A stretch of 64,000 nucleotides of DNA. It comes from Oceanibaculum pacificum. GTDB taxonomy: Bacteria > Pseudomonadota > Alphaproteobacteria > Oceanibaculales > Oceanibaculaceae. Shown here piece by piece: positions 1 to 64,000 of the stretch. The stretch lies in contig NZ_LPXN01000138.1 in assembly GCF_001618175.1 (NCBI RefSeq), forward strand, positions 1-64,000, given 5' to 3'. The notes under the pieces were generated by a model, which was given only the letters and a program-made list of their open reading frames with translations, was not told the origin of the DNA and did no database searches. Made by a program: the position numbers and the translations under genes. Positions within the stretch are counted from its first letter, which is position 1; every line of letters begins with the position of its first letter.

Positions 1-420
1 GGCGCCGCCAATCCGGGTCCAGGGCGCTCACGGTGATGCGGCCGGCCCTGTCGAGCGTGCGGGGGCCGATCGGGCCGCGATAGATGCTGGAGAGGTGCAC
101 CTGCTTGCCGTTGCGCCGGCAGTGCGTCGGCGCCAGCCTCTCGCCCGGCGGCGCTTTGTTGCCCGGTGGCAGCAGGCCGGGTTGGAAGTCGTCGAGAACG
201 GCAATGAGGGCGGGGCAATCGGCGATGCGGAGTCCGAAGGTGGTGCCCGTCTTTACGCGGGTGAGGAGAAACCCCTGCAGCCGGCCGCTGCGGCAGCGCG
301 CCCGCACCAGGCCGGCCGCCTGGGCGAGGATGTAGGGCGTGATCAGGGCGTCCTCCAGCACCGGCGGCGAGACCGGTATTTTCCAGAGCGGATCGACCCG
401 GAGCCTGATGGCCACGCGAT
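1..420 (-). CDS. Unrecognised partial ORF, cut by the window edge and an IS scar
   Basis: The minus strand is open from about 420 to the left window edge with strong GC3-type codon use. It includes stretches such as LEDALITPYILAQAAGLVRA and RAGRITVSALDPDWRR. No start codon is visible because the upstream side runs into an IS3-family transposase fragment near 420, and the rest lies outside the window. I do not recognise the family. The upstream end was probably lost when the IS fragment arrived. Plus-strand frames over this stretch read as shadows. Confidence 0.35.
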
Positions 421-694
421 GCCCCAGAACGGCTTCGTCGAGAGCTTTAACGGCAAGCTCCGAGACGAGTGCCTCAACGAGACGCTGTTCACGTCGATGA
501 ACCACGCCCGGGCCGTCCTTGCCGCCTGGAAACAGGACTACAACCATGTGCGGCCCCACACGGCCCTCGCTGGCCTAGCCCCGGTGCCAGCCGCAACAAG
601 ATCACGCGCGCAATGTGGGCCGGGGCATGCCCCGGCCCACATTGCCATCCCCGCCCAGATCGGGCATCAAACGGTGACAAGACTCAACTTCTGA
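421..694 (+). pseudogene. IS3-family transposase (OrfB), C-terminal fragment
   Basis: The frame encodes the end of an IS3-type integrase core. NGFVESFNGKLRDECLNETL carries the last acidic residue of the DDE triad, and YNHVRPHTALAGL is the usual motif near the C-terminus. The first two catalytic acids and OrfA are missing, so this is a remnant. The homology begins abruptly near 421, after unrelated minus-strand coding sequence. A perfect palindrome lies in the last codons. It is one of several IS scars around the RTX genes. Confidence 0.8.
610..645. repeat. 36-bp perfect palindrome inside the transposase tail
   Basis: Bases 610-645 read the same on both strands with no loop and no mismatch. 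Each half is GCAATGTGGGCCGGGGCA or its complement. The palindrome overlaps the last codons of the IS3 fragment. There is no T-run after it, so it does not look like an ordinary intrinsic terminator. Confidence 0.85.
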
Positions 695-717
695 ACGGAC
701 ACAATCAGGGGATCAGG

Positions 718-867
718 TCACGCCGACCCGGAAGATTGGGAATTGCTTGGCCACTTGCCCTCCGCATCCAGCGCATTGGGGGCCGCTGCCCTGGCCTCGA
801 CCATGGCCTCGGTCCAGGCGCCCGGATCGAAGGGCGCCACCACGGCCAGATACTGGCCGGTGCGCAG
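718..867 (-). pseudogene. Coding-like remnant, C-terminal tail of an unknown protein
   Basis: A minus-strand frame ending at 718 contains about 49 codons with the codon bias of real genes, including GQYLAVVAPFDPGAWTEAMV. Upstream of 867 the bias disappears, so only a tail appears to survive. I cannot assign a family. It lies between two other fragments, which fits a zone of gene decay. Confidence 0.3.
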
Positions 868-887
868 GAAGCGCCGAGCCGATCCCG

Positions 888-986
888 GCGGCGGTGATCT
901 ATCGTAGGGGCATACTCGTGCAAATCCCCCGTCCGGAGCGCTTCGCCATTCATAAGCTGATCGTCTCGGAACGGCGCCGCGGCCGG
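888..986 (+). pseudogene. Fragment of a nucleotidyltransferase-fold protein (PF12281-like)
   Basis: The frame reads IYRRGILVQIPRPERFAIHK followed by LIVSERRR. This matches the style of the conserved 'P.RFA.HKLIV..RR' segment of GSU2403-like nucleotidyltransferase-fold proteins. No start, stop or flanking domain is preserved, so this is a short remnant. It rests on motif recognition only. Confidence 0.45.
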
Positions 987-1131
987 GATGGCAGCTTGCC
1001 GAGCTTGGATGCCAAGAGCCGATCTTCCGCTGCCGGCCACCTTCTGTATCTAAGGATAGCGTGATTGAACTGAGAATCGCTATCGCTTGATTGATTGCCC
1101 CCTGTTGGGAAAAATAATCTCTAAAGAAGCT

Positions 1132-1147
1132 AAGGGGGACGGCCATA
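1132..1147 (+). promoter_or_regulatory. Strong ribosome binding site in front of an ATA codon
   Basis: AAGGGGGA at 1132-1139 is a good Shine-Dalgarno sequence. It lies five bases before ATA at 1145, which opens the LuxR-family reading frame. The expected start codon would be ATG. No ATG with a ribosome binding site occurs further into the frame until well inside the protein, so translation either starts at ATA or the start has been lost by one base change. Confidence 0.55.
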
Positions 1148-2269
1148 ACGACCGAACTGCCCGAGCCGGTAAATGCGGCGATCAGCAAGCTCTACGAGGC
1201 CGGTTTCGACACCGCCTTGTGGCAGGAGGGGCTGGAAAGCCTCTGCCGCGCCGTTGGCGCGCATTCGGCGGTTACCGTGCCGCGCATCGCCGCCGAGAAC
1301 ACGTTGCTGCTGCCCTGCACCGTGGAAATGGAGGATTTCCTCAAGGCCTTCGTGGCCGAGGAATGGTACCGGCGTGACCTGCGGGCGGAGCGCGGCTGGC
1401 CGCTGGTCGATGCCGGCCGGCCGGTGGTGCTGGAACAGGATATCGTCACGTCGGAAGATCACGCGCGCGAGCCGCTGTACCAGGAATTCTACCAGCGCCA
1501 CGGCATGCTGTGGTGGGCGGGGATCACCTTCAAATCCTTCGATCAGCATTATGTTGTCTCGCTATCCCGGCGGCCCGACCAGAATCCGTTCGACGAAACC
1601 GACAGGCGGCTGTTCCAGGCGCTGACCGGACATCTGTCGCGGGCGCTGACCATGGCCGAGCGGCTGGCGACGGCGACCGCCAGGGGCGGCCTCAGCACGC
1701 TGGAAGCGCTGGATTGCGGCGGCATCCTGGTGAATGCGCGCGGCCGGGTGATCGCCGTGAATGCGCAGGCAGAGACCATGCTGGGCGACGGGCTGACCAT
1801 TGCCGGCAGCCGGCTGCTGGCCCGCGATGTCGACAGCAACGCAGCGCTGCAGAGCCTGATTGGCCGCACCTTACGCGATGGTCCGCAGGAGGAAGGCGCT
1901 GTGGCTATTCCCCGGCCATTGCGCCGGCCAATCCTGGTTCATGTGCTGCCGATTCCGGCGGCGGCGCGCGCGCCCTTCCTGTTCGGCAAGGCGCTGCTGG
2001 TGCTGGCCGACCTCGACAGAAGCCCGGTGCCGCGGGAAACCACGCTGATCCGCGCCTTCGGTCTGACCCAGCGGGAGGCCGCATTGGCGGCGCGGCTGGC
2101 CGAAGGGCTCGACCTCGCGGAGGCGGCGGTGCGGCTGGAGATCGGCCGGGAAACCGCCCGCACGCATTTGAAATCGATCTTCCACAAGACCGACACTAAA
2201 CGCCAGACAGAGCTGGTCGCCCTGCTGCAACGTCTCAGCACCCAGCACGGCGGCACAAGATTTTCTTAA
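1145..2269 (+). CDS. LuxR-family transcriptional regulator
   Basis: A DNA-binding regulator of about 374 residues if initiated at 1145. The last 60 or so residues are a LuxR/FixJ-type helix-turn-helix: FGLTQREAALAARLAEG, then an ETARTHLKSIFHKTDTKRQ recognition helix. The N-terminal 250 residues have no autoinducer domain or receiver phospho-acceptor pattern that I recognise; they may form a PAS/GAF-like sensor. The frame stays coding-like upstream to 1148 (TTELPEPVNAAISKLYEAGF), so the real N-terminus is there, but the codon after the ribosome binding site is ATA. A TTG at 1217 is the alternative start and has no clear ribosome binding site. It lies just before RTX genes and is the obvious candidate to control them. 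Confidence 0.85.
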   Translation: MTTELPEPVNAAISKLYEAGFDTALWQEGLESLCRAVGAHSAVTVPRIAAENTLLLPCTVEMEDFLKAFVAEEWYRRDLRAERGWPLVDAGRPVVLEQDIVTSEDHAREPLYQEFYQRHGMLWWAGITFKSFDQHYVVSLSRRPDQNPFDETDRRLFQALTGHLSRALTMAERLATATARGGLSTLEALDCGGILVNARGRVIAVNAQAETMLGDGLTIAGSRLLARDVDSNAALQSLIGRTLRDGPQEEGAVAIPRPLRRPILVHVLPIPAAARAPFLFGKALLVLADLDRSPVPRETTLIRAFGLTQREAALAARLAEGLDLAEAAVRLEIGRETARTHLKSIFHKTDTKRQTELVALLQRLSTQHGGTRFS

Positions 2270-2291
2270 AATAGCGGCGATTTCCATCCTG

Positions 2292-2311
2292 CCTCACCCG
2301 TACGGGGGAGG
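2292..2311. promoter_or_regulatory. 20-bp near-perfect palindrome, candidate LuxR-type operator
   Basis: CCTC-A-CCCGTACGGG-G-GAGG has nine of ten paired positions complementary around a central GTAC. It lies between the LuxR gene and the first RTX gene, about 70 bases before that gene's start. LuxR-type dimers bind dyads of about this size, so autoregulation or control of the RTX gene is possible. This is inference from position and symmetry. Confidence 0.4.
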
Positions 2312-2380
2312 ACGGGCTTTCCCTCGTTCCGGCCTAATGACGTCAAACGCCGTCAGGGCCAGCGAACGAAGGGAGCATTC

Positions 2381-3568
2381 ATGTCCACGCTCGAAGAACT
2401 GAAGACGAAGCACCCGGAGCCTTTCAACAGCCTCTTGGGGCAAAGCATCACGCATGGCGTGTTCAGTTTTTCATCCAACCATCCCGTCGTCGAAAGCGAT
2501 GCTTTCTCGGCAGACCGGATAGCCGACGGGGTGCAGATCGTTGTTGGCGGGTGGGGAAGGGATTCAATCACGATCCGAGAAGGCGATGGCGACGTCATCG
2601 CCATACCCGGACCAGGCCTGGATGCTCTTTACCTGCCGGATATCGTCGAAGGCAGCGATTGGAATATTGGTTACTGGCGTACTGATACGATTGTGGCATC
2701 CGGCATAGCCAGCGAGAAACCCGCCGGCCAGGGGATGCTTTTCTATAACGAGACCCTCGACCAGACGATCGCCACGGGGCACGGATTTAACACTATTTAT
2801 CTGGGTTCCGGTCATCGGCTCGTAAACGAGCAACTAACTGAAATATTTAGAATTCAGTTGGAATCGCTCGATGCCTATATGGGCTTCCTGAATGTGCAGG
2901 AGCTGATCGATCAGGACTTCCTGCCAGTCGGCACATCCGATAACGACGTCGTAAAACTCGTCAAATTCCTTGGTGGCGCGCCGCAGAACTTCCTGGACAG
3001 CGATCTCGGTGAGGCAATCGTCCTGGAGGAAGCGACCGCGTATGTGGGGACCGACATTGAAGATCATGTCTATTCCGAAATTGGTGGCCACGACATTTTC
3101 ATGGGTTTGGGCAAGGACTTTGCGGATGTGCGCGGGGTCACCGCGACCAATGTAGTGAATGGCGGCAATCAGGGCGACACCATCCTGGGCGGCGATGGCG
3201 GGGACGAGCTGCGCGGCGGCAAGGGTCTGGACAGCATCGTCGGCGGCGCCGGAGACGACACGATCTATTCCGGCCTTGGGCAGGACACGCTGACCGGTGG
3301 TAACGGGGCCGACATCTTCGTCTTGCGCGGCTTCGACGTAAATTTTCCCGGCGCGGTGCTCGCCCCGACCGTGACCGATTTCCAGGCCGGGCTCGACAAG
3401 TTGGCGATCCAGGGCGTCACCGACGCGCAGATCGCCGCGGCGCTGGCTGGCCAGACGCAAATATCAGGCGGCGTGCAGTTCACCATCGCCGGGGCGACCG
3501 TCACCGTGCAGGGCGTCAATACCCTGGCGGCGTCGGATATCGGCACCGCCGACTTCTTCGGCATCTGA
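2381..3568 (+). CDS. RTX calcium-binding protein, probable type I secretion substrate
   Basis: A 395-residue protein with ribosome binding site AAGGGA before ATG. Residues 1-250 match no family I know. RTX nonapeptide repeats follow (GGNQGDTILGGDGGDELRGG, then GGAGDDTIYSGLGQDTLTGG), and then a conserved tail beginning FVLRG. There is no N-terminal signal peptide. RTX repeats bind calcium outside the cell, and such proteins leave through ABC-type type I systems using a C-terminal signal. The tail is very like that of the next gene, 30 bases downstream, even at DNA level, which suggests duplication of the tail module. The two genes are likely cotranscribed. Confidence 0.8.
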   Translation: MSTLEELKTKHPEPFNSLLGQSITHGVFSFSSNHPVVESDAFSADRIADGVQIVVGGWGRDSITIREGDGDVIAIPGPGLDALYLPDIVEGSDWNIGYWRTDTIVASGIASEKPAGQGMLFYNETLDQTIATGHGFNTIYLGSGHRLVNEQLTEIFRIQLESLDAYMGFLNVQELIDQDFLPVGTSDNDVVKLVKFLGGAPQNFLDSDLGEAIVLEEATAYVGTDIEDHVYSEIGGHDIFMGLGKDFADVRGVTATNVVNGGNQGDTILGGDGGDELRGGKGLDSIVGGAGDDTIYSGLGQDTLTGGNGADIFVLRGFDVNFPGAVLAPTVTDFQAGLDKLAIQGVTDAQIAAALAGQTQISGGVQFTIAGATVTVQGVNTLAASDIGTADFFGI

Positions 3569-3597
3569 CGGCAACCGAATAACAGGGAGGAACCGCC

Positions 3598-5499
3598 ATG
3601 TCGCTGGGAGCGCTCTCCTACAACGACCCGATCTATATGGACGATCTGCTGGGAATCACATTCTCGGACTGGAGTTGGGGCTGGGACCGCGCCGTCCCCA
3701 TCGACATCAATGGCGACGGGCGCCAGGAAGTACTGATTGGCCCGCACTCGCTGCTGGAGCAGGTCAATCTGCAAACCAGCGAACGCAATGTGATGGTTCT
3801 GTCCTTCGACGGGCAGGGGCTGGTTGATATCACCGCTTCGGTCCTGCCGGAAACCGCCAAGGCGGTGCTGCTGCGCAACATCGTGCTTGCCGATTTCAAC
3901 GGCGATGGCATCGACGACATCTTTCTGAACAATACCGGCACCGAAGCCTATTCGCCTTTCCCCGGCGAGCAGAACAGGCTGTTCCTGTCGAATGGCCAGG
4001 GCAGCTACACCGACAATACGGCGACGCTGCCGCAGATCACCGATTTCAGCCATGGCTCGGTGGCGGACGATTTCGACGGCGATGGCGATATCGACCTCTA
4101 CATCAACAATCTCGGCGACGACGAATTCCATGTCAGCTATCTGCTGTTGAATGATGGGGCCGGCAATTTCTCCGAGCCCTACCGCTGGAGCGAGCCGGGC
4201 TCGCCCGGCTTCTCGACAGATTTCACGACGATCGAGAGCGGCTATCACCCCGACCGGTTTGACATGAATGGCGATGGCGTGGCGGATGTCTGGCTGGGCG
4301 ACATCTATCTGCGCGGCGGCGGGCAGCAGCTTGCCAGCTTCGGCTATATACTGAACGACGGCAACGCCAATTTCGAGCTGGTATTCGACGAAAGCCTGCG
4401 CCCGGCCTATCCGACGCTTGAACTGCCCACCGATGCGCCGGAATACACCCAGGCCGCCGACTTCAACAAGGACGGGCTGTTGGACCTGCTGGTCTATTGG
4501 ACGGCCAATGGCGCCGTGAAGGGCACCTATTTCCAGTATCTGCGCAATGACGGGCCGAATGGTTACACCGATGTCTCGCACCTGATACCGGGGCAGGAGA
4601 ATGGCGGGTTGCTGCCCGTCATGGCCGGCGCGCCAAACTTCCAAGTGGTCGACCTGAATGGTGACGGGTCGCTGGATATCGCGATGAGCATGTGGACCGA
4701 GGACTGGACGGCGCAGCGCACGCTCTGGTTCCTCAATGACGGTTTCGGCGGGTTCACCCAGCTCAATGGCGATCTCTTTCCGGCCAACCAGAAATTCGCC
4801 TTCGCCGATGTGAATGGCGACGGCATCCAGGATGTCGTCTATGGCGTGCAGGATTACTGGCTGCCGGATGGCCTGGTGGGGGAGCGCTATGGCCACGAAT
4901 ATGGCGTGGTCCGGCTGGGCGCGCTCTCAGGACCGGGACAGCGGCATGTCGGGAGCGATGGCGTCGATTCGATCCTGGGCGGGGCCGGCAACGACACCAT
5001 CCTCGCCGGCAATGGCAACGACACCATCTTCGCCGGCGATGGATTCGACAGGATCGATCTGCGCCTGACCACCGGCAACAACATCGCCAATGGCGGCAAC
5101 CAGGGCGACACCATCTTCGGCGGCGCCGGCAATGACGAGCTGCGCGGCGGCAAGGGGCTGGATGTCATCGAGGGCGGGGCCGGGGATGACACGATCTATT
5201 CCGGCTTGGGGGCCGATACGCTGACCGGTGGCGAGGGTGCTGATGTCTTTGTGCTGCGTGGCTACGATGCGCGGTTCCCGGACGCCAACCTGCAGCCGAC
5301 CGTGACCGATTTCGAGGCCGGCATCGACAGGATCGCCCTGCAGGGCGTGACCGACGCGGAGATTGCCACGGCGCTGGCCGGCCAGACGACAGTGTCAGGC
5401 GGGGTGCAGTTCACCATCGCCGGGGCCACCGTCACCGTGCAGGGAGTCAGCAGCCTCTCCACATCGGATGTCGGCACAGCCGCCGATCTGGGAGTGTGA
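3598..5499 (+). CDS. Seven-repeat FG-GAP/VCBS protein with RTX tail
   Basis: A 633-residue protein with GGAGG before its ATG. Seven FG-GAP/VCBS-type calcium loops are visible: DINGDGRQEVL, DFNGDGIDDIF, DFDGDGDIDLY, DMNGDGVADVW, DFNKDGLLDLL, DLNGDGSLDIA and DVNGDGIQDVV. Seven such repeats make one complete integrin-like beta-propeller, covering about residues 30-430. RTX repeats follow from about residue 450 (GGAGNDTILAGNGNDTIFAG and on), then the FVLRG tail shared with the previous gene. It is probably a secreted or surface adhesin or ligand-binding protein. No catalytic motif was seen. Confidence 0.85.
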   Translation: MSLGALSYNDPIYMDDLLGITFSDWSWGWDRAVPIDINGDGRQEVLIGPHSLLEQVNLQTSERNVMVLSFDGQGLVDITASVLPETAKAVLLRNIVLADFNGDGIDDIFLNNTGTEAYSPFPGEQNRLFLSNGQGSYTDNTATLPQITDFSHGSVADDFDGDGDIDLYINNLGDDEFHVSYLLLNDGAGNFSEPYRWSEPGSPGFSTDFTTIESGYHPDRFDMNGDGVADVWLGDIYLRGGGQQLASFGYILNDGNANFELVFDESLRPAYPTLELPTDAPEYTQAADFNKDGLLDLLVYWTANGAVKGTYFQYLRNDGPNGYTDVSHLIPGQENGGLLPVMAGAPNFQVVDLNGDGSLDIAMSMWTEDWTAQRTLWFLNDGFGGFTQLNGDLFPANQKFAFADVNGDGIQDVVYGVQDYWLPDGLVGERYGHEYGVVRLGALSGPGQRHVGSDGVDSILGGAGNDTILAGNGNDTIFAGDGFDRIDLRLTTGNNIANGGNQGDTIFGGAGNDELRGGKGLDVIEGGAGDDTIYSGLGADTLTGGEGADVFVLRGYDARFPDANLQPTVTDFEAGIDRIALQGVTDAEIATALAGQTTVSGGVQFTIAGATVTVQGVSSLSTSDVGTAADLGV

Positions 5500-5547
5500 A
5501 TGTCTTTCGGGCTGCTCGGTAATCCATAGGAGGCACGCGAGACGGCG

Positions 5548-5905
5548 CTACCGTGAAGCGTCCAGCCGCAAGCTGTTTGCCGTTTCGGACGCGAGCAGCT
5601 TGCGGCGGCGATGCAACAGAAGGGTTAATGCCAGCGCCCACCAAAACACGACGCCCATCAGCAGACTAACGAGAATGTGGATCGAAGGACCTTCGAGACC
5701 GAGCAGATCCTCGACCCGTGGAAGGCCGAGCAGGTCCATCCCCATGAGGATCACGATAGCGAGAAGGTTGCCGGGCCCGAGAAGCGCAACGCTGAAGACG
5801 GGAGAACTCAGGGCGCCCTGAGAAATAAGCAGTCCGGGAGGCCCCGCGAAGGCTAGCGACAACAGCCAACAAACCGACCAGCGTCGAACACACCGATTTG
5901 AAGAT
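5548..5905 (-). pseudogene. C-terminal fragment of a small membrane protein cut by an IS
   Basis: The minus strand from about 5905 to the stop at 5548 encodes three hydrophobic segments (WSVCWLLSLAFAGPPGLLI, FSVALLGPGNLLAIVILMGM, IHILVSLLMGVVFWWALALT) and a basic tail LLLHRRRKLL. The frame continues upstream only as antisense of the transposase, so the original N-terminus is missing. The family is unknown. The fragment is evidence that an IS inserted into a resident gene here. Confidence 0.5.
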
Positions 5906-5907
5906 AA

Positions 5908-6483
<576 letters not shown>

Positions 6484-6484
6484 C

Positions 6485-7089
6485 TTAAACCCAACAGCCT
6501 CCGGCAATCCCGTCGGCGAGGCCACGGAGTTGGGACGCGATGGTGTGCAGCGCCGAACGGGCCTGCGCGGGCACGAGATCCTGCACCTCATGAACAAGCT
6601 TCACGAGCGTCGTCACGCCGCCAGGCCCTTTGCTCGAGATGATGCCATACTCACCCAGATGGGCGCGTAGCGCGTTGATGAGACCGGTCCGCTGCCGAAC
6701 CAGCAGGTCGCGGGTCTTGTGCAGCATCAGGACAGCTTGCTGTTCAGGCGTCTTCACCGCGACAAAACGCATGGTCGGCCTAGTCACGGCTTCACAGATG
6801 GCCTCGGCATCGGCAGCGTCGGTCTTCCCGCGCTTAACATAGGGCTCACATAAGCCGGCGGCATCAATCGCACCTCATGGCCCAGCTTCATCAGCTCTCG
6901 CGCCCAGTAATGCGCCGACGCGCACGCCTCCATGCCCACCAGGCAAGGCGGCAATCCAGCAACGAACCTCAGAACTTCTGCGCGCCGCAACTGCCGGCGC
7001 TCAATAACCTTACCTTCTGCACTGATCGCGTGAACCTGAAATACGTTCTTCGCCAGATCTAATCCGATGGTCACTATCTCTTGCTGCAT
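6485..7089 (-). pseudogene. IS110-family transposase, frameshifted and truncated
   Basis: Two minus-strand frames together form one IS110-type transposase. The first (from ATG at 7089) gives TIGLDLAKNVFQVHAI, with the first catalytic Asp, through LMPPAYV. The second resumes at the expected place with MRFVAVKTPEQQAVLMLHKT. Restoring one base in GGGCTCAC (6842-6849, probably once GGGCTTCAC) rejoins them and recovers the expected KRGKTDAADAEAICEAV segment, so the cause is a one-base deletion near 6846. The 3' end is also missing: the protein stops after about 200 of roughly 340 residues, next to the IS3 end at 6485. Confidence 0.8.
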
Positions 7090-7311
7090 GGGACGGCTCC
7101 TATAGACGTGGCTCTACGGCCATCGTCCCACAGTTGGTGCAGGGGCCGTCCATCCCATCAGGTCAGTCCTCATCCTATTTTGAGCGGCAGAAAAAGGACG
7201 GATCGTCAATCGATCCGGAACCCTGCGTCAGGTGCTTTATCCCTGGGTGCCTACCCTGTGTCGTGCCGCTAACGCAGTCCGGCACAGGCTTCGCATTCCG
7301 AGGATGAGTAT

Positions 7312-10300
7312 ATGAGTGCCCCCACCATTACGGCTGGAAGCATCGCGATCTCCGGCGCCAGCGGCGCGGGCGGCGTGTTCAGGATCGGCGACACAGTCAC
7401 CGTCGAATGGAACGCGACCGCCGATGGCAATGCCGGCATCCAGTCCGTCACAATGGACTTCGGGCTATTCGGCGCTGATGAAACGGTGGAGGCGACCGAG
7501 ACGGGCGGCATCTGGACAGCCAGCTACACCATTCTCGAGGGAGCGATCGAGGATACTGACCTGGAGGTCGAGGTTGCGGCGGTCAATGCGGATGGCAGCA
7601 ATTCGTTGTACAGCGACGAAAATGCCGTGCTGGACAATCTACGGCCCGCCCTGGACCCGTCCGAATCATCGCCTGTCGCCGGCAACTTTGACATCGCGCT
7701 GGGCAGTGACATCACCTTGCGCTTCGACGAGGCGATCCAGCTCGGCACGGGCAATATCCTGCTGAAGGACGAAAACGGCACCACGGTCGAGAGCTTCGCC
7801 GTCGCCGGCCTGTCGGTCAGCAACGACACCGATATCGTGCTGAACCCGGCCGGCGACCTGTCGCGGCTGACGACCTATCATATCGAGATCGAGGCGGGCG
7901 CGGTGCTGGATGCCGCCGGCAACCCCATCGCGGCGTTAACCGGCGATGATGCCTATATCTTCACCACCATCGACAATACGCCCCTCGACAGCACGGGTGC
8001 GGGGTTCGACAGCAGGGACGGGAGGAATCTCAGCGGCCCCGCCACCGCCGGCAACGACACGATCCGCATCGCCGACAATGCCCATCTCGCCGGCTCGGTG
8101 ATCGATGGCGAGGGCGGGAGCGATACGCTGAGTTTCGTGCAAGGCGGGACGGCCGACCTGACAACCGCTGCCAGCGTCAGCGGCATATCCGTCATCCGCA
8201 TGCTGAACGCCGGTGGCTTGGCGCTCACCGTCTCGGCGGACAAGTGGCTGGACGTAGGCCGTATCGCCGGCGGCTCTGGCAGCGACGCGCTGATCCTGGC
8301 TGGTGCGGATGACAGCGATTTCGACCTCAGTGCGATGATCCTCATCGGCGTCGAGGCGCTCACCGTGGCCGCCGGCGGCGCCACGACCCTGACCATGGGC
8401 GAGGCACAGCTGTGTGGCTGCGATCTCACCACCCTCCAGGGCAATGGCGGCGATGTGCTGGCGACACCGGACACGCTGATCGACCTGTCGGAGATCGCGA
8501 TCAGCGGCTTTACGACACTGCGCATCACCAATGCCACGCTCGGCGTCTTCGCGCTCGACCAGGCGGATATCGACACGCTGAACGCGATTGAAGCGACCGA
8601 GGGTGACGCCGATATCGCCATTGTCAACGGCGAGGCCGGCTTCGACCTGTCTAAGGTTAGCCTGACCAACATAGACGCGGTGGAGAGCGTCGCCACGGCC
8701 GATTCACTCATCACCCTGGCAGAGGGGCAGCTTGCCGGACTGGCCGCCATCTACGGTTCACAGGACGTCGATACCACGCTGCGCGTTGCCGGTGATCTCG
8801 ACCTTACCGGCATCGAGCTGGACAGCATCGCTGCGGTTCAGACCACGGATGCCGAGGGTGGCACAATCACCCTGACCTGGGATCAGGTCGAGGCCGGTAT
8901 CGCCAGTATCGTCGGCGGCGCTGGAGAGGATACGCTGGTGCTGCGCGGCAGCGATGGCGATTCCTTCGATCTGACGACCCTTGCCTTCACCAGTTGGGAG
9001 CGGGTCGAAACCGATGTCGCCGGCGCGGTGACAGCCGGCTTCATGCACGATTCCTTCACCCTTGTCGGCGGCGGGTGTGCCGACCAGCTGACCGCCATCG
9101 GCAATGGCAACCGGATCGAGGGTGGGGCCGGCGCCGATACCATTGTCGCGCAAGGCGATAACAACACGCTGATCGGCGGCGCCGGCGACGACCAGATCCA
9201 GGCGGAGGGCGCCGGCAATCTGATCGAGGGCGGTGACGGCAACGACTATATTATCGGCGATTCCGGCAGCAACACATTGCGCGGCGATGCCGGTAACGAC
9301 ACGCTGGTCGCCGGGGTTGGTACGGTCACCATGACCGGCGGGGCCGGCAGTGACGAATTCCGGACCTATGACACCGATAATTTCGTCAACGGCACCATCA
9401 CCGATTTCGGCGTCGGCGACCGCATCGTCATCGAAGGCGCCGATTTATCGGAGTTGGACGGCCAGACTGCCAGTGGCAGTATTACGGTCGTGGATGGCGA
9501 GGGCGGGCTAGCACTGTCCGGCCTGTCCCCGGCGAGCGGCAGCTTCTCGGCCAGCTACGATGGCGACGAGACGACGATCATCCTTGTCGCGCCGCCTCCC
9601 GATCCCAGACCGCCCGCAACGCCCACGCTGCCGCCCATCGAGTCGCCCGATACGCCGCCCGTGGTCGGCCCTGACGGCAGCAGCCTCAATACCGAATCCG
9701 CCGTCACCGAAACCGCAGACGGCATCAATGTCCGCATCGACCAGACCCAAACCATGGCGGATGGTGCGAGCCTCACCACACAGATCGAGGCCACCGTCAG
9801 GGAACAGGCGCTGGAAGGCGGCACGATCCGCGAAACCGCAATCTCCACGGTGAACGCGCCGGGCCGCGCGCCGGTCACGCTGACGCGCGAGCGTACCAGC
9901 GTGACGGACACGCTGGACGAGACCACGACAAAGGTGACCATGACGGAGACGCTGACCGGCAGCGACGGCAGCAGCAGTTCGGCGACACTTACCCGCACCA
10001 CGCAGCAGACCGGCACCGGCACGACGATCAGAAGCGTTACCGAAACCTCCGACGGCATCCGCCTGATTGAGGAGGACAGCCCCGCCAGCGCCGGTTCCGG
10101 CACGGGCGAAGCCAGCCGGACGATACGCTGGGAGCCAGTCGGCGATCCCGCGACGCCGGGACAAACACTATCCGTCGATCTTATTCCCATCGAGAATGAT
10201 CTGCCCGACGTGCCGGGTGTGCTGAACCATGCCGCGTTGCAGGCGGATATTCCGACCGGGGTGACCATCCATTCCAATGGCCGAGACGAGCGCAGCAGCG

Positions 10301-11166
10301 GCAATGCCGCGCTGGAAGATATGCTGCGGCAGATCGAGGCGCGCAGCGACGGCCAGCCCGATGCCCGGCGGGACATGCTGCGCGACGGCGAAAGCTTCCT
10401 CGCCCTGATCAGTGAAGGCCCGACGCTCAGCGTTCGCACCATCACGCTGGAGGCGCCGGGCTGGGCCGGCGATCAGCCGCCTGCCATCACCATCCGTGGG
10501 GAAAGCGGCGGCTTCAATGCCAGCCGCCAGGAAGCCCTCGTGATCGATGCGACGCAGCTGCCGTCGGGCACGGTGCTGACGCTCGACAACATAGAATTCG
10601 CGACCGTCATCGGATCGGTCGCGATCATCGGCGGCGCGGGCGCTAATCACGTGACCGGTGACGGTGCGAACCAGCTGATCGTGCTGGGTCCGGGCGACGA
10701 CATCATCAATGGCGGCGGTGGGTTTGACCGGATCGGCTCCGGCGGCGGCAACGACACGCTGCAGGGCGGCATGCAGGGCGACACGGTTTCCGGCGGCGAC
10801 GGCAACGATGTGCTGCGCGGCGGAAAGGGCCATGATTCCATCGAAGGCGGGGCCGGTGACGATGTGCTCTACAGCGGGTTCGGCGAGGACACGCTGACCG
10901 GCGGCGAGGGGGCGGATGTGTTCGTGCTGCGCGGCTTCGACGCGGCTTTCGCAAATGCCGTACTGACGGCTACCGTTATCGATTTCGAGCAGGGCACGGA
11001 CCATCTTGCGGTGGAGAATGCGACGTTGGCAGAGCTGCAAGCAGCGATCACCAATCAGGCCGTGACCGGGGATGGCGTGGTGATCGAGGTGGCGGGGACG
11101 ACCCTCACCTTCCTCGGTATCAGCGTCCTCTCCGCTGCCGGCATTGACATGGCCTTCTACGCCTGA
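7312..11166 (+). CDS. Large multidomain RTX protein (1284 aa)
   Basis: GAGGA at 7300-7304 precedes the ATG. Residues 1-110 form an Ig-like unit. About 110-220 is a Big_5 (SbsA-type) Ig-like domain ending [10 protein letters not shown]. About 220-580 is a repetitive beta-rich region, and RTX-like repeats run to about 700. Then come a Pro-rich linker ([15 protein letters not shown]), a Thr/Ser-rich segment, a pre-RTX domain with [11 protein letters not shown] (residues 1083-1093) and the final RTX block with FVLRG tail. There is no signal peptide, which fits type I secretion. The last 230 or so residues are homologous to those of the serralysin-like protein at 25169-28342. It is probably an extracellular adhesin or matrix protein; no enzyme motif was seen. 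It converges on the AraC gene with a 10-base overlap. Confidence 0.85.
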
Positions 11167-12209
11167 AGGGACCGTATCCAGCACTCCCATTCCCTGTCAC
11201 CGAACAATCCGGTTTCGGGCTTATCCAAACCGCCGCCTGGAAGGTAGGCGCAGGCCCCGGCCTGACGCGCCTCCGATGGCGTGAAGCCATACCGTCGGCG
11301 AAAGGCACGGATGAAGGAGGATTCGCTGCTGAAACCCACCGATAGAGACACATCGATGATCTTGCGCTGCTGCTGGGTCGGGTCGGTCAGGATGGTCAGC
11401 GCATGCGCCAGCCGGCGGTCACGGATGTAGGCGGCAACGCCATTATAATGCTGGAACAGCTTGTACAGCCGGCTGCGCGATACCCCGAAGATTTCGGCGA
11501 CACTTTCGGGCGAGAGGGCGGAATCCTCGATATTCTCCTCGATATAGCGCTTGAGCATGGTGACGATAGCCATGCGGATCGCCTGCTCTCCGCTTTCATT
11601 CTCGTGCGGGTTGCCGTTCAGTGCGGCGGCCAGCAGGGCTATCGTGGGCGAAACGGCTAGCCCGCCCTGGTCAAGGGTCATATAAGGCGCTTGTTTCTGC
11701 AGCTCCAGCATATGGGTGCGCAGCAGACGCGTGAGCGGATTGTTCTCCCGGATGCATTGATAATGGCGATGGTCCGCATCCTTGATGTGCGGCGCCAGCA
11801 GGGAGCGCGGCACGAACAGGGCCAGCAGATCGAAATCATCGTTGGTGGTGTCCAGGGTCTGCGCATTGTCGAACACGCAGATGTCGCCTGCCTCTATGGC
11901 GACATCTCCCTGCGGCGTGCGCGCGTGGCAACGGCCGCGCATGAACAGCTGTATCATGTAATGGTCGATGCCATCGCGGTCGATGCGCATCCGGTCACGC
12001 TTGAAATGCTGCCGGCTGGCCCTGCACCTGATCTGCGACATGGCGCCGAACAGATAGCCGTCGGCCAGCGCATGAAAGCCACCCTCATCTCCGGGCGCGG
12101 TGAGATCGGCCTGATATATGACGGAGACACTATCGCGCCAGACCGGGAATTTATCTTCCCGCCCCAGCCGGTCGGTCGAGAAATAGGAATGCGGCAGCGC
12201 GTCTCCCAT
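11157..12209 (-). CDS. AraC-family transcriptional regulator
   Basis: A 350-residue regulator. The C-terminal 100 residues carry two AraC helix-turn-helix motifs: [19 protein letters not shown], and [20 protein letters not shown] followed by YGFTPSEAR. The N-terminal part resembles the AraC_binding_2 type ([17 protein letters not shown], an effector cupin-like fold). Two in-frame ATGs exist. The one at 12209 has GGGGAGAGG just upstream, whereas 12224 has none, so I use 12209. The gene lies between the large RTX gene and the subtilase, divergent from the latter, and may control secreted-protein genes. Confidence 0.88.
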
Positions 12210-12420
12210 CGACCCTCTCCCCATATCTGATTACGAATGTTCTAATTAATAAAAAGCCTCGCATATCGGTGTATTCGGTTCAACCCGCCCTCCCTTCCTC
12301 CGGGCGCTCCAAAACGAAATGGGCATCATTCTGGAACAGAATGTCAGGTGCGCCGCGCCGGTAGGGATAATTGTGAAAGCTGACCCATGCGAAGAACCGG
12401 AACACAGGATCGGATTTCCC

Positions 12421-13284
12421 ATGCTCCCGAACACACCCCCAAGTGACACATACTTTGCCTACCAGTGGCACCTGATCAATACGGGCCAGGGCGGCGCCAG
12501 GGCGGGGGTTGATCTCAATGTGTTGCCGGTCTGGCAGGCCTATACCGGCAAGGGCGTGAAGGTCGGCATCTACGATTCCGGCGTACAGATAAGCCACCCC
12601 GACCTGCTGGTGAACTTGGATCCGGCGCTACAGCCGACCACGGTTTCCGGGACGCATGATCCCGACCCGGTCGATGGGCGGTTCGTGACGAATGACGGGC
12701 ACGGCACCGCCGTTGCCGGGCTGATTCTTGCCGCGAATAACGGTTTCGGCGTGGTCGGCGTTGCCTATGATGCCACCTTCGGCGCGGTGAACCTGATCCT
12801 GTCCGATACCTATGAGTCGCAGAACGAGACGCTCGACATGATCGAGCTGCAGGCACTGCGTTACCAGATGGCCCGGTTCGATGTGATCAATCACAGCTAC
12901 GGGCCGAATGAGCCCTTCATTGCGAACTTCACCGAATATGAGAATTTCGCCGAACTGGCGGCCTTCGACCGGGCCAGCCTGATGGGCCGGAACGGGCTGG
13001 GCACCGTCCATGTCGTCGCCGGCGGCAATGAGCGCGACCAGGGCAATATGACGACCTACGGCGATCTCGGGAATCTGCGCTACACGATCAATGTCGCTGC
13101 GGGTTCTGCCGAGGGCGACATCATCTATTACAGCAATCCCGGCGCATCACTGGTCGCCACCGCGCCGGTGGACCGCAACCCGGACGATGACGGCTTCAAA
13201 TCGGTCACCACCGACCTGCTCGGCAGTCTCGGCTATTCCGGCAGTAATGCCGAAGAGATTACAAGCGACGCCTATTCCGACTAG
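12421..13284 (+). CDS. P-domain subtilase, N-terminal half (Asp and His)
   Basis: First half of an S8 serine protease, probably the kexin-like S8B type. It has the catalytic Asp (VGIYDSGVQISHPDL), the catalytic His (NDGHGTAVAGLIL) and the oxyanion-hole Asn (VAGGNERDQG). It ends at an in-frame TAG (13282-13284) right after DAYSD, where related enzymes continue into the GTSAAAP serine motif. I prefer ATG 12421 (MLPNTPPSDTYFAYQWHL, like family starts) with AGGA upstream; the frame is open to 12319. Without readthrough this product has no catalytic serine. See the next entry and the finding. Confidence 0.8.
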   Translation: MLPNTPPSDTYFAYQWHLINTGQGGARAGVDLNVLPVWQAYTGKGVKVGIYDSGVQISHPDLLVNLDPALQPTTVSGTHDPDPVDGRFVTNDGHGTAVAGLILAANNGFGVVGVAYDATFGAVNLILSDTYESQNETLDMIELQALRYQMARFDVINHSYGPNEPFIANFTEYENFAELAAFDRASLMGRNGLGTVHVVAGGNERDQGNMTTYGDLGNLRYTINVAAGSAEGDIIYYSNPGASLVATAPVDRNPDDDGFKSVTTDLLGSLGYSGSNAEEITSDAYSD

Positions 13285-14694
13285 ATGAACGGCACTTCGG
13301 CGGCGGCACCGATGGTCAGCGGCGTGGTCGCGCTGATGCTGGAGGCGAATCCGCTGCTGGGATACCGCGATGTGCAGGAAATCCTGGCGCTGACGGCGCG
13401 CGCCAACTGGCAGGAAGGCGAATATGAACTCTACGATTGGCAGACCAACGGCGCCGATTACTGGAATGGCGGCGGCCTGCAGTTCAGCCACGATTACGGC
13501 TTCGGCTTCGTCGATGGGCTGGCCGCCGTCCGGTTGGCCGAAAGCTGGACCGACCAGCGCACGCGCTACAACGAGCAGATGGAAGTTGTCGAGGCGCAGG
13601 ACATCGACACCACTATTCCCGATACCGGCGCTCCGCTCAGCTACAGTTTCGAGGTTGAGGCCGATTTCACCATCGAATGGGTCGAGCTTGCCGCGGGGCT
13701 GGATCACAGCTGGTGGGGCGATCTCACGATTACCCTGCTGTCGCCGGACGGTACAGAAAGCGTTCTGATGAACCGGCCCGGCGTGACGCCGGATACCAAT
13801 GCCGGGCTCGATCTTCCGGTCAATATCTCCGGTTTCGAAGGCGATGACGGATTGCAGTTCATCTTTGCCAGCAACGCCTCGCGCGGGGAAATGGCGGCAG
13901 GCACCTGGACGGTGAATGTCGCCGATGTTGGCGCGGCTGGTTTCGGTGTCCTCGAGGATCTGACCCTGCTGCTCTATGGCCGCCCGGAAGAGACGGGGCC
14001 GAAGACCTATTTCTACACTGACCGCTATGCCGATCTTGTGGCCGCCGCCCCCGACCGTGGGATGCTGTCCCTAGAGGAAGATGGACAGATCAACGCAGTT
14101 GCCGTCAGTGGCGATGTGACGATCGACCTCACCCCGGGGATGCTCGGCAGCATTGCCGGTGCCGACTTCGCAATTGCCGACGGTTCGCTGGTTACCGCCA
14201 TCCTGGCGGGCGATGGCGGCGATCGGTTGACCGCGAACGACCTCGGCAATTTGCTGTCCGGGGGGCGGGGTCACGATGTTCTCATCGGGGGAGACGGCGC
14301 TGATCTCCTGGAAGGCAACAAGAACGCCGACACGCTGGTGGGCGGGCTTGGCGATGATACGCTGCGCGGTGGCAAGGGCCACGACCGGCTGGAAGGCGGC
14401 GGTGGCAACGATGTGATGTATGGTGGCCTGGGTGACGATGTGTTCGTGTTCGCCGACAACAGCGGTGCCGATACGATCATGGATTTCTGGCGTGGCGGAA
14501 ACCGCATCGAAGTCAGCCAGGGCATCAATGGCACGGCCATTTCCAGCGAAGCGGACCTTTTGGCGCTTCTGTCTTCGGATGCCAACGGCAGTGCTGTGCT
14601 TGACTTGGGAGCCGACAGCAATGTCACTCTGCTTGGGGTTGCAGCAGCCTCCCTGACCGAGGCTCATTTCATAATTTCCGCACCCATAGCGTAA
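13285..14694 (+). CDS. P-domain subtilase, C-terminal half (Ser, P domain, RTX)
   Basis: It starts with ATG immediately after the TAG (TAGATG) and opens with MNGTSAAAPMVSGVVALMLE, the catalytic serine motif. After the end of the peptidase domain (to about residue 100) comes a proprotein-convertase P domain (SYSFEVEADFTIEWVELAAG to LLLYG, about 115-240). RTX repeats follow ([35 protein letters not shown]) and then a tail unlike the FVLRG tail of the other RTX proteins. The reading frame is otherwise intact and codon-biased, so the TAG is recent or is read through. Translation could restart at the adjoining ATG. Confidence 0.8.
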   Translation: MNGTSAAAPMVSGVVALMLEANPLLGYRDVQEILALTARANWQEGEYELYDWQTNGADYWNGGGLQFSHDYGFGFVDGLAAVRLAESWTDQRTRYNEQMEVVEAQDIDTTIPDTGAPLSYSFEVEADFTIEWVELAAGLDHSWWGDLTITLLSPDGTESVLMNRPGVTPDTNAGLDLPVNISGFEGDDGLQFIFASNASRGEMAAGTWTVNVADVGAAGFGVLEDLTLLLYGRPEETGPKTYFYTDRYADLVAAAPDRGMLSLEEDGQINAVAVSGDVTIDLTPGMLGSIAGADFAIADGSLVTAILAGDGGDRLTANDLGNLLSGGRGHDVLIGGDGADLLEGNKNADTLVGGLGDDTLRGGKGHDRLEGGGGNDVMYGGLGDDVFVFADNSGADTIMDFWRGGNRIEVSQGINGTAISSEADLLALLSSDANGSAVLDLGADSNVTLLGVAAASLTEAHFIISAPIA

Positions 14695-14712
14695 TCATGA
14701 AGGGGGGCGGCC

Positions 14713-14853
14713 ATGGCTAAGCTTTCGGCACAAAGATTGACGGTCTTGCACGAAAGCGTAGCCGATACGCTGTCCGTGTTTCTGCAGGATAGTGCCGCCA
14801 ACCTGCCCGGCCTGGCGGCTGCGAATTCCTGCTCTATGAACAATGCGACCTGA
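14713..14853 (+). CDS. Small ORF (46 aa) coupled to the RiPP precursor
   Basis: AAGGGGGG lies shortly before ATG 14713. The product begins MAKLSAQRLTVLHESVADTL and ends at TGA 14851-14853, which overlaps the next ATG as TGATG. I do not recognise it. In the next gene's frame, the DNA just before that ATG also reads like protein (EFLLYEQCDLMWKDS), so the two may be one older ORF broken by a frameshift near 14820. The helical pattern loosely recalls the end of a TolC-type protein, but this is not firm. Confidence 0.45.
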   Translation: MAKLSAQRLTVLHESVADTLSVFLQDSAANLPGLAAANSCSMNNAT

Positions 14854-15269
14854 TGTGGAAGGATTCCTCCCGTGACGCCACGCCGCGACAGGCCACCATG
14901 TCTCCTGCCGAACGGCTGAAGGACACGGTCTGGCAGCAGATAGTCAGTCTGGCCAATACTGACGGGCATTTCCGCCGCCGCCTGCAAGCCGAACCGTTTG
15001 CCCTGTTGCAGTCGGTCGGCATATCAGTGCCGCCGGATATCCGATTTGTCTGTGTAGAGACAGGACTGCCCGGGGTGGCGGAGGTGCTGGGGCGCTCTGC
15101 CGGTTTGACGGTCTATGTACCTGTCGTCATTGCAAATGCTGATGACGAGTTGGACGACGAGTCTCTGGACGCGGTGGTCGGCGGCGCGGGGCAACAGATG
15201 GCAATGCCAATGCCCGCCAATTTCGTCGGCATGATCTCCTTCGCCGATGGCGGCAGCGGCGGCTTTTAG
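14853..15269 (+). CDS. NHLP-type RiPP precursor peptide
   Basis: A 138-residue protein with the layout of nitrile-hydratase-like leader peptides. The leader has SLANTDGHFRRRLQAEPFAL, LLQSVGISVP and a VYVPVVIANADDELDDESLD segment ending in the double-glycine site VVGG (residues 108-111). The core left after GG is 27 residues, starting AGQQMAMPMP and ending ADGGSGGF. It is rich in Met, Gly and Ala, with no Cys or Thr and two Ser, so lanthionine chemistry is unlikely. NHLP peptides are normally modified, then cut after GG and exported by a peptidase-containing ABC transporter; neither partner is in view. Start codons are ATG 14853 (coupled TGATG) or ATG 14898 (MSPAERLKD), which would give a more typical leader length. 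Confidence 0.72.
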   Translation: MWKDSSRDATPRQATMSPAERLKDTVWQQIVSLANTDGHFRRRLQAEPFALLQSVGISVPPDIRFVCVETGLPGVAEVLGRSAGLTVYVPVVIANADDELDDESLDAVVGGAGQQMAMPMPANFVGMISFADGGSGGF

Positions 15270-15278
15270 GGGGCTCGC

Positions 15279-15365
15279 TTGGGGCATGCCAAGATCGAAA
15301 AGACCGTCCGCTATCTCGGCCCGGACATAGAGGCTGCCTGTCCTATCGGAGGAACAGAAATCTGA
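15279..15365 (+). pseudogene. Tyrosine recombinase/integrase C-terminal remnant
   Basis: The frame reads LGHAKIEKTVRYLGPDIEAA, then CPIGGTEI and a stop. This matches the C-terminal end of phage-type integrases, where LGH.....TVRYL carries the catalytic His region and the Tyr nucleophile. All upstream parts are gone; the fragment starts ten bases after the RiPP gene stops. It is a scar of a lost mobile element. Confidence 0.65.
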
Positions 15366-15614
15366 CGCGGTGGAGGCCTTCGTATCCACCATGCCAGTAA
15401 CCGGAACGGCTGCTTATCAAGCTCTGGCGCCTAGTAGTAAGCGGGAGCGTTATGCGGGGTTACTGGGAGGCCCCGCCGCGTGTCCACTTTTCACCCACCG
15501 GTTTGCTGGGCCGGTTTGCGCCTTCTGAAGGCGTGTCGATGGCGATTGAGGTGAAGAGGCGTCCGGCCTGCTGCACCAGCCGCGCCGCCCGGCGCTGGCG
15601 GAATCGCTGCAGCC

Positions 15615-16526
15615 CTATCCCTCATGGAGGCGGCGGTTCAGGATGGCGACCAACTCCTGCATGAACTTGTCGCGCAGCGGCTGCTTCTGCCGGCTGCTCC
15701 TGGTGATGATGAAGAAGGCGGTGTGCAGCGCCAGGTCGCTGCCGGACAGGTTGCGCATCTCGCCGACCTGCAGCCAGCGCCGGGCGTAATGATCGGGCAG
15801 AAAACCGATAAAGCTCCCGCTGAGGATCAGGTGCGCGGCGGCTTCCATGCTGGACACGCGGGAGCCGACGAGGGCGTTCTTGATGATGCCCAGCTCCTCG
15901 TCGCCGCCATAGCTGCGCACCACCATAGGATGCTGGCGCAGGACTGACAGCTTCGGCTCGTCGTCGGAGTCCAGGAACAGCGGATGCCGGCGGCCGCAAT
16001 AAAGCGAGTGCTTCTCGACATAGAATTGCCGGTATTGCAGCCCCTCGCGGTGATAGATGATCGGCCCCAGCGCCAGGTGGAGATTGTTGTTCGCCACCTC
16101 CGTCTCCAGATGCTCGGGGATATCCACCACAACCTCGATCTCCGCCTCCGGCATCTTCTTCAGGAAGCCCGAAATAGCCTCTGATATCGGAAAGTCATAG
16201 TTGGAGACGGTGTTGTCCACCAGCCCGATGCGCAGCTTGCCGGTGACCCGGCGGCGCAGTTCGCTGAGGCTTTCCTCGAAACTGTCCAGCTCCGCCAGGA
16301 TCAGCCGGGCCTGGCGGTAGACGATGGCGCCGCGGTCGGTCAGCTGGAAACCGCGCCGGCCGCGCTGGCACAGGGTGAAGCCCAGCCGCTCCTCCAGTTT
16401 CTTCAGATGCAGGCTCAGCGCCGACTGGGTGAGGCCGAGTGAGATTTCGGCACCGGCAAAGCCGCCATGCTCGACGATGGCCTGAAAGACATGGAGCGCG
16501 CGGATGTCGGTGTTGGCGAGACGCAT
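15615..16526 (-). CDS. LysR-family transcriptional regulator
   Basis: A 303-residue LysR protein. The N-terminal winged helix (MRLANTDIRALHVFQAIVEH, then GFAGAEISLGLTQSALSLHL) is followed by a long linker and a LysR-substrate domain. It is divergent from the DUF1989-Rieske-ABC cluster, the usual arrangement for a LysR activator of the neighbouring catabolic operon. The 169-base gap contains two dyads (16570-16588 and 16592-16605). The inducer is unknown. Confidence 0.9.
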   Translation of the reverse strand: MRLANTDIRALHVFQAIVEHGGFAGAEISLGLTQSALSLHLKKLEERLGFTLCQRGRRGFQLTDRGAIVYRQARLILAELDSFEESLSELRRRVTGKLRIGLVDNTVSNYDFPISEAISGFLKKMPEAEIEVVVDIPEHLETEVANNNLHLALGPIIYHREGLQYRQFYVEKHSLYCGRRHPLFLDSDDEPKLSVLRQHPMVVRSYGGDEELGIIKNALVGSRVSSMEAAAHLILSGSFIGFLPDHYARRWLQVGEMRNLSGSDLALHTAFFIITRSSRQKQPLRDKFMQELVAILNRRLHEG

Positions 16527-16569
16527 GGCTGCCCGACAGCTTGTTTGAGGAAAACTTATGTAAGGTTTG

Positions 16570-16605
16570 AAAGAAAGATATTTTCTTTAAGCGCATCCTG
16601 ATGCG
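16570..16605. promoter_or_regulatory. Candidate LysR operator dyads in the divergent gap
   Basis: AAAGAAA-GATAT-TTTCTTT at 16570-16588 is a perfect 7-base inverted repeat with a 5-base spacer. Right after it, CGCAT-CCTG-ATGCG lies at 16592-16605. Both lie between the LysR gene and the first gene of the cluster. LysR proteins bind interrupted dyads in such gaps; the assignment is by position. Confidence 0.45.
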
Positions 16606-16695
16606 TCAATCTTGTCAACAAAGAAAACAGGATTTTCGGGAAGTCGTAGCCGGCAGCGTCATTCAACCCTTAATAATTGTGGGGTTTGCGCTGTA

Positions 16696-17388
16696 ATGTG
16701 CAAGACAGAAGAAATACAACTACTGAACAGTGAGTGGCTAGGTACTAACGCCACCCTGAATAATCCGATATCCAGTGACGGAACGCCAGTATTGGGGCGG
16801 CGTTATACGGTCCCGGCACGCGAAGGACGTGCCGTCAGGGTCGCCAGAGGGCAGACCATCCGCATCGTCAACACGCATGGCACGCAGGTCTGCGATACCT
16901 GGGCCTTCAGCCAGGCCAACCTGCATGAGTTCATGTCCTGGGAGCATGGCAGGGTGATGATCAGCCGGGTCAATCCGGGGGCCGGAGATCCGCTCGGCTC
17001 CAACCGCCGGCGGCCGATCCTGCAATTCCTGGAAGATACCTCACCCGGCATCCACGACACGATCTACGCGGCCTGCGATCTCTACCGCTACCGCATCCTG
17101 GATGTGACTGGTTATCACGATAACTGCTCGGACAATCTGCGCATGGCCATGGCGGCCATAGGGCTGACCGTGCCGGAAGTGCCGCAGCCGCTGAATCTGT
17201 GGATGAACATCCCGATCTCGGAAGGCGGCAAGACCGAATTCCTGCCGACCGTCTCCAAGGCCGGCGACCATGTGCTGCTGCGCGCCGAGATGGACGTGAT
17301 TGTCGCCATGTCGGCCTGCCCGCAGGACATCATCCAGATCAATCACGGCACCCCCGCCGACATTCATTTCATCGTCGAACCAGCCTGA
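16696..17388 (+). CDS. DUF1989 (urea carboxylase-associated) family protein, copy A
   Basis: A 230-residue protein of the DUF1989 family. Known members include the CgdA/CgdB subunits of carboxyguanidine deiminase, earlier called urea carboxylase-associated proteins. Visible family blocks are VNTHGTQVCDTWAFSQ, SPGIHDTIYAACD, YHDNCSDNLRMAM and ACPQDIIQINHG. ATG 16696 is chosen; the frame is open to 16612, but that part has no coding look. It opens the cluster and is paired with a Rieske oxygenase, as is copy B. No biotin carboxylase is present, so a plain guanidine pathway is not complete here. Substrate unknown. Confidence 0.8.
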   Translation: MCKTEEIQLLNSEWLGTNATLNNPISSDGTPVLGRRYTVPAREGRAVRVARGQTIRIVNTHGTQVCDTWAFSQANLHEFMSWEHGRVMISRVNPGAGDPLGSNRRRPILQFLEDTSPGIHDTIYAACDLYRYRILDVTGYHDNCSDNLRMAMAAIGLTVPEVPQPLNLWMNIPISEGGKTEFLPTVSKAGDHVLLRAEMDVIVAMSACPQDIIQINHGTPADIHFIVEPA

Positions 17389-17453
17389 TCCCCAGCCTGA
17401 TCCGAGGCGGGAGGAAAGCCCCGCGCGGCGCGCCAAAGCGAGGAGTCAAACGG

Positions 17454-18635
17454 ATGATCGAAGCGGCCACCCTATCCAACTCCGCCATCGGCCTGTCGGA
17501 ACCGGCCGACATGTTCTCCCCCGATCATTACAAGGCGATGCGCCGCCCGCTGGATCAAGCGGAGACGCTGCCGGCCTGGTGCTACACCAGCGAGCGCTTC
17601 TACAAGCGCGAGGTGGAACGCATCTTCCTGAAGGTCTGGAATTTCCTCGGCCGCGCCGACCGTATTCCCAATCCGGGCGATTATTTCACGCTGACCTTCG
17701 CCGGGGTGCCGCTGATCATCGCGCGCGGCGATGACGGCAAGGTGCGTGCCTTCGCCAACAGCTGCCGGCATCGCGGCTCCATCGTGGCGCTGGGGGAGGG
17801 CAATTGCCGGGCCTTCAAGTGTCCCTACCATTCTTGGGCCTTCGCACTGGACGGCACGCTGCTGGGCGCACCTTCGATGGAGAAGACCGCTAATTTTGAC
17901 CCCGCCGATTACGGGCTGATCGAGGTGCGGCTGGAAAGCTGGGGCGGCTTCATCTTCGTGAATTTCGACAAGGACGCTCCCGATCTGATGAGCTTTCTGG
18001 GCGATCTGCCGGAGCGGCTGGCCTCCTATAATTACGAGGAGATGGTCTGCGTCCGGCGCGTCGAGTACGAGCTGAACTGCAACTGGAAGATCTATGTCGA
18101 GAATGCCATGGAGGCGTACCACGTCCCATATGTGCATAAATCGACCCTGCAGCGCCAGAAGGGGCCGACCGCCCAGCCCATTGAGACCAAGGGTGAGTGG
18201 GTGGGGCTGTTCAAGGAGCATACCGGCAGCCGCGCGCTGCTGGCAGGTGAGACCGGCTTCCCGCCGATCCCCAGCCTGACCGGCCCGGCTGCCGCTGGCA
18301 CGCATTACCCGCTGATCTATCCCAGCACCATGTTCGGCGCGACCATCGATTGCATGTGGTGGCTGGAAATCCACCCCATCGCCGCCGACCGCATGCGGCT
18401 GATCGTCGGTTCCGCCTTCCCGAAGGATGTGGTGGCGCGGCCGGATTTCGAGGAGATCGTCACCCGCTATTACCGGCGCTGGGATGTCTCGATCCCCGAG
18501 GATAACGAGATTTCCGAGCTCCAGCAGCGCGGACTCAGCTCGCCGCTCTACCGCGAGGGCCGCTTCTCCCATCTCGAGCCCCTGGTGCACGCCATCGATA
18601 ATTGGGTGCTGGACCAGGTGCTCGACCCGGCCTGA
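17454..18635 (+). CDS. Rieske oxygenase, catalytic subunit, copy 1
   Basis: A 393-residue non-heme iron oxygenase. The Rieske [2Fe-2S] ligands are C104, H106, C123 and H126 (SCRHRG and CPYHSW). The mononuclear iron site is in NWKIYVENAMEAYHVPYVH (H223 and H228). GAGGAG precedes ATG 17454. It belongs to the single-alpha-subunit group that includes betaine and carnitine demethylases, but the substrate cannot be read. No reductase or ferredoxin gene is nearby, so electrons must come from elsewhere. Bases 17575-17773 are identical to part of copy 2. Confidence 0.9.
   Translation: MIEAATLSNSAIGLSEPADMFSPDHYKAMRRPLDQAETLPAWCYTSERFYKREVERIFLKVWNFLGRADRIPNPGDYFTLTFAGVPLIIARGDDGKVRAFANSCRHRGSIVALGEGNCRAFKCPYHSWAFALDGTLLGAPSMEKTANFDPADYGLIEVRLESWGGFIFVNFDKDAPDLMSFLGDLPERLASYNYEEMVCVRRVEYELNCNWKIYVENAMEAYHVPYVHKSTLQRQKGPTAQPIETKGEWVGLFKEHTGSRALLAGETGFPPIPSLTGPAAAGTHYPLIYPSTMFGATIDCMWWLEIHPIAADRMRLIVGSAFPKDVVARPDFEEIVTRYYRRWDVSIPEDNEISELQQRGLSSPLYREGRFSHLEPLVHAIDNWVLDQVLDPA
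17575..17773 (+). repeat. 199-bp identical tract shared by the two Rieske genes (copy 1)
   Basis: These 199 bases are identical, third codon positions included, to 20792-20990, 3217 bases downstream. Immediately outside, the two genes differ at many synonymous and non-synonymous sites. Such a sharp block points to recent gene conversion. Confidence 0.9.
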
Positions 18636-18644
18636 GGACGCATC

Positions 18645-19310
18645 ATGGATTATGTCTGGCATTTCGGCATCGTCTGGGACTACCGGCTGGTCTTCGTGCG
18701 CGGGGCGGGGATCACCGCGCTGCTTACCCTCTATTCGACACTGATCGGTGTCTCGCTCGGCCTGCTGTTCGGCCTGTTCCGGTCTAGCAACATCGTGATC
18801 CTGCGCTGGCCGGCGGCGGTCTATATCGAATTCTTCCGGGCGACGCCGGTGCTGGTCCAACTGGTGTGGATTTACTACTCACTGCCGATCCTGACCGGCC
18901 TGCAGATGAGCGGCATCGCCTCGGTGTCGGTCGGCCTTGGTTTGCACGCGGCCGCCTATTTCGCGGAAATCTTCCGCGCCGGCATCGCCTCCATCGACAA
19001 GGGGCAGTGGGACGCCGCGCGCTCCATCGGCATGGGCTACGGCAAGGCGATGTGGCGAATCATTCTGCCGCAGGCTGTCCGCCGTATGGTGCCGCCCTTC
19101 ATCAACGAGTTCGCCACGCTGATCAAGCTGACCACGCTGGGCTCCGTGCTGGCTGTGTACGAGCTGCTGCATGAGGCCAACAACCTGATTAACAACACCT
19201 ACCGCCCGCTGGAGATCTACACCGTGTTGGCGCTCGCCTTCGCCGTACTGATCTACCCGATCATCCTGCTGTCGCAGCGGCTGGAGCGGTACTGGAAGAC
19301 CAATTCGTGA
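18645..19310 (+). CDS. Amino-acid-type ABC transporter permease
   Basis: A 221-residue inner-membrane protein of the HisM/GlnP family. It has the polar-transporter EAA-type loop ([20 protein letters not shown], then [20 protein letters not shown]) and an N-terminal segment [20 protein letters not shown] that is typical of these permeases. It follows the Rieske gene by 9 bases and precedes its ATPase by 7. With the solute-binding protein at 22888 it should form a family 3 importer, probably as a homodimer since only one permease gene is present. Confidence 0.9.
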
Positions 19311-19317
19311 GGGCGCG

Positions 19318-20073
19318 ATGATCGAGGTCAGGAACCTGCATAAATATTACGGCACGCTGCATGTGCTGCGCGGCATCGACGTGGATATCGCCAAGGGCGA
19401 GGTTTTCTCCGTCATCGGCCCGTCCGGGTCGGGCAAGAGCACCTTCCTGCGCTGCCTGAATTTCCTGGAAGAATATCAGGAAGGCGATGTGCGCTTCGAC
19501 GGCCGGCTGGTGGGTTATCGCGAGACGGTGGGCAAGCGGTTGCGCGCCGGGGCCGGCTCCATCGCGGCGCTGCGCACCCGCATGGGCATGGTGTTCCAGA
19601 GCTTCAATCTGTTCTCGCACAAGACCGTGCTGGAGAACGTCATGGAAGGTCCGGTCATCGTGCAGAAGAAGCCGCGCGGGGAGGTGCGGACGATGGCGCT
19701 TGATCTGCTCGCCCAAGTCGGCCTCTCGGAGAAGGCGGAACAGTATCCCAGCAAGCTGTCCGGGGGCCAGCAGCAGCGCGTCGGCATCGCCCGCGCGCTC
19801 GCCATGCAGCCGGAGGTGATGCTGTTTGACGAGCCTACCAGCGCCCTTGACCCGGAGCTGGTGGGCGAGGTGCTGGACGTGATGAAAAGCCTCGCCACGG
19901 GCGGTATGACGATGGTGATCGTCACTCACGAGATGTCCTTCGCCCGCGAGGTCTCCGACCGGGTGATGATGATGGATGAGGGCGTGGTGGTCGAGATCGA
20001 CCGGCCGGAGGTGATCTTTGGCAGCCCGCGCCAGGCACGCACCGCCGATTTCCTGCGCCGGGTGGTGCACTGA
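19318..20073 (+). CDS. Amino-acid-type ABC transporter ATPase
   Basis: A 251-residue ATPase of the GlnQ/HisP type. Walker A is GPSGSGKST (34-42), the signature LSGGQQQR, Walker [16 protein letters not shown] and the switch His is in VIVTHEMSF. It lies directly after its permease. The loop between strands and Q-loop ([20 protein letters not shown]) is that of polar amino-acid importers. It powers uptake of the compound degraded by this cluster. Confidence 0.92.
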
Positions 20074-20074
20074 C

Positions 20075-20704
20075 ATGGATGAGGTCGTGCATCTCGACGA
20101 GGTGGTCGCCCCGAAGGCCGGCTGGTCCTGCCGGCTGGCCGCCGGGCAGCATCTGAAGATCGTCGATCTGCGCGGCGCCCAGGCGGTGGATTTCCTCGCC
20201 TATGCCGCGGACCGGCCGGAGGAGCGCTACAACGCTGCCGACACGATGAAGATCGCCGGGTCGATCTTCCTGACGGCGGGCAGCAAGCTCTATTCCGATA
20301 TGGGGCGCGTGCTGCTGACCATTGTCGAGGACACGGTGGGTTTCCACGACACCATCGGCGGCTGCTGCAGCCGGGAGAGCAATCTCGCGCGCTATGGTAA
20401 GCCGGGGGAGGCGAACTGCCGGGACAATTTCCTGGACCAGCTTGCGCGCCACGGCCTCGGCAAGCGCGACATCGTGGCGAACATCAATTTCTTCATGGCC
20501 GTGCCGGTGCTGCCGGACGGCGCCATGGCGATCAGCGACAGCCGCTCCCGGTCGGGCGATTACATCGTGCTGCGCGCCGAGACCGATGTGCTGGTCGTGC
20601 TGTCCAACTGCCCGCAGATGTTCAACCCGGCGGCCGGCTACGACCCGTCGCCGATCCGTTGCGTGGTCTATTCAAATTCCGACGAGAAGGAGACGGTCCG
20701 ATGA
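20075..20704 (+). CDS. DUF1989 family protein, copy B
   Basis: A 209-residue paralogue of copy A. It keeps VDLRGAQAVDFLAY, TVGFHDTIGGCC, ANCRDNFLDQL and NCPQMFNP in the places of the copy A blocks. It starts one base after the ATPase stop and ends overlapping the next gene (ATGA). Carboxyguanidine deiminase is built from two different DUF1989 proteins, so copies A and B may likewise form a hetero-complex; this is inference. Confidence 0.8.
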   Translation: MDEVVHLDEVVAPKAGWSCRLAAGQHLKIVDLRGAQAVDFLAYAADRPEERYNAADTMKIAGSIFLTAGSKLYSDMGRVLLTIVEDTVGFHDTIGGCCSRESNLARYGKPGEANCRDNFLDQLARHGLGKRDIVANINFFMAVPVLPDGAMAISDSRSRSGDYIVLRAETDVLVVLSNCPQMFNPAAGYDPSPIRCVVYSNSDEKETVR

Positions 20705-21852
20705 TCCTGAACAAGGAACCGCAGGACCTGTTCGATCCCGCCCTCTACGCCAATGTGCGCAAGCCGCTGGCCGAGGCCGAAACGCTGCCGCCCTGGTGCT
20801 ACACCAGCGAGCGCTTCTACAAGCGCGAGGTGGAACGCATCTTCCTGAAGGTCTGGAATTTCCTCGGCCGCGCCGACCGTATTCCCAATCCGGGCGATTA
20901 TTTCACGCTGACCTTCGCCGGGGTGCCGCTGATCATCGCGCGCGGCGATGACGGCAAGGTGCGTGCCTTCGCCAACAGCTGCCGGCATCGTGGCGCGCTG
21001 ATCGCGATGGGCGAGGGGCGGTGCCGTGCCTTCAAGTGCCCGTACCATTCCTGGGCCTACGCGTTGGATGGCAGTTTGTTGAGCGCGCCGTCGATGGAGA
21101 AGACCGCCAATTTCGACATGGCGGAATACGGGCTGACCCCGGTGCGGCTGGAAAGCTGGGGCGGCTTCATCTTCATTAATTTTGATAAGGACGCGCCCGA
21201 CCTGCTGACCTATCTGGGCGATTTTCCCCAGCGCGTCACGCCGTACAATTTCGACGACATGGTCTGCGTCCGCCGCACCGAATACACCATCGACTGCAAC
21301 TGGAAGATCTATGTCGAGAACGCCAAGGAGGCGTATCACATCGGCACGGTCCACCGGAACACGATCAACCGCTATGCCTCGGCCAAGTCGGCGGGCTACC
21401 GGGTGCAGGATACGGCGGGCAATTACTGCTCCACCTTCTCCATGCATGAAGGCTCGATGGCGCTGCTGAAGGGCGATGCGGGTTTTCCGGTCATCTCCAC
21501 GTTGATGGGAGATCTGCGTGGCGGCACCACGGCGCCGCTGATCTATCCCAGCACCTACCTCGCCTGCACCATCGACTGCGCCTGGTATCTGGAAATCCAC
21601 CCGCTGGGGCCGAAGCGGATGAAGCTGATCCATGGCGCGCTGTTCCCGAAGAACAATCTGGCGCGCAAGGATTTCGAGGAATCGGTGCGCAACTACTACC
21701 GCCGCTGGGACATCACCACGGAGGAGGACAATGTCGCCTGCGGCCTGCAGCAGCGCGGGCTGGACAGCCCGTTCGCCCTGCCGGGCCGGTTCTCCCACCG
21801 CGAGCCGCTGGTGCGCGATATCGACAATTGGGTGCTGGACCAGGTGCTGTGA
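20701..21852 (+). CDS. Rieske oxygenase, catalytic subunit, copy 2
   Basis: A 383-residue paralogue of copy 1. Rieske ligands are C94, H96, C113 and H116; the iron site is NWKIYVENAKEAYHIGTVH (H213, H218). ATG 20701 overlaps the upstream stop. The region after the iron site differs from copy 1, which suggests a different or extended substrate range. Bases 20792-20990 match copy 1 exactly. The stop overlaps the next start as TGATG. Confidence 0.9.
   Translation: MILNKEPQDLFDPALYANVRKPLAEAETLPPWCYTSERFYKREVERIFLKVWNFLGRADRIPNPGDYFTLTFAGVPLIIARGDDGKVRAFANSCRHRGALIAMGEGRCRAFKCPYHSWAYALDGSLLSAPSMEKTANFDMAEYGLTPVRLESWGGFIFINFDKDAPDLLTYLGDFPQRVTPYNFDDMVCVRRTEYTIDCNWKIYVENAKEAYHIGTVHRNTINRYASAKSAGYRVQDTAGNYCSTFSMHEGSMALLKGDAGFPVISTLMGDLRGGTTAPLIYPSTYLACTIDCAWYLEIHPLGPKRMKLIHGALFPKNNLARKDFEESVRNYYRRWDITTEEDNVACGLQQRGLDSPFALPGRFSHREPLVRDIDNWVLDQVL
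20792..20990 (+). repeat. 199-bp identical tract shared by the two Rieske genes (copy 2)
   Basis: Identical to 17575-17773. It covers the segment from the W-C-Y-T-S-E-R motif to the first Rieske Cys-x-His. Homologous exchange between the direct copies would delete about 3.2 kb, including the ABC transporter genes. Confidence 0.9.
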
Positions 21853-22847
21853 TGCGGAACGGTAAGATCCAGCTCTATGTCGAATCGCTGACCCGGCAGC
21901 CGCCGGTGTTCCACATCACGCCGGAACGCTATGCTCGTGTCGCTGCCCGGTTGCCGGAGATTGCGGCGCGGATCGAGCCGGTGCTGAGTTTCGATAACGA
22001 GAAATTCGCCGCCAACGTGACCAAGGCGGATGTCATCGTCGGCTGGGATTTCGACCGCAAGGCGATCCGCACGCAGGCGGAAAATCTGGTGCTGGTGCAT
22101 ATCACTGGCGCTGGGCTGGACCATCTGCGGCCGTTCGACTGGCTGCCGCCCAAGGCCAGGCTGACCAACAACAGCGGCGTGCATGGCGAGAAGGCGGGCG
22201 AGTTCGCCTTCATGAGCGTGCTGATGCTGAACAACCGCATGCCGCAGCTCATCCATTCCCAGGCGGAACGCAAATGGGACCGCGCCTTCGCCTCGATCAG
22301 CATCGGCAAGACCCTGCTGATCATCGGCGTCGGCCATATGGGGGCGGAGGCTGCGCGCTACGCCCACCGCAACGGGCTGCATGTGCTGGGCATAAGGCGC
22401 AGTGGCAAGCCGAACCGCTATGTCCACGAGATGGGCACGCCCGACCGGCTGCATGAGTTCCTGTCGCGCGCCGATTTCGTTGTCGTCACCGCGCCGGCCG
22501 TGGAGGAGACGAAGCACCTGATCGGTGAGACGGAACTCGCGCTGATGAAGGATACAGCCGGGCTGGTGAACATGGCCCGTGCGCATCTGGTGGATTACGC
22601 GGCGCTGTCCCGCGCGCTGGAATCGGGCCGATTGGCCGGCGCCGTGCTGGATGTCTTCTCGCCCGAGCCGTTGCCGGCGGAAAGCCCGCTCTGGAGCGTG
22701 CCGCGGTTGATCCTGACGCCGCATTGCTCGTCGGACGATGCCGAGCTGTACGCGGAAAAGACGCTGGAACTCGTCTTCCGCAACATCGAACGCCTGCTGG
22801 CCGGGCGCAAACCAAGAAACGTCGTCGATCTCTCCCGGGGGTACTGA
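21852..22847 (+). CDS. D-2-hydroxyacid dehydrogenase family protein
   Basis: A 331-residue NAD(P)-dependent oxidoreductase. It has the Rossmann motif GVGHMG, the substrate-binding Arg in VNMARAHLVD, the Glu in SPEPLPAESPLW and the catalytic His in LTPHCSSDD. TGATG overlap with copy 2 implies translational coupling. These enzymes interconvert 2-oxo and D-2-hydroxy acids, so it may handle an oxo acid formed after oxidative cleavage. Exact substrate unknown. Confidence 0.88.
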   Translation: MRNGKIQLYVESLTRQPPVFHITPERYARVAARLPEIAARIEPVLSFDNEKFAANVTKADVIVGWDFDRKAIRTQAENLVLVHITGAGLDHLRPFDWLPPKARLTNNSGVHGEKAGEFAFMSVLMLNNRMPQLIHSQAERKWDRAFASISIGKTLLIIGVGHMGAEAARYAHRNGLHVLGIRRSGKPNRYVHEMGTPDRLHEFLSRADFVVVTAPAVEETKHLIGETELALMKDTAGLVNMARAHLVDYAALSRALESGRLAGAVLDVFSPEPLPAESPLWSVPRLILTPHCSSDDAELYAEKTLELVFRNIERLLAGRKPRNVVDLSRGY

Positions 22848-22887
22848 CCACAGGCGAAACAACAATCGTCAACAGTTGGAGGCAGTC

Positions 22888-23739
22888 ATGTTTCAATCGA
22901 CACTGCGTAAATTGGGCCTCGTCGTTCTGGCGCTCGGCATAGCTGTGGGTGCTGCGGCGACAGCCGACGCCCAGTCCATGGACAAGATCCTGAAGGACAA
23001 GAAAATCAAGATCGGCTACATCCCGTCGCCGCCGGGCACCATCAAGGACCCGGCCTCGGGCCAGGTCACCGGCTTCTATGTCGAGGGCGTGCGCTACATG
23101 TTCGACCAGATCGGCGTCGAGATCGAATTCGTCGAGACCACCTGGGCGAATTTCGCCGCTGGCCTGCAATCCGGCCAGTTCGATTTCTCCATGGCCGGAA
23201 CCTTCGCCACCATCAAGCGTGCGGCGGCTGTGGAGTTCACCAACCCGATCCATTATCTCGGCTACAGCGCCATCGTGAAGAAGGGCGACGAGCGCTTCAA
23301 GTCGCTGGCCGATTTCAACAAGGAAGGCATCAAGATAGCCGTGGTGCAGGGCGGTGCGGGTCAGGAATATGTCCGCGAGAACTTCCCCAAGGCGGAGATG
23401 GTGCAGCTCGCCACCGGCAATCTGACCGCGCCCTTCATCGAGGTGGCCTCGGGCCGCGCCGATGTCGGCATCGAGGATGCCTGGCAGGCCCGCCGCTTCG
23501 CGTCCGCGCAGCCGGGCGTGACCGACCTGTTCGGCGACCAGCCCTACAATGTGCTGCCCATCGCCTGGGCGGTGAAGCGCGGCAATGACGATCTGCGCCG
23601 TTTCCTCAACACCTCCATCGACTTCATGTTGCTGACCGGCCGCTGGGAGAAGATGGCGGAGCCGTACGGCGGCACCGGCCGCTATGTCGATAAGGTGGTG
23701 ATGGTGCCGTTCGGCCCGGCCACCGAAGTGAAGAAATAA
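22888..23739 (+). CDS. Family 3 ABC solute-binding protein
   Basis: A 283-residue periplasmic binding protein. The signal peptide MFQSTLRKLGLVVLALGIAV ends near ADAQS. The mature part is SBP_bac_3-like (IKIGYIPSPPGT, FYVEGVRYMFDQIGVEIEFV, GQFDFSMAGTFATIKRAAAV, QGGAGQEYVREN). TTGGAGG precedes the ATG. It is the missing third part of the importer encoded at 18645-20073. A stem-loop follows the stop, which may raise its transcript level. Confidence 0.9.
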   Translation: MFQSTLRKLGLVVLALGIAVGAAATADAQSMDKILKDKKIKIGYIPSPPGTIKDPASGQVTGFYVEGVRYMFDQIGVEIEFVETTWANFAAGLQSGQFDFSMAGTFATIKRAAAVEFTNPIHYLGYSAIVKKGDERFKSLADFNKEGIKIAVVQGGAGQEYVRENFPKAEMVQLATGNLTAPFIEVASGRADVGIEDAWQARRFASAQPGVTDLFGDQPYNVLPIAWAVKRGNDDLRRFLNTSIDFMLLTGRWEKMAEPYGGTGRYVDKVVMVPFGPATEVKK

Positions 23740-23755
23740 TCCCAGCCCCTGACTG

Positions 23756-23781
23756 CCGGCGCCGTCTCCGGGCGGCGCCGG
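23756..23781 (+). terminator. Stem-loop between the binding protein and M20 genes
   Basis: CCGGCGCCG (23756-23764) and CGGCGCCGG (23773-23781) form a perfect 9-base stem with an 8-base loop, followed by ACTTTCTC. The T-run is weak, so partial termination or 3'-end protection is more likely than a full stop. Confidence 0.6.
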
Positions 23782-23820
23782 ACTTTCTCGTCATATCCGC
23801 TCTATCGGAAAGGTATTCCC

Positions 23821-25080
23821 ATGTCCGCTTCCACCGGCGACGACAAGCAGCAGCTTCTCGACTGGATCGAGGCCGACCGCGACAAGCTGGTCGCCTTCCT
23901 GTGCGAATTCATCCGCCGCCGCAGTCCGAATCCGCCCGGTGACACGCTGGAGGCCGCCGCCCATGTGATGGAGGCGCTGACCGGGAACGGGCTGGACTAC
24001 AGGGTGATCGACCCGAACAAGGTAATGCCGAACATTGTCGCCAGCTTCGAAGGCGGATCGCCCGGCCGGCATCTGGCGCTGAACGGCCATATCGACGTGT
24101 TCCCGGAGCAGGAGCCGGTGCCCGGCGACCGCGATCAATGGAGTGGCGACGTGGAGGACGGCAAGGTCTATGGCCGCGGCGCCGCCGACATGAAGTGCGG
24201 CACCACCGCCTCCCTTTTCACCTACATCTATCTCAACCGGCTGCGCGAGAAGCTGAAGGGCAAGCTGACCCTGGTCGCGGTCTCGGACGAGGAGACCTTC
24301 GGCCCGTGGGGTGCCCGCTATCTCGCCGATCATCATCCTGAAGTGTTCGGCGATTGCTGCCTGAATGGCGAGCCGAGCGGCATGGGCTCCCTGCGTTTTG
24401 GCGAGAAGGGACCGCTTTGGCTGGAATTCACGGTGAAGACCGCCGGCGCGCATGGCGCCTATACCCATGCCAGCCCCAGCGCGACCAAGATCGCCGTCGG
24501 CATCATCACCCAGCTGGAAGATCTCAGCGACATGGAGCCGGCGGACCTCGGCAATCTGGAGGCGCTGATCCGCGATGCCTCCTCGGTGATCGACCACGAG
24601 TTCGGCGACGGGGCAGCGCGCATCGTGCGCCGCGTCACGGTCAATCCCGGCACCATCAGCGGCGGCGTGAAGGTGAACATGGTCGCTGCCGACTGCACCT
24701 TCCAGGTCGATATCCGGGTGCCCAACGGGCTGACCGATGAGGACATTCACAAGGAAGTGGCGCGCATCCTGGAGGCCTATCCGCAGGTCACCTACAAGAC
24801 GCTGGTCTATAACCCGCCCGCATGGACCGACCCGGATACCGAGATGGCCCGCATCGTGCGCGCCAACGCCATGCTGGTTTCAGGCGTCGATCCGGTGCCG
24901 GTCATCAGCCTGGGCGGCACCGACGCACGGCTGTGGCGCTACAAGGAAGTGCCGGCCATCGTCTATGGCCCGGCGCCGCGCGGCATGGGCAGCGTCGATG
25001 AGCATGTGCCGATCGAGGAGTTCATCCACGTCGTGAAATGCCACGCCCTGTCCGCCTACGATTATCTAACGGCTGCATAG
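23821..25080 (+). CDS. M20-family metallohydrolase (ArgE/DapE/carboxypeptidase type)
   Basis: A 419-residue zinc hydrolase. Visible motifs are LNGHIDVFPEQ (first His and Asp), YGRGAADMKCG (bridging Asp), VSDEETFG (Glu-Glu, general base and ligand), NGEPSG and the late His in IHVVKCHALS. The family removes acyl or amino-acid groups from amide bonds. It closes the cluster and may cut an amide or N-carbamoyl intermediate. AAAGG lies close to the ATG. It converges with the serralysin gene. Confidence 0.88.
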   Translation: MSASTGDDKQQLLDWIEADRDKLVAFLCEFIRRRSPNPPGDTLEAAAHVMEALTGNGLDYRVIDPNKVMPNIVASFEGGSPGRHLALNGHIDVFPEQEPVPGDRDQWSGDVEDGKVYGRGAADMKCGTTASLFTYIYLNRLREKLKGKLTLVAVSDEETFGPWGARYLADHHPEVFGDCCLNGEPSGMGSLRFGEKGPLWLEFTVKTAGAHGAYTHASPSATKIAVGIITQLEDLSDMEPADLGNLEALIRDASSVIDHEFGDGAARIVRRVTVNPGTISGGVKVNMVAADCTFQVDIRVPNGLTDEDIHKEVARILEAYPQVTYKTLVYNPPAWTDPDTEMARIVRANAMLVSGVDPVPVISLGGTDARLWRYKEVPAIVYGPAPRGMGSVDEHVPIEEFIHVVKCHALSAYDYLTAA

Positions 25081-25168
25081 GTGTGGCGGGGGGCAACTGC
25101 ACGAGCATCGTGACGGCTCCTGAAATTCACCACCGCCATGGCAGGTTAAGCCGTTGGACAGTCAGGCG

Positions 25169-28100
25169 TTAGACGTAGAATGCCTGGTCGATATCGGCCT
25201 CGGTGAGGGCGGCGACGCCGAGGAAGGTGAGGCTGGCCCCGGCGACCTGGATGATGACGCCGGCCTCGGTGGCGGTCTGGCTGGCGATCGCCGTCTCCAG
25301 TTCCGCCAGGCTGGCGTTCTCCACCGCCAGCAAATCGGTTCCCTGCTCGAAATCGGTGATTGTCGCCGTCAGCGCTGCGCCGGCGAAATTGGCATCGTAG
25401 CCGCGCAGCACGAACAGGTCCGCCCCCTCCCCGCCGGTCAGCGTGTCGTTGCCGAAACCGGAATACAGGATATCGTCGCCGGCGCCGCCATCCAGACTGT
25501 CATGGCCCTTGCCGCCGCGCAGGATATCGTCGCCCTCGGCCCCCATCACTGAATCAGCGTTCATGCCACCGAACACGGAATCGTCGCCATCGCCGCCCAG
25601 CAGTGTGTCGCTGCCGGTGGCCGAGCCGATGGTGTCGTTGCCCGCACCGCCATTCAGGTGATCATTGCCCTCGCCCAGCACGATGTTCTGGTTGCCGGCA
25701 TCGCCCAGCACGATGGTGGAGCCCGCCCCGCCGTTGATCACGACTTCGCCGGAGATGATGGCGATATCGACATTGTTCAGCTGGATGACCGTTCCCGATG
25801 GCAGGCCGCGCGCATCCAGCACGATGGCGCTGGCCTGGCCGCTGTCCGGCGACCCCTCGATGATGATGGGGCCAGGATCGCCCGTACCGGACGGCGTCAG
25901 GGTGATGACGCGCATCAGGCCCTCGGCCGGCGCATCGGGATTGACCGTCGAGAGCACCGGCAGTGAGGCACCCTGCGGCAGCACGATGCCGGACGGCACC
26001 TCCGCCAGCAGGCCGCCGCCCAGTGCCGAATTGGCGACGGTCGCACTCGGCCCGGTCACGGTGATGGATACCGTCGAGGGCAGATTACCGGACAGCACCG
26101 GATTGTTCGCGGGACCGATCAGCGGCACGCCCTGAGTCGTCTGCTGGCCGCCATTCGGGGTGATGGTCACGGTTTCGATCTGTCGGCCGCTGGAATCGAT
26201 GCTGTAGCGGGTGGCGACATCCATCCCGCCTACGCTGGTATCGGTCGAGGGCGGCAGCGAGGGGCCCGGATCCGGATCTGGGTCCGGATCCGTTGGCGGC
26301 ACCGTCAGGTCCACGGTAAAGCTGTCGGCATCCGCCGCTGCGGCCACGCCGTCACCGTGATTGTCGGTTACCTCGTCCTCTACCAGGCTGACCGTGTAGG
26401 CGCCCTCCAGCGCTTCCTCCCAGCCATTGCCACCGGGCACGGCTACGGTATAGGTCGCGGTATTGCTGCCCGCATTCCAGCTGACGCCGGTCACCGTCAG
26501 GGTGCTGGTGTCGGGTGCTGTGACGGTGACGTCGTTTGTGTCGATGGAGTCGCCATCGATGGTGCCGTCGGCATCGCTGTAGGTGACGGCGAAGCTGTAG
26601 CTGGTCTGCCCGGCCGCCGTATGGGCGACATCTGCCGCCGACGCGGTGGCGGTCGGCCGGACATTGGCGGTGAAGCTGTACAGCGTGTCACTGCTGTTCT
26701 CCGCCAGGGGATTGCCGGCCAGGTCGCGCACCGCCGATTCATCCCAGTGGATCGCGATCTCCGCGCCATAGGGCAGCGGCGTCAGCCCGTCCGGGTCGAT
26801 ATCGATGGTGATCTGATAGCTGCCCCAGCCGCTTACGGCGGCCGAGTTGGCGGCAATAGTCTTGAACACCGTCTGGTCGGTGACGTTGTAGATGATGAAG
26901 TCGCCGGTGCCCGCCAGCACCTCTTCGTTGAAGGTCAGGGTCGGGGTCGCGTCCCGGGCGACGCTGACCGCATTGTCCGCCGGGCCGCTGCCGCTCTCGA
27001 ACACCGGGGCTACGGTGTCGGCGATGAAGGAAATCGTATTGCCGGACAGGCTGAGATTATCGAAGACGGTGCTGTTCGCCAGCACGATCTGCAGGTCGGA
27101 ACCCGCCGTCGCGTCCAACCCGACATACAGCACGTTATAGACGCCGTTCCAGGCGAAGCCGGCCTCGCCTTGTGCCAGTGCGGCACCATCGTCGCCGCGC
27201 ACAATCCCGCCGACAACGGCGTCGCGCAGCACGATGGAATCGTCGGCAGTGAAGTCGCTGACCGTATTGCTGCTCGCCACGCCATCGCTGAAATCGAAGG
27301 TGTCCTGGCCCGCGCTGCCGACCAGCGTGTCGGTCCCGGCCCCGCCCCGCAGCGTGTCATTGCCGCCATTGCCGCGCAGCAGATTGTTCGCCTCATTGCC
27401 GACAATCAGATCGTTGCCGCTGCCGCCATAGGCGGCCTCGATCAGATGGGCCGCGCTGCCATCATGCAGATAAGGGATGGCGATGTTGCCCAGCGGCAGG
27501 ACGTTGGCATCCAGCGTCTCCAGCGTGGCGTACTGGCCACCCAGATCGGTCCACTGGCCGGGCCGCAGATCGACCGAGAGGTTGGTCGCATAGCTGGCGA
27601 AATTGAAGGTATCGTAGCCGCCGCCATCCCAGCGCGCCTGGAAGATGACCGAGGCTGTGGGATCAAAGGTGTAGGTGGTATCGCCGAGATTGGCGGTCAG
27701 CGCGTTGGTGTTGACGCCGTAGAGATACTGGATCGCCGCGATGTCGTTCATCATCGGACCGGTCGGGTAGCTGCCGTCGGCAATCGAATAGGCTCCCAGC
27801 GACCCGCCGGTGTAGCTGACATAGCTCATCACCGACAGTTCGACGGGCACCCCCGAATCGCCTGGGAAGCCGTTGATCGCCTCGTGCGGATGCTTCAGCC
27901 CCAGCGCATGGCCGATCTCATGCATCGCGATGAAATGGGAATAGCTACCGGCAGTCCCCAGCTGGCCGCCATTGATCCCGCTGCCCAGCTGGATATCGCC
28001 GGCCTCGACCGAATTATCCGGGAATCCCACAACCCGCGCCGTCAGATTATCCGGCGACCGATACCAGTAGACCGAGATGTCGGCGGTCGCCGCGTCGGCG

Positions 28101-28342
28101 GCAGCCACCTGCGTGAAGGTGAGGCCCGAAACCCTGGCCCACTGCTGCAGGATCGCCTCGAAGGCGGTCTGCTCACCGCCGCTCAGCGCTGTGAAGTCAG
28201 ACTCGTCATCAAGGTCATAGCCAACATTGGCGGCAGTGTCGGGAAAGGCATAGGTGAGCGCTGTGCCGTCCCATTTCCGGCCATATATCAGGGAATCGAT
28301 GTAATCGATGCCGCTTGACCCAACTGCTGCTGAATCAGCCAC
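25169..28342 (-). CDS. Serralysin-like M10 metalloprotease with Ig-like and RTX domains
   Basis: A protein of 1057 residues from GTG 28342. It has zinc motif HEIGHALGLKH (H141, E142, H145, H151) and Met-turn VMSY, so it is an M10B protease. After the peptidase unit come an RTX stretch, an Ig-like Big_5 segment (DTVAPVFESGSGPADNAVSV), further beta domains, an acidic Pro linker of repeated DP, a pre-RTX domain with LPSGTVIQLNN and the final RTX block with FVLRG tail. Its last 230 or so residues match the 7312-11166 protein. GAGGAG nine bases before GTG decides the start; the frame is open to 28552 (TTG) but has no ribosome binding site there. It is secreted and calcium-dependent. Confidence 0.9.
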   Translation of the reverse strand: MADSAAVGSSGIDYIDSLIYGRKWDGTALTYAFPDTAANVGYDLDDESDFTALSGGEQTAFEAILQQWARVSGLTFTQVAAADAATADISVYWYRSPDNLTARVVGFPDNSVEAGDIQLGSGINGGQLGTAGSYSHFIAMHEIGHALGLKHPHEAINGFPGDSGVPVELSVMSYVSYTGGSLGAYSIADGSYPTGPMMNDIAAIQYLYGVNTNALTANLGDTTYTFDPTASVIFQARWDGGGYDTFNFASYATNLSVDLRPGQWTDLGGQYATLETLDANVLPLGNIAIPYLHDGSAAHLIEAAYGGSGNDLIVGNEANNLLRGNGGNDTLRGGAGTDTLVGSAGQDTFDFSDGVASSNTVSDFTADDSIVLRDAVVGGIVRGDDGAALAQGEAGFAWNGVYNVLYVGLDATAGSDLQIVLANSTVFDNLSLSGNTISFIADTVAPVFESGSGPADNAVSVARDATPTLTFNEEVLAGTGDFIIYNVTDQTVFKTIAANSAAVSGWGSYQITIDIDPDGLTPLPYGAEIAIHWDESAVRDLAGNPLAENSSDTLYSFTANVRPTATASAADVAHTAAGQTSYSFAVTYSDADGTIDGDSIDTNDVTVTAPDTSTLTVTGVSWNAGSNTATYTVAVPGGNGWEEALEGAYTVSLVEDEVTDNHGDGVAAAADADSFTVDLTVPPTDPDPDPDPGPSLPPSTDTSVGGMDVATRYSIDSSGRQIETVTITPNGGQQTTQGVPLIGPANNPVLSGNLPSTVSITVTGPSATVANSALGGGLLAEVPSGIVLPQGASLPVLSTVNPDAPAEGLMRVITLTPSGTGDPGPIIIEGSPDSGQASAIVLDARGLPSGTVIQLNNVDIAIISGEVVINGGAGSTIVLGDAGNQNIVLGEGNDHLNGGAGNDTIGSATGSDTLLGGDGDDSVFGGMNADSVMGAEGDDILRGGKGHDSLDGGAGDDILYSGFGNDTLTGGEGADLFVLRGYDANFAGAALTATITDFEQGTDLLAVENASLAELETAIASQTATEAGVIIQVAGASLTFLGVAALTEADIDQAFYV

Positions 28343-28552
28343 TCTCTTAATCTCCTCAGCAAAAAGCCCGCGTCTTTCTATGCGTGCGACTGCGCCGCGC
28401 CTGAAACCCATCTTCTCCGGCAAGCAGACCATTCCTTGGCCGTCACCAGAGACTTCTTCAGTCAAGGCGTCTGAAAAATCGGAAAGCTTCGCGCCAAACG
28501 GATTCTTTAACTCATGGCGGCAAATGAAAACGTCATCACTTTGAATTGGCAA

Positions 28553-28690
28553 CTAAAAAAGTGTTAATATTCGTTCGGCGGCGTGAATTTGTTTACAGAT
28601 TAGAAATATATATTATTATGTAATAAATATTGTTTTATGTATATTTTTTATTATTAAAAAATTTAAATAATTCTAATGAATTTGCTTCTT
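28553..28690. other. AT-rich stretch upstream of the serralysin gene
   Basis: About 140 bases consist mostly of A and T, with runs such as TATATATTATTATG and TTTTTTATTATTAAAAAATT, in an otherwise GC-rich window. It probably contains the protease promoter and could be a target for AT-binding silencers. No gene is seen in it. From 28690 to 28790 there is only broken sequence, with a minus-strand hydrophobic tail (VGALPFMLILLMWA) of unknown origin near 28735-28776. Confidence 0.6.
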
Positions 28691-28790
28691 AGCTAATGGC
28701 GACACGCCCCCGATGACGATGCTGAAGGACATCCTCGCGGTCAGGCCCACATAAGCAGGATCAGCATGAACGGCAGGGCGCCGACGATGG

Positions 28791-28981
28791 ATGCTGGGTG
28801 CGGTGAAGATGCGCAATCTGTATCTCGACCCTTTGGCGATCCGGGGCATGGCGGCGCATTGCCGGACAGTAGAGATATTGTCGCCCTGGATCTCGGCTAC
28901 GACAATCCAGTCGCCTTCACCGCCATGTTCAAGCGCTCCTTGGGCGTCTCGCCACGGGCCTACTTTCAGCGTGCCGAGTAG
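28791..28981 (+). pseudogene. Internally deleted AraC-family regulator remnant
   Basis: Two pieces in different frames are visible. MRNLYLDPLAIRGMAAHCRT looks like the end of an AraC cupin-type sensor domain. IVALDLGYDNPVAFTAMFKR followed by SLGVSPRAYF is the second helix-turn-helix of an AraC protein and ends at a stop at 28981. The roughly 100 residues between them are missing, so an internal deletion joined the ends. Confidence 0.6.
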
Positions 28982-29041
28982 CCGTTTCAGCATCGGCTCG
29001 TTGAAGTCGCTGACTCCTGAAGAACGGGCTCTTGTGCCTGG

Positions 29042-29626
29042 TTGCGCTGGGCAAGTTATCACCGATCCTCAAGCGAATTGCTGGCCGGGATCGTCGCGCT
29101 GGTTGGCTTTCCGCTGATCGTGCCGCAGCTGGCCGGCCGGTTCGGCAGTCTTTTCGGCCATCTCGGGCTGGTGGTCGGGCGCTCCACGCCGGAATATATG
29201 CTGGCCTATATCCTGCTGCAGATTTTTGGCCCCTCCATGCTGCCGGCGGTGCTGGCGCTGGGGCTGCACAATGGGGCGATCATCGCGCATCTGCTGGGCC
29301 GCCAGTCGGAGGGGCTGTATGCCGCCCTGCGACCGGACGCGCCGCACGGCCTCAATTTCTATGCCTGGGAGATGGTGCCGCGCCTCTATGGGAATTTCCT
29401 GGCGCTGTGCTTCTATCGCTGGGAGATCATCATGCGCGAATCCCCCATCGTCGGTTTGCAGGGCGTGGCGACGCTGGGTTTCTACATCGACAACGCCATC
29501 GCCGAGATTCGCGCCGACCGGGCGATCTTTCTGCTGCTGCTGACCGTGCTGGCGACCATCGGCATCGACGCCCTGTCCCGTACCCTGCGCGGTCTGCTGG
29601 CGGTGGACCGGGTGCGCAGCCTGTAA
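29042..29626 (+). pseudogene. PhnE-like phosphonate ABC permease, C-terminal part
   Basis: About 190 residues match the second half of phosphonate-type permeases: LALGLHNGAIIAHLLGRQ, PRLYGNFLALCFYRWEIIMR and ESPIVGLQGVATLGFYIDNA. The last is the family loop. The N-terminal membrane segments are missing; residues before about 29080 look random. No binding protein or ATPase is next to it, so it is almost certainly a relic. Confidence 0.65.
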
Positions 29627-29737
29627 GATTCGCGCGGGGGGCGGCGGCTGATCGCCCATGGGGCGATCTCAGAAAATATCCCAGCCGATGGCGGAGGGTG
29701 GCGTGGGCACATGACGCGCCCACGCCCTTCCCGGAAT

Positions 29738-30568
29738 TTAGCCCTCGATGAAGGCCAGAAGGTCGGCATTCACCAGATCAGGGTGGGTTGCAAAGACGCC
29801 GTGTGACAGCCCCTCATAGGTCTTGAGCGTGCCGTTGCGCAGCAGCTTGATCGCCTTGTGCGCGGAATCCGCGATCGGCACGACCTGATCGTCGGTCCCG
29901 TGCAGCAGGAGAACCGGCACCGTGATGGCCTTCAGATCCTCGGTGAAATCGGTCTCCGAGAAGGCTGCGATACAGTCATAATGGGCCTTTGCGCCGCCCA
30001 TCATGCCCTGGCGCCACCAATTGTCGATCAACCCCTGGCTGACGGTGGCGCCCTTGCGGTTGAAGCCGTAGAAGGGGCCGGCCGGCACATCGATGAAGAA
30101 TTGCGCGCGGTTGGCGACCAGCGCCGCCCGGAACCCATCGAAAACCGACATCGGCAGGCCCTCGGGATTGGCCTCGGTCTGCAGCATGATCGGGGGCACC
30201 GCGCCGATCAGCACCGCCTTGGCCACGCGCCCCGCCTCGGCCCGGGCGACATAGCGCGTCACCTCGCCGCCGCCGGTCGAATGCCCGACATGGACGGCGT
30301 TGCGCAGATCGAGCGCGCGGGTCAGCTCGGCGACATCGGCGGCGTAGGTGTCCATGTCGTTGCCGGTATCGGTCTGGTCGGAGCGTCCATGGCCGCGACG
30401 ATCATGGGCGATGACCCGATAGCCCTTCGCGCGGAAGAACAGCATCTGGTTGTCCCAGTCATCCGCGCTGAGGGGCCAGCCATGGTGGAAGACGATGGGT
30501 TGCGCGTCCTTGGGGCCCCAATCCTTGAAATAGATGTGGGTGCCGTCGCTGGTTGTGATCGTGCTCAT
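29738..30568 (-). CDS. Alpha/beta hydrolase, non-heme chloroperoxidase type
   Basis: A 276-residue hydrolase with [13 protein letters not shown] (oxyanion loop), nucleophile Ser in [10 protein letters not shown], Asp in [10 protein letters not shown] and His in LSHGVFATH. The family includes cofactor-free haloperoxidases, perhydrolases and esterases. ATG 30568 is preceded by AAGGAT; longer frames would run into the divergent regulator. It is divergent from a GlxA-type regulator by 112 bases, which probably controls it. Confidence 0.9.
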
Positions 30569-30680
30569 TGCCGTATCCTTTCGTCTCGCGGGCCGGCGCC
30601 ATACCGACCGTCCATATGGACAAGATGAGCCCTGTCGCGGCAGAGTACACGTGGCGAAATCGACAATCATCGGGGCAAAA

Positions 30681-31676
30681 ATGACAATTAGGTCCGATAT
30701 CAAGATCGTCGCGGAGATCGGCCTGCTGATCTATCCCGGCGCGCAATTGGCGGCGGTCTACGGGCTTACGGATCTTTTCCGCATTGCCGGTGAATGGGCC
30801 TTGCCGCTGGAGGGCGGCCCACGCCCCGCCATCCGGGTTACCCATTGGAAAAGCGGCCCCGAAACAGGCCCCGAACCACGCATGGAATGCATCTGGGACA
30901 GCCATCCCGGCGACGGTCATAGCCTGTCGCATGTGATCGTCCCGCCCAGCATCATCATGCCCGACAAGATGCCGTCGATGCAGGCGCCGGCGGCGTGGCT
31001 GGCGGGCCGGCATCGCGCCGGCGCGACGCTTTGCGCGATTTGCGCCGGCGCCTTCGTGCTCGCCGAGACCGGGTTGATCAACGGGCGACGGGCCACGACC
31101 CATTGGGCGTTCGCCCATGCGCTGGCCGACCGTTTCCCCGATGTCGAGGTCGCGGTCGAACGCATGGTGATCGACGATGGCGACATCATGACGGCGGGCG
31201 GCATTCTCGCCTGGACCGATCTCGGCCTGACCCTGGTGGAAAAGCTCATGGGACCAAGCACGATGCTTGCGACGGCGCGATTTCTGCTGATCGAACCGCC
31301 CGGCCGGCAGCAACGCCCCTTCGCGCAGTTTATTCCGCGCTTCGACCATGGCGATGCCGCGATTCTGCGCGCCCAGCATCATCTTCACGCCACGCGCGCC
31401 CAGACCTATGACCTGGCCGAACTGTCCACAATCAGCGGATTGGAGCAACGCACCCTGTTGCGCCGGTTCAGGAAGGCGACAGGCCTGCGGCCGACTGAAT
31501 ACGCGCAGGAGGTTCGCATCGCCAAGGCCCGTGAACAGCTTGAGGCGACCAATCAGCCGGTTGAGCAGATCGCCTGGCAGGTCGGCTATTCCGACCCCGC
31601 TGCCTTCCGCAAGGTGTTCCAGCGCATCACGGGCGTCGGCCCCGCCACCTACCGCCAGAGATTTGGCGTGACATAG
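30681..31676 (+). CDS. GlxA-type transcriptional regulator (DJ-1/PfpI plus AraC)
   Basis: A 331-residue regulator. Residues 10-190 form a DJ-1/PfpI-like class I amidotransferase fold with the nucleophile-elbow [20 protein letters not shown] and TTHWAFA. The C-terminal 100 residues carry AraC helix-turn-helices ([20 protein letters not shown] and [20 protein letters not shown]). ATG 30681 is chosen with A-rich sequence before it; an upstream GTG near 30651 is possible. It is divergent from the hydrolase gene and likely regulates it. Confidence 0.88.
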
Positions 31677-31716
31677 CCGGCCGGGCGCGAGCGTTATGAG
31701 GAAGCGTACATCACCA

Positions 31717-32940
31717 TCATCGGCTGCCCCGCAAGACGATGCCGGCGAACAGGAGCAGGGCAATGGCAGCGGTAACGGTGAGGATGACGCCGAGTGCGGT
31801 CCAGGAATCGTAGGGCAGGGCGGTGCTCAAGGCCGTCGCCAACGCGGCACAGGCCATCTGCAGGAAGCCGAGCAGGGCTGAGGCGAGTCCGGCCTGCTTG
31901 CCGAAGGGTTGCAGGGCGATGGCGGTGCCCAGCGGGTTGACCAGCCCCATGCCGAACAGAAACACCACGATGGCGGCGGTGAACAGGGGCAGGCTTGGCG
32001 TGCCGCCGCCGGCCAGCAAGATCGCCCCGCCGGCCAGGGCGATGGCGATGCCAGCCGTCGCCACTTTCGTCGCTTCCCAGCGATGCGCCAGGCGCGGCGC
32101 CAGCAGGCCGGCCCCGAAGACGATAAAGACCGTAGCGGCGAAGAACAGGCCCAGTTGTACAGGCGACAGCCCAATCAGGCCGATCAGGATGGCCGGCGCC
32201 GCGCCGAAGAAGGCGTAGAGGCCGCCGACGATCAGGCTGACGGCCAGCGCTGGCATGATGAAGCGCCGGTCCGTCGCCAGCCGCCCATAGGCCACGGCGA
32301 CCGTTCGCGCCGTATGGGCGGCGCGACGGTCGGCCGGGTGGGTTTCCCCCATGCCGAACAGGTAGTACAGGACGAGCGCGCCGCCGCTGAGGCCGACCAG
32401 CAGGAAGGTCGAACGCCACCCGAGCGTGGCGTCCATCGTGCTGCCCAGCAGCGGCGAGAAGCCGGGCGCCGCCGCCATCGCGATCATGGTCAGCGACAGG
32501 GCGCGGCTCAGCGCGTCGCCGTCGAACAGATCGCGGGCGATGGCGCGTGACAGAACGGACGCGGCGCAGACGCCGAGCGCCTGCACCACCCGACCGATGA
32601 TCATCGTCTCCAGCGTGTCGGCGGCGGCGCATAGGGCGGTGCCGGCCAGAAAGACGATCAGCCCGCCCAGCACCAGCTTCTTCCTGCCATACCGGTCGGA
32701 GAGCGGCCCGACGAGCAGCTGGCCGATGGCGAAGGCGACGAAGAAGCTGGACAGCGTGAGCCCCATATCCCGGGCCGAAACGCCGAACTCGGCCGCCATC
32801 GACGGGAAGGAGGGGAGGGTGATGTTGGTGGACAGCGCGCCGATGGCCGCCAGGCCGGCCAGCAGCGTCAGCACGCCGCCGGTCAGCTTTCGCTGTGCCG
32901 GGATGTCGGCGGGAATGTCGTTAGCATTGAGCGTGGACAC
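31717..32940 (-). CDS. MFS drug exporter, Bcr/CflA family
   Basis: A 407-residue membrane protein with twelve predicted helices. The MFS motif A is GPLSDRYGRKKLVLGG after helix 2, and the early segment ITLPSFPSMAAEFGVSA is typical of Bcr/CflA exporters. GTG 32940 has AGGAGAG upstream. The SDR gene ends 26 bases before it on the same strand, so the two probably share a transcript controlled by the divergent TetR gene. Confidence 0.9.
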   Translation of the reverse strand: MSTLNANDIPADIPAQRKLTGGVLTLLAGLAAIGALSTNITLPSFPSMAAEFGVSARDMGLTLSSFFVAFAIGQLLVGPLSDRYGRKKLVLGGLIVFLAGTALCAAADTLETMIIGRVVQALGVCAASVLSRAIARDLFDGDALSRALSLTMIAMAAAPGFSPLLGSTMDATLGWRSTFLLVGLSGGALVLYYLFGMGETHPADRRAAHTARTVAVAYGRLATDRRFIMPALAVSLIVGGLYAFFGAAPAILIGLIGLSPVQLGLFFAATVFIVFGAGLLAPRLAHRWEATKVATAGIAIALAGGAILLAGGGTPSLPLFTAAIVVFLFGMGLVNPLGTAIALQPFGKQAGLASALLGFLQMACAALATALSTALPYDSWTALGVILTVTAAIALLLFAGIVLRGSR

Positions 32941-32966
32941 GGAACTCTCCTGCCATGGCGGGGCGA

Positions 32967-33683
32967 TCAGGGGCGTAGCGCCGCGCCGTTTTCCAGATAG
33001 ATCGGGCGGGCGGCCGACAGTCCGGCATGCACCTGGCGGCTGATTTCGTCGGCCAGCACCTGCTGCTCGCCGCGCTCCAGCGCTTCCAGCGCCGCCTGCA
33101 CGATGGCCTGGGGCGTGCTCTTCGCCGCCGTGATGTCGCGGGTCAGGTCGGTGTCGATGAAGCCGGCATGCAGCCCGATGACCTGGGTGCCCTGTTCCTG
33201 CAACTCGATGCGTAGGCCGTTGGTCAGGGCCCAGGCGGCCGATTTCGACGCGCCATAGGTGGCCAGCATCGGCCCGTTGATCCAGCTGCCGACCGACAGC
33301 ACGTTCAGCATAGCCCCGCCGCCATTGCGCTTCAGCACCGGCGCGAAGGCGCGTGCGATGCGCAACGGACCGAAGAAATTCACCTCGAACTGCTCGCGCG
33401 CCGCCTCAATGGCCCCCTCGCCCAGGAAGGGTCCGGGCAGGGCGATGCCGGCATTGTTCACGATCAGCGTCACATCGCCGGCCGCCTGTGCGGCGGCGGC
33501 GATGTCTTCCTCGCGGGTGACATCCAGCTTCAGCGATACGACGCCGGGCAGGGTGATCGATGCCGGATTGCGCGCGCCGGCGTAAATTTTCGTCACGCCG
33601 GCGGCCAGCAAGGCGCGGGTGAAGGCGAGGCCGAGGCCCCGGTTCGCGCCGGTTACCAGCGCGGTCGATCCTGCGATTTTCAT
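32967..33683 (-). CDS. Short-chain dehydrogenase/reductase
   Basis: A 238-residue classical SDR. It has the cofactor motif TGANRGLGLAFTRALL, NNAG (VNNAGIALPGP), catalytic Ser in VLSVGSWINGP and the YGASK motif. AGGAG precedes ATG. It is the first gene of the unit transcribed away from the TetR gene, followed by the exporter. It may detoxify a carbonyl compound or quinone that induces the unit; substrate unknown. Confidence 0.9.
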   Translation of the reverse strand: MKIAGSTALVTGANRGLGLAFTRALLAAGVTKIYAGARNPASITLPGVVSLKLDVTREEDIAAAAQAAGDVTLIVNNAGIALPGPFLGEGAIEAAREQFEVNFFGPLRIARAFAPVLKRNGGGAMLNVLSVGSWINGPMLATYGASKSAAWALTNGLRIELQEQGTQVIGLHAGFIDTDLTRDITAAKSTPQAIVQAALEALERGEQQVLADEISRQVHAGLSAARPIYLENGAALRP

Positions 33684-33735
33684 GGGATAGCTCCTGCCAA
33701 AACGCTAGCCGAACCAGTGGTGGCAGCGTGTAAAA

Positions 33736-33787
33736 TTAAATATGATGACTGTCATACTTGAACATACATGATGGTCATCATATTTAA
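33736..33787. promoter_or_regulatory. TetR-type paired operator
   Basis: Outer arms TTAAATATGATGAC (33736-33749) and GTCATCATATTTAA (33774-33787) are perfect inverted repeats. Inside lie two smaller dyads, ATGAC-T-GTCAT (33745-33755) and ATGATGGTCAT (33768-33778). Both lie between the TetR gene and the divergent SDR gene. Two spaced dyads in such a gap are typical for TetR repressors acting on both promoters. Confidence 0.7.
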
Positions 33788-33837
33788 AGTCAAGACAGCA
33801 AAAGCACCGTCAATCGCAATTTTGGAAGGCCAGAAGA

Positions 33838-34401
33838 ATGCGCTATTCCGTCGAGGAAACCGCCGAGAAGCATGAGAAGATTCTAACCGAGGCCGCCCGC
33901 CTGTTCCGCGAGCGCGGGTTTGCCGGGGCTGGCGTGGCGGAAATCATGCAGGCGGCCGGCCTGACCCATGGCGCTTTCTACGCGCATTTCCCTTCGAAGG
34001 ACGCGCTGGCCGGCGCGGCGCTGGTCCGTGCCTTCGAGCAGTCGAGCGCGCGCATGCGGACCGATGCCGGCGATCCGAAGCAGGCATTCCTCGACCGGTA
34101 TCTGAGTGTGGCGCATCGCGACCGGCCCGGCGCCGGCTGCGCCATTGCCGCCCTCGGCCCGGAGGTCGCGCGTGGCGAGGCCAGCCGCGCCCCCTTCACC
34201 GAGCAGGTCGCGCGGATGATTGCCGATATGACGGAGCGGTTCGCCTGGGACGATTCCGCGCGCAAGGACCGGCCCGCGCGTCAGAATGCGATCCATCTGC
34301 TGTCGGCGGCGGTGGGCGCGCTCATCCTGGCGCGCGCCGTCGACGACCCGGCGTTGTCGGACGAAATACTCGCCGGCGTCCGCGACGTGCTTGCGGACTA
34401 A
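33838..34401 (+). CDS. TetR-family repressor
   Basis: A 187-residue regulator. The N-terminal helix-turn-helix is AARLFRERGFAGAGVAEIMQ then AAGLTHGAFYAHFPSKDAL. The C-terminal ligand domain resembles the group of reactive-carbonyl and quinone sensors (LSVAHRDRPGAGCAIAALGP, with a Cys). It is divergent from SDR-MFS, with the paired dyads between. The ligand is probably a substrate of the SDR or exporter. Confidence 0.9.
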   Translation: MRYSVEETAEKHEKILTEAARLFRERGFAGAGVAEIMQAAGLTHGAFYAHFPSKDALAGAALVRAFEQSSARMRTDAGDPKQAFLDRYLSVAHRDRPGAGCAIAALGPEVARGEASRAPFTEQVARMIADMTERFAWDDSARKDRPARQNAIHLLSAAVGALILARAVDDPALSDEILAGVRDVLAD

Positions 34402-34464
34402 GCGCGACGGTGGCGCGCCGTGGCGCATAAGGCGCTGTTTATACGGAATGAAAGTCTGAAAAAG

Positions 34465-35727
34465 ATGCGGCGTATTGTGGTGACAGGCATGGGGGCGGTG
34501 AGCCCTCTTGGGACAGGTGTGGAGGCCTCCTGGGGCCGGCTGTTGGCAGGACGCTCCGGTATACGCAGGCTGTCAGACGAAGTGGTCGGAGATCTGCCGG
34601 CAAAGATCGCAGGCATCGTACCCTCACGGGAAGACGATGCGGAGGCGGGGTTCGATCCTGATGGCGTGCTCGACCCGAAGGGACAGCGCAAGGTCGATCG
34701 CTTTATCCTATTCGCGCTCGCCGCGGCAGACGAGGCGCTGGCCCAGGCTGGATGGACGGCGGCTTCAGAAGAAGGCCGGCTGCGCGCAGCGACGATCATC
34801 GCGTCGGGTGTCGGCGGGTTCCCGGCCATGTCCGAAGCCGTCCGCACGGTCGATCAGCGTGGCGCGCGGCGATTGTCCCCGTTCACCATCCCGTCCTTTC
34901 TCGTGAACCTCGCCGCTGGTCAGGTCTCAATCCGTCATGGCCTCAAAGGGCCTCTCGGGGCACCGGTGACGGCTTGTGCTGCGGGCGTTCAGGCGATTGG
35001 CGACGCGGCGCGGCTCATACGTAACGAGGAAGCCGATGTTGCTGTATGCGGCGGAACGGAAGCCTGCATAAATGATGTCAGCCTTGGTGGTTTCGCGGCG
35101 GCGCGCGCGCTTTCTACCGGCTTCAACGACACCCCGACGCAGGCCTCCCGACCTTTCGACAGGGAGCGCGATGGCTTCGTCATGGGCGAAGGCGCCGGCA
35201 TCCTGGTGATCGAGGCGCTTGACCACGCGCTTGCACGCGGCGCGACGCCGATTGCCGAAATAGTCGGTTATGGCACGACGGCCGATGCACACCACATCAC
35301 CTCCGGGCCGGAGGACGGCAACGGCGCGCGGCGCGCGATGGAAATCGCCATCGCCCAGGCGGGCATTTATTCCGGAGAGATCAGGCACCTCAACGCTCAC
35401 GCCACATCCACGCAGATTGGCGACAAGGGCGAGATGGAGGCAATCAAGAGTGTGTTCGGCACGAGCCGCTCCATCGCCGTAACCAGCACGAAGTCGGCCA
35501 CGGGACATCTGCTTGGGGCCGCAGGCGGGCTGGAAGCAATCTTCGCCATACTCGCGCTCAGGGATCAGGTGGCGCCGCCGACACTTAATCTCACGACGCC
35601 GGACCCCGCCGGTGACGGCATTGATTTCGTCGCGCGCCAATCCCGACCGATGGCGATGGCGTACGCAATATCCAACGGCTTCGGCTTTGGTGGGGTCAAT
35701 GCGAGTGTGATTTTCCGCCGCTGGTAA
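34465..35727 (+). CDS. fabF: Beta-ketoacyl-ACP synthase II-like protein
   Basis: A 420-residue thiolase-fold condensing enzyme. The catalytic Cys is C171 (VTACAAGVQ), with His in LNAHATSTQIGD and SATGHLLGAA, and the C-terminal NGFGFGGVN. All KAS II landmarks are intact. ATG 34465 is preferred; GTG 34420 is an alternative with no better ribosome binding site. No acyl carrier protein or other fatty-acid gene is near, so this is likely an extra copy for a specialised acyl chain, not the housekeeping fabF. Confidence 0.85.
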   Translation: MRRIVVTGMGAVSPLGTGVEASWGRLLAGRSGIRRLSDEVVGDLPAKIAGIVPSREDDAEAGFDPDGVLDPKGQRKVDRFILFALAAADEALAQAGWTAASEEGRLRAATIIASGVGGFPAMSEAVRTVDQRGARRLSPFTIPSFLVNLAAGQVSIRHGLKGPLGAPVTACAAGVQAIGDAARLIRNEEADVAVCGGTEACINDVSLGGFAAARALSTGFNDTPTQASRPFDRERDGFVMGEGAGILVIEALDHALARGATPIAEIVGYGTTADAHHITSGPEDGNGARRAMEIAIAQAGIYSGEIRHLNAHATSTQIGDKGEMEAIKSVFGTSRSIAVTSTKSATGHLLGAAGGLEAIFAILALRDQVAPPTLNLTTPDPAGDGIDFVARQSRPMAMAYAISNGFGFGGVNASVIFRRW

Positions 35728-35755
35728 ACGATCCCGCTGAAATAGGCGGCCGGGA

Positions 35756-36847
35756 TTAACGATCTTGAGCCGCCGGGTAGTCGGTATATCCGGCTGCGCC
35801 GCCGCCGTAATAATGAGAGCGGTCTGCGATAGCCAGGGGCAGGCCGCGCCGCAGCCGGTCGACCAGGTCCGGGTTGGCAATATAGGGACGCCCGAAAGCG
35901 ATCAGGTCGGCGGCGCCGGTCTCGGCCGCGCAGATGGCGAGATAGCGGTCATAGCCGTTATTCGCCATATAGCGCCCGCCGAAGCGGCCTCTCAAGGCGC
36001 GCACCGATGCCCGGTCGGCGCTGTCGCGGGAGCCGGCGGTTTCGCCCTCGATCAGATGCAGGTAGGCCAGGCCAAAGCCCGATATCCGCTCGATGACGTG
36101 GCTGAAAAGAGCCATCGGGTCGCTGTCGCCGGCATCGTTGGCCGGGCTGAACGGGCTGAGGCGCAGGCCGATGCGGTCCGCCGGCCAGATTTCGGTCAAC
36201 GCCTCCAGCACCTCGACCAGGAAGCGGCAGCGATTCTCCGGCGATCCGCCATAGGCGTCGGTCCGTCGGTTGGGGCCGTCGCGCAAGAACTGGTCGATCA
36301 GGTAGCCGTTCGCCCCATGTAGCTCGATGCCGTCGAAGCCGGCGGCACGGGCATTCCGGGCGGCGTGCCGGTAATCCGCGACGATGCGCGCGATCTCGCC
36401 GGTTTCCAGCGCGCGGGGCGGGGAGACCGGCACGAAGCCGCTGCCGACATAGGTGCGCGTCCGGGCGATCACGGCCGATGGGGCGACTGGGGGCTGGCCG
36501 TCCGGCTGCAGGGAATGGTGCGACACCCGCCCGACATGCCAGAGTTGAAGGAAAATGCGGCCGCCGGCCGCGTGCACGGCCTCCGTCACCCGGCTCCAGG
36601 CCTCGGTCTGCGCCGCACTGTGGATTCCGGGCGTTCCGGCATAGCCCTTGCCTTCGGGCGATATCTGCGCGGCTTCGGTGATGATCAGGCCCGCGCTGGC
36701 GCGCTGCCGGTAATAATCGACGCTCAGCGGGCCGGGCGCGTCCCCCTCGGGCAGGGCGCGACTGCGTGTCAGCGGGGCCATGACGATGCGGTTGGGCAGT
36801 TCCAGCGCGCCGAGACGGATGGGCGTGAACAGGGCCGGTATCGTCAC
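35756..36847 (-). CDS. Old yellow enzyme family ene-reductase
   Basis: A 363-residue FMN enzyme. MAPLTRSRA (FMN site), LQLWHVGRVSH, IELHGANGYLIDQFL (His-Gly-Ala-Asn substrate pair), YGGSPENRCRF and a late FGRPYIANPDLV are all present, as in NemA-like alkene reductases. GTG 36847 overlaps the livF stop by four bases (GTGA), so it is the last gene of the liv operon. It reduces activated C=C bonds, which suggests that the imported compound is an unsaturated carbonyl or acid. Confidence 0.9.
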   Translation of the reverse strand: MTIPALFTPIRLGALELPNRIVMAPLTRSRALPEGDAPGPLSVDYYRQRASAGLIITEAAQISPEGKGYAGTPGIHSAAQTEAWSRVTEAVHAAGGRIFLQLWHVGRVSHHSLQPDGQPPVAPSAVIARTRTYVGSGFVPVSPPRALETGEIARIVADYRHAARNARAAGFDGIELHGANGYLIDQFLRDGPNRRTDAYGGSPENRCRFLVEVLEALTEIWPADRIGLRLSPFSPANDAGDSDPMALFSHVIERISGFGLAYLHLIEGETAGSRDSADRASVRALRGRFGGRYMANNGYDRYLAICAAETGAADLIAFGRPYIANPDLVDRLRRGLPLAIADRSHYYGGGAAGYTDYPAAQDR

Positions 36848-37542
36848 AGGTAGGATTCCTGCACGGCGGCGGAGCCGCGCAACGCATCGGCGTCGCCCTC
36901 GAAGGTGATTTCGCCAGTCTCAATGACATATCCGTAATCGGCCACTTCCAGGGCCAGCATGGCATTCTGTTCGACCAGCAGGATCGTCGTGTCCTCGCCG
37001 CTGATGCGCCGGATGATGTCGAATATTTCGTCGACAATGCGCGGCGCGAGGCCGAGCGACGGCTCGTCCAGCAGCAGATAGGCGGGCCGGGCCATCAGCG
37101 CCCGGGCGATGGCCAGCATCTGCTGCTCGCCGCCGGACAGGGTGCGCGCCGGTTGCGCCAGGCGCTCGCGCAGCCGGGGGAACGTATCGAGCAGCTTCTC
37201 GAAATCCTCCGCCACCGCCCGCGACCGCCCCCGCAAAAGGCCGCCCAGCCGCAGATTGTCGGAAACGCTCATGCCGCCGAAAAGCTCTCGTTGCTCGGCA
37301 ACCAGGGCGATGCCGCGCCGCAGCGCCTGGTCCGGCGTGCCATTGGTCAGCGGGACGCCATCCAGCTCGATACTGCCATCCGAACAGCGGGCAAGACCGA
37401 CGATGGCGTTCAGCGTCGTGCTTTTCCCCGCTCCGTTGGCCCCCAGCAGCGTGACGACGGCGCCGCGCGGCACCGCTAGGTTGAGGCCATGCAGGACTTC
37501 CTTGCCGCCATAGCCGGCGCGGACATTACGAAGCGATAGCAT
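36844..37542 (-). CDS. livF: Branched-chain-type ABC transporter ATPase LivF
   Basis: A 232-residue ATPase. Walker A GANGAGKST, signature LSGGEQQML, Walker B YLLLDEPSLGLAP, switch region LLVEQNAMLAL: all typical of LivF. The start at 37542 (MLSLRNVRAGYGG) overlaps the end of livG. It works with LivG as the heterodimeric motor of the Liv importer. Confidence 0.92.
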   Translation of the reverse strand: MLSLRNVRAGYGGKEVLHGLNLAVPRGAVVTLLGANGAGKSTTLNAIVGLARCSDGSIELDGVPLTNGTPDQALRRGIALVAEQRELFGGMSVSDNLRLGGLLRGRSRAVAEDFEKLLDTFPRLRERLAQPARTLSGGEQQMLAIARALMARPAYLLLDEPSLGLAPRIVDEIFDIIRRISGEDTTILLVEQNAMLALEVADYGYVIETGEITFEGDADALRGSAAVQESYL

Positions 37543-38314
37543 TGGCCGCCCTCTCGCCCAGATAGGCCTTGATGACATCGGGGTTGGCGCGCACCTCGGC
37601 GGGCAGGCCCTCGGCGATCTTGCGACCGAAATTCAGCACGGTGACCCGGTCGGAAATCTTCAGAACCAGCGCCATGACATGGTCGATCAGCAGGATGGTC
37701 AGGCCCCGCCTGGCCCGCAAATCCAGCAGGATATTGTTCAACGCCTCGATTTCGGCTGCCCTCAGTCCGGCGGCCGGCTCGTCCAGCAGCAGCATGCGCG
37801 GGCGCGTCGCCAGCGCCCGCGCCAGCTCCAGCCGGCGCTGCTTGCCGAACGGCAGCGCGCCGGCCAGCATGGCCGCATCCTCGGCGATGCCGACCAGTTC
37901 AAGCAGGTCCATCGCCTCGGCCCGCATCCGGCTTTCGGCGGCGGCGAAGCCAAAACCGTGCGTGGCCGCGACGAAGGGGCCGTAGCCGCCGCTGCGATGC
38001 GCGCCGATCATAACGTTCTCCAGCGCCGTCATCTCGCCGAACAGCTCGGTGTTCTGGAAGGTCCGGGCGATGCCCAGCCGGCAGATATCGTGCGGCTTAA
38101 GCCGGTTCAGCGTCTGCCCGGCGAAGGTGACCGAGCCCTGGCCGGCGGTGTAGATGCCGGTGACGACGTTGATCAGCGTGCTCTTGCCCGCGCCGTTCGG
38201 CCCGATGATGGCGTGAATGGCGCCGGGTTCGACATCGATGTTGATCCCGTCCAGCGCGACGATGCCGCCGAACCGCACGCCGATATCCTGGATGCTGAGG
38301 AGAGGCGCGGTCAT
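37526..38314 (-). CDS. livG: Branched-chain-type ABC transporter ATPase LivG
   Basis: A 262-residue ATPase. Walker A GPNGAGKST, LivG-type IARTFQNTELFGEMTALENV, Walker B MLLLDEPAAGL and LLIDHVMALV. The signature segment reads LPFGKQRRLELARAL in place of a classical LSGGQ-type motif, a variation common in LivG. The start at 38314 overlaps the livM stop by four bases. Confidence 0.92.
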   Translation of the reverse strand: MTAPLLSIQDIGVRFGGIVALDGINIDVEPGAIHAIIGPNGAGKSTLINVVTGIYTAGQGSVTFAGQTLNRLKPHDICRLGIARTFQNTELFGEMTALENVMIGAHRSGGYGPFVAATHGFGFAAAESRMRAEAMDLLELVGIAEDAAMLAGALPFGKQRRLELARALATRPRMLLLDEPAAGLRAAEIEALNNILLDLRARRGLTILLIDHVMALVLKISDRVTVLNFGRKIAEGLPAEVRANPDVIKAYLGERAANAIAS

Positions 38315-39258
38315 CGGGCGGCACCTCCCCACCAGCGGGCTCCGGGACGCCGGAAAATCAGGCCGGACAGCCCATTCGGCCACAGCACGATGAAGCCGAG
38401 CAGCAGCAGCGCGAAGACCAGCCCCAGATAGGATTGGAAGGCCTGCAGGAATTCCGGGATCAGGATGAAGACCACCGCCCCGATGATCGCCCCGGCCGGG
38501 GAGCGCAGCCCGCCGACCACCGCGATGGCCATGTAGTAGATGGATTGCGGAATGCCGAACTGCATTGGGTCGAGATAGCTGGCCAGGGGGGCCAGCAGCC
38601 CCCCGCCGACCGCGCCCAGGAAGGCGCTGCCGGCAAAGGCCAGCGCCTTGTAGCGCAGCACGTCCACGCCCATCGCGGCGACGGCGATCTCGCTCTGCCG
38701 GGTCGCCGCGAAGGCACGGCCGAAACGGGACCGGATGATGTTGCCGACGATCAGAAACAGCACCGCCGTGGTGGGGACGATCACGTAATACAGCTCTCCG
38801 CCGCTGGTCAGCGCCCGGCCGCCGATCTCGAAGCTGGGCACCGGCATGCCGGCGGCGCCGCCGGTGATGTCGTCCATATGGATGAAGGCCAGTTGCACGA
38901 TGGCGGTCACCGCCATGGTCGCCAGCGCGAGGTAGTGACCGGAGACGCGCAGGGTGACTTGCCCCAGCACGAAGCCGGCCATCGCGGCGACGATGCCGGA
39001 GAGCGGAATGCCGGCCCACAGAGGCACGCCCCAACGGGTCGCCAGGATCGCCGCGCCATAGCCGCCGATGCCCACGAAGGCGGCCTGGGCCAGCGACACC
39101 TGGCCGGCCAGTCCGGTCACCACGGTCAGCCCCAGCGCGATGAGCGCCGTGACCGCGATCAGGCAGACCTGGAATAGCTGGAAGTCGGCCAGCATATGCG
39201 GCAGCGCGAAGAACAGGCCGATGCCGGTCACGGCGAAAAGCAGGGTCTTGCCGGTCAT
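38311..39258 (-). CDS. livM: Branched-chain-type ABC transporter permease LivM
   Basis: A 315-residue inner-membrane protein of the LivM family with about nine hydrophobic segments. LGLTVVTGLAGQVSLAQAAF is the family N-terminal motif, and AVVGGLRSPAGAIIGAVVF is the loop that contacts the ATPase. It is four bases after livH. Confidence 0.92.
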   Translation of the reverse strand: MTGKTLLFAVTGIGLFFALPHMLADFQLFQVCLIAVTALIALGLTVVTGLAGQVSLAQAAFVGIGGYGAAILATRWGVPLWAGIPLSGIVAAMAGFVLGQVTLRVSGHYLALATMAVTAIVQLAFIHMDDITGGAAGMPVPSFEIGGRALTSGGELYYVIVPTTAVLFLIVGNIIRSRFGRAFAATRQSEIAVAAMGVDVLRYKALAFAGSAFLGAVGGGLLAPLASYLDPMQFGIPQSIYYMAIAVVGGLRSPAGAIIGAVVFILIPEFLQAFQSYLGLVFALLLLGFIVLWPNGLSGLIFRRPGARWWGGAAR

Positions 39259-39262
39259 GCGC

Positions 39263-40129
39263 CTATACCTTCTTCAAGGCTAGGCCGCCGAATAGGCCCT
39301 GCGGCCGCACCAGGATCACGGCGATCAGAATGGCGTAGCTGATCATGTCCTTGAGTGCGGTCGAGATATAGGCCCCGGTCAGCGCCTCCAGCACGCCGAG
39401 CAGCAAGCCGCCGACAACGGCGCCCGGCAGGCTGCTGAAGCCGCCCAGCACGGCGGCGGTGAAGCCCTTGATGGCGATCAGCCCCATATCCGGGCTCAGC
39501 GTCAGCAGCGGGGCCACCAGGATGCCCGCCACCGTGGCCAGCAGCGAGGCGACCACCCAGATCACTAGGAACACGCGCGACACCCGCACGCCGATCAGGC
39601 TGGCGCCGGTGCGGTTCTCGCAGGCGGCCAGGATTGCCTTGCCTTGCAGCGTCTTCTCGAAGAACAGGTACAGTCCCGCCAGGATGACCAGCACGACGCC
39701 GATGATCGCCAGGTTGGCCGGCACCAGCATCAGGCCGCCAACCTCGACCGGGGCAGGGGACAGCAGGAACGGGAAGGGCCAGGCATTGGGGCCCATGAAG
39801 GCGCGCAGCCATTCCCGCAAGGCGGTGCCGATGGCCAATGTCGCGATCAGCCGCGCCAGCAGCGAGGCGTTTCGCAGCGGCACCATGAAGACGGCGTAGA
39901 TCGCGGCGCCCAGCGCCATCGACGCCAGCAGCGCCATCATGATGGCGGCGGAAAATGGCACTCCGACGAAATTCTGCGCGATCAGCACGAGATACGCGCC
40001 GAAGGTGACCTGATCGCCATAGCCGAAATGCACCACGCCCGTGCCGTTGTGCAGCAGCACGAAGCCAAGCGCGATCAGCGCATAGACGGCGCCGGCGGTC
40101 AGCGAGCTGACGAGGAGCTGGGCGAGCAT
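39263..40129 (-). CDS. livH: Branched-chain-type ABC transporter permease LivH
   Basis: A 288-residue permease. GAVYALIALGFVLLHNGTGV and FTAAVLGGFSSLPGAVVGGL are LivH family blocks. The sequence HFGYGDQVTFGAYL replaces the usual 'N.A.G....GAY' part. It pairs with LivM to make the membrane channel. Confidence 0.92.
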   Translation of the reverse strand: MLAQLLVSSLTAGAVYALIALGFVLLHNGTGVVHFGYGDQVTFGAYLVLIAQNFVGVPFSAAIMMALLASMALGAAIYAVFMVPLRNASLLARLIATLAIGTALREWLRAFMGPNAWPFPFLLSPAPVEVGGLMLVPANLAIIGVVLVILAGLYLFFEKTLQGKAILAACENRTGASLIGVRVSRVFLVIWVVASLLATVAGILVAPLLTLSPDMGLIAIKGFTAAVLGGFSSLPGAVVGGLLLGVLEALTGAYISTALKDMISYAILIAVILVRPQGLFGGLALKKV

Positions 40130-40141
40130 GCCTGCCGATCC

Positions 40142-40531
40142 CTACAGCACGGCTATGGCTTTGATTTCAATCAGGGCGTCCTTGCGGATCAGCCCGGCGA
40201 CCTGAACTCCGGTCGCGGCCGGCCAGGGCGGACCCTTCAGCAGCTCGCGCCGCACATCGGCGGTCTTCTCGTAGCCTTCCAGCGTCGTGTAATAGTCCGT
40301 TGTCTCGACGATATTGGCCAGGCTGCCGCCGAGGCTCTCCAAGATGATCGCGAATTTCTGGAAGATGTAGCGGGTCTGCGCCGCGATATCGCCGACGCCG
40401 ACGATCTTGCCCTTTTCATCGCCCGCCGTGGTGCCGGACAGGAAGACGAGATTGCCAACCCGCACCGCCGGCGAGAAGGTGAAGCCCTTCGGCCAGTTCG
40501 GGTTGGGGACGATCGGTTCATAAACGGTCAT
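40142..40531 (-). CDS. RidA/YjgF family protein
   Basis: A 129-residue protein with RidA features: VGNLVFLSGTTAGDE, QTRYIFQKFAIILESLGGSL and the late IEIKAIAVL. RidA proteins hydrolyse reactive imines or enamines; diverged members act in catabolic operons. The usual substrate-binding Arg near position 105 reads as GVQVAGL here, so it is probably a diverged member and not a housekeeping RidA. It sits between the ligase and livH. Confidence 0.85.
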   Translation of the reverse strand: MTVYEPIVPNPNWPKGFTFSPAVRVGNLVFLSGTTAGDEKGKIVGVGDIAAQTRYIFQKFAIILESLGGSLANIVETTDYYTTLEGYEKTADVRRELLKGPPWPAATGVQVAGLIRKDALIEIKAIAVL

Positions 40532-40558
40532 GGCTCGGTGTCTCCTTGAGGCGCGGAC

Positions 40559-42172
40559 TTAGGGGCGTTGGCGCAGCACGAAGCGCTGAATCTTGCCGGT
40601 CGCGGTCTTCGGCAGGCTGTCGACGAATTCGATCTCGCGCGGATATTGGTGGCGGCCCAGCGTGCGTTTCACGAAGCCGGCCAGTTCGTCCGACAGCGCA
40701 TCGCTGGCCGCCACGCCGGTCTTGAGCAGGATGAAGGCCTTCACGATCTGCCCCTTGAGCGCGTCGGGCTTGCCGATCACGCCGGCCTCGGCGACGGCGG
40801 GGTGCTTCAGCAGCGCGCTTTCGACCTCGAACGGGCCGATGCGATAGCCGGCGCTCTTGATCATGTCGTCTGCCCGGCCTTCGAACCAGAAGTAGCCGTC
40901 GGCATCGCGGCTGGCGAGGTCGCCGGTGACGATCCAGCCCTGGCGTACCAAATTGCGCGTCGCCGTCTCGTCGTTCCAGTACAGCAGCCAGTACAGGCAA
41001 TTCTCGTCGGCCTTCTTGCCGATCATGCCGACTTTACCCGCGGGTAGCTCGTTGCCCGCCTCGTCGACCACGGCCATGGTGAAGCCGGGGCAGGGCAGCC
41101 CCATCGAGCCGGGCTTCACCGCCATGTCGATGCCGGCATAATTACCGATGGGCAGGGCATATTCGGTGGCGCCGAAATGGTCGAGCGGCGTGACCGACCA
41201 GACCCGGCGGAAATAATCGACGACCTTGTCGTTCAGCGGTTCGCCACAGCTCGATATCGTGCGCACCGGACTCTTCGGCGCGGCGTCGGCGGCCATCAGG
41301 CTGCGCAGCAATGTCGGCGTGGTGGCGAGGTTGGTGATGCCGTAGCGTTCGATCAGTTCCAGGCACAGGGCCGGCGTGGGATTGGCCTGTACCGAGACGA
41401 TGGGGACGCCGGCGGTCAGCGCCGCCAGGTAGCACACGAAGCCATAGCCCCAGCCGGGATCGCCGGTCGGCCAGAAGATGTCGTCCTCGCGCAGATCGAC
41501 GCCGTAGGTGACATAGGGCCAGATCGCGGCCAGGAAGTTCGTCGCGATCGCCCCGCCCTTCGGCTGCCCGGTGGAACCAGAGGTGTAGATGATCGCGGCA
41601 ACCTCGTCGCGCCGGCATTGCACAGGTTCGAACCGCTCGCTCTCGCGCGCCGTTTCGGCGGCGAAGTCGAGGTCGCCCTGCTGTAGCGCCGCCGGGTCGG
41701 GATTTACGCAGACGATCCGCGTCGCGGCATCCGCGGGCACCTGGCTGCGCACCTCCTGATGGGTCACCAGCAGCTTCACCTGGCTATGCTCCAGGCGAAA
41801 GCGCACCGCGTCCGGCCCGAAGCCGGTGAAGATCGGCACATAGATCGCGCCGACCTTGAACGCTCCCAACAGGGCGGCCAGCCCCTCCGGCACGCGCGGC
41901 ATCAGCGCCGCCACCCGGTCGCCCTTGCGGACGCCCAGGCGGGTCAGCAGATTGGCGAAGCGGTTGCTGGCTTCCGCCAGCTCGCGATAGGCGATGCGCC
42001 GCTCCGCGCCATCCCTGGCCACCCAGATCAGCGCGGTGGCGTCGCTATCGGCATGGCGGTCGATGATGGTGGCGCCAAGATTGACCGTCTCCTTGCCGGT
42101 CCAGCCCAGCGTGTCATGCACCGTTTGCCAGCTAAATGCCTGGCGCACCGCCTGATAGGTCATTGCGGACAT
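40559..42172 (-). CDS. AMP-forming acyl-CoA synthetase (benzoate/medium-chain ligase type)
   Basis: A 537-residue ligase. The P-loop is IIYTSGSTGQPKGGAI, then FWPTGDPGWGYGFVCYLAAL, GATEYALPIGNY (acyl pocket), GWIVTGDLASRDADGYFWFE and the C-terminal Lys in PKTATGKIQRFVL. It resembles aryl- and medium-chain ligases of the acsM/benzoate group. ATG 42172 is used (4 bases after maoC). It should convert the imported acid to its CoA ester. Confidence 0.9.
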   Translation of the reverse strand: MSAMTYQAVRQAFSWQTVHDTLGWTGKETVNLGATIIDRHADSDATALIWVARDGAERRIAYRELAEASNRFANLLTRLGVRKGDRVAALMPRVPEGLAALLGAFKVGAIYVPIFTGFGPDAVRFRLEHSQVKLLVTHQEVRSQVPADAATRIVCVNPDPAALQQGDLDFAAETARESERFEPVQCRRDEVAAIIYTSGSTGQPKGGAIATNFLAAIWPYVTYGVDLREDDIFWPTGDPGWGYGFVCYLAALTAGVPIVSVQANPTPALCLELIERYGITNLATTPTLLRSLMAADAAPKSPVRTISSCGEPLNDKVVDYFRRVWSVTPLDHFGATEYALPIGNYAGIDMAVKPGSMGLPCPGFTMAVVDEAGNELPAGKVGMIGKKADENCLYWLLYWNDETATRNLVRQGWIVTGDLASRDADGYFWFEGRADDMIKSAGYRIGPFEVESALLKHPAVAEAGVIGKPDALKGQIVKAFILLKTGVAASDALSDELAGFVKRTLGRHQYPREIEFVDSLPKTATGKIQRFVLRQRP

Positions 42173-42176
42173 CGTT

Positions 42177-42665
42177 TCAGGCCACCTTGTCCGTGCCTTG
42201 CGGGCGGCATTTGAGCAGATAGGTGTGATGCCCTTCCAGCACGGGGCTGCCGGCATGGTCGAGCAGCGTTAGCGCAAAGCGCACCAGGGCGGCGTTACGA
42301 TGCGGCTTCAGGTCGATGGCCGTCACCTCGAACCGGCTGGTCAGCGTCTCGCCGATGAAGACCGGTTTCACGAAACGGCAGCCCTGCTCGACGAAGGCGA
42401 TCATCGCATCCTCAAGCCGGTGCGACAGCGGGGTGGCGCCCAGCGCGCCCATCGAGACCAGCAGCAGCCCGTGCGCCAGACGCTTGCCGAACTGCGTCTT
42501 GGCCGCATAGGCCTCGTGGTAATGGATCGGGTGGCTGTCGCCGGTGAGGGCGGCGAAGCCGGAGAAGTGCTCTTCTCCGATTCCGCGCGGCTCACCGGCG
42601 AATACCTGACCCACCGCCAGATCGTCGGCAAATATTTGCGCGACGCGGTGTTGGGCCGTGGTCAC
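42177..42665 (-). CDS. MaoC-like dehydratase
   Basis: A 162-residue hotdog-fold enoyl-CoA hydratase. It has the hydratase motif FAALTGDSHPIHYHEAYA (Asp-His dyad) and GKRLAHGLLLVSMGA. Its start overlaps the livK stop by four bases (ATGA). It probably hydrates an enoyl-CoA formed from the product of the adjacent ligase. Confidence 0.9.
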   Translation of the reverse strand: MTTAQHRVAQIFADDLAVGQVFAGEPRGIGEEHFSGFAALTGDSHPIHYHEAYAAKTQFGKRLAHGLLLVSMGALGATPLSHRLEDAMIAFVEQGCRFVKPVFIGETLTSRFEVTAIDLKPHRNAALVRFALTLLDHAGSPVLEGHHTYLLKCRPQGTDKVA

Positions 42666-43873
42666 TTGGCGGCCCCTTCGCTGGCGCGCACCACGACCGG
42701 CAACATCTTGCGGCTCAAATCCTTCTGGATTTCGACCACGCGGGCCGACTGGTTGCCCTCGCGGATATTCGGGCCGAAGGTGGTCGGCAGGCTGAGGCCG
42801 GTGGCGTAGTTGTCCAGGCTTTCCAGCGCGGCGATCAGCTTTTCCTGCGTCAGGTCCTTGCCGGCCCGCTTCAGCGCCTCCAGGAAGGTCAGCGCGCCGC
42901 CGTAACCCAGCACATCGCCCAGGTCGGGACGGCCCTGGCGGGCGAGGTCGGGGAAGCGCTTCTCGAACGCGGCATGGAACTTCTTGGCGGCCGGATCGTC
43001 CGATTCCGGCAGCACTTCGAGGGTAATGATGTTCTGCGTGCCAGCCGCCGCCTCGCCGACGATTTCCGGATAGCGCCGGCTGCCGGCCGAATTGGCGCCC
43101 ATGATGGTCGCCTTCAGGCCGAGCTGGCTGGCCTGGCGGGTGATGATGGCAGACGGGTTCGGATAGCCATAAACCACGAGAACGTCCGGCGTCGCCTGGG
43201 CAATGCGCGAGAGCTGGGCGCTGAAATCCGTGTCGGTCAGGTTGAAGGTCTCTTCGGCCGCCAGCTTATGCCCGCGTGCCTTGATGCGCGCCACGACGCT
43301 GTCGGCGCCGCGCTTGCCATACTCGTCGGATTGGCGGATCAGCGCGATCTTCTGGCCCTTCAGATGGTCGATGACGTAATCCGCGATCGCGGTGCCCTGC
43401 TGGCGATCGTTCATCGGGCCGGTGCGGAAAACGTTGGGAATCGGCGGCTCGGTCACCACCGGCGTGGAGAAGACCGAGATGAAGGTCGGGGTCTTTGACG
43501 CCTTGAAGGTCGGCACCAGGGCCTGGCCGACCGCGCTGGCGGCCGGGCCGAACACGGCAAACACCTTCTCCTGTTCAGTCAGGCGCTTATAGGCGGCGAT
43601 GCCCTTCGGCGGCGATGATTCGTCGTCGAGCGATATCCACTCGATCTGGCGGCCATTGATGCCGCCGGCGGTGTTCGCCTCCTCGAAGGCGAGGGTGGCG
43701 CCGGCCAGGTTACCAGTCCCGAAAATGGCGAACGGGCCGGTCAGGCTGCCGAGAACGCCGATCTTGATCGCCTTGTCGGTAACGCCGGGCGCATCCGCCC
43801 GTGCCGCGTCGGCCAGGCCGACCATTGCCGTGAGACACAGGCCGAATACGGCCGTCTTCATAATGCGATGCAT
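42662..43873 (-). CDS. Branched-chain-type ABC solute-binding protein LivK
   Basis: A 403-residue periplasmic binding protein of the Peripla_BP_6 type. The signal peptide MHRIMKTAVFGLCLTAMVGL ends near ARA/DAPG. The mature domain begins IKIGVLGSLTGPFAIFGTG and has FVIDHLKGQ-like lobes (IADYVIDHLKGQKIALIRQS). GGGGAG precedes ATG 43873. It is the first gene of the operon, divergent from iclR. Such proteins bind amino acids, amides or aromatic acids; the neighbours favour an acid. Confidence 0.9.
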   Translation of the reverse strand: MHRIMKTAVFGLCLTAMVGLADAARADAPGVTDKAIKIGVLGSLTGPFAIFGTGNLAGATLAFEEANTAGGINGRQIEWISLDDESSPPKGIAAYKRLTEQEKVFAVFGPAASAVGQALVPTFKASKTPTFISVFSTPVVTEPPIPNVFRTGPMNDRQQGTAIADYVIDHLKGQKIALIRQSDEYGKRGADSVVARIKARGHKLAAEETFNLTDTDFSAQLSRIAQATPDVLVVYGYPNPSAIITRQASQLGLKATIMGANSAGSRRYPEIVGEAAAGTQNIITLEVLPESDDPAAKKFHAAFEKRFPDLARQGRPDLGDVLGYGGALTFLEALKRAGKDLTQEKLIAALESLDNYATGLSLPTTFGPNIREGNQSARVVEIQKDLSRKMLPVVVRASEGAAK

Positions 43874-43982
43874 AGGTAAATCTCCCCTGATTCGGCCCCC
43901 ATCAAGGGGGTCCGGGTTCCACCAAGACTGCTGAGATGACGAAAGCGAGCGCCCTGTCTTCAGCCTGTTCGCCTATTCATAT

Positions 43983-44020
43983 TTTCCGAATTTCGGAAAG
44001 TTTTATTGATTTACGGAAAG
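43983..44020. promoter_or_regulatory. Candidate IclR operator
   Basis: TTTCCGAA-T-TTCGGAAA (43983-43999) is a perfect 17-bp dyad. A matching half, TTACGGAAAG, follows at 44011-44020. Both lie in the gap between livK and the divergent IclR gene, in a locally AT-rich patch that should hold both promoters. Confidence 0.6.
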
Positions 44021-44144
44021 TTTAATATTAGCCTTTCGCGAGAGTCAACAGGCTCTGGGGTGGATTTTTCTCCTGTCGCCGCCGCCCTGGGCTTTAAAGT
44101 CGATTTTTCTAAGAAGTCTCAAGGAACTCGGGTCGGGGAATGTC

Positions 44145-44939
44145 GTGACTGCAGAAAAACAAACGGGGTTGGAGCGCTATGTGATGGCGCTGGAGGCGGT
44201 CGCCGCCTCGCCGCACGGGTTGAGCCTGTCCAGCCTGGCCCAGCAATGCGATTTGCCGGTGGCGACCACGCACCGGCTGCTTCAGGCCTTGCAGAAGACC
44301 GGCCTGGTCACTGCCAGCGGCGGCAAGCGCAAGGATTACCAGCTGGGGATGCGGCTGTTGCGGCTGCTGCATGCCGGTGCGGACGACGCCTGGGTGCAGA
44401 TCGCCGTTCAGCCGGTATTGGACCGGCTGGCCAACCGCTTCGGCGAAACCTGCTTCGTGACCCGGCTGACCGGCAATCATGTCATGTCGCTGGCCTGGGC
44501 GGTGCCGGAGAAGGGGCTGCGGGGCTATGTGTTTCCCGGCCATATGATGCCGCCGCACGCCTCGGCCTCCGCCAAGGCGATCCTGGCGTATCAGGCGCCG
44601 GCCTTTATCGATGAAATACTCTCCCAGCCGCTGGTGAAGCTGGCGCAGGAAACCAAGACCGACCCGGCCGCGGTGAAGGCCGACTACGCTGAGGTGCGCG
44701 ACCGCCGCTACGCCACCTGCTGGAATGAGATGGAGCCGGGGGTGGGCGCGCTGGCCGTGCCGATCGAGCTGCCGGATGTCGGGGTGATCTACAGCCTGGG
44801 CGCATCCGGCCTGATCGAGCGGCTGAATTCCCGCCCGTTGGATGAATCGTTGGAGATGATGCGGGCGGCGGCCGACAATCTGTCGCGCGCGCTGCGCAAT
44901 TCCACGCCGGCTCGAATGTCTGGCGATTGGCGGCCATAA
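44145..44939 (+). CDS. IclR-family transcriptional regulator
   Basis: A 264-residue regulator. The N-terminal winged helix (SLSSLAQQCDLPVATTHRLL) is followed by an IclR effector domain (FGETCFVTRLTGNHVMSLAW, ASASAKAILAYQAP, EPGVGALAVPIELPD). GTG 44145 is used with AAGGAA upstream. It is divergent from the liv-ligase operon and probably controls it in response to the acid substrate. Confidence 0.9.
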   Translation: MTAEKQTGLERYVMALEAVAASPHGLSLSSLAQQCDLPVATTHRLLQALQKTGLVTASGGKRKDYQLGMRLLRLLHAGADDAWVQIAVQPVLDRLANRFGETCFVTRLTGNHVMSLAWAVPEKGLRGYVFPGHMMPPHASASAKAILAYQAPAFIDEILSQPLVKLAQETKTDPAAVKADYAEVRDRRYATCWNEMEPGVGALAVPIELPDVGVIYSLGASGLIERLNSRPLDESLEMMRAAADNLSRALRNSTPARMSGDWRP

Positions 44940-44943
44940 AGCG

Positions 44944-45054
44944 AGGCCGCAGGCTCGCGAGCAGGGCCTGACGGTTCTTCAGGCCATGCATGCGCTGGCG
45001 CGGGATGGCGGTCAGCTCCCGATTGCCTTGGGAGCCGATAGCTTCTATTTCTAA
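44944..45054 (+). pseudogene. Coding-like tail of a lost gene
   Basis: In the gap after iclR one frame reads GLTVLQAMHALARDGGQLPI, then ALGADSFYF and a stop at 45054, with good codon bias. No start precedes it. It is too short to assign; oxidoreductase C-termini sometimes look similar. It is likely a relic. Confidence 0.3.
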
Positions 45055-45058
45055 GGCC

Positions 45059-45073
45059 TAAGAATGATTCGCA
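45059..45073. promoter_or_regulatory. Fur-like box upstream of or at the fecI1 start
   Basis: TAAGAATGATTCGCA fits a 7-1-7 inverted repeat close to TGCGAAT-N-ATTCGCA with two mismatches. It is 13 of 15 identical to the box upstream of the orphan FecI (58370-58384). It overlaps the ATG at 45064, which favours a later start codon for fecI1. Confidence 0.6.
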
Positions 45074-45600
45074 ATTCAGGGGCCTTTTTGAACCACGAGC
45101 CAACCATTGTGGAGCTGTTTTCAGCGCATCGGGGCGAGCTGGTGAATTACGCCAGCAGAATCCTGGGCGACCGGTCGCATGCCGAGGATGTGGTTCAGGA
45201 GGCTTACCTGCGTCTGGATTCGGCTATTGTCGATCAGCCCTTGCGCGAGCCGCTGGCCTATCTCTATCGCATCGTGCGCAACCTGTCCCTAGATGTGCGC
45301 CGCCGCCTGATGCGAGAGCGTGGCCGGATGCCGTCGGGCGGGGAGGCGGCGATGGATGAGATCGCCGAGGACCGTCCCTCGCCGGAGAGCGAAGTGGGAG
45401 CGCGCGGGGAAGTGCGCCTCCTCGCCCAGGCCATGGCGGAGCTGCCGGATCGTACGCGCGTAGCGCTGGAGATGCACCGCTTCGCCGGCTGCTCGATTCG
45501 TGAGATCGCCAACCGACTCGACATCTCGGTCGGTACGGCGCATGCGCTGGTCATCGACGGGATGGAACATTGCCGCCGCCGGCTGTTCCGCGGCCGATGA
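45064..45600 (+). CDS. FecI-type ECF sigma factor, system 1
   Basis: A sigma factor of up to 178 residues. Region 2 is AEDVVQEAYLRLDS; region 4 is MAELPDRTRVALEMHRFAGC then SIREIANRLDISVGTAHALV. It is followed by fecR and a TonB receptor, so it is of the iron-starvation FecI type: held by FecR until the receptor signals. The ATG at 45064 sits inside a Fur-like box. TTG 45088, with CAGGGG before it, or GTG 45109 are therefore plausible true starts. Confidence 0.88.
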   Translation: MIRNSGAFLNHEPTIVELFSAHRGELVNYASRILGDRSHAEDVVQEAYLRLDSAIVDQPLREPLAYLYRIVRNLSLDVRRRLMRERGRMPSGGEAAMDEIAEDRPSPESEVGARGEVRLLAQAMAELPDRTRVALEMHRFAGCSIREIANRLDISVGTAHALVIDGMEHCRRRLFRGR

Positions 45601-45610
45601 TCGGCCAATC

Positions 45611-45640
45611 TTTGAACGGGGCCGGTCGCCGGAGCGTCTA
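45611..45640 (+). promoter_or_regulatory. FecI1-type promoter before fecR1
   Basis: TTTGAACG (45611-45618), 16 bases, then CGTCTA (45635-45640). The same TTTGAACG-N16-CGTC occurs upstream of the system 1 receptor (46664-46691). CGT-containing -10 elements are usual for ECF sigma factors. Confidence 0.65.
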
Positions 45641-45675
45641 TAAAATAGTGCCGCGGCGAGAGGATGCAGCCGGAC

Positions 45676-46656
45676 ATGGATGACCGACGCCAACCGAGCA
45701 GCGCCAGCGAATGGCTGGTTGCCCTGCTCGATCAGCCGGATGACAGGAAGTTGCGCGCCGATTTCGCGCGCTGGATCGCGGCCAGTGCCGCCCACGCCCG
45801 GGATTGGGAGGAAATTGCCCAGACCTATGAGGCGATGGGCGAAGTGGCGCCGCTGCATCGCGCCTATTGGGCCGACCGTGAGGCCGTGTCCCGGCCGCTG
45901 CCGACCGTGGCGCCACGCCGCAAGGCGGGCCGCCGCGTCGGGCTGGGGCTTGCGGGCGTGGCAATGGCGGCCTGTCTGACGCTCGCGCTATTGCCGGACA
46001 TGATACTGCGATGGACCGCCGATTACGCAACGGAGACGGCCGAGCGGCAAACCGTGCGACTGGAAGATGGCAGCATCGTCCGGCTCGGCCCCGATAGTGC
46101 CCTGGAAATCGTCTATACCGAGGCCGAGCGTCGCGTGCGGCTGCTGGAAGGCCAGGCATTTTTCGAGGTCGCGGCCAATCTGGAGCGACCCTTTCGGGTG
46201 ACGGCGAATGCGGTCGAGGCCACGGTGATCGGCACCGCCTTCGAGGTGCGCATGGCGCATCGGGCCACGCGCGTCGCCGTGCGCGAAGGCAGTGTGCGCG
46301 TCAGTCGCGACGGCGTCGTGCCGCCGGTGAACGAGACATTGAGCGCCGGTGACTGGGCGCGCCTTTCATGGGATGGCGGTGACGACGGACGCGGCCATAT
46401 GCCGGCGCAGAACGTCGCGAGCTGGTTGGACGGGCAGCTGGTGGTGCAGGATCTCCCGGTGGCCGAGGTGGTGGCCGAGCTGCGGCATTATTATTCCGGC
46501 ATTGTCCTGGTCCAGGGCGACGCGCTGGCCGGCCGGCCCTTGACCGGGGTGTACAATCTTTCCGACCCGGTAGCGGCCTTCCGCGCCATCGCCAGCGCGC
46601 AGGGCGCATCCTTCCATCAGCTATCGCCCTGGGTCGTGCTGATTTCGGGCGGCTGA
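45676..46656 (+). CDS. FecR-type anti-sigma regulator, system 1
   Basis: A membrane-spanning regulator of 326 residues. The N-terminal cytoplasmic part contains SEWLVALLDQPDDRKLRADF and ARDWEEIAQTYEAM. One membrane helix follows (GLAGVAMAACLTLALLP, about 95-111). The periplasmic FecR domain includes RLEDGSIVRLGPDSALEI and RVRLLEGQAFFEVAANLERP. The end resembles an STN-like fold (VAEVVAELRHYYSGIVLV). ATG 45676 is chosen because the ATG at 45664 touches the ribosome binding site; either is possible. It passes the receptor signal to FecI1. Confidence 0.88.
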   Translation: MDDRRQPSSASEWLVALLDQPDDRKLRADFARWIAASAAHARDWEEIAQTYEAMGEVAPLHRAYWADREAVSRPLPTVAPRRKAGRRVGLGLAGVAMAACLTLALLPDMILRWTADYATETAERQTVRLEDGSIVRLGPDSALEIVYTEAERRVRLLEGQAFFEVAANLERPFRVTANAVEATVIGTAFEVRMAHRATRVAVREGSVRVSRDGVVPPVNETLSAGDWARLSWDGGDDGRGHMPAQNVASWLDGQLVVQDLPVAEVVAELRHYYSGIVLVQGDALAGRPLTGVYNLSDPVAAFRAIASAQGASFHQLSPWVVLISGG

Positions 46657-46663
46657 TTTTTTT

Positions 46664-46691
46664 TTTGAACGCCGGGCAATCCGCAATCGTC
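46664..46691 (+). promoter_or_regulatory. FecI1-type promoter before the system 1 receptor
   Basis: TTTGAACG (46664-46671), 16 bases, CGTC (46688-46691), the same elements and spacing as before fecR1. The ten-T run at 46657-46666 forms the upstream part of the -35 region. Confidence 0.65.
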
Positions 46692-46710
46692 TCTAAGTCA
46701 GATATTAAAA

Positions 46711-46727
46711 ATGCGTCGTAATCGCAT
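46711..46727. promoter_or_regulatory. Iron-regulator-like dyad before the system 1 receptor
   Basis: ATGCG-N7-CGCAT. The same arms and spacing occur before the system 2 receptor (55351-55367). It fits the outer bases of a TGCGAAT-N-ATTCGCA-type box. It lies just after the predicted promoter, a good place for repression. A further palindrome ATTGCGCGCAAT lies at 46734-46745. Confidence 0.55.
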
Positions 46728-46773
46728 CTGATGATTGCGCGCAATTTCCTGTCTGGAGGGGGAGTTGACGGAG

Positions 46774-49020
46774 ATGACGAAGGGGCACGGGAATTCGCGG
46801 CGATGGGCCGCGGCGCTGGCAATGTCGACCGCGCTGGCCACCACGCTTGTCGCGCTGCCGACGGCTGGCCAGGCGCAAGGCACGGGGCCAGCCACCGCTC
46901 AGACGCAGCAGCGCAGCTTCAACATTCCGCCGCAGCCAATGCCGGAGGCGCTGTCCCTGTTCGGCCGGCAGTCGGGCATGCAGGTTTCCGCCAATGGCGA
47001 TGCGGTGCGCGGCGCGCGCACCCAGGGCGTCAGCGGCACGATGGCCCCGGAAATCGCCTTGCAGCAGCTTCTCGCCGGTACCGGCCTCAGCTTCCGCCTG
47101 GAGCAGGGCGGCGCGGTGATTGTCGCCGCGCCGTCGACCAGCGGTTCGGCGACCATGCTGAGCCCCGTCATGGTGCAGGGTGCGGCGGTCGCGGACAAGC
47201 ATGCCGGGGCGGCCGACCGGGCCAACTCGATCACCATCGGCCTGGAGGATCTGGAGCGGCGTAACCCGAGTTCGCTGAAGGAAGTGTTCGCCGGCGAGGC
47301 CAGCGTTTCCGTCGGCGGCGGCCAGCCGATGAGCCAGAAGGTCTATGTGCAGGGCGTGGAGGAGACCAACCTCGCCATCACCATCGATGGCGCGCGGCAG
47401 AACAACAAGGTGTTCCACCACAACGCCACCAATCTGATCGACCCGTCGCTGCTGAAGCTGGCGCGCGTCGATCCGGGCGTCGCCCCGGCCGATGCCGGTC
47501 CCGGCGCCCTGGGCGGCTCCATCGTCTACGAGACGGTCGACGTGGCCGATGTGCTGGAGCCGGGCCGTTCGGTCGGCGGCTTCCTCAGCAGCGAGTACAA
47601 CACGAATGGCGACAGCCTGGCCTATAGCGGCTCGGCCTATGGCCGTTCCCAGGGCTTCGAAGTGCTGGGCTTCTACAAGAATTCCGACGGCAGCAACTAC
47701 AAGGATGGCGATGGCCGTTCCGTCGAGGGCACCGGCGCCGGCCTGGAAAGCGTGCTGGGCAAGGTCGGCTTCGAGAGCGACAGCGGCCACCGCTTCGAAT
47801 TCTCCGCCGAGCAGGTGCATGACGAGGCGGTGCGCCCGTTCCGCGCCAATATCGGCCGGCTGACCAACCGCAATGAAGGGCTGCGGCTCTACGATCTGAA
47901 GCGCCAGAACTTCGCCTTCAACTATTCCACGCCGAATGCCGATGGCATGTGGGACCCGAAGGCGGTGCTGGGCTATGGCCGCACCGAGGTCGGCGTGCCG
48001 ACGCCGTTCGGCAGCGTCGGCGAGACCAGCAGCCTGTCCGGCAAGCTGGAGAACAACTTCAACTTCAGCCCCGGCAACACGCTGACGGTCGGCGTCGATT
48101 TCTACGACGACAAGGCGGAATACGACGATCCGACGGTCAGCATCTACGAGGCGTCCACCAATGTCGGCCTGTACGCCCAGGCGCGCATAACCCCGGTCGA
48201 CCGGCTGCGGCTGTCCTTCGGCATGCGCGGCGACCAGAACTGGTTCGAAGGCACCGACGGCACCGAGATCGATCATGCCGGCCTGTCCGGCAACGCCTCG
48301 GCGGCCTATGACGCGACCGACTGGCTGACGCTGAAGGCGGGCTATTCCCGGGTTTTCGGCGGCATCACCCTGGCCGAGAACTTCATCCTGAACGAGAACT
48401 GGTCCTATGCCGGCGGCATCGAACCGGTGCGCGCCGAGAACATGACCCTGGGCTTCGAGACGCATCATCGCGGCTTCACCTTCGGGGCCGGCATCTTCCG
48501 CAGCGATTTCGACAATGCCCGCAACGAGACCTTCGGCGGCGGCCCGCAGATCACCTCGGATTTCGAGACCCAGGGCTACAACATCTCGGTCGGCTATAAT
48601 TGGGGTCCCGGCTTCGCCCGGCTGACCTATACCGACACCGATTTCGAGATCGACGGCATCACCGGCGATTCGGATTTCGGCCAATATCTCGGCACGCCGA
48701 TCGGCCAGATCTTCGCTTTCGAGGTCGCCCACAGCTTCGCCCGCACCGGCCTGACCCTTGGCGGCACTCTGGATGTGGCGCTGGAAAACGAGGACCCCGC
48801 CGGCGTCGGGCTGCAGCCGCTGGGTTCCTACGAATCCCTGAGCCTGTTTGCTGAATACCAGCCGCCGACGCTGCAATTCCTGACCCTGCGGGTGGAGGCG
48901 AACAATTTGTTCGACGAGACCTATGCCGACCGTGCCACCTATGGCCAGGAATTCGGCAATGTGATCCCGCTCTATGAGCCGGGCCGTTCCTTTCTCGTGA
49001 AAGCGAAGGTCACCTTCTGA
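46774..49020 (+). CDS. TonB-dependent receptor with STN signalling domain, system 1
   Basis: A 748-residue outer-membrane receptor. The signal peptide ends near AQAQG. The STN domain (FNIPPQPMPEALSLFGRQSG then MQVSANGDAVRG) contacts FecR. The plug follows (VYVQGVEETNLAITIDGARQ, AGPGALGGSIVYETVD-like GPGALGGSIVYET) and resembles the heme/hemoglobin/transferrin receptor group. The beta-barrel ends in aromatic KAKVTF. GGAGGGGGAG nine bases before ATG 46774 decides the start. It begins the ABC-transporter operon. Ligand: ferric siderophore or heme-like; not decidable here. Confidence 0.9.
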   Translation: MTKGHGNSRRWAAALAMSTALATTLVALPTAGQAQGTGPATAQTQQRSFNIPPQPMPEALSLFGRQSGMQVSANGDAVRGARTQGVSGTMAPEIALQQLLAGTGLSFRLEQGGAVIVAAPSTSGSATMLSPVMVQGAAVADKHAGAADRANSITIGLEDLERRNPSSLKEVFAGEASVSVGGGQPMSQKVYVQGVEETNLAITIDGARQNNKVFHHNATNLIDPSLLKLARVDPGVAPADAGPGALGGSIVYETVDVADVLEPGRSVGGFLSSEYNTNGDSLAYSGSAYGRSQGFEVLGFYKNSDGSNYKDGDGRSVEGTGAGLESVLGKVGFESDSGHRFEFSAEQVHDEAVRPFRANIGRLTNRNEGLRLYDLKRQNFAFNYSTPNADGMWDPKAVLGYGRTEVGVPTPFGSVGETSSLSGKLENNFNFSPGNTLTVGVDFYDDKAEYDDPTVSIYEASTNVGLYAQARITPVDRLRLSFGMRGDQNWFEGTDGTEIDHAGLSGNASAAYDATDWLTLKAGYSRVFGGITLAENFILNENWSYAGGIEPVRAENMTLGFETHHRGFTFGAGIFRSDFDNARNETFGGGPQITSDFETQGYNISVGYNWGPGFARLTYTDTDFEIDGITGDSDFGQYLGTPIGQIFAFEVAHSFARTGLTLGGTLDVALENEDPAGVGLQPLGSYESLSLFAEYQPPTLQFLTLRVEANNLFDETYADRATYGQEFGNVIPLYEPGRSFLVKAKVTF

Positions 49021-49022
49021 GC

Positions 49023-50141
49023 ATGCGGGCGTTCCTCATCGTCGCCGGGTTGCTGGCGGCACTGTTCTCCCCGGCGCGGGCGGAACGGATCGACATTGTC
49101 GACCGGGCCGGCCGCGCCGTGTCGGTTCAGCTGCCGGTGGAGCGCTTCGTCATCGGCGAGGGGCGCTATATTCCGCTGCTGGCCCTGCTGCGCCCGGAAA
49201 ACCCTGTGGCCGGGCTGGTCGGCACCATGTCGCCGCTGAGTCATACCGAGCCGGCGCTGGAGGCGCAGCTTTTCGAGCGCTTCCCGGCGGCGCGCGACAT
49301 CGCCCTGTTCGGCAGCAACAGCGCCGACAGCGTGTCGGTCGAGAAGATCATCGATCTGCAGCCGCAGCTCGCCATTTTCGGCCTCAGCGATCATGGGCCG
49401 GGGGCGAAGCATGCCGAATTGCTGCGCCAGCTGGAAGCGGCCGGCATTGCGGTGGTGTTCATCGATTTCCGGCTCAACCCGATGACCAACACGCTGCCCT
49501 CCATCGATCTTCTTGGCCGGCTGCTGGGGGCAGAGGACCGCGCCGCCGACTATGCCGCCTTCTATCGCGGGCGGCTGAAGACTATCCGCGAGCGCGTCGC
49601 CCAGGCGAAGACCCGCCCCAGCGTGTTCGTGCAGGCCCATCCTGGCCGCTTCGATTGCTGCTGGGGCATGGCCGAGGGCATGCTGGGCCCCTTCGTCGGC
49701 CTGGCGGGTGGGCACAATATAGCCGATGCCGTCGCCCCCGGCCCCACCGCGCAGCACACGGCGGAGTTCCTGCTGACCGAGAATCCCGATGTATGGATCG
49801 GCACTGCCAGCGGCACGCCGGCGGAATATCGCGCCGGCGGCAGCCCGGTGGCGCTCGGCGCGGGCATCTCAGCGCAGGATGCCGCCGATAGCCTGAAGCG
49901 CTATCTGTCCGCCCCGGAATTCCAGGCGATGGATGCGGTGCGCGGCGGGCGGGCGCACGCGGTCTGGCATAATTTCTATAATTCGCCGTTCAATATCGTG
50001 GCGCTGGAAGCCTTTGCGGTGTGGATGCATCCTGATCTGTTCGGCGATCTCGACCCGCAGCGCACCCTGGCGCATATCTACGAGGCCTATCTGCCCTTCA
50101 CGCTCGAAGGCACCTATTTCGCCACGGTGCCGCGTGACTGA
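49023..50141 (+). CDS. Ferric-siderophore/heme-type ABC binding protein
   Basis: A 372-residue periplasmic protein with a signal peptide (MRAFLIVAGLLAALFSPARA) and a FepB/BtuF-like fold: DRAGRAVSVQLPVERFVIGE, IIDLQPQLAIFGLSDHGPGA, VFVQAHPGRFDCCWGMAEGM. It starts two bases after the receptor stop and overlaps the permease start by eight bases, so it receives the receptor's cargo in the periplasm. Confidence 0.88.
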   Translation: MRAFLIVAGLLAALFSPARAERIDIVDRAGRAVSVQLPVERFVIGEGRYIPLLALLRPENPVAGLVGTMSPLSHTEPALEAQLFERFPAARDIALFGSNSADSVSVEKIIDLQPQLAIFGLSDHGPGAKHAELLRQLEAAGIAVVFIDFRLNPMTNTLPSIDLLGRLLGAEDRAADYAAFYRGRLKTIRERVAQAKTRPSVFVQAHPGRFDCCWGMAEGMLGPFVGLAGGHNIADAVAPGPTAQHTAEFLLTENPDVWIGTASGTPAEYRAGGSPVALGAGISAQDAADSLKRYLSAPEFQAMDAVRGGRAHAVWHNFYNSPFNIVALEAFAVWMHPDLFGDLDPQRTLAHIYEAYLPFTLEGTYFATVPRD

Positions 50142-51183
50142 CGCCGCCCCGTCGCTGCATGCCCGCTTCGGCCATATCCAGCGCCGGCGGGCGCTGGTCC
50201 TCGGGCTGCTGACGCTGGCCCTGCTGCTGTGCCTCGGCCTCGATCTGATGGCCGGGCCGGCCGGGCTGACCGCCGAGCAGATTCTGCGTGGGCTGTTCGA
50301 TCCCGAAAGCCTGGAACTGCGCCACCGCATCATCCTGTGGCAGGTGCGTCTGCCCGATGCGCTGATCGCGCTGTCGGTCGGCGCGGCGCTGGGGCTGGCG
50401 GGGGTCGAGACCCAGACCATCCTGGACAATCCGCTGGCCAGCCCGTTCACGCTGGGCGTCTCCTCCTCCGCCATGCTGGGGGCGGGTATCGCCATCGTGC
50501 TGGCCCCGGCGCTGCCCTTCGTGCCGGAAACCGCGGTGCTGCCGGTCATGGCGCTGATCTTCGCGCTAGGCTGCGGCGGGCTGATCCTGCTGGTGGTGCG
50601 GTTCGTCGGCGGGGCGCGGGAGACCGTGGTGCTGTTCGGCATCGCCATGGTGTTCCTGTGCAATGCGCTGACCTCGGCGCTGCACTACATCGCCGATGCC
50701 GACGGCATCCAGCAGATCGTGTTCTGGACCATCGGCAACCTGACCAAGGCGGGCTGGACCGAGGTGTGGATCGTCACCGCCTGCTTCCTGGCCGTGCTGC
50801 CCTTCAGCCTGCGCCATGTCTGGTTGATGACGCTGCTGCGCGGCGGCGAGGCGCATGCCCGCAGCGTCGGCATCGATGTTGCCCGGCTGCGGCTCTGGGT
50901 GATCCTGCGATCGTCGATCCTGACCGCCTTCGCGGTCTGCTTCGTCGGCACCATTGCCTTCATCGGGCTGGTCGGCCCGCATATCGCGCGGCTGCTGCTG
51001 GGCGAGGATCACCGCATGCTGGTGCCCGGCTCGGCCTTGTGCGGCGCGCTGATCCTTTCCGCCGCCTCCTTCCTGTCGAAGGCACTGATCCCCGGCGCGA
51101 TCATCCCGGTCGGCATCCTGACCGCGCTGGTCGGCGTGCCGGTGCTGCTGGCGCTGCTGATCGGCCAGCGGAGGCGGCCATGA
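50134..51183 (+). CDS. FecCD-family ABC permease
   Basis: A 349-residue permease of the iron-siderophore family. It has LRHRIILWQVRLPDALIALS, GAALGLAGVETQTILDNPLA (family SAVGAALAxAGxxxQxxxrNPLA block) and GTIAFIGLVGPHIARLLLGE. GTG 50134 overlaps the upstream stop (GTGACTGA); its stop overlaps the ATPase start. It probably works as a homodimer. Confidence 0.92.
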   Translation: MTDAAPSLHARFGHIQRRRALVLGLLTLALLLCLGLDLMAGPAGLTAEQILRGLFDPESLELRHRIILWQVRLPDALIALSVGAALGLAGVETQTILDNPLASPFTLGVSSSAMLGAGIAIVLAPALPFVPETAVLPVMALIFALGCGGLILLVVRFVGGARETVVLFGIAMVFLCNALTSALHYIADADGIQQIVFWTIGNLTKAGWTEVWIVTACFLAVLPFSLRHVWLMTLLRGGEAHARSVGIDVARLRLWVILRSSILTAFAVCFVGTIAFIGLVGPHIARLLLGEDHRMLVPGSALCGALILSAASFLSKALIPGAIIPVGILTALVGVPVLLALLIGQRRRP

Positions 51184-51977
51184 CCAGGCTGCGGGCGCAG
51201 GGCGTATCGGCGCGCTATGGCCGCACGCAGATCCTGTTCGACGTCACGCTGCCGGATCTGGCTGAGGGCGAGATACTGGGGCTGCTGGGGCCGAACGCCT
51301 CGGGCAAATCCACCCTGATGCGCTGCCTGTCGCGCGAGATGCGGGCCGAGGGGCTGATCGCGCTGGACGGTGTGGCGCAAGGGGATTACGGCGCGACGGG
51401 CTGGCGCGACAAGGTGGCGGCGATGCCGCAATCGCCGCCCTCGCCATCCGCCCTGCTGCCGACGGAGCTGATGTGGAGCACCGCGCGCGCCCTGGCGCTG
51501 GACATACCCGATGCCGCGCTGGCGGCGCGCATCGAGGCGATGTTCGCCGCCCTTGGCCTGTCCTCGGTCGCGCTGTCGCCGCTGCACACCCTGTCCGGCG
51601 GCAAGCGCCAGCTGGTCGGGCTGGCGCTGGCGCTGATCCGCGAGCCGGCGTTGCTGCTGCTCGACGAGCCGACCTCCGCCCTCGACCTGCATTGGCGCAT
51701 GGTGGTGCTGGATCTGGTGCGCGAGCGGCTGGCGCAGCGTGGCGGGGTGGCGATCGCCGCCCTGCACGATATCGACCTGGCGGCGCGCTATTGCGACCGG
51801 CTGGCCCTGCTGAGCCAGGGCCGCATCGTCGCCGCCGGCCGGCCGGCCGAGGTGCTGACGCCGGAGACCCTGGCCGCCGTCTTCCAGGTCGAGGCGGAGA
51901 TCGTGGCGCGGCCCGGCGGCGGCATCCTGGTCCATATCGTGCGGCCGCTGCCCCGGGCGCTGCACCGGCATGGCTGA
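51180..51977 (+). CDS. FepC-type ABC ATPase
   Basis: A 265-residue ATPase. Walker A GPNASGKST, signature LSGGKRQLV, Walker [14 protein letters not shown], switch His in ALHDIDLAARYCD. It is translationally coupled to the permease and to the following MATE gene. It powers import of the iron compound. Confidence 0.92.
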   Translation: MTRLRAQGVSARYGRTQILFDVTLPDLAEGEILGLLGPNASGKSTLMRCLSREMRAEGLIALDGVAQGDYGATGWRDKVAAMPQSPPSPSALLPTELMWSTARALALDIPDAALAARIEAMFAALGLSSVALSPLHTLSGGKRQLVGLALALIREPALLLLDEPTSALDLHWRMVVLDLVRERLAQRGGVAIAALHDIDLAARYCDRLALLSQGRIVAAGRPAEVLTPETLAAVFQVEAEIVARPGGGILVHIVRPLPRALHRHG

Positions 51978-53313
51978 AGCGGGACTGCGCCTTGTGCCCC
52001 TGGCGTTCGCGCTGGGGCTGGCGAATCTGTCGCATATCGCCATCGCGGCGACCGACCTGGTGATGATCGGCTGGCTGGGGCCGGCGGAGCTGGCCGCCGC
52101 ATCGCTGGCCAGCCATCTGTTCTATCTGCCGCTGTTCTGCCTGCTGGGCTTCGTCGGCGGGGCGGGCGCGCCGCTTGCCCGGCTGCTCGGCGCGGGCGAT
52201 CTGGCGGACGCGCGCGGCACGGTGACGGCGCTGGCGGCCGTCGGGGGCGTCCTTCTGCTGCCGATCCTGGCGCTGTCGGTGGCCGGGGAGGCGCTGCTGC
52301 TGTCCTTCGGCCAGGAACCCGGCCTGGCGCTGGCCGCTGGGCCATATCTTGCCTGGCTTGCCTGGTCCTCGCCCTGTATCGCGGTGTTCGCGGCGCTGTG
52401 GACAATCGCCGCCGTGCGCGGCCATGCCGCCGCCGTCAGCCGGATTTCGCTGCTGGCGATACCGGTGAACGCCGCCGGCAATGCGCTGTTCATGTTCGGT
52501 CTGCTGGGCCTGCCGGAACTGGGCCTTGTCGGCGCGGGCGTGGCCACCTTCCTGACGGTCCTGCTGAAGATGCTGGCGCTGCTCTTCTGGCTGTACCGGC
52601 GCGGCGCGCTGGCCGGGCTGCTCGGCGGATGGAGCCTCGCCAGCCTGCGGCGGCATCTGCCGGAAGTACTGTCCTATGGCGCGCCGATGGCGGTGCTGGA
52701 AGGCGCCACCATGGGCTTCTTCGCGGCCATCGCGATGATGACCGGCCTGCTGGGCGCGGCGGCGCTGGCCGCCAACGCCATCGCGCTGCAGGCGGCGGAG
52801 GTCGGCATCGCCTTCCTGTTCGGCATCGGCGAGGCCGCGACCATCGTCATCGCCTTCCATCGCGGGCAGGAGAATGGCGCGCGCTACCGTCGGGCCATCC
52901 GCCAGGCGCTGGCGGCGGCGCTGGCGGTTTCGGCGCTGTATGGCGCTTTCCTGGCGCTGGCGCGCGGGCCGCTGGTCGCGCTGGTGCTCGAACCGGGCGT
53001 GCCTTTCGCAACAGAGACGGCGGCGCTGGCCCAGCTCGTCCTGCTGTTCGCCGCCGCCAGCCTGCCGCTGGATTGCGGACGCATCGCGCTGGTCGGAATC
53101 CTGCGCGGCCTGGGCGATGCCCGATGGCCGGCCGGCATCGCCATTCTCGGCCTCTGGAGCGCCGGCATTCCCGTGGCGGCCTGGCTCAGCCTTGGCCAAG
53201 GCGTGGGGCTGCCCGGTATCTGGACCGGCATGCTGGTGGCGATGGCGCTCGTCTCCGCCGCCCTGTTCCAGCGCCTGCGGAGAGTTTTAAACCAGGAAAG
53301 GATGGTTTCATGA
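51970..53313 (+). CDS. MATE-family efflux transporter
   Basis: A 447-residue inner-membrane protein with twelve hydrophobic segments and MATE features (ATDLVMIGWLGPAELAAASL, GNALFMFGLLGLPELGLVGA, LPLDCGRIALVGILRGLGDA). It overlaps the ATPase gene by eight bases, so it is made with the iron importer. It may export a siderophore or a processed ligand; the family normally extrudes cationic compounds using Na+ or H+. Confidence 0.9.
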   Translation: MAEAGLRLVPLAFALGLANLSHIAIAATDLVMIGWLGPAELAAASLASHLFYLPLFCLLGFVGGAGAPLARLLGAGDLADARGTVTALAAVGGVLLLPILALSVAGEALLLSFGQEPGLALAAGPYLAWLAWSSPCIAVFAALWTIAAVRGHAAAVSRISLLAIPVNAAGNALFMFGLLGLPELGLVGAGVATFLTVLLKMLALLFWLYRRGALAGLLGGWSLASLRRHLPEVLSYGAPMAVLEGATMGFFAAIAMMTGLLGAAALAANAIALQAAEVGIAFLFGIGEAATIVIAFHRGQENGARYRRAIRQALAAALAVSALYGAFLALARGPLVALVLEPGVPFATETAALAQLVLLFAAASLPLDCGRIALVGILRGLGDARWPAGIAILGLWSAGIPVAAWLSLGQGVGLPGIWTGMLVAMALVSAALFQRLRRVLNQERMVS

Positions 53314-53594
53314 AGATCTCGGAAAGCCGGGTGGAAACGCAGAATGCCGGCCGTTATCTGGCCCAGCTGTGCAAGCATTTCGCCCATAAGCTGCCGGTGG
53401 AGCTGGACGACACCGTCGGCAGCATCGCCTTTTCCATCGGCATCTGCCGGCTGGAGGCGCAGCCAGCGGCGTTGCTGATGCGCTGCGAATCGCCGGATGC
53501 GGCAGCACTAGACCAGTTGCAGACGGTGATCGCCGACCATGTCGCCCGGTTTGGCTGGCGCGAAGCCCCGGAAATCGTGTGGCGCAGCCGTTAA
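53310..53594 (+). CDS. DUF2218 protein
   Basis: A 94-residue cytoplasmic protein with YLAQLCKHFAHKLPVELDD and the C-terminal half LDQLQTVIADHVARFGWREA, the DUF2218 pattern. The LCKHFAHK stretch puts one Cys and two His together and could bind metal. Its ATG overlaps the MATE stop (ATGA). It ends the operon. Members often sit beside siderophore genes; function unknown. Confidence 0.8.
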   Translation: MKISESRVETQNAGRYLAQLCKHFAHKLPVELDDTVGSIAFSIGICRLEAQPAALLMRCESPDAAALDQLQTVIADHVARFGWREAPEIVWRSR

Positions 53595-53667
53595 TCGAGA
53601 GGTACAAGCGCTTGCGGGAATCTGCGCAAGGCCGCCCTCGCCGTCGGCGGAACCGCCATTTGTTGAT

Positions 53668-53682
53668 TGCGAGTAAGAAGCA
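53668..53682. promoter_or_regulatory. Weak Fur-like site before fecI2
   Basis: TGCGAGTAAGAAGCA has the outer bases of the TGCGAAT-N-ATTCGCA pattern with four mismatches inside, flanked by ATTGC and GCAAT arms. It lies about 40 bases before fecI2. This is weaker than the boxes at fecI1 and fecI3. Confidence 0.35.
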
Positions 53683-53722
53683 ATAACGATACCTCTCAAG
53701 GGTCCAGGAGAGGGAAGCGCCG

Positions 53723-54238
53723 GTGACGGTCGATAAGCATGGAGAAGCCGGAGAGGCGGCGGCGCTGTTCGCGCAGCACCATCAGGCGCTGTGCCGGTTC
53801 CTGACCCACTTCCTGGGCTCGCGCGACCAGGCGGCTGATCTGGCGCAGGAATCCTATCTTCGCTTCCTGAAGGCGGTGCGTGAGACCCCGGCCCAGGATG
53901 GGCGGGGGCTGCTGTTCACCATTGCCGCCAATCTGGCCCGCGACGTGCGCCGCCAGCAGGCGCGCCGGCCGCATGTCGATATCGTGACGGTGGCGGCATC
54001 GCTGCCGAGTCCCGCCGCCTCGCCGGAAGTGACGCTGGAGGCGCGGCGGCGGCTGGCGCTGGTGCGCGACGCCATCGCCGAATTGCCGCCACGCAGCCGG
54101 GAGGTGTTCTTGCTGTTCCGCCTGGAAGGGCTGAGCTATCGCGACATCGCCGGGCGTCTGGGCATCTCGCCGCGCACCGTGGAATATCACGTGCAGCACG
54201 CCCTGCGCCTGTGCCATCGCAAAATGCGCGGCGGCTGA
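53723..54238 (+). CDS. FecI-type ECF sigma factor, system 2
   Basis: A 171-residue sigma factor. Region 2 is DQAADLAQESYLRFLKAV with ARDVRRQQARR. Region 4 is IAELPPRSREVFLLFRLEGL then SYRDIAGRLGISPRTVEYHV. GTG 53723 has AGGAGAGGG upstream. It precedes fecR2 and the second receptor and should read the promoters at 54239 and 55310. Confidence 0.9.
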   Translation: MTVDKHGEAGEAAALFAQHHQALCRFLTHFLGSRDQAADLAQESYLRFLKAVRETPAQDGRGLLFTIAANLARDVRRQQARRPHVDIVTVAASLPSPAASPEVTLEARRRLALVRDAIAELPPRSREVFLLFRLEGLSYRDIAGRLGISPRTVEYHVQHALRLCHRKMRGG

Positions 54239-54269
54239 CCCCGTGATTCGTGACGGCCGAGCGTCCTAT
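54239..54269 (+). promoter_or_regulatory. FecI2-type promoter before fecR2
   Basis: CCCCGTGATT (54239-54248), 13 bases, CGTCCTAT (54262-54269). The same arrangement, CCCCGTAATC-N13-CGTCCTAT, lies before the system 2 receptor. Because it lies beyond GTG 54250, it moves the likely fecR2 start downstream. Confidence 0.65.
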
Positions 54270-54315
54270 AATCATGACTCTGTTTCCCTCCCGGATCGGA
54301 CAAAGCCGCGTCGCC

Positions 54316-55302
54316 ATGCCGAACCCGTCTGCACCTGACGAAGAGCGCATCGTGGACGATGCCAGTGGCTGGTTTGCCCGGCTGCATGCCGACGATGCGA
54401 CCCCGGCCGATTGGCGGGCCTTCCATGCATGGCACGATTCCGACCCGCGTCACGCGGCCGCCTGGAGCGAGATCGAGGCGATCTTTGCCGCCAGCGGCGC
54501 CGTGGCGATGGAGCCGCGCATCGCCGGCATGACGCCGCGCGCGCCGCGTCCTGGCCTGCGACCGGCCCGCTGGGCCATGGCGGCCGCCATTCTGCTGATG
54601 GTCGGGGCGCGGGTGGGGCCGGATATCTGGATCGATCTGCGCGCCGACTACCGCACCGGCGGGCAGGAACGGCACCAGCAAGTGCTGGCCGATGGCAGCC
54701 GGGTGGAACTTAATGTGGATAGCGCGCTGGAGATCGCCGGCAGCGCGACGGAACGGCGCGTGCGGTTGCTGCGTGGGGAAGCCTTCTTCGAAATCGTGCC
54801 GGATGCGGATCGGCCCTTCGTGGTCGAGACCGCCTATGGCGCGGTCCGGGTGACCGGCACGGCCTTTGCGGTGCGGCTGCTGCCGGAAGGGGCCAAGGTG
54901 ACGGTCGCGCAGGGCACGGTCGAGGTGTTACCCGGAAGGAGCGACGGGGAGGGCGTGGGACAGGGCGACGAAGGGGCGGTCGTGCTGCGCGCCGGCCAGT
55001 CGGTCCGCACCCAGGCGATGGCGACGGGGCCGGTAGAGACGGTCGATGTCGCCTCCCTGCTGGCCTGGCGCGGCGGTCGGATCGTTTTCCGGCAGCGGCC
55101 GCTGGGCCAGGTGCTGGCGGAGTTGGAGCGTTATCGCCCCGGCATGATCCTGCTGCTGGACGACACGCTGGCGCAGCGGCCGGTGACCGGCGCGTTCGAT
55201 ATCGAGAATACCGACCGCGCGCTCTCCGCTCTGGCGGCGGTGATGAAGCTGGAAATCCGCCGGTTCTCGCCCCTGGTCACGGTGATTTCGGCGCGGTCGT
55301 AA
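54316..55302 (+). CDS. FecR-type anti-sigma regulator, system 2
   Basis: A 328-residue regulator. The cytoplasmic part has DDASGWFARLHADDATPADW and AWHDSDPRHAAAWSEIEAIF; one membrane helix follows (WAMAAAILLMVGARVGPDIW); then the FecR domain (LADGSRVELNVDSALEI, RRVRLLRGEAFFEIVPDADR). ATG 54316 is chosen because the predicted promoter ends at 54269; the frame is open to GTG 54250 and has another ATG at 54274. It controls FecI2. Confidence 0.88.
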   Translation: MPNPSAPDEERIVDDASGWFARLHADDATPADWRAFHAWHDSDPRHAAAWSEIEAIFAASGAVAMEPRIAGMTPRAPRPGLRPARWAMAAAILLMVGARVGPDIWIDLRADYRTGGQERHQQVLADGSRVELNVDSALEIAGSATERRVRLLRGEAFFEIVPDADRPFVVETAYGAVRVTGTAFAVRLLPEGAKVTVAQGTVEVLPGRSDGEGVGQGDEGAVVLRAGQSVRTQAMATGPVETVDVASLLAWRGGRIVFRQRPLGQVLAELERYRPGMILLLDDTLAQRPVTGAFDIENTDRALSALAAVMKLEIRRFSPLVTVISARS

Positions 55303-55309
55303 AAAATCA

Positions 55310-55340
55310 CCCCGTAATCGGCCCGCCTTTGTCGTCCTAT
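55310..55340 (+). promoter_or_regulatory. FecI2-type promoter before the system 2 receptor
   Basis: CCCCGTAATC (55310-55319), 13 bases, CGTCCTAT (55333-55340). It matches the fecR2 promoter in both elements and spacing, and differs from the system 1 promoters at the -35. Confidence 0.65.
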
Positions 55341-55350
55341 CGGCAGGGGA

Positions 55351-55367
55351 ATGCGAGTGCGTCGCAT
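55351..55367. promoter_or_regulatory. Iron-regulator-like dyad before the system 2 receptor
   Basis: ATGCG-N7-CGCAT, as before the system 1 receptor, and likewise directly after the promoter. The middle bases differ between the two, so the arms are what is conserved. Confidence 0.55.
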
Positions 55368-55393
55368 TTTTAGAACGATAGGGGCGTTGGACG

Positions 55394-57808
55394 ATGAACA
55401 AGCGTATGGCGGGGGCGGCCGGTCTCCGGTCGATGATGGTTGCGGTGCTGGCCGGCACCACGATGCTGACGGGGATCGCCACGGCCATGGCGCAGGCCAC
55501 GGCCCCGCAGCAGGCGCAGGCCAACAGCGCCCGCCAGACCCTCGCCATCGCGCCGCAGCCGCTCGACGATGCGCTGACGGCTTTCTCCAACGCCACCCGC
55601 ATCCAGGTGCTGGTCAGCGGCGATCTGACGCGCGGGGTGGCGTCGCCCGGCGCGCGCGGCATCTACAGCGCGGAACAGGCGCTGGTCGCGCTGCTGGCCG
55701 GCACAGGGTTGACCTATCGCTATGTCGATGCCGTCACGGTCACGCTGGTGCCGGCTCCCGCGCGCGCGCCAAGCGCCGCGCCTGCCGCCGCGGCGAGCGG
55801 TGCTGCGGCGCTCGCGCTGGCGCCGGTGACCGTGTTTGGCGCCAAGACGACGACCACGCTGGAAGATGTCACCTCCAGCGTCGGCATCGTCAGCCAGCAG
55901 GATATCGAGCGCCGGGAAATCCGCGATATCCGCAGCAGCTTCCGCACCATGGCGAATGTGCAGGATTCGGATTTCAACGATGCCGGCTTCGTCATTCGCG
56001 GCCTGAATTCCGAGGGGCTGACGCCCGGCGGCGCGCCGCTGGCCAGTTTCTATATCGACGGCGTGCAGCAGACCGTGATGGGCGCGCGGCGCGGCGCGCG
56101 CGGCCTGTTCGATGCGCAGCAGGTGGAGGTCTATCGCGGCCCGCAATCCACCCTGGCCGGGCGTGCCGCGCTGGCCGGCGCGGTCTATGTAAAGACCAAG
56201 GATCCGACCTACGAATACGAGGCCGAGGCCGAGGGGCTGGTCGGCAACATGGATACGCGCGGCGGCGCGCTGATGGTGAATGCCCCCCTGGTGGACAACC
56301 AGGCGGCGTTGCGCCTGACGGCCGAATATCAGCGCAGCGAGAGCGAGATCAATTATCCGACCTACAGCAATTTCGCCAATTACGAGGATATCTTCACCGA
56401 CGAGTATTTCACCATCCGCGGCAAATTCCTGCTGGAACCGGACAAGTTCGACGATACGCGGGCGCTGGTGACCTACTCCTATTCCGAGGACGCGCCGGCG
56501 CTGCGCGATATCGCCGGGCCCGGGCTCGGCTTCGCGTTCGACGAGAAGCGGGGCGATTTCAACACGCCGAACTTCGCCGAGATTCGGCGCGGCTTCGTGC
56601 ATAATGCCGGGCTGGAGGTCACGCATGATTTCAGCGACAGCCTGATGCTGACCTCGCACACCGGCTTCACCCGCTCGCAGACCGACCGGCCGTCGGTCAA
56701 TGCCGGCACGCCGGGCGAGACCGATATCACTCTGGGGCGGTTCGTTCAGTCGTTGATCACCCAGGAGTTCCGGCTGAATTATTACGGCGACCGGCTGGAC
56801 GCCGTGTTCGGCCTGTATGGTTCTTACCAGGACGACGATAATAATTATCTGCGGCCGAATTATTTCGGCGCTTCCTCGGACATCAGCCAGTCGACGCAGG
56901 AGACGCGCAATCTGGCGATGTTCGGCGAGGCGACCTACGAGTTCGTGCCGAGCTGGAAATTCGTGCTTGGCGGCCGCGTCGACTATACCGACCAGGACGG
57001 CACCCAGTTCTTTTCGCGCAACGGCGTGGCGTCGACCGATTTCAACTATACGGTCCGGGAGACGGTGCTGCTGCCGAAGATCGGCATCATCAAGGAGCTG
57101 GGTCCCGACCATTCGGTCGGCTTCACGATCCAGGAAGGCTTCCGCGCGGGTGGCGCCGGCCTTCAGCGCTCGACCGGCCAAGTCTACACCTTCGACCCGG
57201 AATATGCCTGGAACTATGAGCTTTCCTACAAGGGCCGCTACCTGAACAACCGGCTGAACGTGGCCGCCAACCTGTTCTATGTCGATTACAAGGACCAGCA
57301 GGTGGAAACGCTGGCGACGCCGGGGGATTTCTCCTCCTCGTCGGTCGTGAATGCCGCCAGCTCGCGCGCCTACGGCTTCGAGGTGGAGGCCCAGGCGTCG
57401 CTGACGCGGGAGCTGACCGGCTTTCTGTCGGTGGGGTATGTCGATACCGAGTTCGAGGATTTCGACAGCGCCAGCGCCGGCAATCTGTCCGGCCTGCCCT
57501 TCCCGGAAGCGCCGGAATGGAGCGTGGCGCTGGGCGCGCTGTACGAGCACCGCTCCGGCTTCTTCATCGGCGCGGACGCGAAATACACGGACGATTTCAT
57601 GGCCCGCCTGGGCAGCGCGCCGCAGGATACGCTCAGCAGCTATGTCACGGCCAACGCCCAGGTCGGCTATCGCTATGAGAACTGGACCGCGACGTTGTTC
57701 GCCGAGAACATCTTCGACAAGGAATATTTTCTCTATAACGACAATGACATCGCCGCCACGGTCGGCATGCCGCGCTTCGTCGGCGTGAAGCTGAACATGA
57801 AATTCTAA
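55394..57808 (+). CDS. TonB-dependent receptor with STN signalling domain, system 2
   Basis: An 804-residue outer-membrane receptor. The signal peptide ends near AMAQA. The STN domain is LAIAPQPLDDALTAFSNATR. An Ala/Pro-rich linker follows, then the plug (VIRGLNSEGLTPGGAPLASF, FDAQQVEVYRGPQSTLAGRA) and a barrel of the FyuA/FhuA siderophore-receptor style ending GVKLNMKF. No transporter follows it, so cargo entering here must use other ABC genes, perhaps those of system 1. A strong stem-loop lies after the stop. Confidence 0.9.
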   Translation: MNKRMAGAAGLRSMMVAVLAGTTMLTGIATAMAQATAPQQAQANSARQTLAIAPQPLDDALTAFSNATRIQVLVSGDLTRGVASPGARGIYSAEQALVALLAGTGLTYRYVDAVTVTLVPAPARAPSAAPAAAASGAAALALAPVTVFGAKTTTTLEDVTSSVGIVSQQDIERREIRDIRSSFRTMANVQDSDFNDAGFVIRGLNSEGLTPGGAPLASFYIDGVQQTVMGARRGARGLFDAQQVEVYRGPQSTLAGRAALAGAVYVKTKDPTYEYEAEAEGLVGNMDTRGGALMVNAPLVDNQAALRLTAEYQRSESEINYPTYSNFANYEDIFTDEYFTIRGKFLLEPDKFDDTRALVTYSYSEDAPALRDIAGPGLGFAFDEKRGDFNTPNFAEIRRGFVHNAGLEVTHDFSDSLMLTSHTGFTRSQTDRPSVNAGTPGETDITLGRFVQSLITQEFRLNYYGDRLDAVFGLYGSYQDDDNNYLRPNYFGASSDISQSTQETRNLAMFGEATYEFVPSWKFVLGGRVDYTDQDGTQFFSRNGVASTDFNYTVRETVLLPKIGIIKELGPDHSVGFTIQEGFRAGGAGLQRSTGQVYTFDPEYAWNYELSYKGRYLNNRLNVAANLFYVDYKDQQVETLATPGDFSSSSVVNAASSRAYGFEVEAQASLTRELTGFLSVGYVDTEFEDFDSASAGNLSGLPFPEAPEWSVALGALYEHRSGFFIGADAKYTDDFMARLGSAPQDTLSSYVTANAQVGYRYENWTATLFAENIFDKEYFLYNDNDIAATVGMPRFVGVKLNMKF

Positions 57809-57829
57809 TCGCTCTTTCGATCGCGCAGC

Positions 57830-57863
57830 CCCAGGCGCGCGGTGTGCCCGCCGCGCGCCTGGG
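57830..57863. terminator. Strong hairpin between receptor 2 and the orphan FecI
   Basis: CCCAGGCGCGCGG and CCGCGCGCCTGGG form a perfect 13-base stem with an 8-base loop, followed by AGTCTTT. It lies between two convergent genes and could end transcription from both sides, although the T-run is short. Confidence 0.65.
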
Positions 57864-57918
57864 AGTCTTTCAGCCGCCGTTCGATCTCGTCTTGGCGCTG
57901 CGACGGGTTGTTCAAGCG

Positions 57919-58320
57919 TCAATCCAACTTTCTGGCAAGGCTATGGGCCGGGCTCTTCCTAGATAGGACGGATGTGAGGCCGGGAGTCGGTTCGCTCTGG
58001 CCGCACGCCACCTGTTCGGGCGAGGGCGCGTCGTCGGGTGTCTCGGCCAGCCGGTCCTCCAGACCCGAATCGGCATTTTCCCGCCGCTGCCCGCGCACAT
58101 AATCGACCGCCAGATTATGCGCCACGCGATACAGATAGGAGCGGTCATGGCTGATCGGGGTGATCGCCGCCGGGCTGCCGCTATGCTCCGCGAAGCGCAG
58201 AAAGGTCTCCTGCGTCAGTTCCGCGGCAACGTCGGCGTTGCGCAGTTTCCGGGTGAGGTAGGCTTGCAACTCGCCGCGATGCGCGAGGAACAGCCGCTTG
58301 ATATCGTTGCCTCCCACCAT
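57919..58320 (-). CDS. Orphan FecI-type sigma factor lacking region 4
   Basis: A 133-residue protein. Region 2 is intact: IKRLFLAHRGELQAYLTRKL, VAAELTQETFLRFAEH, SYLYRVAHNLAVDYVRGQRR. After a normal linker (DDAPSPEQVACGQ) the sequence changes to SEPTPGLTSVLSRKSPAHSL and stops, without the -35-binding helix-turn-helix. FecI proteins are usually near 165-175 residues. No fecR or receptor follows it. A good Fur-like box lies 50 bases upstream. It may be a decaying gene or, less likely, a region-2-only variant. Confidence 0.7.
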   Translation of the reverse strand: MVGGNDIKRLFLAHRGELQAYLTRKLRNADVAAELTQETFLRFAEHSGSPAAITPISHDRSYLYRVAHNLAVDYVRGQRRENADSGLEDRLAETPDDAPSPEQVACGQSEPTPGLTSVLSRKSPAHSLARKLD

Positions 58321-58369
58321 CCCCGCCCTGAAAGCCTATTGCATTGCGATGCGGGGGGATTAACCAGAG

Positions 58370-58384
58370 TGAGAATTATTCGCA
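58370..58384. promoter_or_regulatory. Fur-like box upstream of the orphan FecI
   Basis: TGAGAATTATTCGCA on the plus strand (TGCGAATAATTCTCA on the gene strand) differs from the ideal TGCGAAT-N-ATTCGCA dyad at one base. It is 13 of 15 identical to the fecI1 box. Confidence 0.65.
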
Positions 58385-58400
58385 ACAACTGGGCAATTGG

Positions 58401-59786
58401 CTACCCGGCGGAATAGGGCGCAAAGCGTGAGCGGTTCGGGTCGGGGCGCACGGGGCGCCCGCTCATCGGGAAGGCGCGTTGCGGGCAGGCGGGGCGGTCG
58501 CAGATCTTGCAGCCCGCGCCGATCGGCGTGGCAAGGTCGGGGTTGCGCAGGTCGAGCCTGTGCGAATAGGTAAGCCGCTCGGCATGGGCGAGGTCGCAGC
58601 CCAGCGCGACGGCAAAGCGCTTGACCGGCGCGCCATAGCCGCCCGCGCCATGGCTCACCGTGCGCGCCACCCAAAGATAGGACCGTCCGTCGGGCATCTG
58701 CGCCACCTGCGTCAACACTTCGCCGGGGCGGGAAAACGCTTCATAGACATTCCATAACGGACAGGAGCCGCCGATCCGGGAAAAGTGAAAATCGGTGGCC
58801 GATTGCCGTTTCGAGATATTCCCGGCCCGGTCGACCCGGATGAAGAAGAAGGGAACGCCGCGCGCCTGCGGCCTTTGCAGGGTCGATAGCCGGTGACAGG
58901 TGGTCTCGAACCCTACGCCGAAGCGGCGGGCGAGCAATTCGATGTCGTAGCGTTCGGCTTCGGCGGCTGCGATGAAGGCGCCGTAGGGCAGGATCAGCGC
59001 TCCCGCGAAGTAATTCGCCAGGCCGATGCGCAGCAAACCCCGCGCCTCCTCGCTTTCCATGGCCGCTTCGTCGGTCAGCCGGTCGATCTCCGGCCCATGC
59101 TCAAGAAAGCCGATCTGCGTCGCCATCTGAAAGGCGCGCTGGCCGGGCGTGAGGCGTGTCGACAGGTGCAGGGTGGCCGATGCGGCATCGTGGCGGCGCA
59201 GCGTGGGAGAATCCTCCTCCAGCGCCACGCGGATGCCGTGCCGTCCGGCAAGGCGGTCGGCCAGTCCTTCGGCCGCCCGTCCGAGGCGCAGTCCCTTGCC
59301 GATGCCTTCCGCCGCCTCGTCCAGGGCGGGAATGTAGTTGCGATGCTCGTAGAACCAGTCGCGGACGGCCTCGAATGGGGCTGGGGCCGGGCCGATCTCC
59401 CCGGTGATGCGACCGTTCACCAGGTCTATCTGTTCTGCGGTTTCGCGCAATCGCGCTTGCATCGAGACGATCGTGCGGGCGATGCCGGGCATGTTGGCCG
59501 CGAGTGAGCGCAGTTCCGCCAGCGAGGCGCTGGCGCCCTGATCGGCCAGCGCCGCGCGCAGGTCGGGGATCAGCCGCGCTTCCTCGGCTTCGGAGAAAAG
59601 CTGGACGTCCAGCCCGAACACGGCGTTCAGCTTTAGCAGCACCGGCACAGTCAGGGGGCGCTGGTTGCGTTCCAGCTGGTTGAGATAGCTGGGGCTCAAT
59701 TCCAGCGCCCGCGCCAGGGCAACCTGCGTCATCCCGCGCTCCTCCCGCAGGCGTTGCAGCCGGACGCCCATGAAGGCTTTCGTCAT
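58401..59786 (-). CDS. ScfR/RamB-type short-chain fatty acid regulator
   Basis: A 461-residue regulator. The N-terminal XRE helix-turn-helix is GMTQVALARALELSPSYLNQ then LERNQRPLT. The middle has an ImmA/IrrE-like (DUF955) region without a clear HExxH. The C-terminal DUF2083 region ends with a Cys cluster, GCKICDRPACPQRAFP. This architecture is known from regulators of propionate and acetate metabolism. It is divergent from the thioesterase-prpDCB genes, with repeated TTCGCAA sites in the gap, so it very likely controls the methylcitrate cycle in response to an acyl-CoA. Confidence 0.9.
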   Translation of the reverse strand: MTKAFMGVRLQRLREERGMTQVALARALELSPSYLNQLERNQRPLTVPVLLKLNAVFGLDVQLFSEAEEARLIPDLRAALADQGASASLAELRSLAANMPGIARTIVSMQARLRETAEQIDLVNGRITGEIGPAPAPFEAVRDWFYEHRNYIPALDEAAEGIGKGLRLGRAAEGLADRLAGRHGIRVALEEDSPTLRRHDAASATLHLSTRLTPGQRAFQMATQIGFLEHGPEIDRLTDEAAMESEEARGLLRIGLANYFAGALILPYGAFIAAAEAERYDIELLARRFGVGFETTCHRLSTLQRPQARGVPFFFIRVDRAGNISKRQSATDFHFSRIGGSCPLWNVYEAFSRPGEVLTQVAQMPDGRSYLWVARTVSHGAGGYGAPVKRFAVALGCDLAHAERLTYSHRLDLRNPDLATPIGAGCKICDRPACPQRAFPMSGRPVRPDPNRSRFAPYSAG

Positions 59787-59795
59787 TCACTGTCC

Positions 59796-59902
59796 TTCGC
59801 AATATTCGCAATTATTACCCGTTGCCTTCGCAATTTTACGCATTTTCAGTAGTTTAGCGTGCCCTTCGATCTGTGAAAAGCTCCCTTTGCCAATGTTGCG
59901 AA
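59796..59902. promoter_or_regulatory. TTCGCAA repeat cluster, candidate ScfR operator
   Basis: TTCGCAAT occurs at 59796-59803, 59805-59812 and 59827-59834, and the reverse form TTGCGAA at 59896-59902. The first two are direct repeats 9 bases apart. All lie between the regulator and the thioesterase gene. Related regulators bind TTTGCAAA-type sites, so these are good candidates. Confidence 0.6.
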
Positions 59903-59921
59903 GGCTGCCAGAGGGAGCCCA

Positions 59922-60338
59922 ATGTCCATGTCTCACCCGTCCAGCGGTGACGGTTCCGCCGTAATGGCCGAGATGATCTTTCCCGAACAGGCGAACCATT
60001 ACGGCACGCTGTTCGGCGGCAATGCGCTGTGTCTGATGGCCAAGGCGGCCTTCGCCGCCGCGACGCGCAAGGCGCGCGGGGCGGTGGTGATGGCGTGCTC
60101 CGACCGGGTGGATTTCGCCGCGCCGATCCGGGTCGGCGAATTGCTCGAACTGAGGGCCAAGGTCGTCCGCGTGGGATGCAGCTCCATGAGTGTCGCGGTC
60201 GTAGGCGAAGCGGAGGACATGGCGACCGGCCAGCGTCGAGCCGTGTTGCACGGGCGGTTCGAGATGGTGGCGGTGGACGCGGCCGGACGGCCGCGGGCCA
60301 TCGCGGGGGAAATACTGAGGAAAGTAGAAACAGCATGA
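59922..60338 (+). CDS. Acyl-CoA thioesterase (hotdog family)
   Basis: A 138-residue hotdog protein with [20 protein letters not shown] (family N-H-x-G-x-x-F-G-G) and [26 protein letters not shown] precedes ATG 59922; ATG 59928 is an alternative. It overlaps prpD by four bases. It probably releases CoA from propionyl-CoA or other short chains when the methylcitrate cycle is overloaded. Confidence 0.88.
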
Positions 60339-61846
60339 AGATGCACGAAGTGCGGACCTACAAATCCGCCGAACACCTTGCCCGCGAAGACCAGCTTGCC
60401 TGGAAGATTGCCGAAGTGGCCGCCGATCCGGTCGCGGTCGAGGCCGAGGTCGCCGAGATGATCATCAACCGGGTGATCGACAATGCTGCGGTCGCGGCCG
60501 CTTCGGTGGCGCGGCGGCCGGTGGCGTCGGCGCGAACGCAGGCGCTGTGCCATCCCTATGCGCCCGGCGCGACGGTCTTCGGCATGCCCGCCGAAACCCG
60601 GGTAAGCCCGGAATGGGCGGCCTGGGCGAATGGCGCGGCGGTGCGGGAACTGGATTTCCACGACACGTTTCTGGCTGCCGACTATTCCCACCCCGGCGAC
60701 AATATTCCGCCGATCCTCGCGGTGGCGCAGCATTGCGGCCTGTCGGGCGCCGATCTGATCCGGGGGCTGGCGACGGGCTATGAAATCCAGGTCGATCTGG
60801 TGAAAGGCATCTGCCTGCATGAACACAAGATCGATCACATCGCCCATCTCGGACCGTCCGCCGCCGCCGGCATCGGCACGGCGCTTGACCTGCCGGTCGA
60901 GGTGGTCTGGCAGGCGATCCAGCAAGCGCTGCACGTCACCACCACCACCCGGCAGAGCCGCAAGGGCGAGATATCCTCGTGGAAAGCCTACGCCCCAGCC
61001 TTTGCCGGCAAGATGGCCGTCGAGGCGGTGGACCGGGTGATGCGCGGCGAAGGCGCGCCGAGCCCGGCGTGGGAGGGCGAGGACGGGTTCATCGCCTGGC
61101 TGCTCAGCGGCCCGGAGGCCGTCTATCATGTGCCGCTGCCCGCGAAGGGGGAGACGAAGCGCGCGATCCTCGACACCTATACCAAGGAACATTCGGCCGA
61201 ATACCAGTCCCAGGCGCTGATCGATCTCGCCCGGAGCATGGGCCCCAAGGTCGGCGATCTGACCAGGGTCAAGTCGATCCTGATCGAGACCTCGCATCAC
61301 ACCCACTTCGTGATCGGCACCGGGGCGAACGATCCGCAGAAGATGGACCCGAAGGCCAGCCGCGAGACGCTGGACCATTCGATCATGTACATCTTCGCGG
61401 TCGCGCTGGAGGATGGCGACTGGCACCACGAAAAAAGCTATTTCGCCGAACGCGCGCAGCGCCCCTCGACCGTGGCGCTCTGGCACAAGATAGCCACCGC
61501 CGAAGATCCGAAATGGACGCGCCGCTATCATGCCCGCGACCCGAACGAAAAGGCCTTTGGCGGGCGGGTGACGATCACGCTGGACGATGGCTCGGAGATT
61601 GTGGACGAGCTGGCGCTGGCCGACGCGCACCCCCATGGAGCCCGCCCCTTCGTGCGCGCCAACTATGTGCGGAAATTCATGACCCTGTCCGACGGCGTGC
61701 TGAGCGCCGGGGAGCAGCGGCGCTTCCTTGATGCGGCCGAAGGCTTGGCCGGGCTGAAGGCGGGCGAACTCGGCCAGCTCACCTTCGCGGTGGACCCCGA
61801 AAAGCTCGGCGCGCCGCGCCCGCATGGCATTTGCGACTGGAAATGA
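60335..61846 (+). CDS. prpD: 2-methylcitrate dehydratase
   Basis: A 503-residue MmgE/PrpD protein. Family blocks seen include [60 protein letters not shown] and [17 protein letters not shown]. It dehydrates 2-methylcitrate to 2-methyl-cis-aconitate without a metal cluster. ATG 60335 overlaps the thioesterase stop (ATGA). The next step, hydration to methylisocitrate, needs an aconitase encoded elsewhere. Confidence 0.95.
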
Positions 61847-61858
61847 GGAGGGGCAATC

Positions 61859-63028
61859 ATGAGCGGTTCCGTGATGAAACCCAAGAAATCCGTGGCGCTG
61901 TCCGGCGTCACGGCGGGCAATACCGCGCTCTGTTCGGTCGGGCAGAGCGGCAACGATCTGCATTATCGCGGCTATGACATTCTCGATCTGGCTGAGGCCT
62001 GCGACTATGAGGAGGTGGCGCATCTGCTGATCCATGGCGCCTTGCCCACGGCCGCTGAACTTGCCGCCTACAAGAGCAAGCTGCGGGCCCTGCGCGGCTT
62101 GCCCAAGGCGGTGCGCGACACGCTTGAGGCGATCCCGGCGGCCGCGCATCCCATGGACGTTGTGCGCTCCGGCGTGTCGGCGCTCGGCTGCGCCCTGCCC
62201 GAGGCGGCGGACCACAATATGCCGGGCGCGCGCGACATCATCGACCGTCTGATCGCCGCGCAGGGCTCAATGCTGCTCTACTGGTATCATTACGCCCAGC
62301 ACGGCCGGCGCATCGAGGTCGAGACCGATGATGACAGCATTGCCGGGCATTTCCTGCATTTGCTGTCCGGGCACGCGCCCTCGCTCGATCATGTGCGGGC
62401 GATGCAGACCACGCTGAATCTCTATGCCGAGCATGAATTCAACGCCTCGACCTTCACGGCGCGCTCGATCGCGGGAACCGGATCGGACGTTTATTCCGCC
62501 GTGACCGGGGCCATCGGCGCGCTGCGCGGGCCGAAGCATGGCGGCGCCAACGAGGTCGCCTTCGAGATCCAGAAACGCTATGGCGCGGCCGAAGAGGCCG
62601 AGGCGGATATCCGGGCGCGCCTGGAGCGCAAAGAGGTCGTCATCGGCTTCGGCCACCCGGTCTATACCGTCTGCGATCCACGCAATATGGTGATCAAGCG
62701 CGTCGCCCGCCGCCTGTCCGAACAGGCCGGCTCGATGAAGATGTTCGCCATTGCCGAGCGGATCGAGACAGTGATGATGGATGCCAAGCGCATGTTCCCC
62801 AATCTCGACTGGTATTCGGCGGTTTCCTATCATCTGCTGGGCGTGCCGACGGCGATGTTCACCCCGGTCTTCGTCATTTCGCGTTCCGCGGGATGGGGCG
62901 CGCATGTGATCGAGCAGCGCGAGGACAACAAGATTATCCGTCCCTCGGCCAACTACATCGGGCCGGACAATCGCGCTTTCGTGCCGCTCGATAAGCGCGG
63001 CCTTTCGCTTTCCACGGCGGCGGAGTGA
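61859..63028 (+). CDS. prpC: 2-methylcitrate synthase
   Basis: A 389-residue citrate-synthase-fold enzyme. [14 protein letters not shown] and [13 protein letters not shown] at the N-terminus are typical of PrpC. Catalytic residues lie in GPKHGGANE (His), [14 protein letters not shown] (His) and the late Asp region. It condenses propionyl-CoA with oxaloacetate. AGGAGGGG lies 9 bases before the ATG. It follows prpD by 12 bases. Confidence 0.95.
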
Positions 63029-63032
63029 GACG

Positions 63033-63935
63033 ATGACCTATCTGATCGCGCAGGATATCCCCACCGAAAGCGCTGGGCGCCGCTTTCGCAGGAAGCTGGA
63101 GGAACCTGGCATTCTACGCCTGCCCGGCGCCCATAATGGACAAGCGGCCCTGCAGGCCAAGGCTGTGGGGTTCGAGGTGCTTTATCTGTCCGGGGCGGCG
63201 ATGACCGCGTCGATGGGCCTGCCTGATCTCGGCATCATCACCGTGGATGAGGTCTGCTTCTTTATCCGCCAGATCGCGCGCGCCTCCGGCCTGCCGGTGC
63301 TGGTCGATGGCGATACCGGCTATGGCGAGGCGTTGAACGTCATGCATATGGTGCGCAGCTTCGAGGAGGCGGGCGCGGGGGCCGTGCATCTGGAGGACCA
63401 GCTGCTGCCGAAGAAATGCGGTCATCTGAACGACAAGAAGCTTGCGTCGCCCGCGGACATGGCGCTCAAGGTGGCCGCCGCCACCCGCGCCGCGCGCGAC
63501 ATTGTGGTGATCGCGCGCACCGATGCGGCGGCCTCGGAAGGCATCGACGGGGCGATCGCGCGCGCCAGGCTGTATGTCGAGGCCGGCGCGGATGCGATCT
63601 TCCCCGAGGCGCTGACCAGCATTGACGATTTCAAGCAGGTGCGCGCCGGGTTGCCGGGGGTCAAACTGCTCGCCAACATGACCGAGTTCGGCCGCACGCC
63701 CGCGCTCACCGCGGCCGAGTTCGAAGCGCTGGGCTATGACATGGTGATCTGGCCGGTCTCTTCATTGCGCGTCGCGAACAAGGCGCAGGAGCGGCTCTAC
63801 GCGGCGCTTGCCCGCGATGGGGCGACCACCGCGATGCAGGGCGAGATGCAGACCCGCAAGGAGCTGTACGACACGATCGGGCTGGGCAAATTCGAAGCGC
63901 TGGACCAGAGCATCGCCGCCTCGGTCGCGCCGTAA
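63033..63935 (+). CDS. prpB: 2-methylisocitrate lyase
   Basis: A 300-residue lyase of the isocitrate lyase/PEP mutase superfamily. The catalytic loop is KKCGH (LLPKKCGHLNDKKL), metal ligands lie in VDGDTGYGEALN, and the SSLRVANKAQERLY C-terminal part fits PrpB. It splits 2-methylisocitrate into pyruvate and succinate, the last step of the cycle. It starts four bases after prpC. The 65 bases left in the window after the stop show no gene. Confidence 0.95.
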   Translation: MTYLIAQDIPTESAGRRFRRKLEEPGILRLPGAHNGQAALQAKAVGFEVLYLSGAAMTASMGLPDLGIITVDEVCFFIRQIARASGLPVLVDGDTGYGEALNVMHMVRSFEEAGAGAVHLEDQLLPKKCGHLNDKKLASPADMALKVAAATRAARDIVVIARTDAAASEGIDGAIARARLYVEAGADAIFPEALTSIDDFKQVRAGLPGVKLLANMTEFGRTPALTAAEFEALGYDMVIWPVSSLRVANKAQERLYAALARDGATTAMQGEMQTRKELYDTIGLGKFEALDQSIAASVAP

Positions 63936-64000
63936 TGAAAGCATGCGGCCCAGCGCCGGTGGAAAGCGAGCGGTTCAGCCAACGCGCTGAGTCTGCTCGA

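Follow-up and report, generated by a model that had tools for sequence, protein, structure and literature searches.

In 2010 Haft, Basu and Mitchell (PMC2887384) described NHLP leaders, their double-glycine (GG) cleavage site and an exporter made up of three genes; the cores in their account abound in heterocyclizable residues. A C39 protease able to cleave NHLP leaders recognises the residues V-4, L-7 and L-12 before the GG (PMC6363468); the LXXXXL motif and its role are also documented in PMC10858898, and the motif is used by modifying enzymes too. Genome-mining rules take an NHLP leader as the sign of a heavily modified peptide and seek its maturase next door. We describe here an NHLP-leader precursor gene of Oceanibaculum pacificum, located in a window of 64,000 nucleotides (contig C138 of G000, a 3.89-Mb draft genome that is 91.8% complete), and compare it across four genomes of the genus: G000 and the congeners G001, G002 and G003. 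The gene (14853, or 14898, to 15269) encodes a double-glycine NHLP peptide that is probably exported in trans, carries an unmodified core and acts extracellularly.

Systems of this kind are known. The NHLP/TIGR03794/03796/03797 systems (PMC2887384) share with this one an NHase-alpha-like leader, an acidic LxxxxL-xx-V-x-GG region, the exporter triad in the genome and several precursors with different cores. Unlike them, the precursor has a core without Cys and with few Ser or Thr, scores below the curated cut-off, and lies at a locus without a TOMM or LanM gene and unlinked to the exporter. The variation thus lies in a conserved core free of Cys, a locus that has no maturase and a scattered arrangement; the parts are those of the known export route (PMC2887384) with the exporter merely unlinked, and the original prediction of an undescribed system is not borne out. 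The proteusins MprE7/SrpE (PDB 8TB1, PMC10858898) resemble the precursor in sequence (E=4e-12), in the order of secondary-structure elements in its model and in an LXXXXL at -12 to -7, but they are defined by modified cores, whereas no modifying enzyme was found at the locus of the precursor, whose core has no Trp. Like the window's genome, Azospirillum sp. B510 (PMC2887384; LahT150 cleavage, PMC6363468) is an alphaproteobacterium with several NHLP precursors and a C39-readable leader; unlike the precursor described here, its precursors are accompanied locally by a LanM and a docking protein. The logic proposed here, with a GG leader removed on export and an unmodified core, is that of class II microcins and other C39-ABC double-glycine peptides, but their leaders are short, whereas the precursor's leader is a folded NHLP domain of ~96 residues. 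One group of double-glycine clusters in cyanobacteria is also marked by S8-peptidase proteins (PMC3140520); the subtilase beside the precursor in G003 is a parallel, and it is interrupted in the window. A literature search for maturase-less NHLP precursors in Alphaproteobacteria found no paper treating such a case.

Precursor, leader and core

The precursor gene (14853..15269, + strand) encodes 138 aa, and its ATG shares bases with the stop codon of the small ORF before it (TGATG). An equally good start, ATG 14898, yields 123 aa. Conservation with G003 begins at this second ATG, and nothing in G003 corresponds to the 15 residues that the 138-aa version has in addition. The leader and core analysis is the same with either start. 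A Pfam search of the ORF gave no match. The NCBIfam model TIGR03793 (leader_NHLP) matched residues 26-111 at profile positions 5-77 of 77 (E=2.3e-9), which agrees with the NHLP-type leader, and with the span of 25-111, in the original prediction; the match ends on the GG, and its score of 37 bits is under the curated cut-off of 50.9, as is the 41.5 bits of the G003 orthologue. A 7-sequence profile of the precursor family retrieved 8tb1, a solved proteusin precursor, at E=4e-12, followed by NHase alpha chains. The ORF has a single Cys and no CxxCxC-type motif, so the homology to NHase alpha comes without its metal-binding motif. Searches with the precursor found no relative in viral contigs, and in genome contigs the sole match was the G002 record (a marine MAG).

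The leader through the double glycine spans 14898..15185 (+) and terminates in ELDDESLDAVVGG. As read from the sequence, the C39 recognition stretch LDDESLDAVVGG (15150..15185, +) supplies L-12, L-7, V-4, G-2 and G-1. The core AGQQMAMPMPANFVGMISFADGGSGGF (15186..15266, +) is 27 aa long and has 2 Ser and 4 Met but no Cys and no Thr; both the GG boundary and a 27-residue core free of Cys and Thr had been anticipated. Summed by hand, the average mass of the unmodified core would be about 2.7 kDa. Cys, needed for lanthipeptide thioether rings, was looked for in this and the orthologous cores, and 0 were found. An AlphaFold model of the precursor (pLDDT 74) contains helices at 3-21, 23-31 and 33-38, a strand at 49-55, a helix at 57-64 and a strand at 71-77, followed by a disordered segment and, directly in front of the GG, a short helix at 87-94. 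This is close to the order published for 8TB1, alpha1-3/beta1/beta2/alpha4 (PMC10858898). In a Foldseek search with the model, the top 28 places were all NHase alpha or 8tb1, none of them significant (best E 0.73), and the outcome was used only as consistent with the sequence result.

Conservation and exporter

Orthologues of the precursor are present in G002 (91% identity) and G003 (69%), both with the GG, which is invariant across all orthologues and paralogues. Amino acid identity to G003 is 75% in the leader and 48% in the core; a variable GG and a C-terminus as conserved as the leader had been named beforehand as the contrary pattern. The core retains PMPxNFxxMISFxDG between the precursor and G003, including the Ser of MISF, and taken alone is constrained relative to G003 (p=0.0009, with synonymous sites there near saturation). 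Between G000 and G002 the precursor differs by 14 synonymous changes over 94 sites and 9 nonsynonymous changes over 275 sites, a dN/dS of 0.20 (Fisher p=0.0002) that indicates purifying selection. The two congener orthologues with GG, a second precursor in the genome and this selection indicate that the precursor is more than a product of chance.

The second NHLP precursor, also Cys-free, lies on contig C140 and has the core TALAGFTVQDYAAFFADSLNARGGGVT; between G000 and G002 its leader is 54% and its core 11% identical, the tail varying freely. It is convergent with an MsrP-type molybdoenzyme-like gene, judged by eye (L020:7297-8277 and 8270-8644), and the layout is the same in G002 (L038). 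A functional link between a Met-rich core and this MsrP-like gene was considered and rejected, as the second core has no Met.

Contig C99 carries, in one row, HlyD (TIGR03794, 335 bits against a cut-off of 156), a C39-peptidase ABC protein (TIGR03796, 1074 against 853), a second ABC protein (TIGR03797, 898 against 709) and a TolC-type outer membrane protein. The Gln-x5-Cys, His and Asp residues are visible in the C39 domain. The genome scan for NHLP peptidase-ABC transporters proposed with the original prediction thus returned a full exporter set, with all three profiles above cut-off.

G002 contains the orthologue and two more NHLP precursors, and G003 contains one orthologue. The gene order in G003 is subtilase, a 377-aa helical gene, precursor, regulatory genes and then HlyD-ABC1-ABC2-TolC, the exporter beginning ~4.6 kb downstream of the precursor. 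The matching neighbourhood of G001 holds the helical gene, the regulatory genes, a subtilase scrap and an internally deleted precursor remnant. The 16 kb read there contain neither an exporter nor an AraC gene; across the whole of G001, the best ABC2 score is below cut-off (315 bits), and a LANC domain and an intact precursor are both absent. Precursor and exporter are accordingly both present in G000, G002 and G003 and both missing in G001, an association in 4/4 genomes: the one genome lacking the exporter has lost the peptide. With four genomes only, and LanM showing the same pattern, the co-occurrence may represent one evolutionary event.

In the proposed route, the folded NHLP leader would bring the precursor to the genome's NHLP exporter on contig C99. 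In its NHLM ABC1 subunit, the C39 peptidase would bind L-12/L-7/V-4 and cut after the GG, and the 27-residue core would exit via ABC1/ABC2-HlyD-TolC. The core, most likely not cross-linked, would then be a small secreted peptide with an extracellular role, either microcin-like or as a signal. We infer the export, the absence of modification and the activity of the core. Counting against the model are the TIGR03793 score (37 against 50.9), the two Ser that a LanM could dehydrate and the decay of the neighbouring genes.

Neighbouring genes

A gene for a subtilase with a P-domain and RTX repeats (12319..14694, +; Peptidase_S8, P_proprotein, HemolysinCabind) precedes the precursor. The original prediction had a secreted RTX protease at this position; the gene is in fact split by an in-frame TAG (13282-13284) just 5' of the catalytic GTSAAAP motif. 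In G003, where the gene is intact, the codon is CAG (Gln). The TAG is either a genuine nonsense mutation or a draft-assembly error.

The small ORF (14713..14853, +; 46 aa) does overlap the precursor as predicted, by TGA/ATG at 14853, but it is what truncation has left of the start of the 377-aa helical gene, whose intact homologue is in G003 (L037:6313-7446, family P0001), as determined by a junction alignment. The ~80 bp at 14815-14895, common to G002 and absent from G003, stand in place of ~1,040 bp of the helical gene. This lesion is common to G000 and G002, and G002 is also without most of the subtilase. The right-hand end of that larger, separate deletion nearly coincides with the end of the ~80-bp replacement. 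The common ancestor of G000 and G002 already had the helical-gene truncation, yet the precursor is under selection, so the peptide is independent of the subtilase and the helical gene. The subtilase was rejected as an obligatory partner: the precursor is conserved although G000 has an interrupted copy and G002 has lost most of the gene. The 377-aa protein was likewise rejected as an obligatory maturase: its gene is truncated at the locus in G000, gone in G002, and intact in G001 without the precursor.

The 377-aa protein has no match in Pfam or the PDB, and its predicted model is all-helical. Its gene adjoins STAS and SpoIIE-like genes in G001 and G003, and paralogues (L051:10071-11195 and L052:8174-9301) lie in G000 and G002 close to regulatory genes of this kind and to one that is RsbW-like.

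A divergent AraC-type regulator gene (11157..12224, -; HTH_18 and AraC_binding_2 in the G002 orthologue) is kept with the precursor in three genomes. It is 91% identical in G002 and 81% in G003, with no match in the G001 region. Beyond it, at 7312-11166 of the window, is a gene for a 1284-aa protein with RTX-like repeats, a relative of which occupies the same place in G002 (L036:8707-10926).

Modification and alternative readings

No maturase was found at the precursor locus, as the original prediction had noted. YcaO was rejected as a trans maturase, being absent from G000 and G003, and SPASM radical SAM as a shared one, being absent from G003; LanM is the sole tested maturase class common to all three precursor-bearing genomes. 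In G000 the LanM gene (458 bits, cut-off 304) is on the 5.6-kb contig C87, directly after two Nif11-leader precursors (L098:1026-4383) with the Cys-rich cores GSPYCMFTKGCYCFFTK and GSPYCMGTNGCYCMCTGKFTDNWF. Because there is no exporter on C87, the C99 exporter probably serves these Nif11 lanthipeptides too. LanM and the two Nif11 precursors are conserved in G002 and G003, without an exporter in the stretches read.

An unmodified core would be the simplest reading of the sequences. Modification in trans before export, an idea already raised in the original prediction, was weighed against it: LanM would dehydrate Ser to dehydroalanine without forming lanthionines, because the core has no Cys, or another enzyme class would act. 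In its favour, LanM is present in all three precursor-bearing genomes with its domain absent from G001, the LXXXXL motif also serves modifying enzymes (PMC10858898) and the Ser of MISF is conserved. The LanM gene, however, sits with its own Nif11-leader, Cys-rich precursors; NHLP cores have 0 Cys in 639 residues (n=27, drawn from this genus plus two more genera of Alphaproteobacteria, G036/G261 and G262), against 17 in 99 for the LanM-linked Nif11 cores; and G262, with >10 Cys-free NHLP precursors, has no LANC domain. With a Cys-free core and a LanM that has precursors of its own, we consider modification in trans unlikely. Halogenases are known for SrpE-type proteusins, and modification of the core by another enzyme class such as these is possible.

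The interrupted subtilase and truncated helical gene could also mark a dying relic, its precursor open but out of use in this strain, with the G001 remnant as the end state. Such a fate appears quite improbable: the exporter is intact, and purifying selection has acted between G000 and G002 even though the helical-gene truncation was already present in their common ancestor. A non-exported, NHase-alpha-like small protein with a functional C-terminal tail inside the cell would account for the leader's homology to NHase alpha and for the partial conservation of the tail. It would not account for a GG invariant in orthologues and paralogues, for the free variation of the second precursor's tail or for intact precursors that track the exporter, and we give it very little weight. 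Export of an unmodified core through the C99 exporter remains the preferred reading.

Taken with its paralogues and with the NHLP cores, likewise Cys-free, of the two other genera, the precursor suggests a branch whose leaders may be used for export alone, with the exporter elsewhere. We suggest tentatively that in several alphaproteobacteria the NHLP leader is a pure export tag and that scattered, Cys-free, unmodified cores share an exporter hub with Nif11 lanthipeptides, so that an NHLP precursor need not denote a RiPP. If this is true, many such peptides go unnoticed or are filed wrongly, and synthesising and testing them would be simple.

The other genera differ in layout. G262 has its tandem NHLP precursors (L105:13280 to L106:3889) beside an NHLP exporter, with short cores all ending in Trp, and among them lies a 372-aa gene without a Pfam match (L106:1011-2129). 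In G036 and G261 a Cys-free precursor adjoins the exporter, and these genomes contain arrays of NHLP precursors (L040, L041, L107, L110) with Cys-free cores, some of them amphipathic-looking, such as GWFNDLISAIGPIAGSAIGKLMNGR.

What the first reader, a model, noticed from the sequence alone, without database searches (positions are those of the whole stretch)
45611..55340. Two ECF systems whose promoters can be read by internal comparison and look orthogonal
Upstream of fecR1 and receptor 1 the same TTTGAACG-N16-CGTC occurs (45611, 46664). Upstream of fecR2 and receptor 2 the same CCCCGTRATY-N13-CGTCCTAT occurs (54239, 55310). Spacing is identical within each pair and the -35 parts differ between pairs, while both keep CGTC at -10. 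Two independent matches per system make chance unlikely. It predicts that each FecI reads its own two promoters, and that fecR is autoregulated in both loci.
Basis: seen in the sequence. Interest (0 to 1): 0.72.

Follow-up and report, generated by a model that had tools for sequence, protein, structure and literature searches.

The report
Paired sigma promoters in iron cassettes
In this bacterium each iron-uptake control system carries two copies of its own private start signal, one before the gene of its brake protein and one before its receptor gene, a layout long described as an exception but apparently common in relatives.

Summary
TTTGAACG-N16-CGTC occurs exactly twice in the 3.89-Mb draft genome and CCCCGTRATY-N13-CGTCCTAT exactly twice, upstream of fecR and receptor of system 1 and of system 2. 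System 1's TGAAC-N17-CGTC is kept at both sites in all four genus members. A third system elsewhere in the genome has the same paired layout with a third -35. First, fecI is not predicted to be autoregulated: fecR is the sigma target, as in Serratia HasI-HasS. Second, the two promoters are not equivalent: a Fur-box-like palindrome (TGC-N9-GCA) follows the receptor promoter but not the fecR promoter. Over 109 FecI-FecR loci, 32 of 67 with a gap over 60 nt show a shared promoter (p<=0.05) against 1 of 32 with coupled genes; a hold-out of 46 gave 14 of 26 against 0 of 17. The palindrome lies after fecR in 37 of 109 loci and before it in 3. Orthogonality is plausible (distinct -35s and recognition helices) but unproven. 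HasIS-type systems; the generality looks new.

The parts
45059..45073 (.). Fur-box-like TAAGAATGATTCGCA overlapping the ATG of fecI1
   Evidence: read; congener G002 has TGAGAATGATTCTCA near its fecI1 start. Window site assigned by eye, not caught by the scan patterns
45064..45600 (+). fecI1, FecI-type ECF sigma factor
   Evidence: Pfam Sigma70_r2 and r4
45611..45638 (+). predicted FecI1 promoter of fecR1, TTTGAACG-N16-CGTC
   Evidence: exact pair only in genome; conserved in G001-G003
45664..46656 (+). fecR1, FecR-type anti-sigma/sigma regulator
   Evidence: Pfam FecR and DUF4880
46664..46691 (+). predicted FecI1 promoter of receptor 1, TTTGAACG-N16-CGTC
46712..46726 (.). Fur-box-like palindrome TGCGTCGTAATCGCA after receptor-1 promoter
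   Evidence: same spacing (24 nt from CGTC) in the three congeners
46774..49020 (+). receptor 1, TonB-dependent receptor with STN signalling domain (best NCBIfam hit heme/hemoglobin type, below cut-off)
49023..53594 (+). periplasmic binding protein, FecCD permease, ATPase, MATE transporter, DUF2218 protein; conserved cluster downstream of receptor 1
   Evidence: 89-98% identical in G002
53668..53682 (.). TGC-N9-GCA box TGCGAGTAAGAAGCA upstream of fecI2
53723..54238 (+). fecI2, FecI-type ECF sigma factor
54239..54269 (+). predicted FecI2 promoter of fecR2, CCCCGTGATT-N13-CGTCCTAT
   Evidence: exact pair only in genome
54316..55302 (+). fecR2, FecR-type regulator (start revised from GTG 54250)
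   Evidence: profile match begins at 54324
55310..55340 (+). predicted FecI2 promoter of receptor 2, CCCCGTAATC-N13-CGTCCTAT
55352..55366 (.). Fur-box-like palindrome TGCGAGTGCGTCGCA after receptor-2 promoter
55394..57808 (+). receptor 2, TonB-dependent siderophore-type receptor with STN domain

Best explanation
Both loci are FecI-FecR-receptor cell-surface signalling cassettes wired like Serratia HasI-HasS-HasR. Fur controls the sigma gene (inferred). When iron is scarce FecI is made; basal FecR can come by read-through from fecI, since no terminator-like site was found between them. When the receptor binds its iron carrier, its STN domain signals to FecR and frees FecI (established for the family, not shown here). 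FecI-RNA polymerase then starts transcription at two copies of its own promoter: one before fecR, restoring the regulator in step with output, and one before the receptor, giving positive feedback on the sensor. Only the receptor promoter also carries a Fur-like operator just downstream of its -10, so the receptor needs FecI and iron scarcity, while fecR needs FecI only. On iron recovery receptor synthesis should stop while fecR transcription continues as long as FecI persists, shutting FecI off. Each system has its own -35, so the three systems of this genome are expected to be insulated. Shown: sites, pairing, conservation, box asymmetry. Inferred: sigma binding, Fur binding, dynamics, insulation.
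For: Exact pairs unique genome-wide. TGAAC-N17-CGTC at 8 of 8 sites in four congeners. Third system in the same genome with GGTRAR...CGTCATAGC twice, conserved in G003. Survey: 18 of 41 gap>60 loci paired against 1 of 15 with gap<=25; hold-out 14 of 26 against 0 of 17. TGC-N9-GCA after fecR 37 of 109, before 3 of 109. TGCRAWTNAWTYGCA: 8 sites in the genome against 0 for the reversed control, one before class II fumarase and one before a sigma fragment. E. coli fecIR overlaps by 4 nt and gives no pair (P=0.70), as expected of the coupled type. HasI activates hasS and hasR through a shared -35 sequence; hasI but not hasS is Fur-repressed (PMC9249621, passages). S. meliloti has transcript starts mapped before fecR and before the receptor, without a motif found (PMC6180224, passages).
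Against: No transcript data for this organism. 35 of 67 loci with gap>60 do not reach p<=0.05. The box was called Fur from its form and few neighbours; one neighbour first read as an iron-binding protein was not confirmed as such. The exact -35 core of system 2 is unsure: relatives of FecI2 with a TVxVHM helix use GTAAT-N17/18-CGTC, whereas here GTRAT is 14 nt from CGTC. A 2022 review states that iron-uptake sigma factors other than HasI do not activate the anti-sigma gene. In S. meliloti FecI overexpression did not raise fecR or receptor transcripts.
Confidence: 0.8

Rival explanations
1. Only the receptor promoters are functional; the copies before fecR are weak or decayed and fecR is transcribed from the fecI promoter, as in E. 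coli.
For: No terminator-like site between fecI and fecR, so read-through is possible; the review describes fecIR as one Fur-controlled transcript without autoregulation in E. coli.
Against: The fecR copy is conserved in four congeners while spacer bases differ, and shared promoters are largely restricted to loci where fecI and fecR are separated.
Confidence: 0.1
2. The two FecI proteins cross-activate all four promoters because both recognise CGTC at -10; the -35 difference only tunes strength.
For: CGTC shared by all four sites; in E. coli fecA, -35 mutations had a much smaller effect than -10 mutations (PMC9249621 passage).
Against: Distinct recognition helices SVGTAHALV, SPRTVEYHV, SQTTVENHM track -35 class, helix r=0.57, P=0.0002 in 16 pruned systems, though region 2 gives r=0.54, so ancestry alone could explain it. 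Same-genome cross-scores are 2-8 against own 8-12, own strictly best in 15 of 15 systems, which were selected for their own match.
Confidence: 0.2
3. The palindrome after the receptor promoter is not a Fur operator but a 5'-UTR RNA element or the site of another regulator.
For: It lies downstream of the -10, in the predicted leader; its centre often departs from the 7-1-7 Fur form.
Against: The same outer TGC/GCA frame recurs before fecI, where the form is closer to TGCGAATNATTCGCA; no Rfam match in 40000-62000.
Confidence: 0.25
4. The paired motifs are chance similarities in GC-rich spacers picked out by eye.
For: Patterns were chosen after seeing the sequence; one-mismatch counts of motif 1 are near the control.
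Against: Shuffle P=0.002 and 0.004, 17 of 300 false positives on mismatched pairs, conservation in congeners, hold-out replication.
Confidence: 0.02

Closest known systems
HasI-HasS-HasR of Serratia marcescens (heme/hemophore signalling)
   Same: Sigma gene under Fur, anti-sigma and receptor genes each with a copy of the sigma's own promoter; the anti-sigma gene lacks Fur control (PMC9249621 passages).
   Different: Different -35 sequences (TTTACGGGTTT there); no evidence of a hemophore here; here several such systems sit in one genome, and a Fur-like box marks the receptor promoter. Whether hasR has such a box was not checked.
FecI-FecR-FecA of Escherichia coli
   Same: Protein families, gene order, FecI promoter just after fecR; Fur control of both fecI and fecA promoters.
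   Different: fecI and fecR overlap by 4 nt in E. coli with no promoter between; fecIR is not autoregulated there.
FecI-FecR-SMc04205 of Sinorhizobium meliloti
   Same: Alphaproteobacterial cassette with transcript starts mapped before fecR and before the receptor (PMC6180224 passages).
   Different: No promoter motif was found there and FecI overexpression did not raise fecR or receptor.

Membership tests
FecI-FecR-TonB receptor cell-surface signalling | ECF sigma factor with regions 2 and 4 | tested here: met
   Pfam, both sigma proteins
FecI-FecR-TonB receptor cell-surface signalling | FecR-domain regulator encoded next to it | tested here: met
   Pfam FecR and DUF4880, both
FecI-FecR-TonB receptor cell-surface signalling | TonB-dependent receptor with N-terminal STN signalling domain next to fecR | tested here: met
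   Pfam STN, Plug, barrel, both
FecI-FecR-TonB receptor cell-surface signalling | ligand-dependent release of the sigma factor | not testable with these tools
   needs an experiment
HasIS-type regulation | same sigma promoter before anti-sigma gene and receptor gene | tested here: met
HasIS-type regulation | sigma gene itself lacks that promoter | tested here: met
   no motif hit before either fecI genome-wide at <=1 mismatch (motif 1) or <=3 (motif 2)
HasIS-type regulation | Fur site at sigma gene, none at anti-sigma gene | tested here: inconclusive
   fecI2 has TGC-N9-GCA, fecI1 a box read by eye; none before fecR1 or fecR2. Fur binding not shown
HasIS-type regulation | anti-sigma transcription depends on the sigma factor | not testable with these tools
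   needs mutants or reporters
E. coli-type coupled fecIR | fecI and fecR overlapping or co-transcribed with no promoter between | tested here: not met
   gaps of 63 nt (45600 to 45664) and 77 nt (54238 to 54316), each holding the motif; E. coli control overlaps by 4 nt

The most novel reading that the evidence does not exclude
HasIS-type wiring, described as an exception, is a common design of alphaproteobacterial FecI-FecR cassettes whenever fecI and fecR are separated, coupled cassettes lack it, and the receptor promoter alone bears a Fur operator. FecI-class promoters, hard to predict because these sigmas do not autoregulate, can then be read from a single genome by comparing the two gaps around fecR.
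Probability: 0.65. Interest if true: 0.65.

Novelty: new member of a known kind. Interest (0 to 1): 0.52.

Why it matters
Reviews name FecI-like systems as the exception to ECF autoregulation (PMC8103513 passage) and HasI as the one iron sigma that transcribes its anti-sigma gene. If the survey holds, that picture comes from a coupled gene order, and many alphaproteobacteria use the other wiring. It also gives a simple way to assign promoters to many FecI paralogs, to ask which sigma residues set the -35, and perhaps to explain the S. meliloti transcript starts that lacked a motif.

Tried and rejected
Extra targets: motif 1 relaxed (YTGAAC-N17-CGTCYNTA, one mismatch) gave 14 sites, 12 besides the pair, against 15 for the control, so no further regulon is claimed. 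Mantel test for a sigma-helix/-35 code: significant, but region 2 scores as well, so ancestry is not excluded. Terminators and RNA families around the cassettes: nothing relevant. First survey window (20 of 63 at p<=0.05) was replaced by a tighter one (22 of 63) before the hold-out. FutA/iron-binding reading of the gene behind one Fur-like box: not confirmed by NCBIfam, dropped. A guessed link of system-2 GTRAT to the GTAAT class failed on spacing. The ECF reclassification paper (10.1093/nar/gkaa1229) and Rodionov 2006 (10.1371/journal.pcbi.0020163) are not held, so novelty against them is unchecked.

Full report
Observation. The four sites exist where stated. The exact form of motif 1 occurs only twice in the 3.89-Mb draft genome (181 contigs), both times here; with one mismatch the total is 15 against 9 for the reversed pattern, so only the exact pair is special. 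Motif 2 also occurs only twice, with one other site at three mismatches. Against shuffled partner regions the shared match has P=0.002 (system 1) and 0.004 (system 2) in 500 shuffles.

Genes. Both loci encode an ECF sigma factor, a FecR protein with DUF4880, and a TonB-dependent receptor with STN domain. Receptor 1 is nearest heme/hemoglobin receptors and receptor 2 nearest siderophore receptors, both below curated cut-offs. System 1 is followed by a binding protein, FecCD permease, ATPase, MATE and DUF2218 genes. The fecR2 ORF start at 54250 lies inside the promoter; the FecR profile begins at 54324 and ATG 54316 is the likely start.

A third system. The genome holds three FecR genes. The third, outside the window, has GGTGAAGCGCCCGGCCAGACGTCATAGC before fecR and GGTAAGCGGCCCGCTCACCCGTCATAGC before the receptor, with an ortholog in congener G003 that keeps both.

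Footprint. Orthologs of system 1 in G001, G002 and G003 all keep TGAAC-N17-CGTC before fecR and before the receptor, 8 of 8 sites counting the window, while spacer bases differ. System 2 has no close ortholog in the congeners: its best FecR match there is 40% identical.

Survey. Profiles for FecR and FecI found 128 FecR ORFs in the loci then held, 123 with fecI upstream, 63 distinct systems after removing duplicates. These were chosen by similarity to FecI1, FecI2, FecR1 and FecR2, so they are not a random sample, and some are related to each other. I did not require the gene after fecR to be a receptor. The region before FecR was compared with the region after fecR by a CGT-anchored score and 500 shuffles: 22 of 63 reached p<=0.05; 18 of 41 with a fecI-fecR gap over 60 nt, 3 of 7 with 26-60 nt, 1 of 15 with 25 nt or less. 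Gap is measured to the FecR profile start, not the start codon. Leaving out the own genome and congener orthologs leaves 13 of 35, 1 of 5 and 1 of 15. Mismatched loci give 17 of 300.

Hold-out. I wrote down the predictions after fetching 69 further loci and before analysing them. Of 68 FecR ORFs, 6 lacked fecI and 9 were duplicates; 53 remained, 46 after dropping those with FecI 70% or more identical to the first set. Result: 14 of 26 (gap>60), 1 of 3 (26-60), 0 of 17 (<=25); Fisher P=0.00015 for the extremes. By eye some missed loci also look paired (for example L272, L258, L273), so the test may under-count; I did not add them.

Box asymmetry. TGC-N9-GCA occurs in the 150 nt after fecR in 25 of 63 (2.9 expected from shuffles) and before FecR in 1 of 63; in the hold-out 12 of 46 (1.5 expected) against 2 of 46. 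Upstream of fecI the same frame occurs in 21 of 63, and others there carry TGAGAATNATTCTCA-like forms. In system 1 and its three orthologs the box begins 24 nt after the C of CGTC. In this genome TGCRAWTNAWTYGCA with one mismatch has 8 sites and the control none; a class II fumarase follows one and a truncated ECF sigma gene another. That Fur in such alphaproteobacteria uses this box, and that class II fumarase is a usual iron-regulated gene, I recall and did not verify; the Caulobacter paper (PMC3751524), seen in passages, gives only a 19-bp Fur palindrome without letters.

Orthogonality. FecI1, FecI2 and FecI3 have different recognition helices and different -35 elements. Across systems helix and -35 similarity correlate (r=0.74 in 22 systems; r=0.57, P=0.0002 in 16 pruned), but region 2 does as well (0.73; 0.54), so shared ancestry is enough to explain it. 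In the genomes with at least two paired systems, each of 15 systems matches its own partner best; they were selected for their own match, which favours this result. System 2's -35 core is uncertain.

Known background. The 2022 review (PMC9249621, passages) says iron sigma factors do not activate their anti-sigma gene except HasI, that hasS and hasR share TTTACGGGTTT in the -35 region, and that hasI but not hasS is Fur-repressed. PMC8103513 (passages) lists FecI-like systems as exceptions to autoregulation. PMC6180224 (passages) reports transcript starts before fecR and the receptor in S. meliloti with no motif, and no response of these two genes to FecI overexpression. PMC3597554 (passages) reports fecR genes nearly silent in sigma mutants of P. 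syringae, read there as operon structure. PMC12772443 (passages) reports no autoregulation at the hemI promoter of S. maltophilia. E. coli K-12, with fecI and fecR overlapping by 4 nt, gives no pair in a variant of the test that also allowed TGT as anchor (P=0.70).

Verdict. The cassettes are HasIS-type members of a known kind. What seems new is how common the wiring is and that it follows the fecI-fecR spacing; I found no statement of this in the searches named in Tried and rejected, but the main ECF classification paper was not available.

Noticed in passing
57919-58320 (-), box 58370-58384: Truncated ECF sigma gene with region 2 only, convergent with receptor 2; no region 4 recognised by eye in any frame of that strand. 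It keeps a Fur-like box TGAGAATTATTCGCA and a sigma-70-like promoter match.
   Followed up: partly
53723-57808 and L232 about 4700-6300: Congener G002 keeps the system-1 cluster (receptor 93%, permease 98%) but carries a different FecI-FecR cassette (L043) downstream of it, where system 2 lies here: a site of cassette exchange.
   Followed up: partly
45664-46656: fecR1 is only 75% identical to its G002 ortholog, although the receptor is 93% and the binding protein, permease and ATPase 95-98% identical.
   Followed up: no
L191, L192, L196, L205, L086: FecI proteins with a TVxVHM recognition helix share [GC]TAAT-N17/18-CGTC sites (ATAAT once in L192) around fecR, a possible specificity class.
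   Followed up: partly
45059-45073: The fecI1 ATG lies inside its Fur-like box; G002 likewise has TGAGAATGATTCTCA at its fecI1 start.
   Followed up: no
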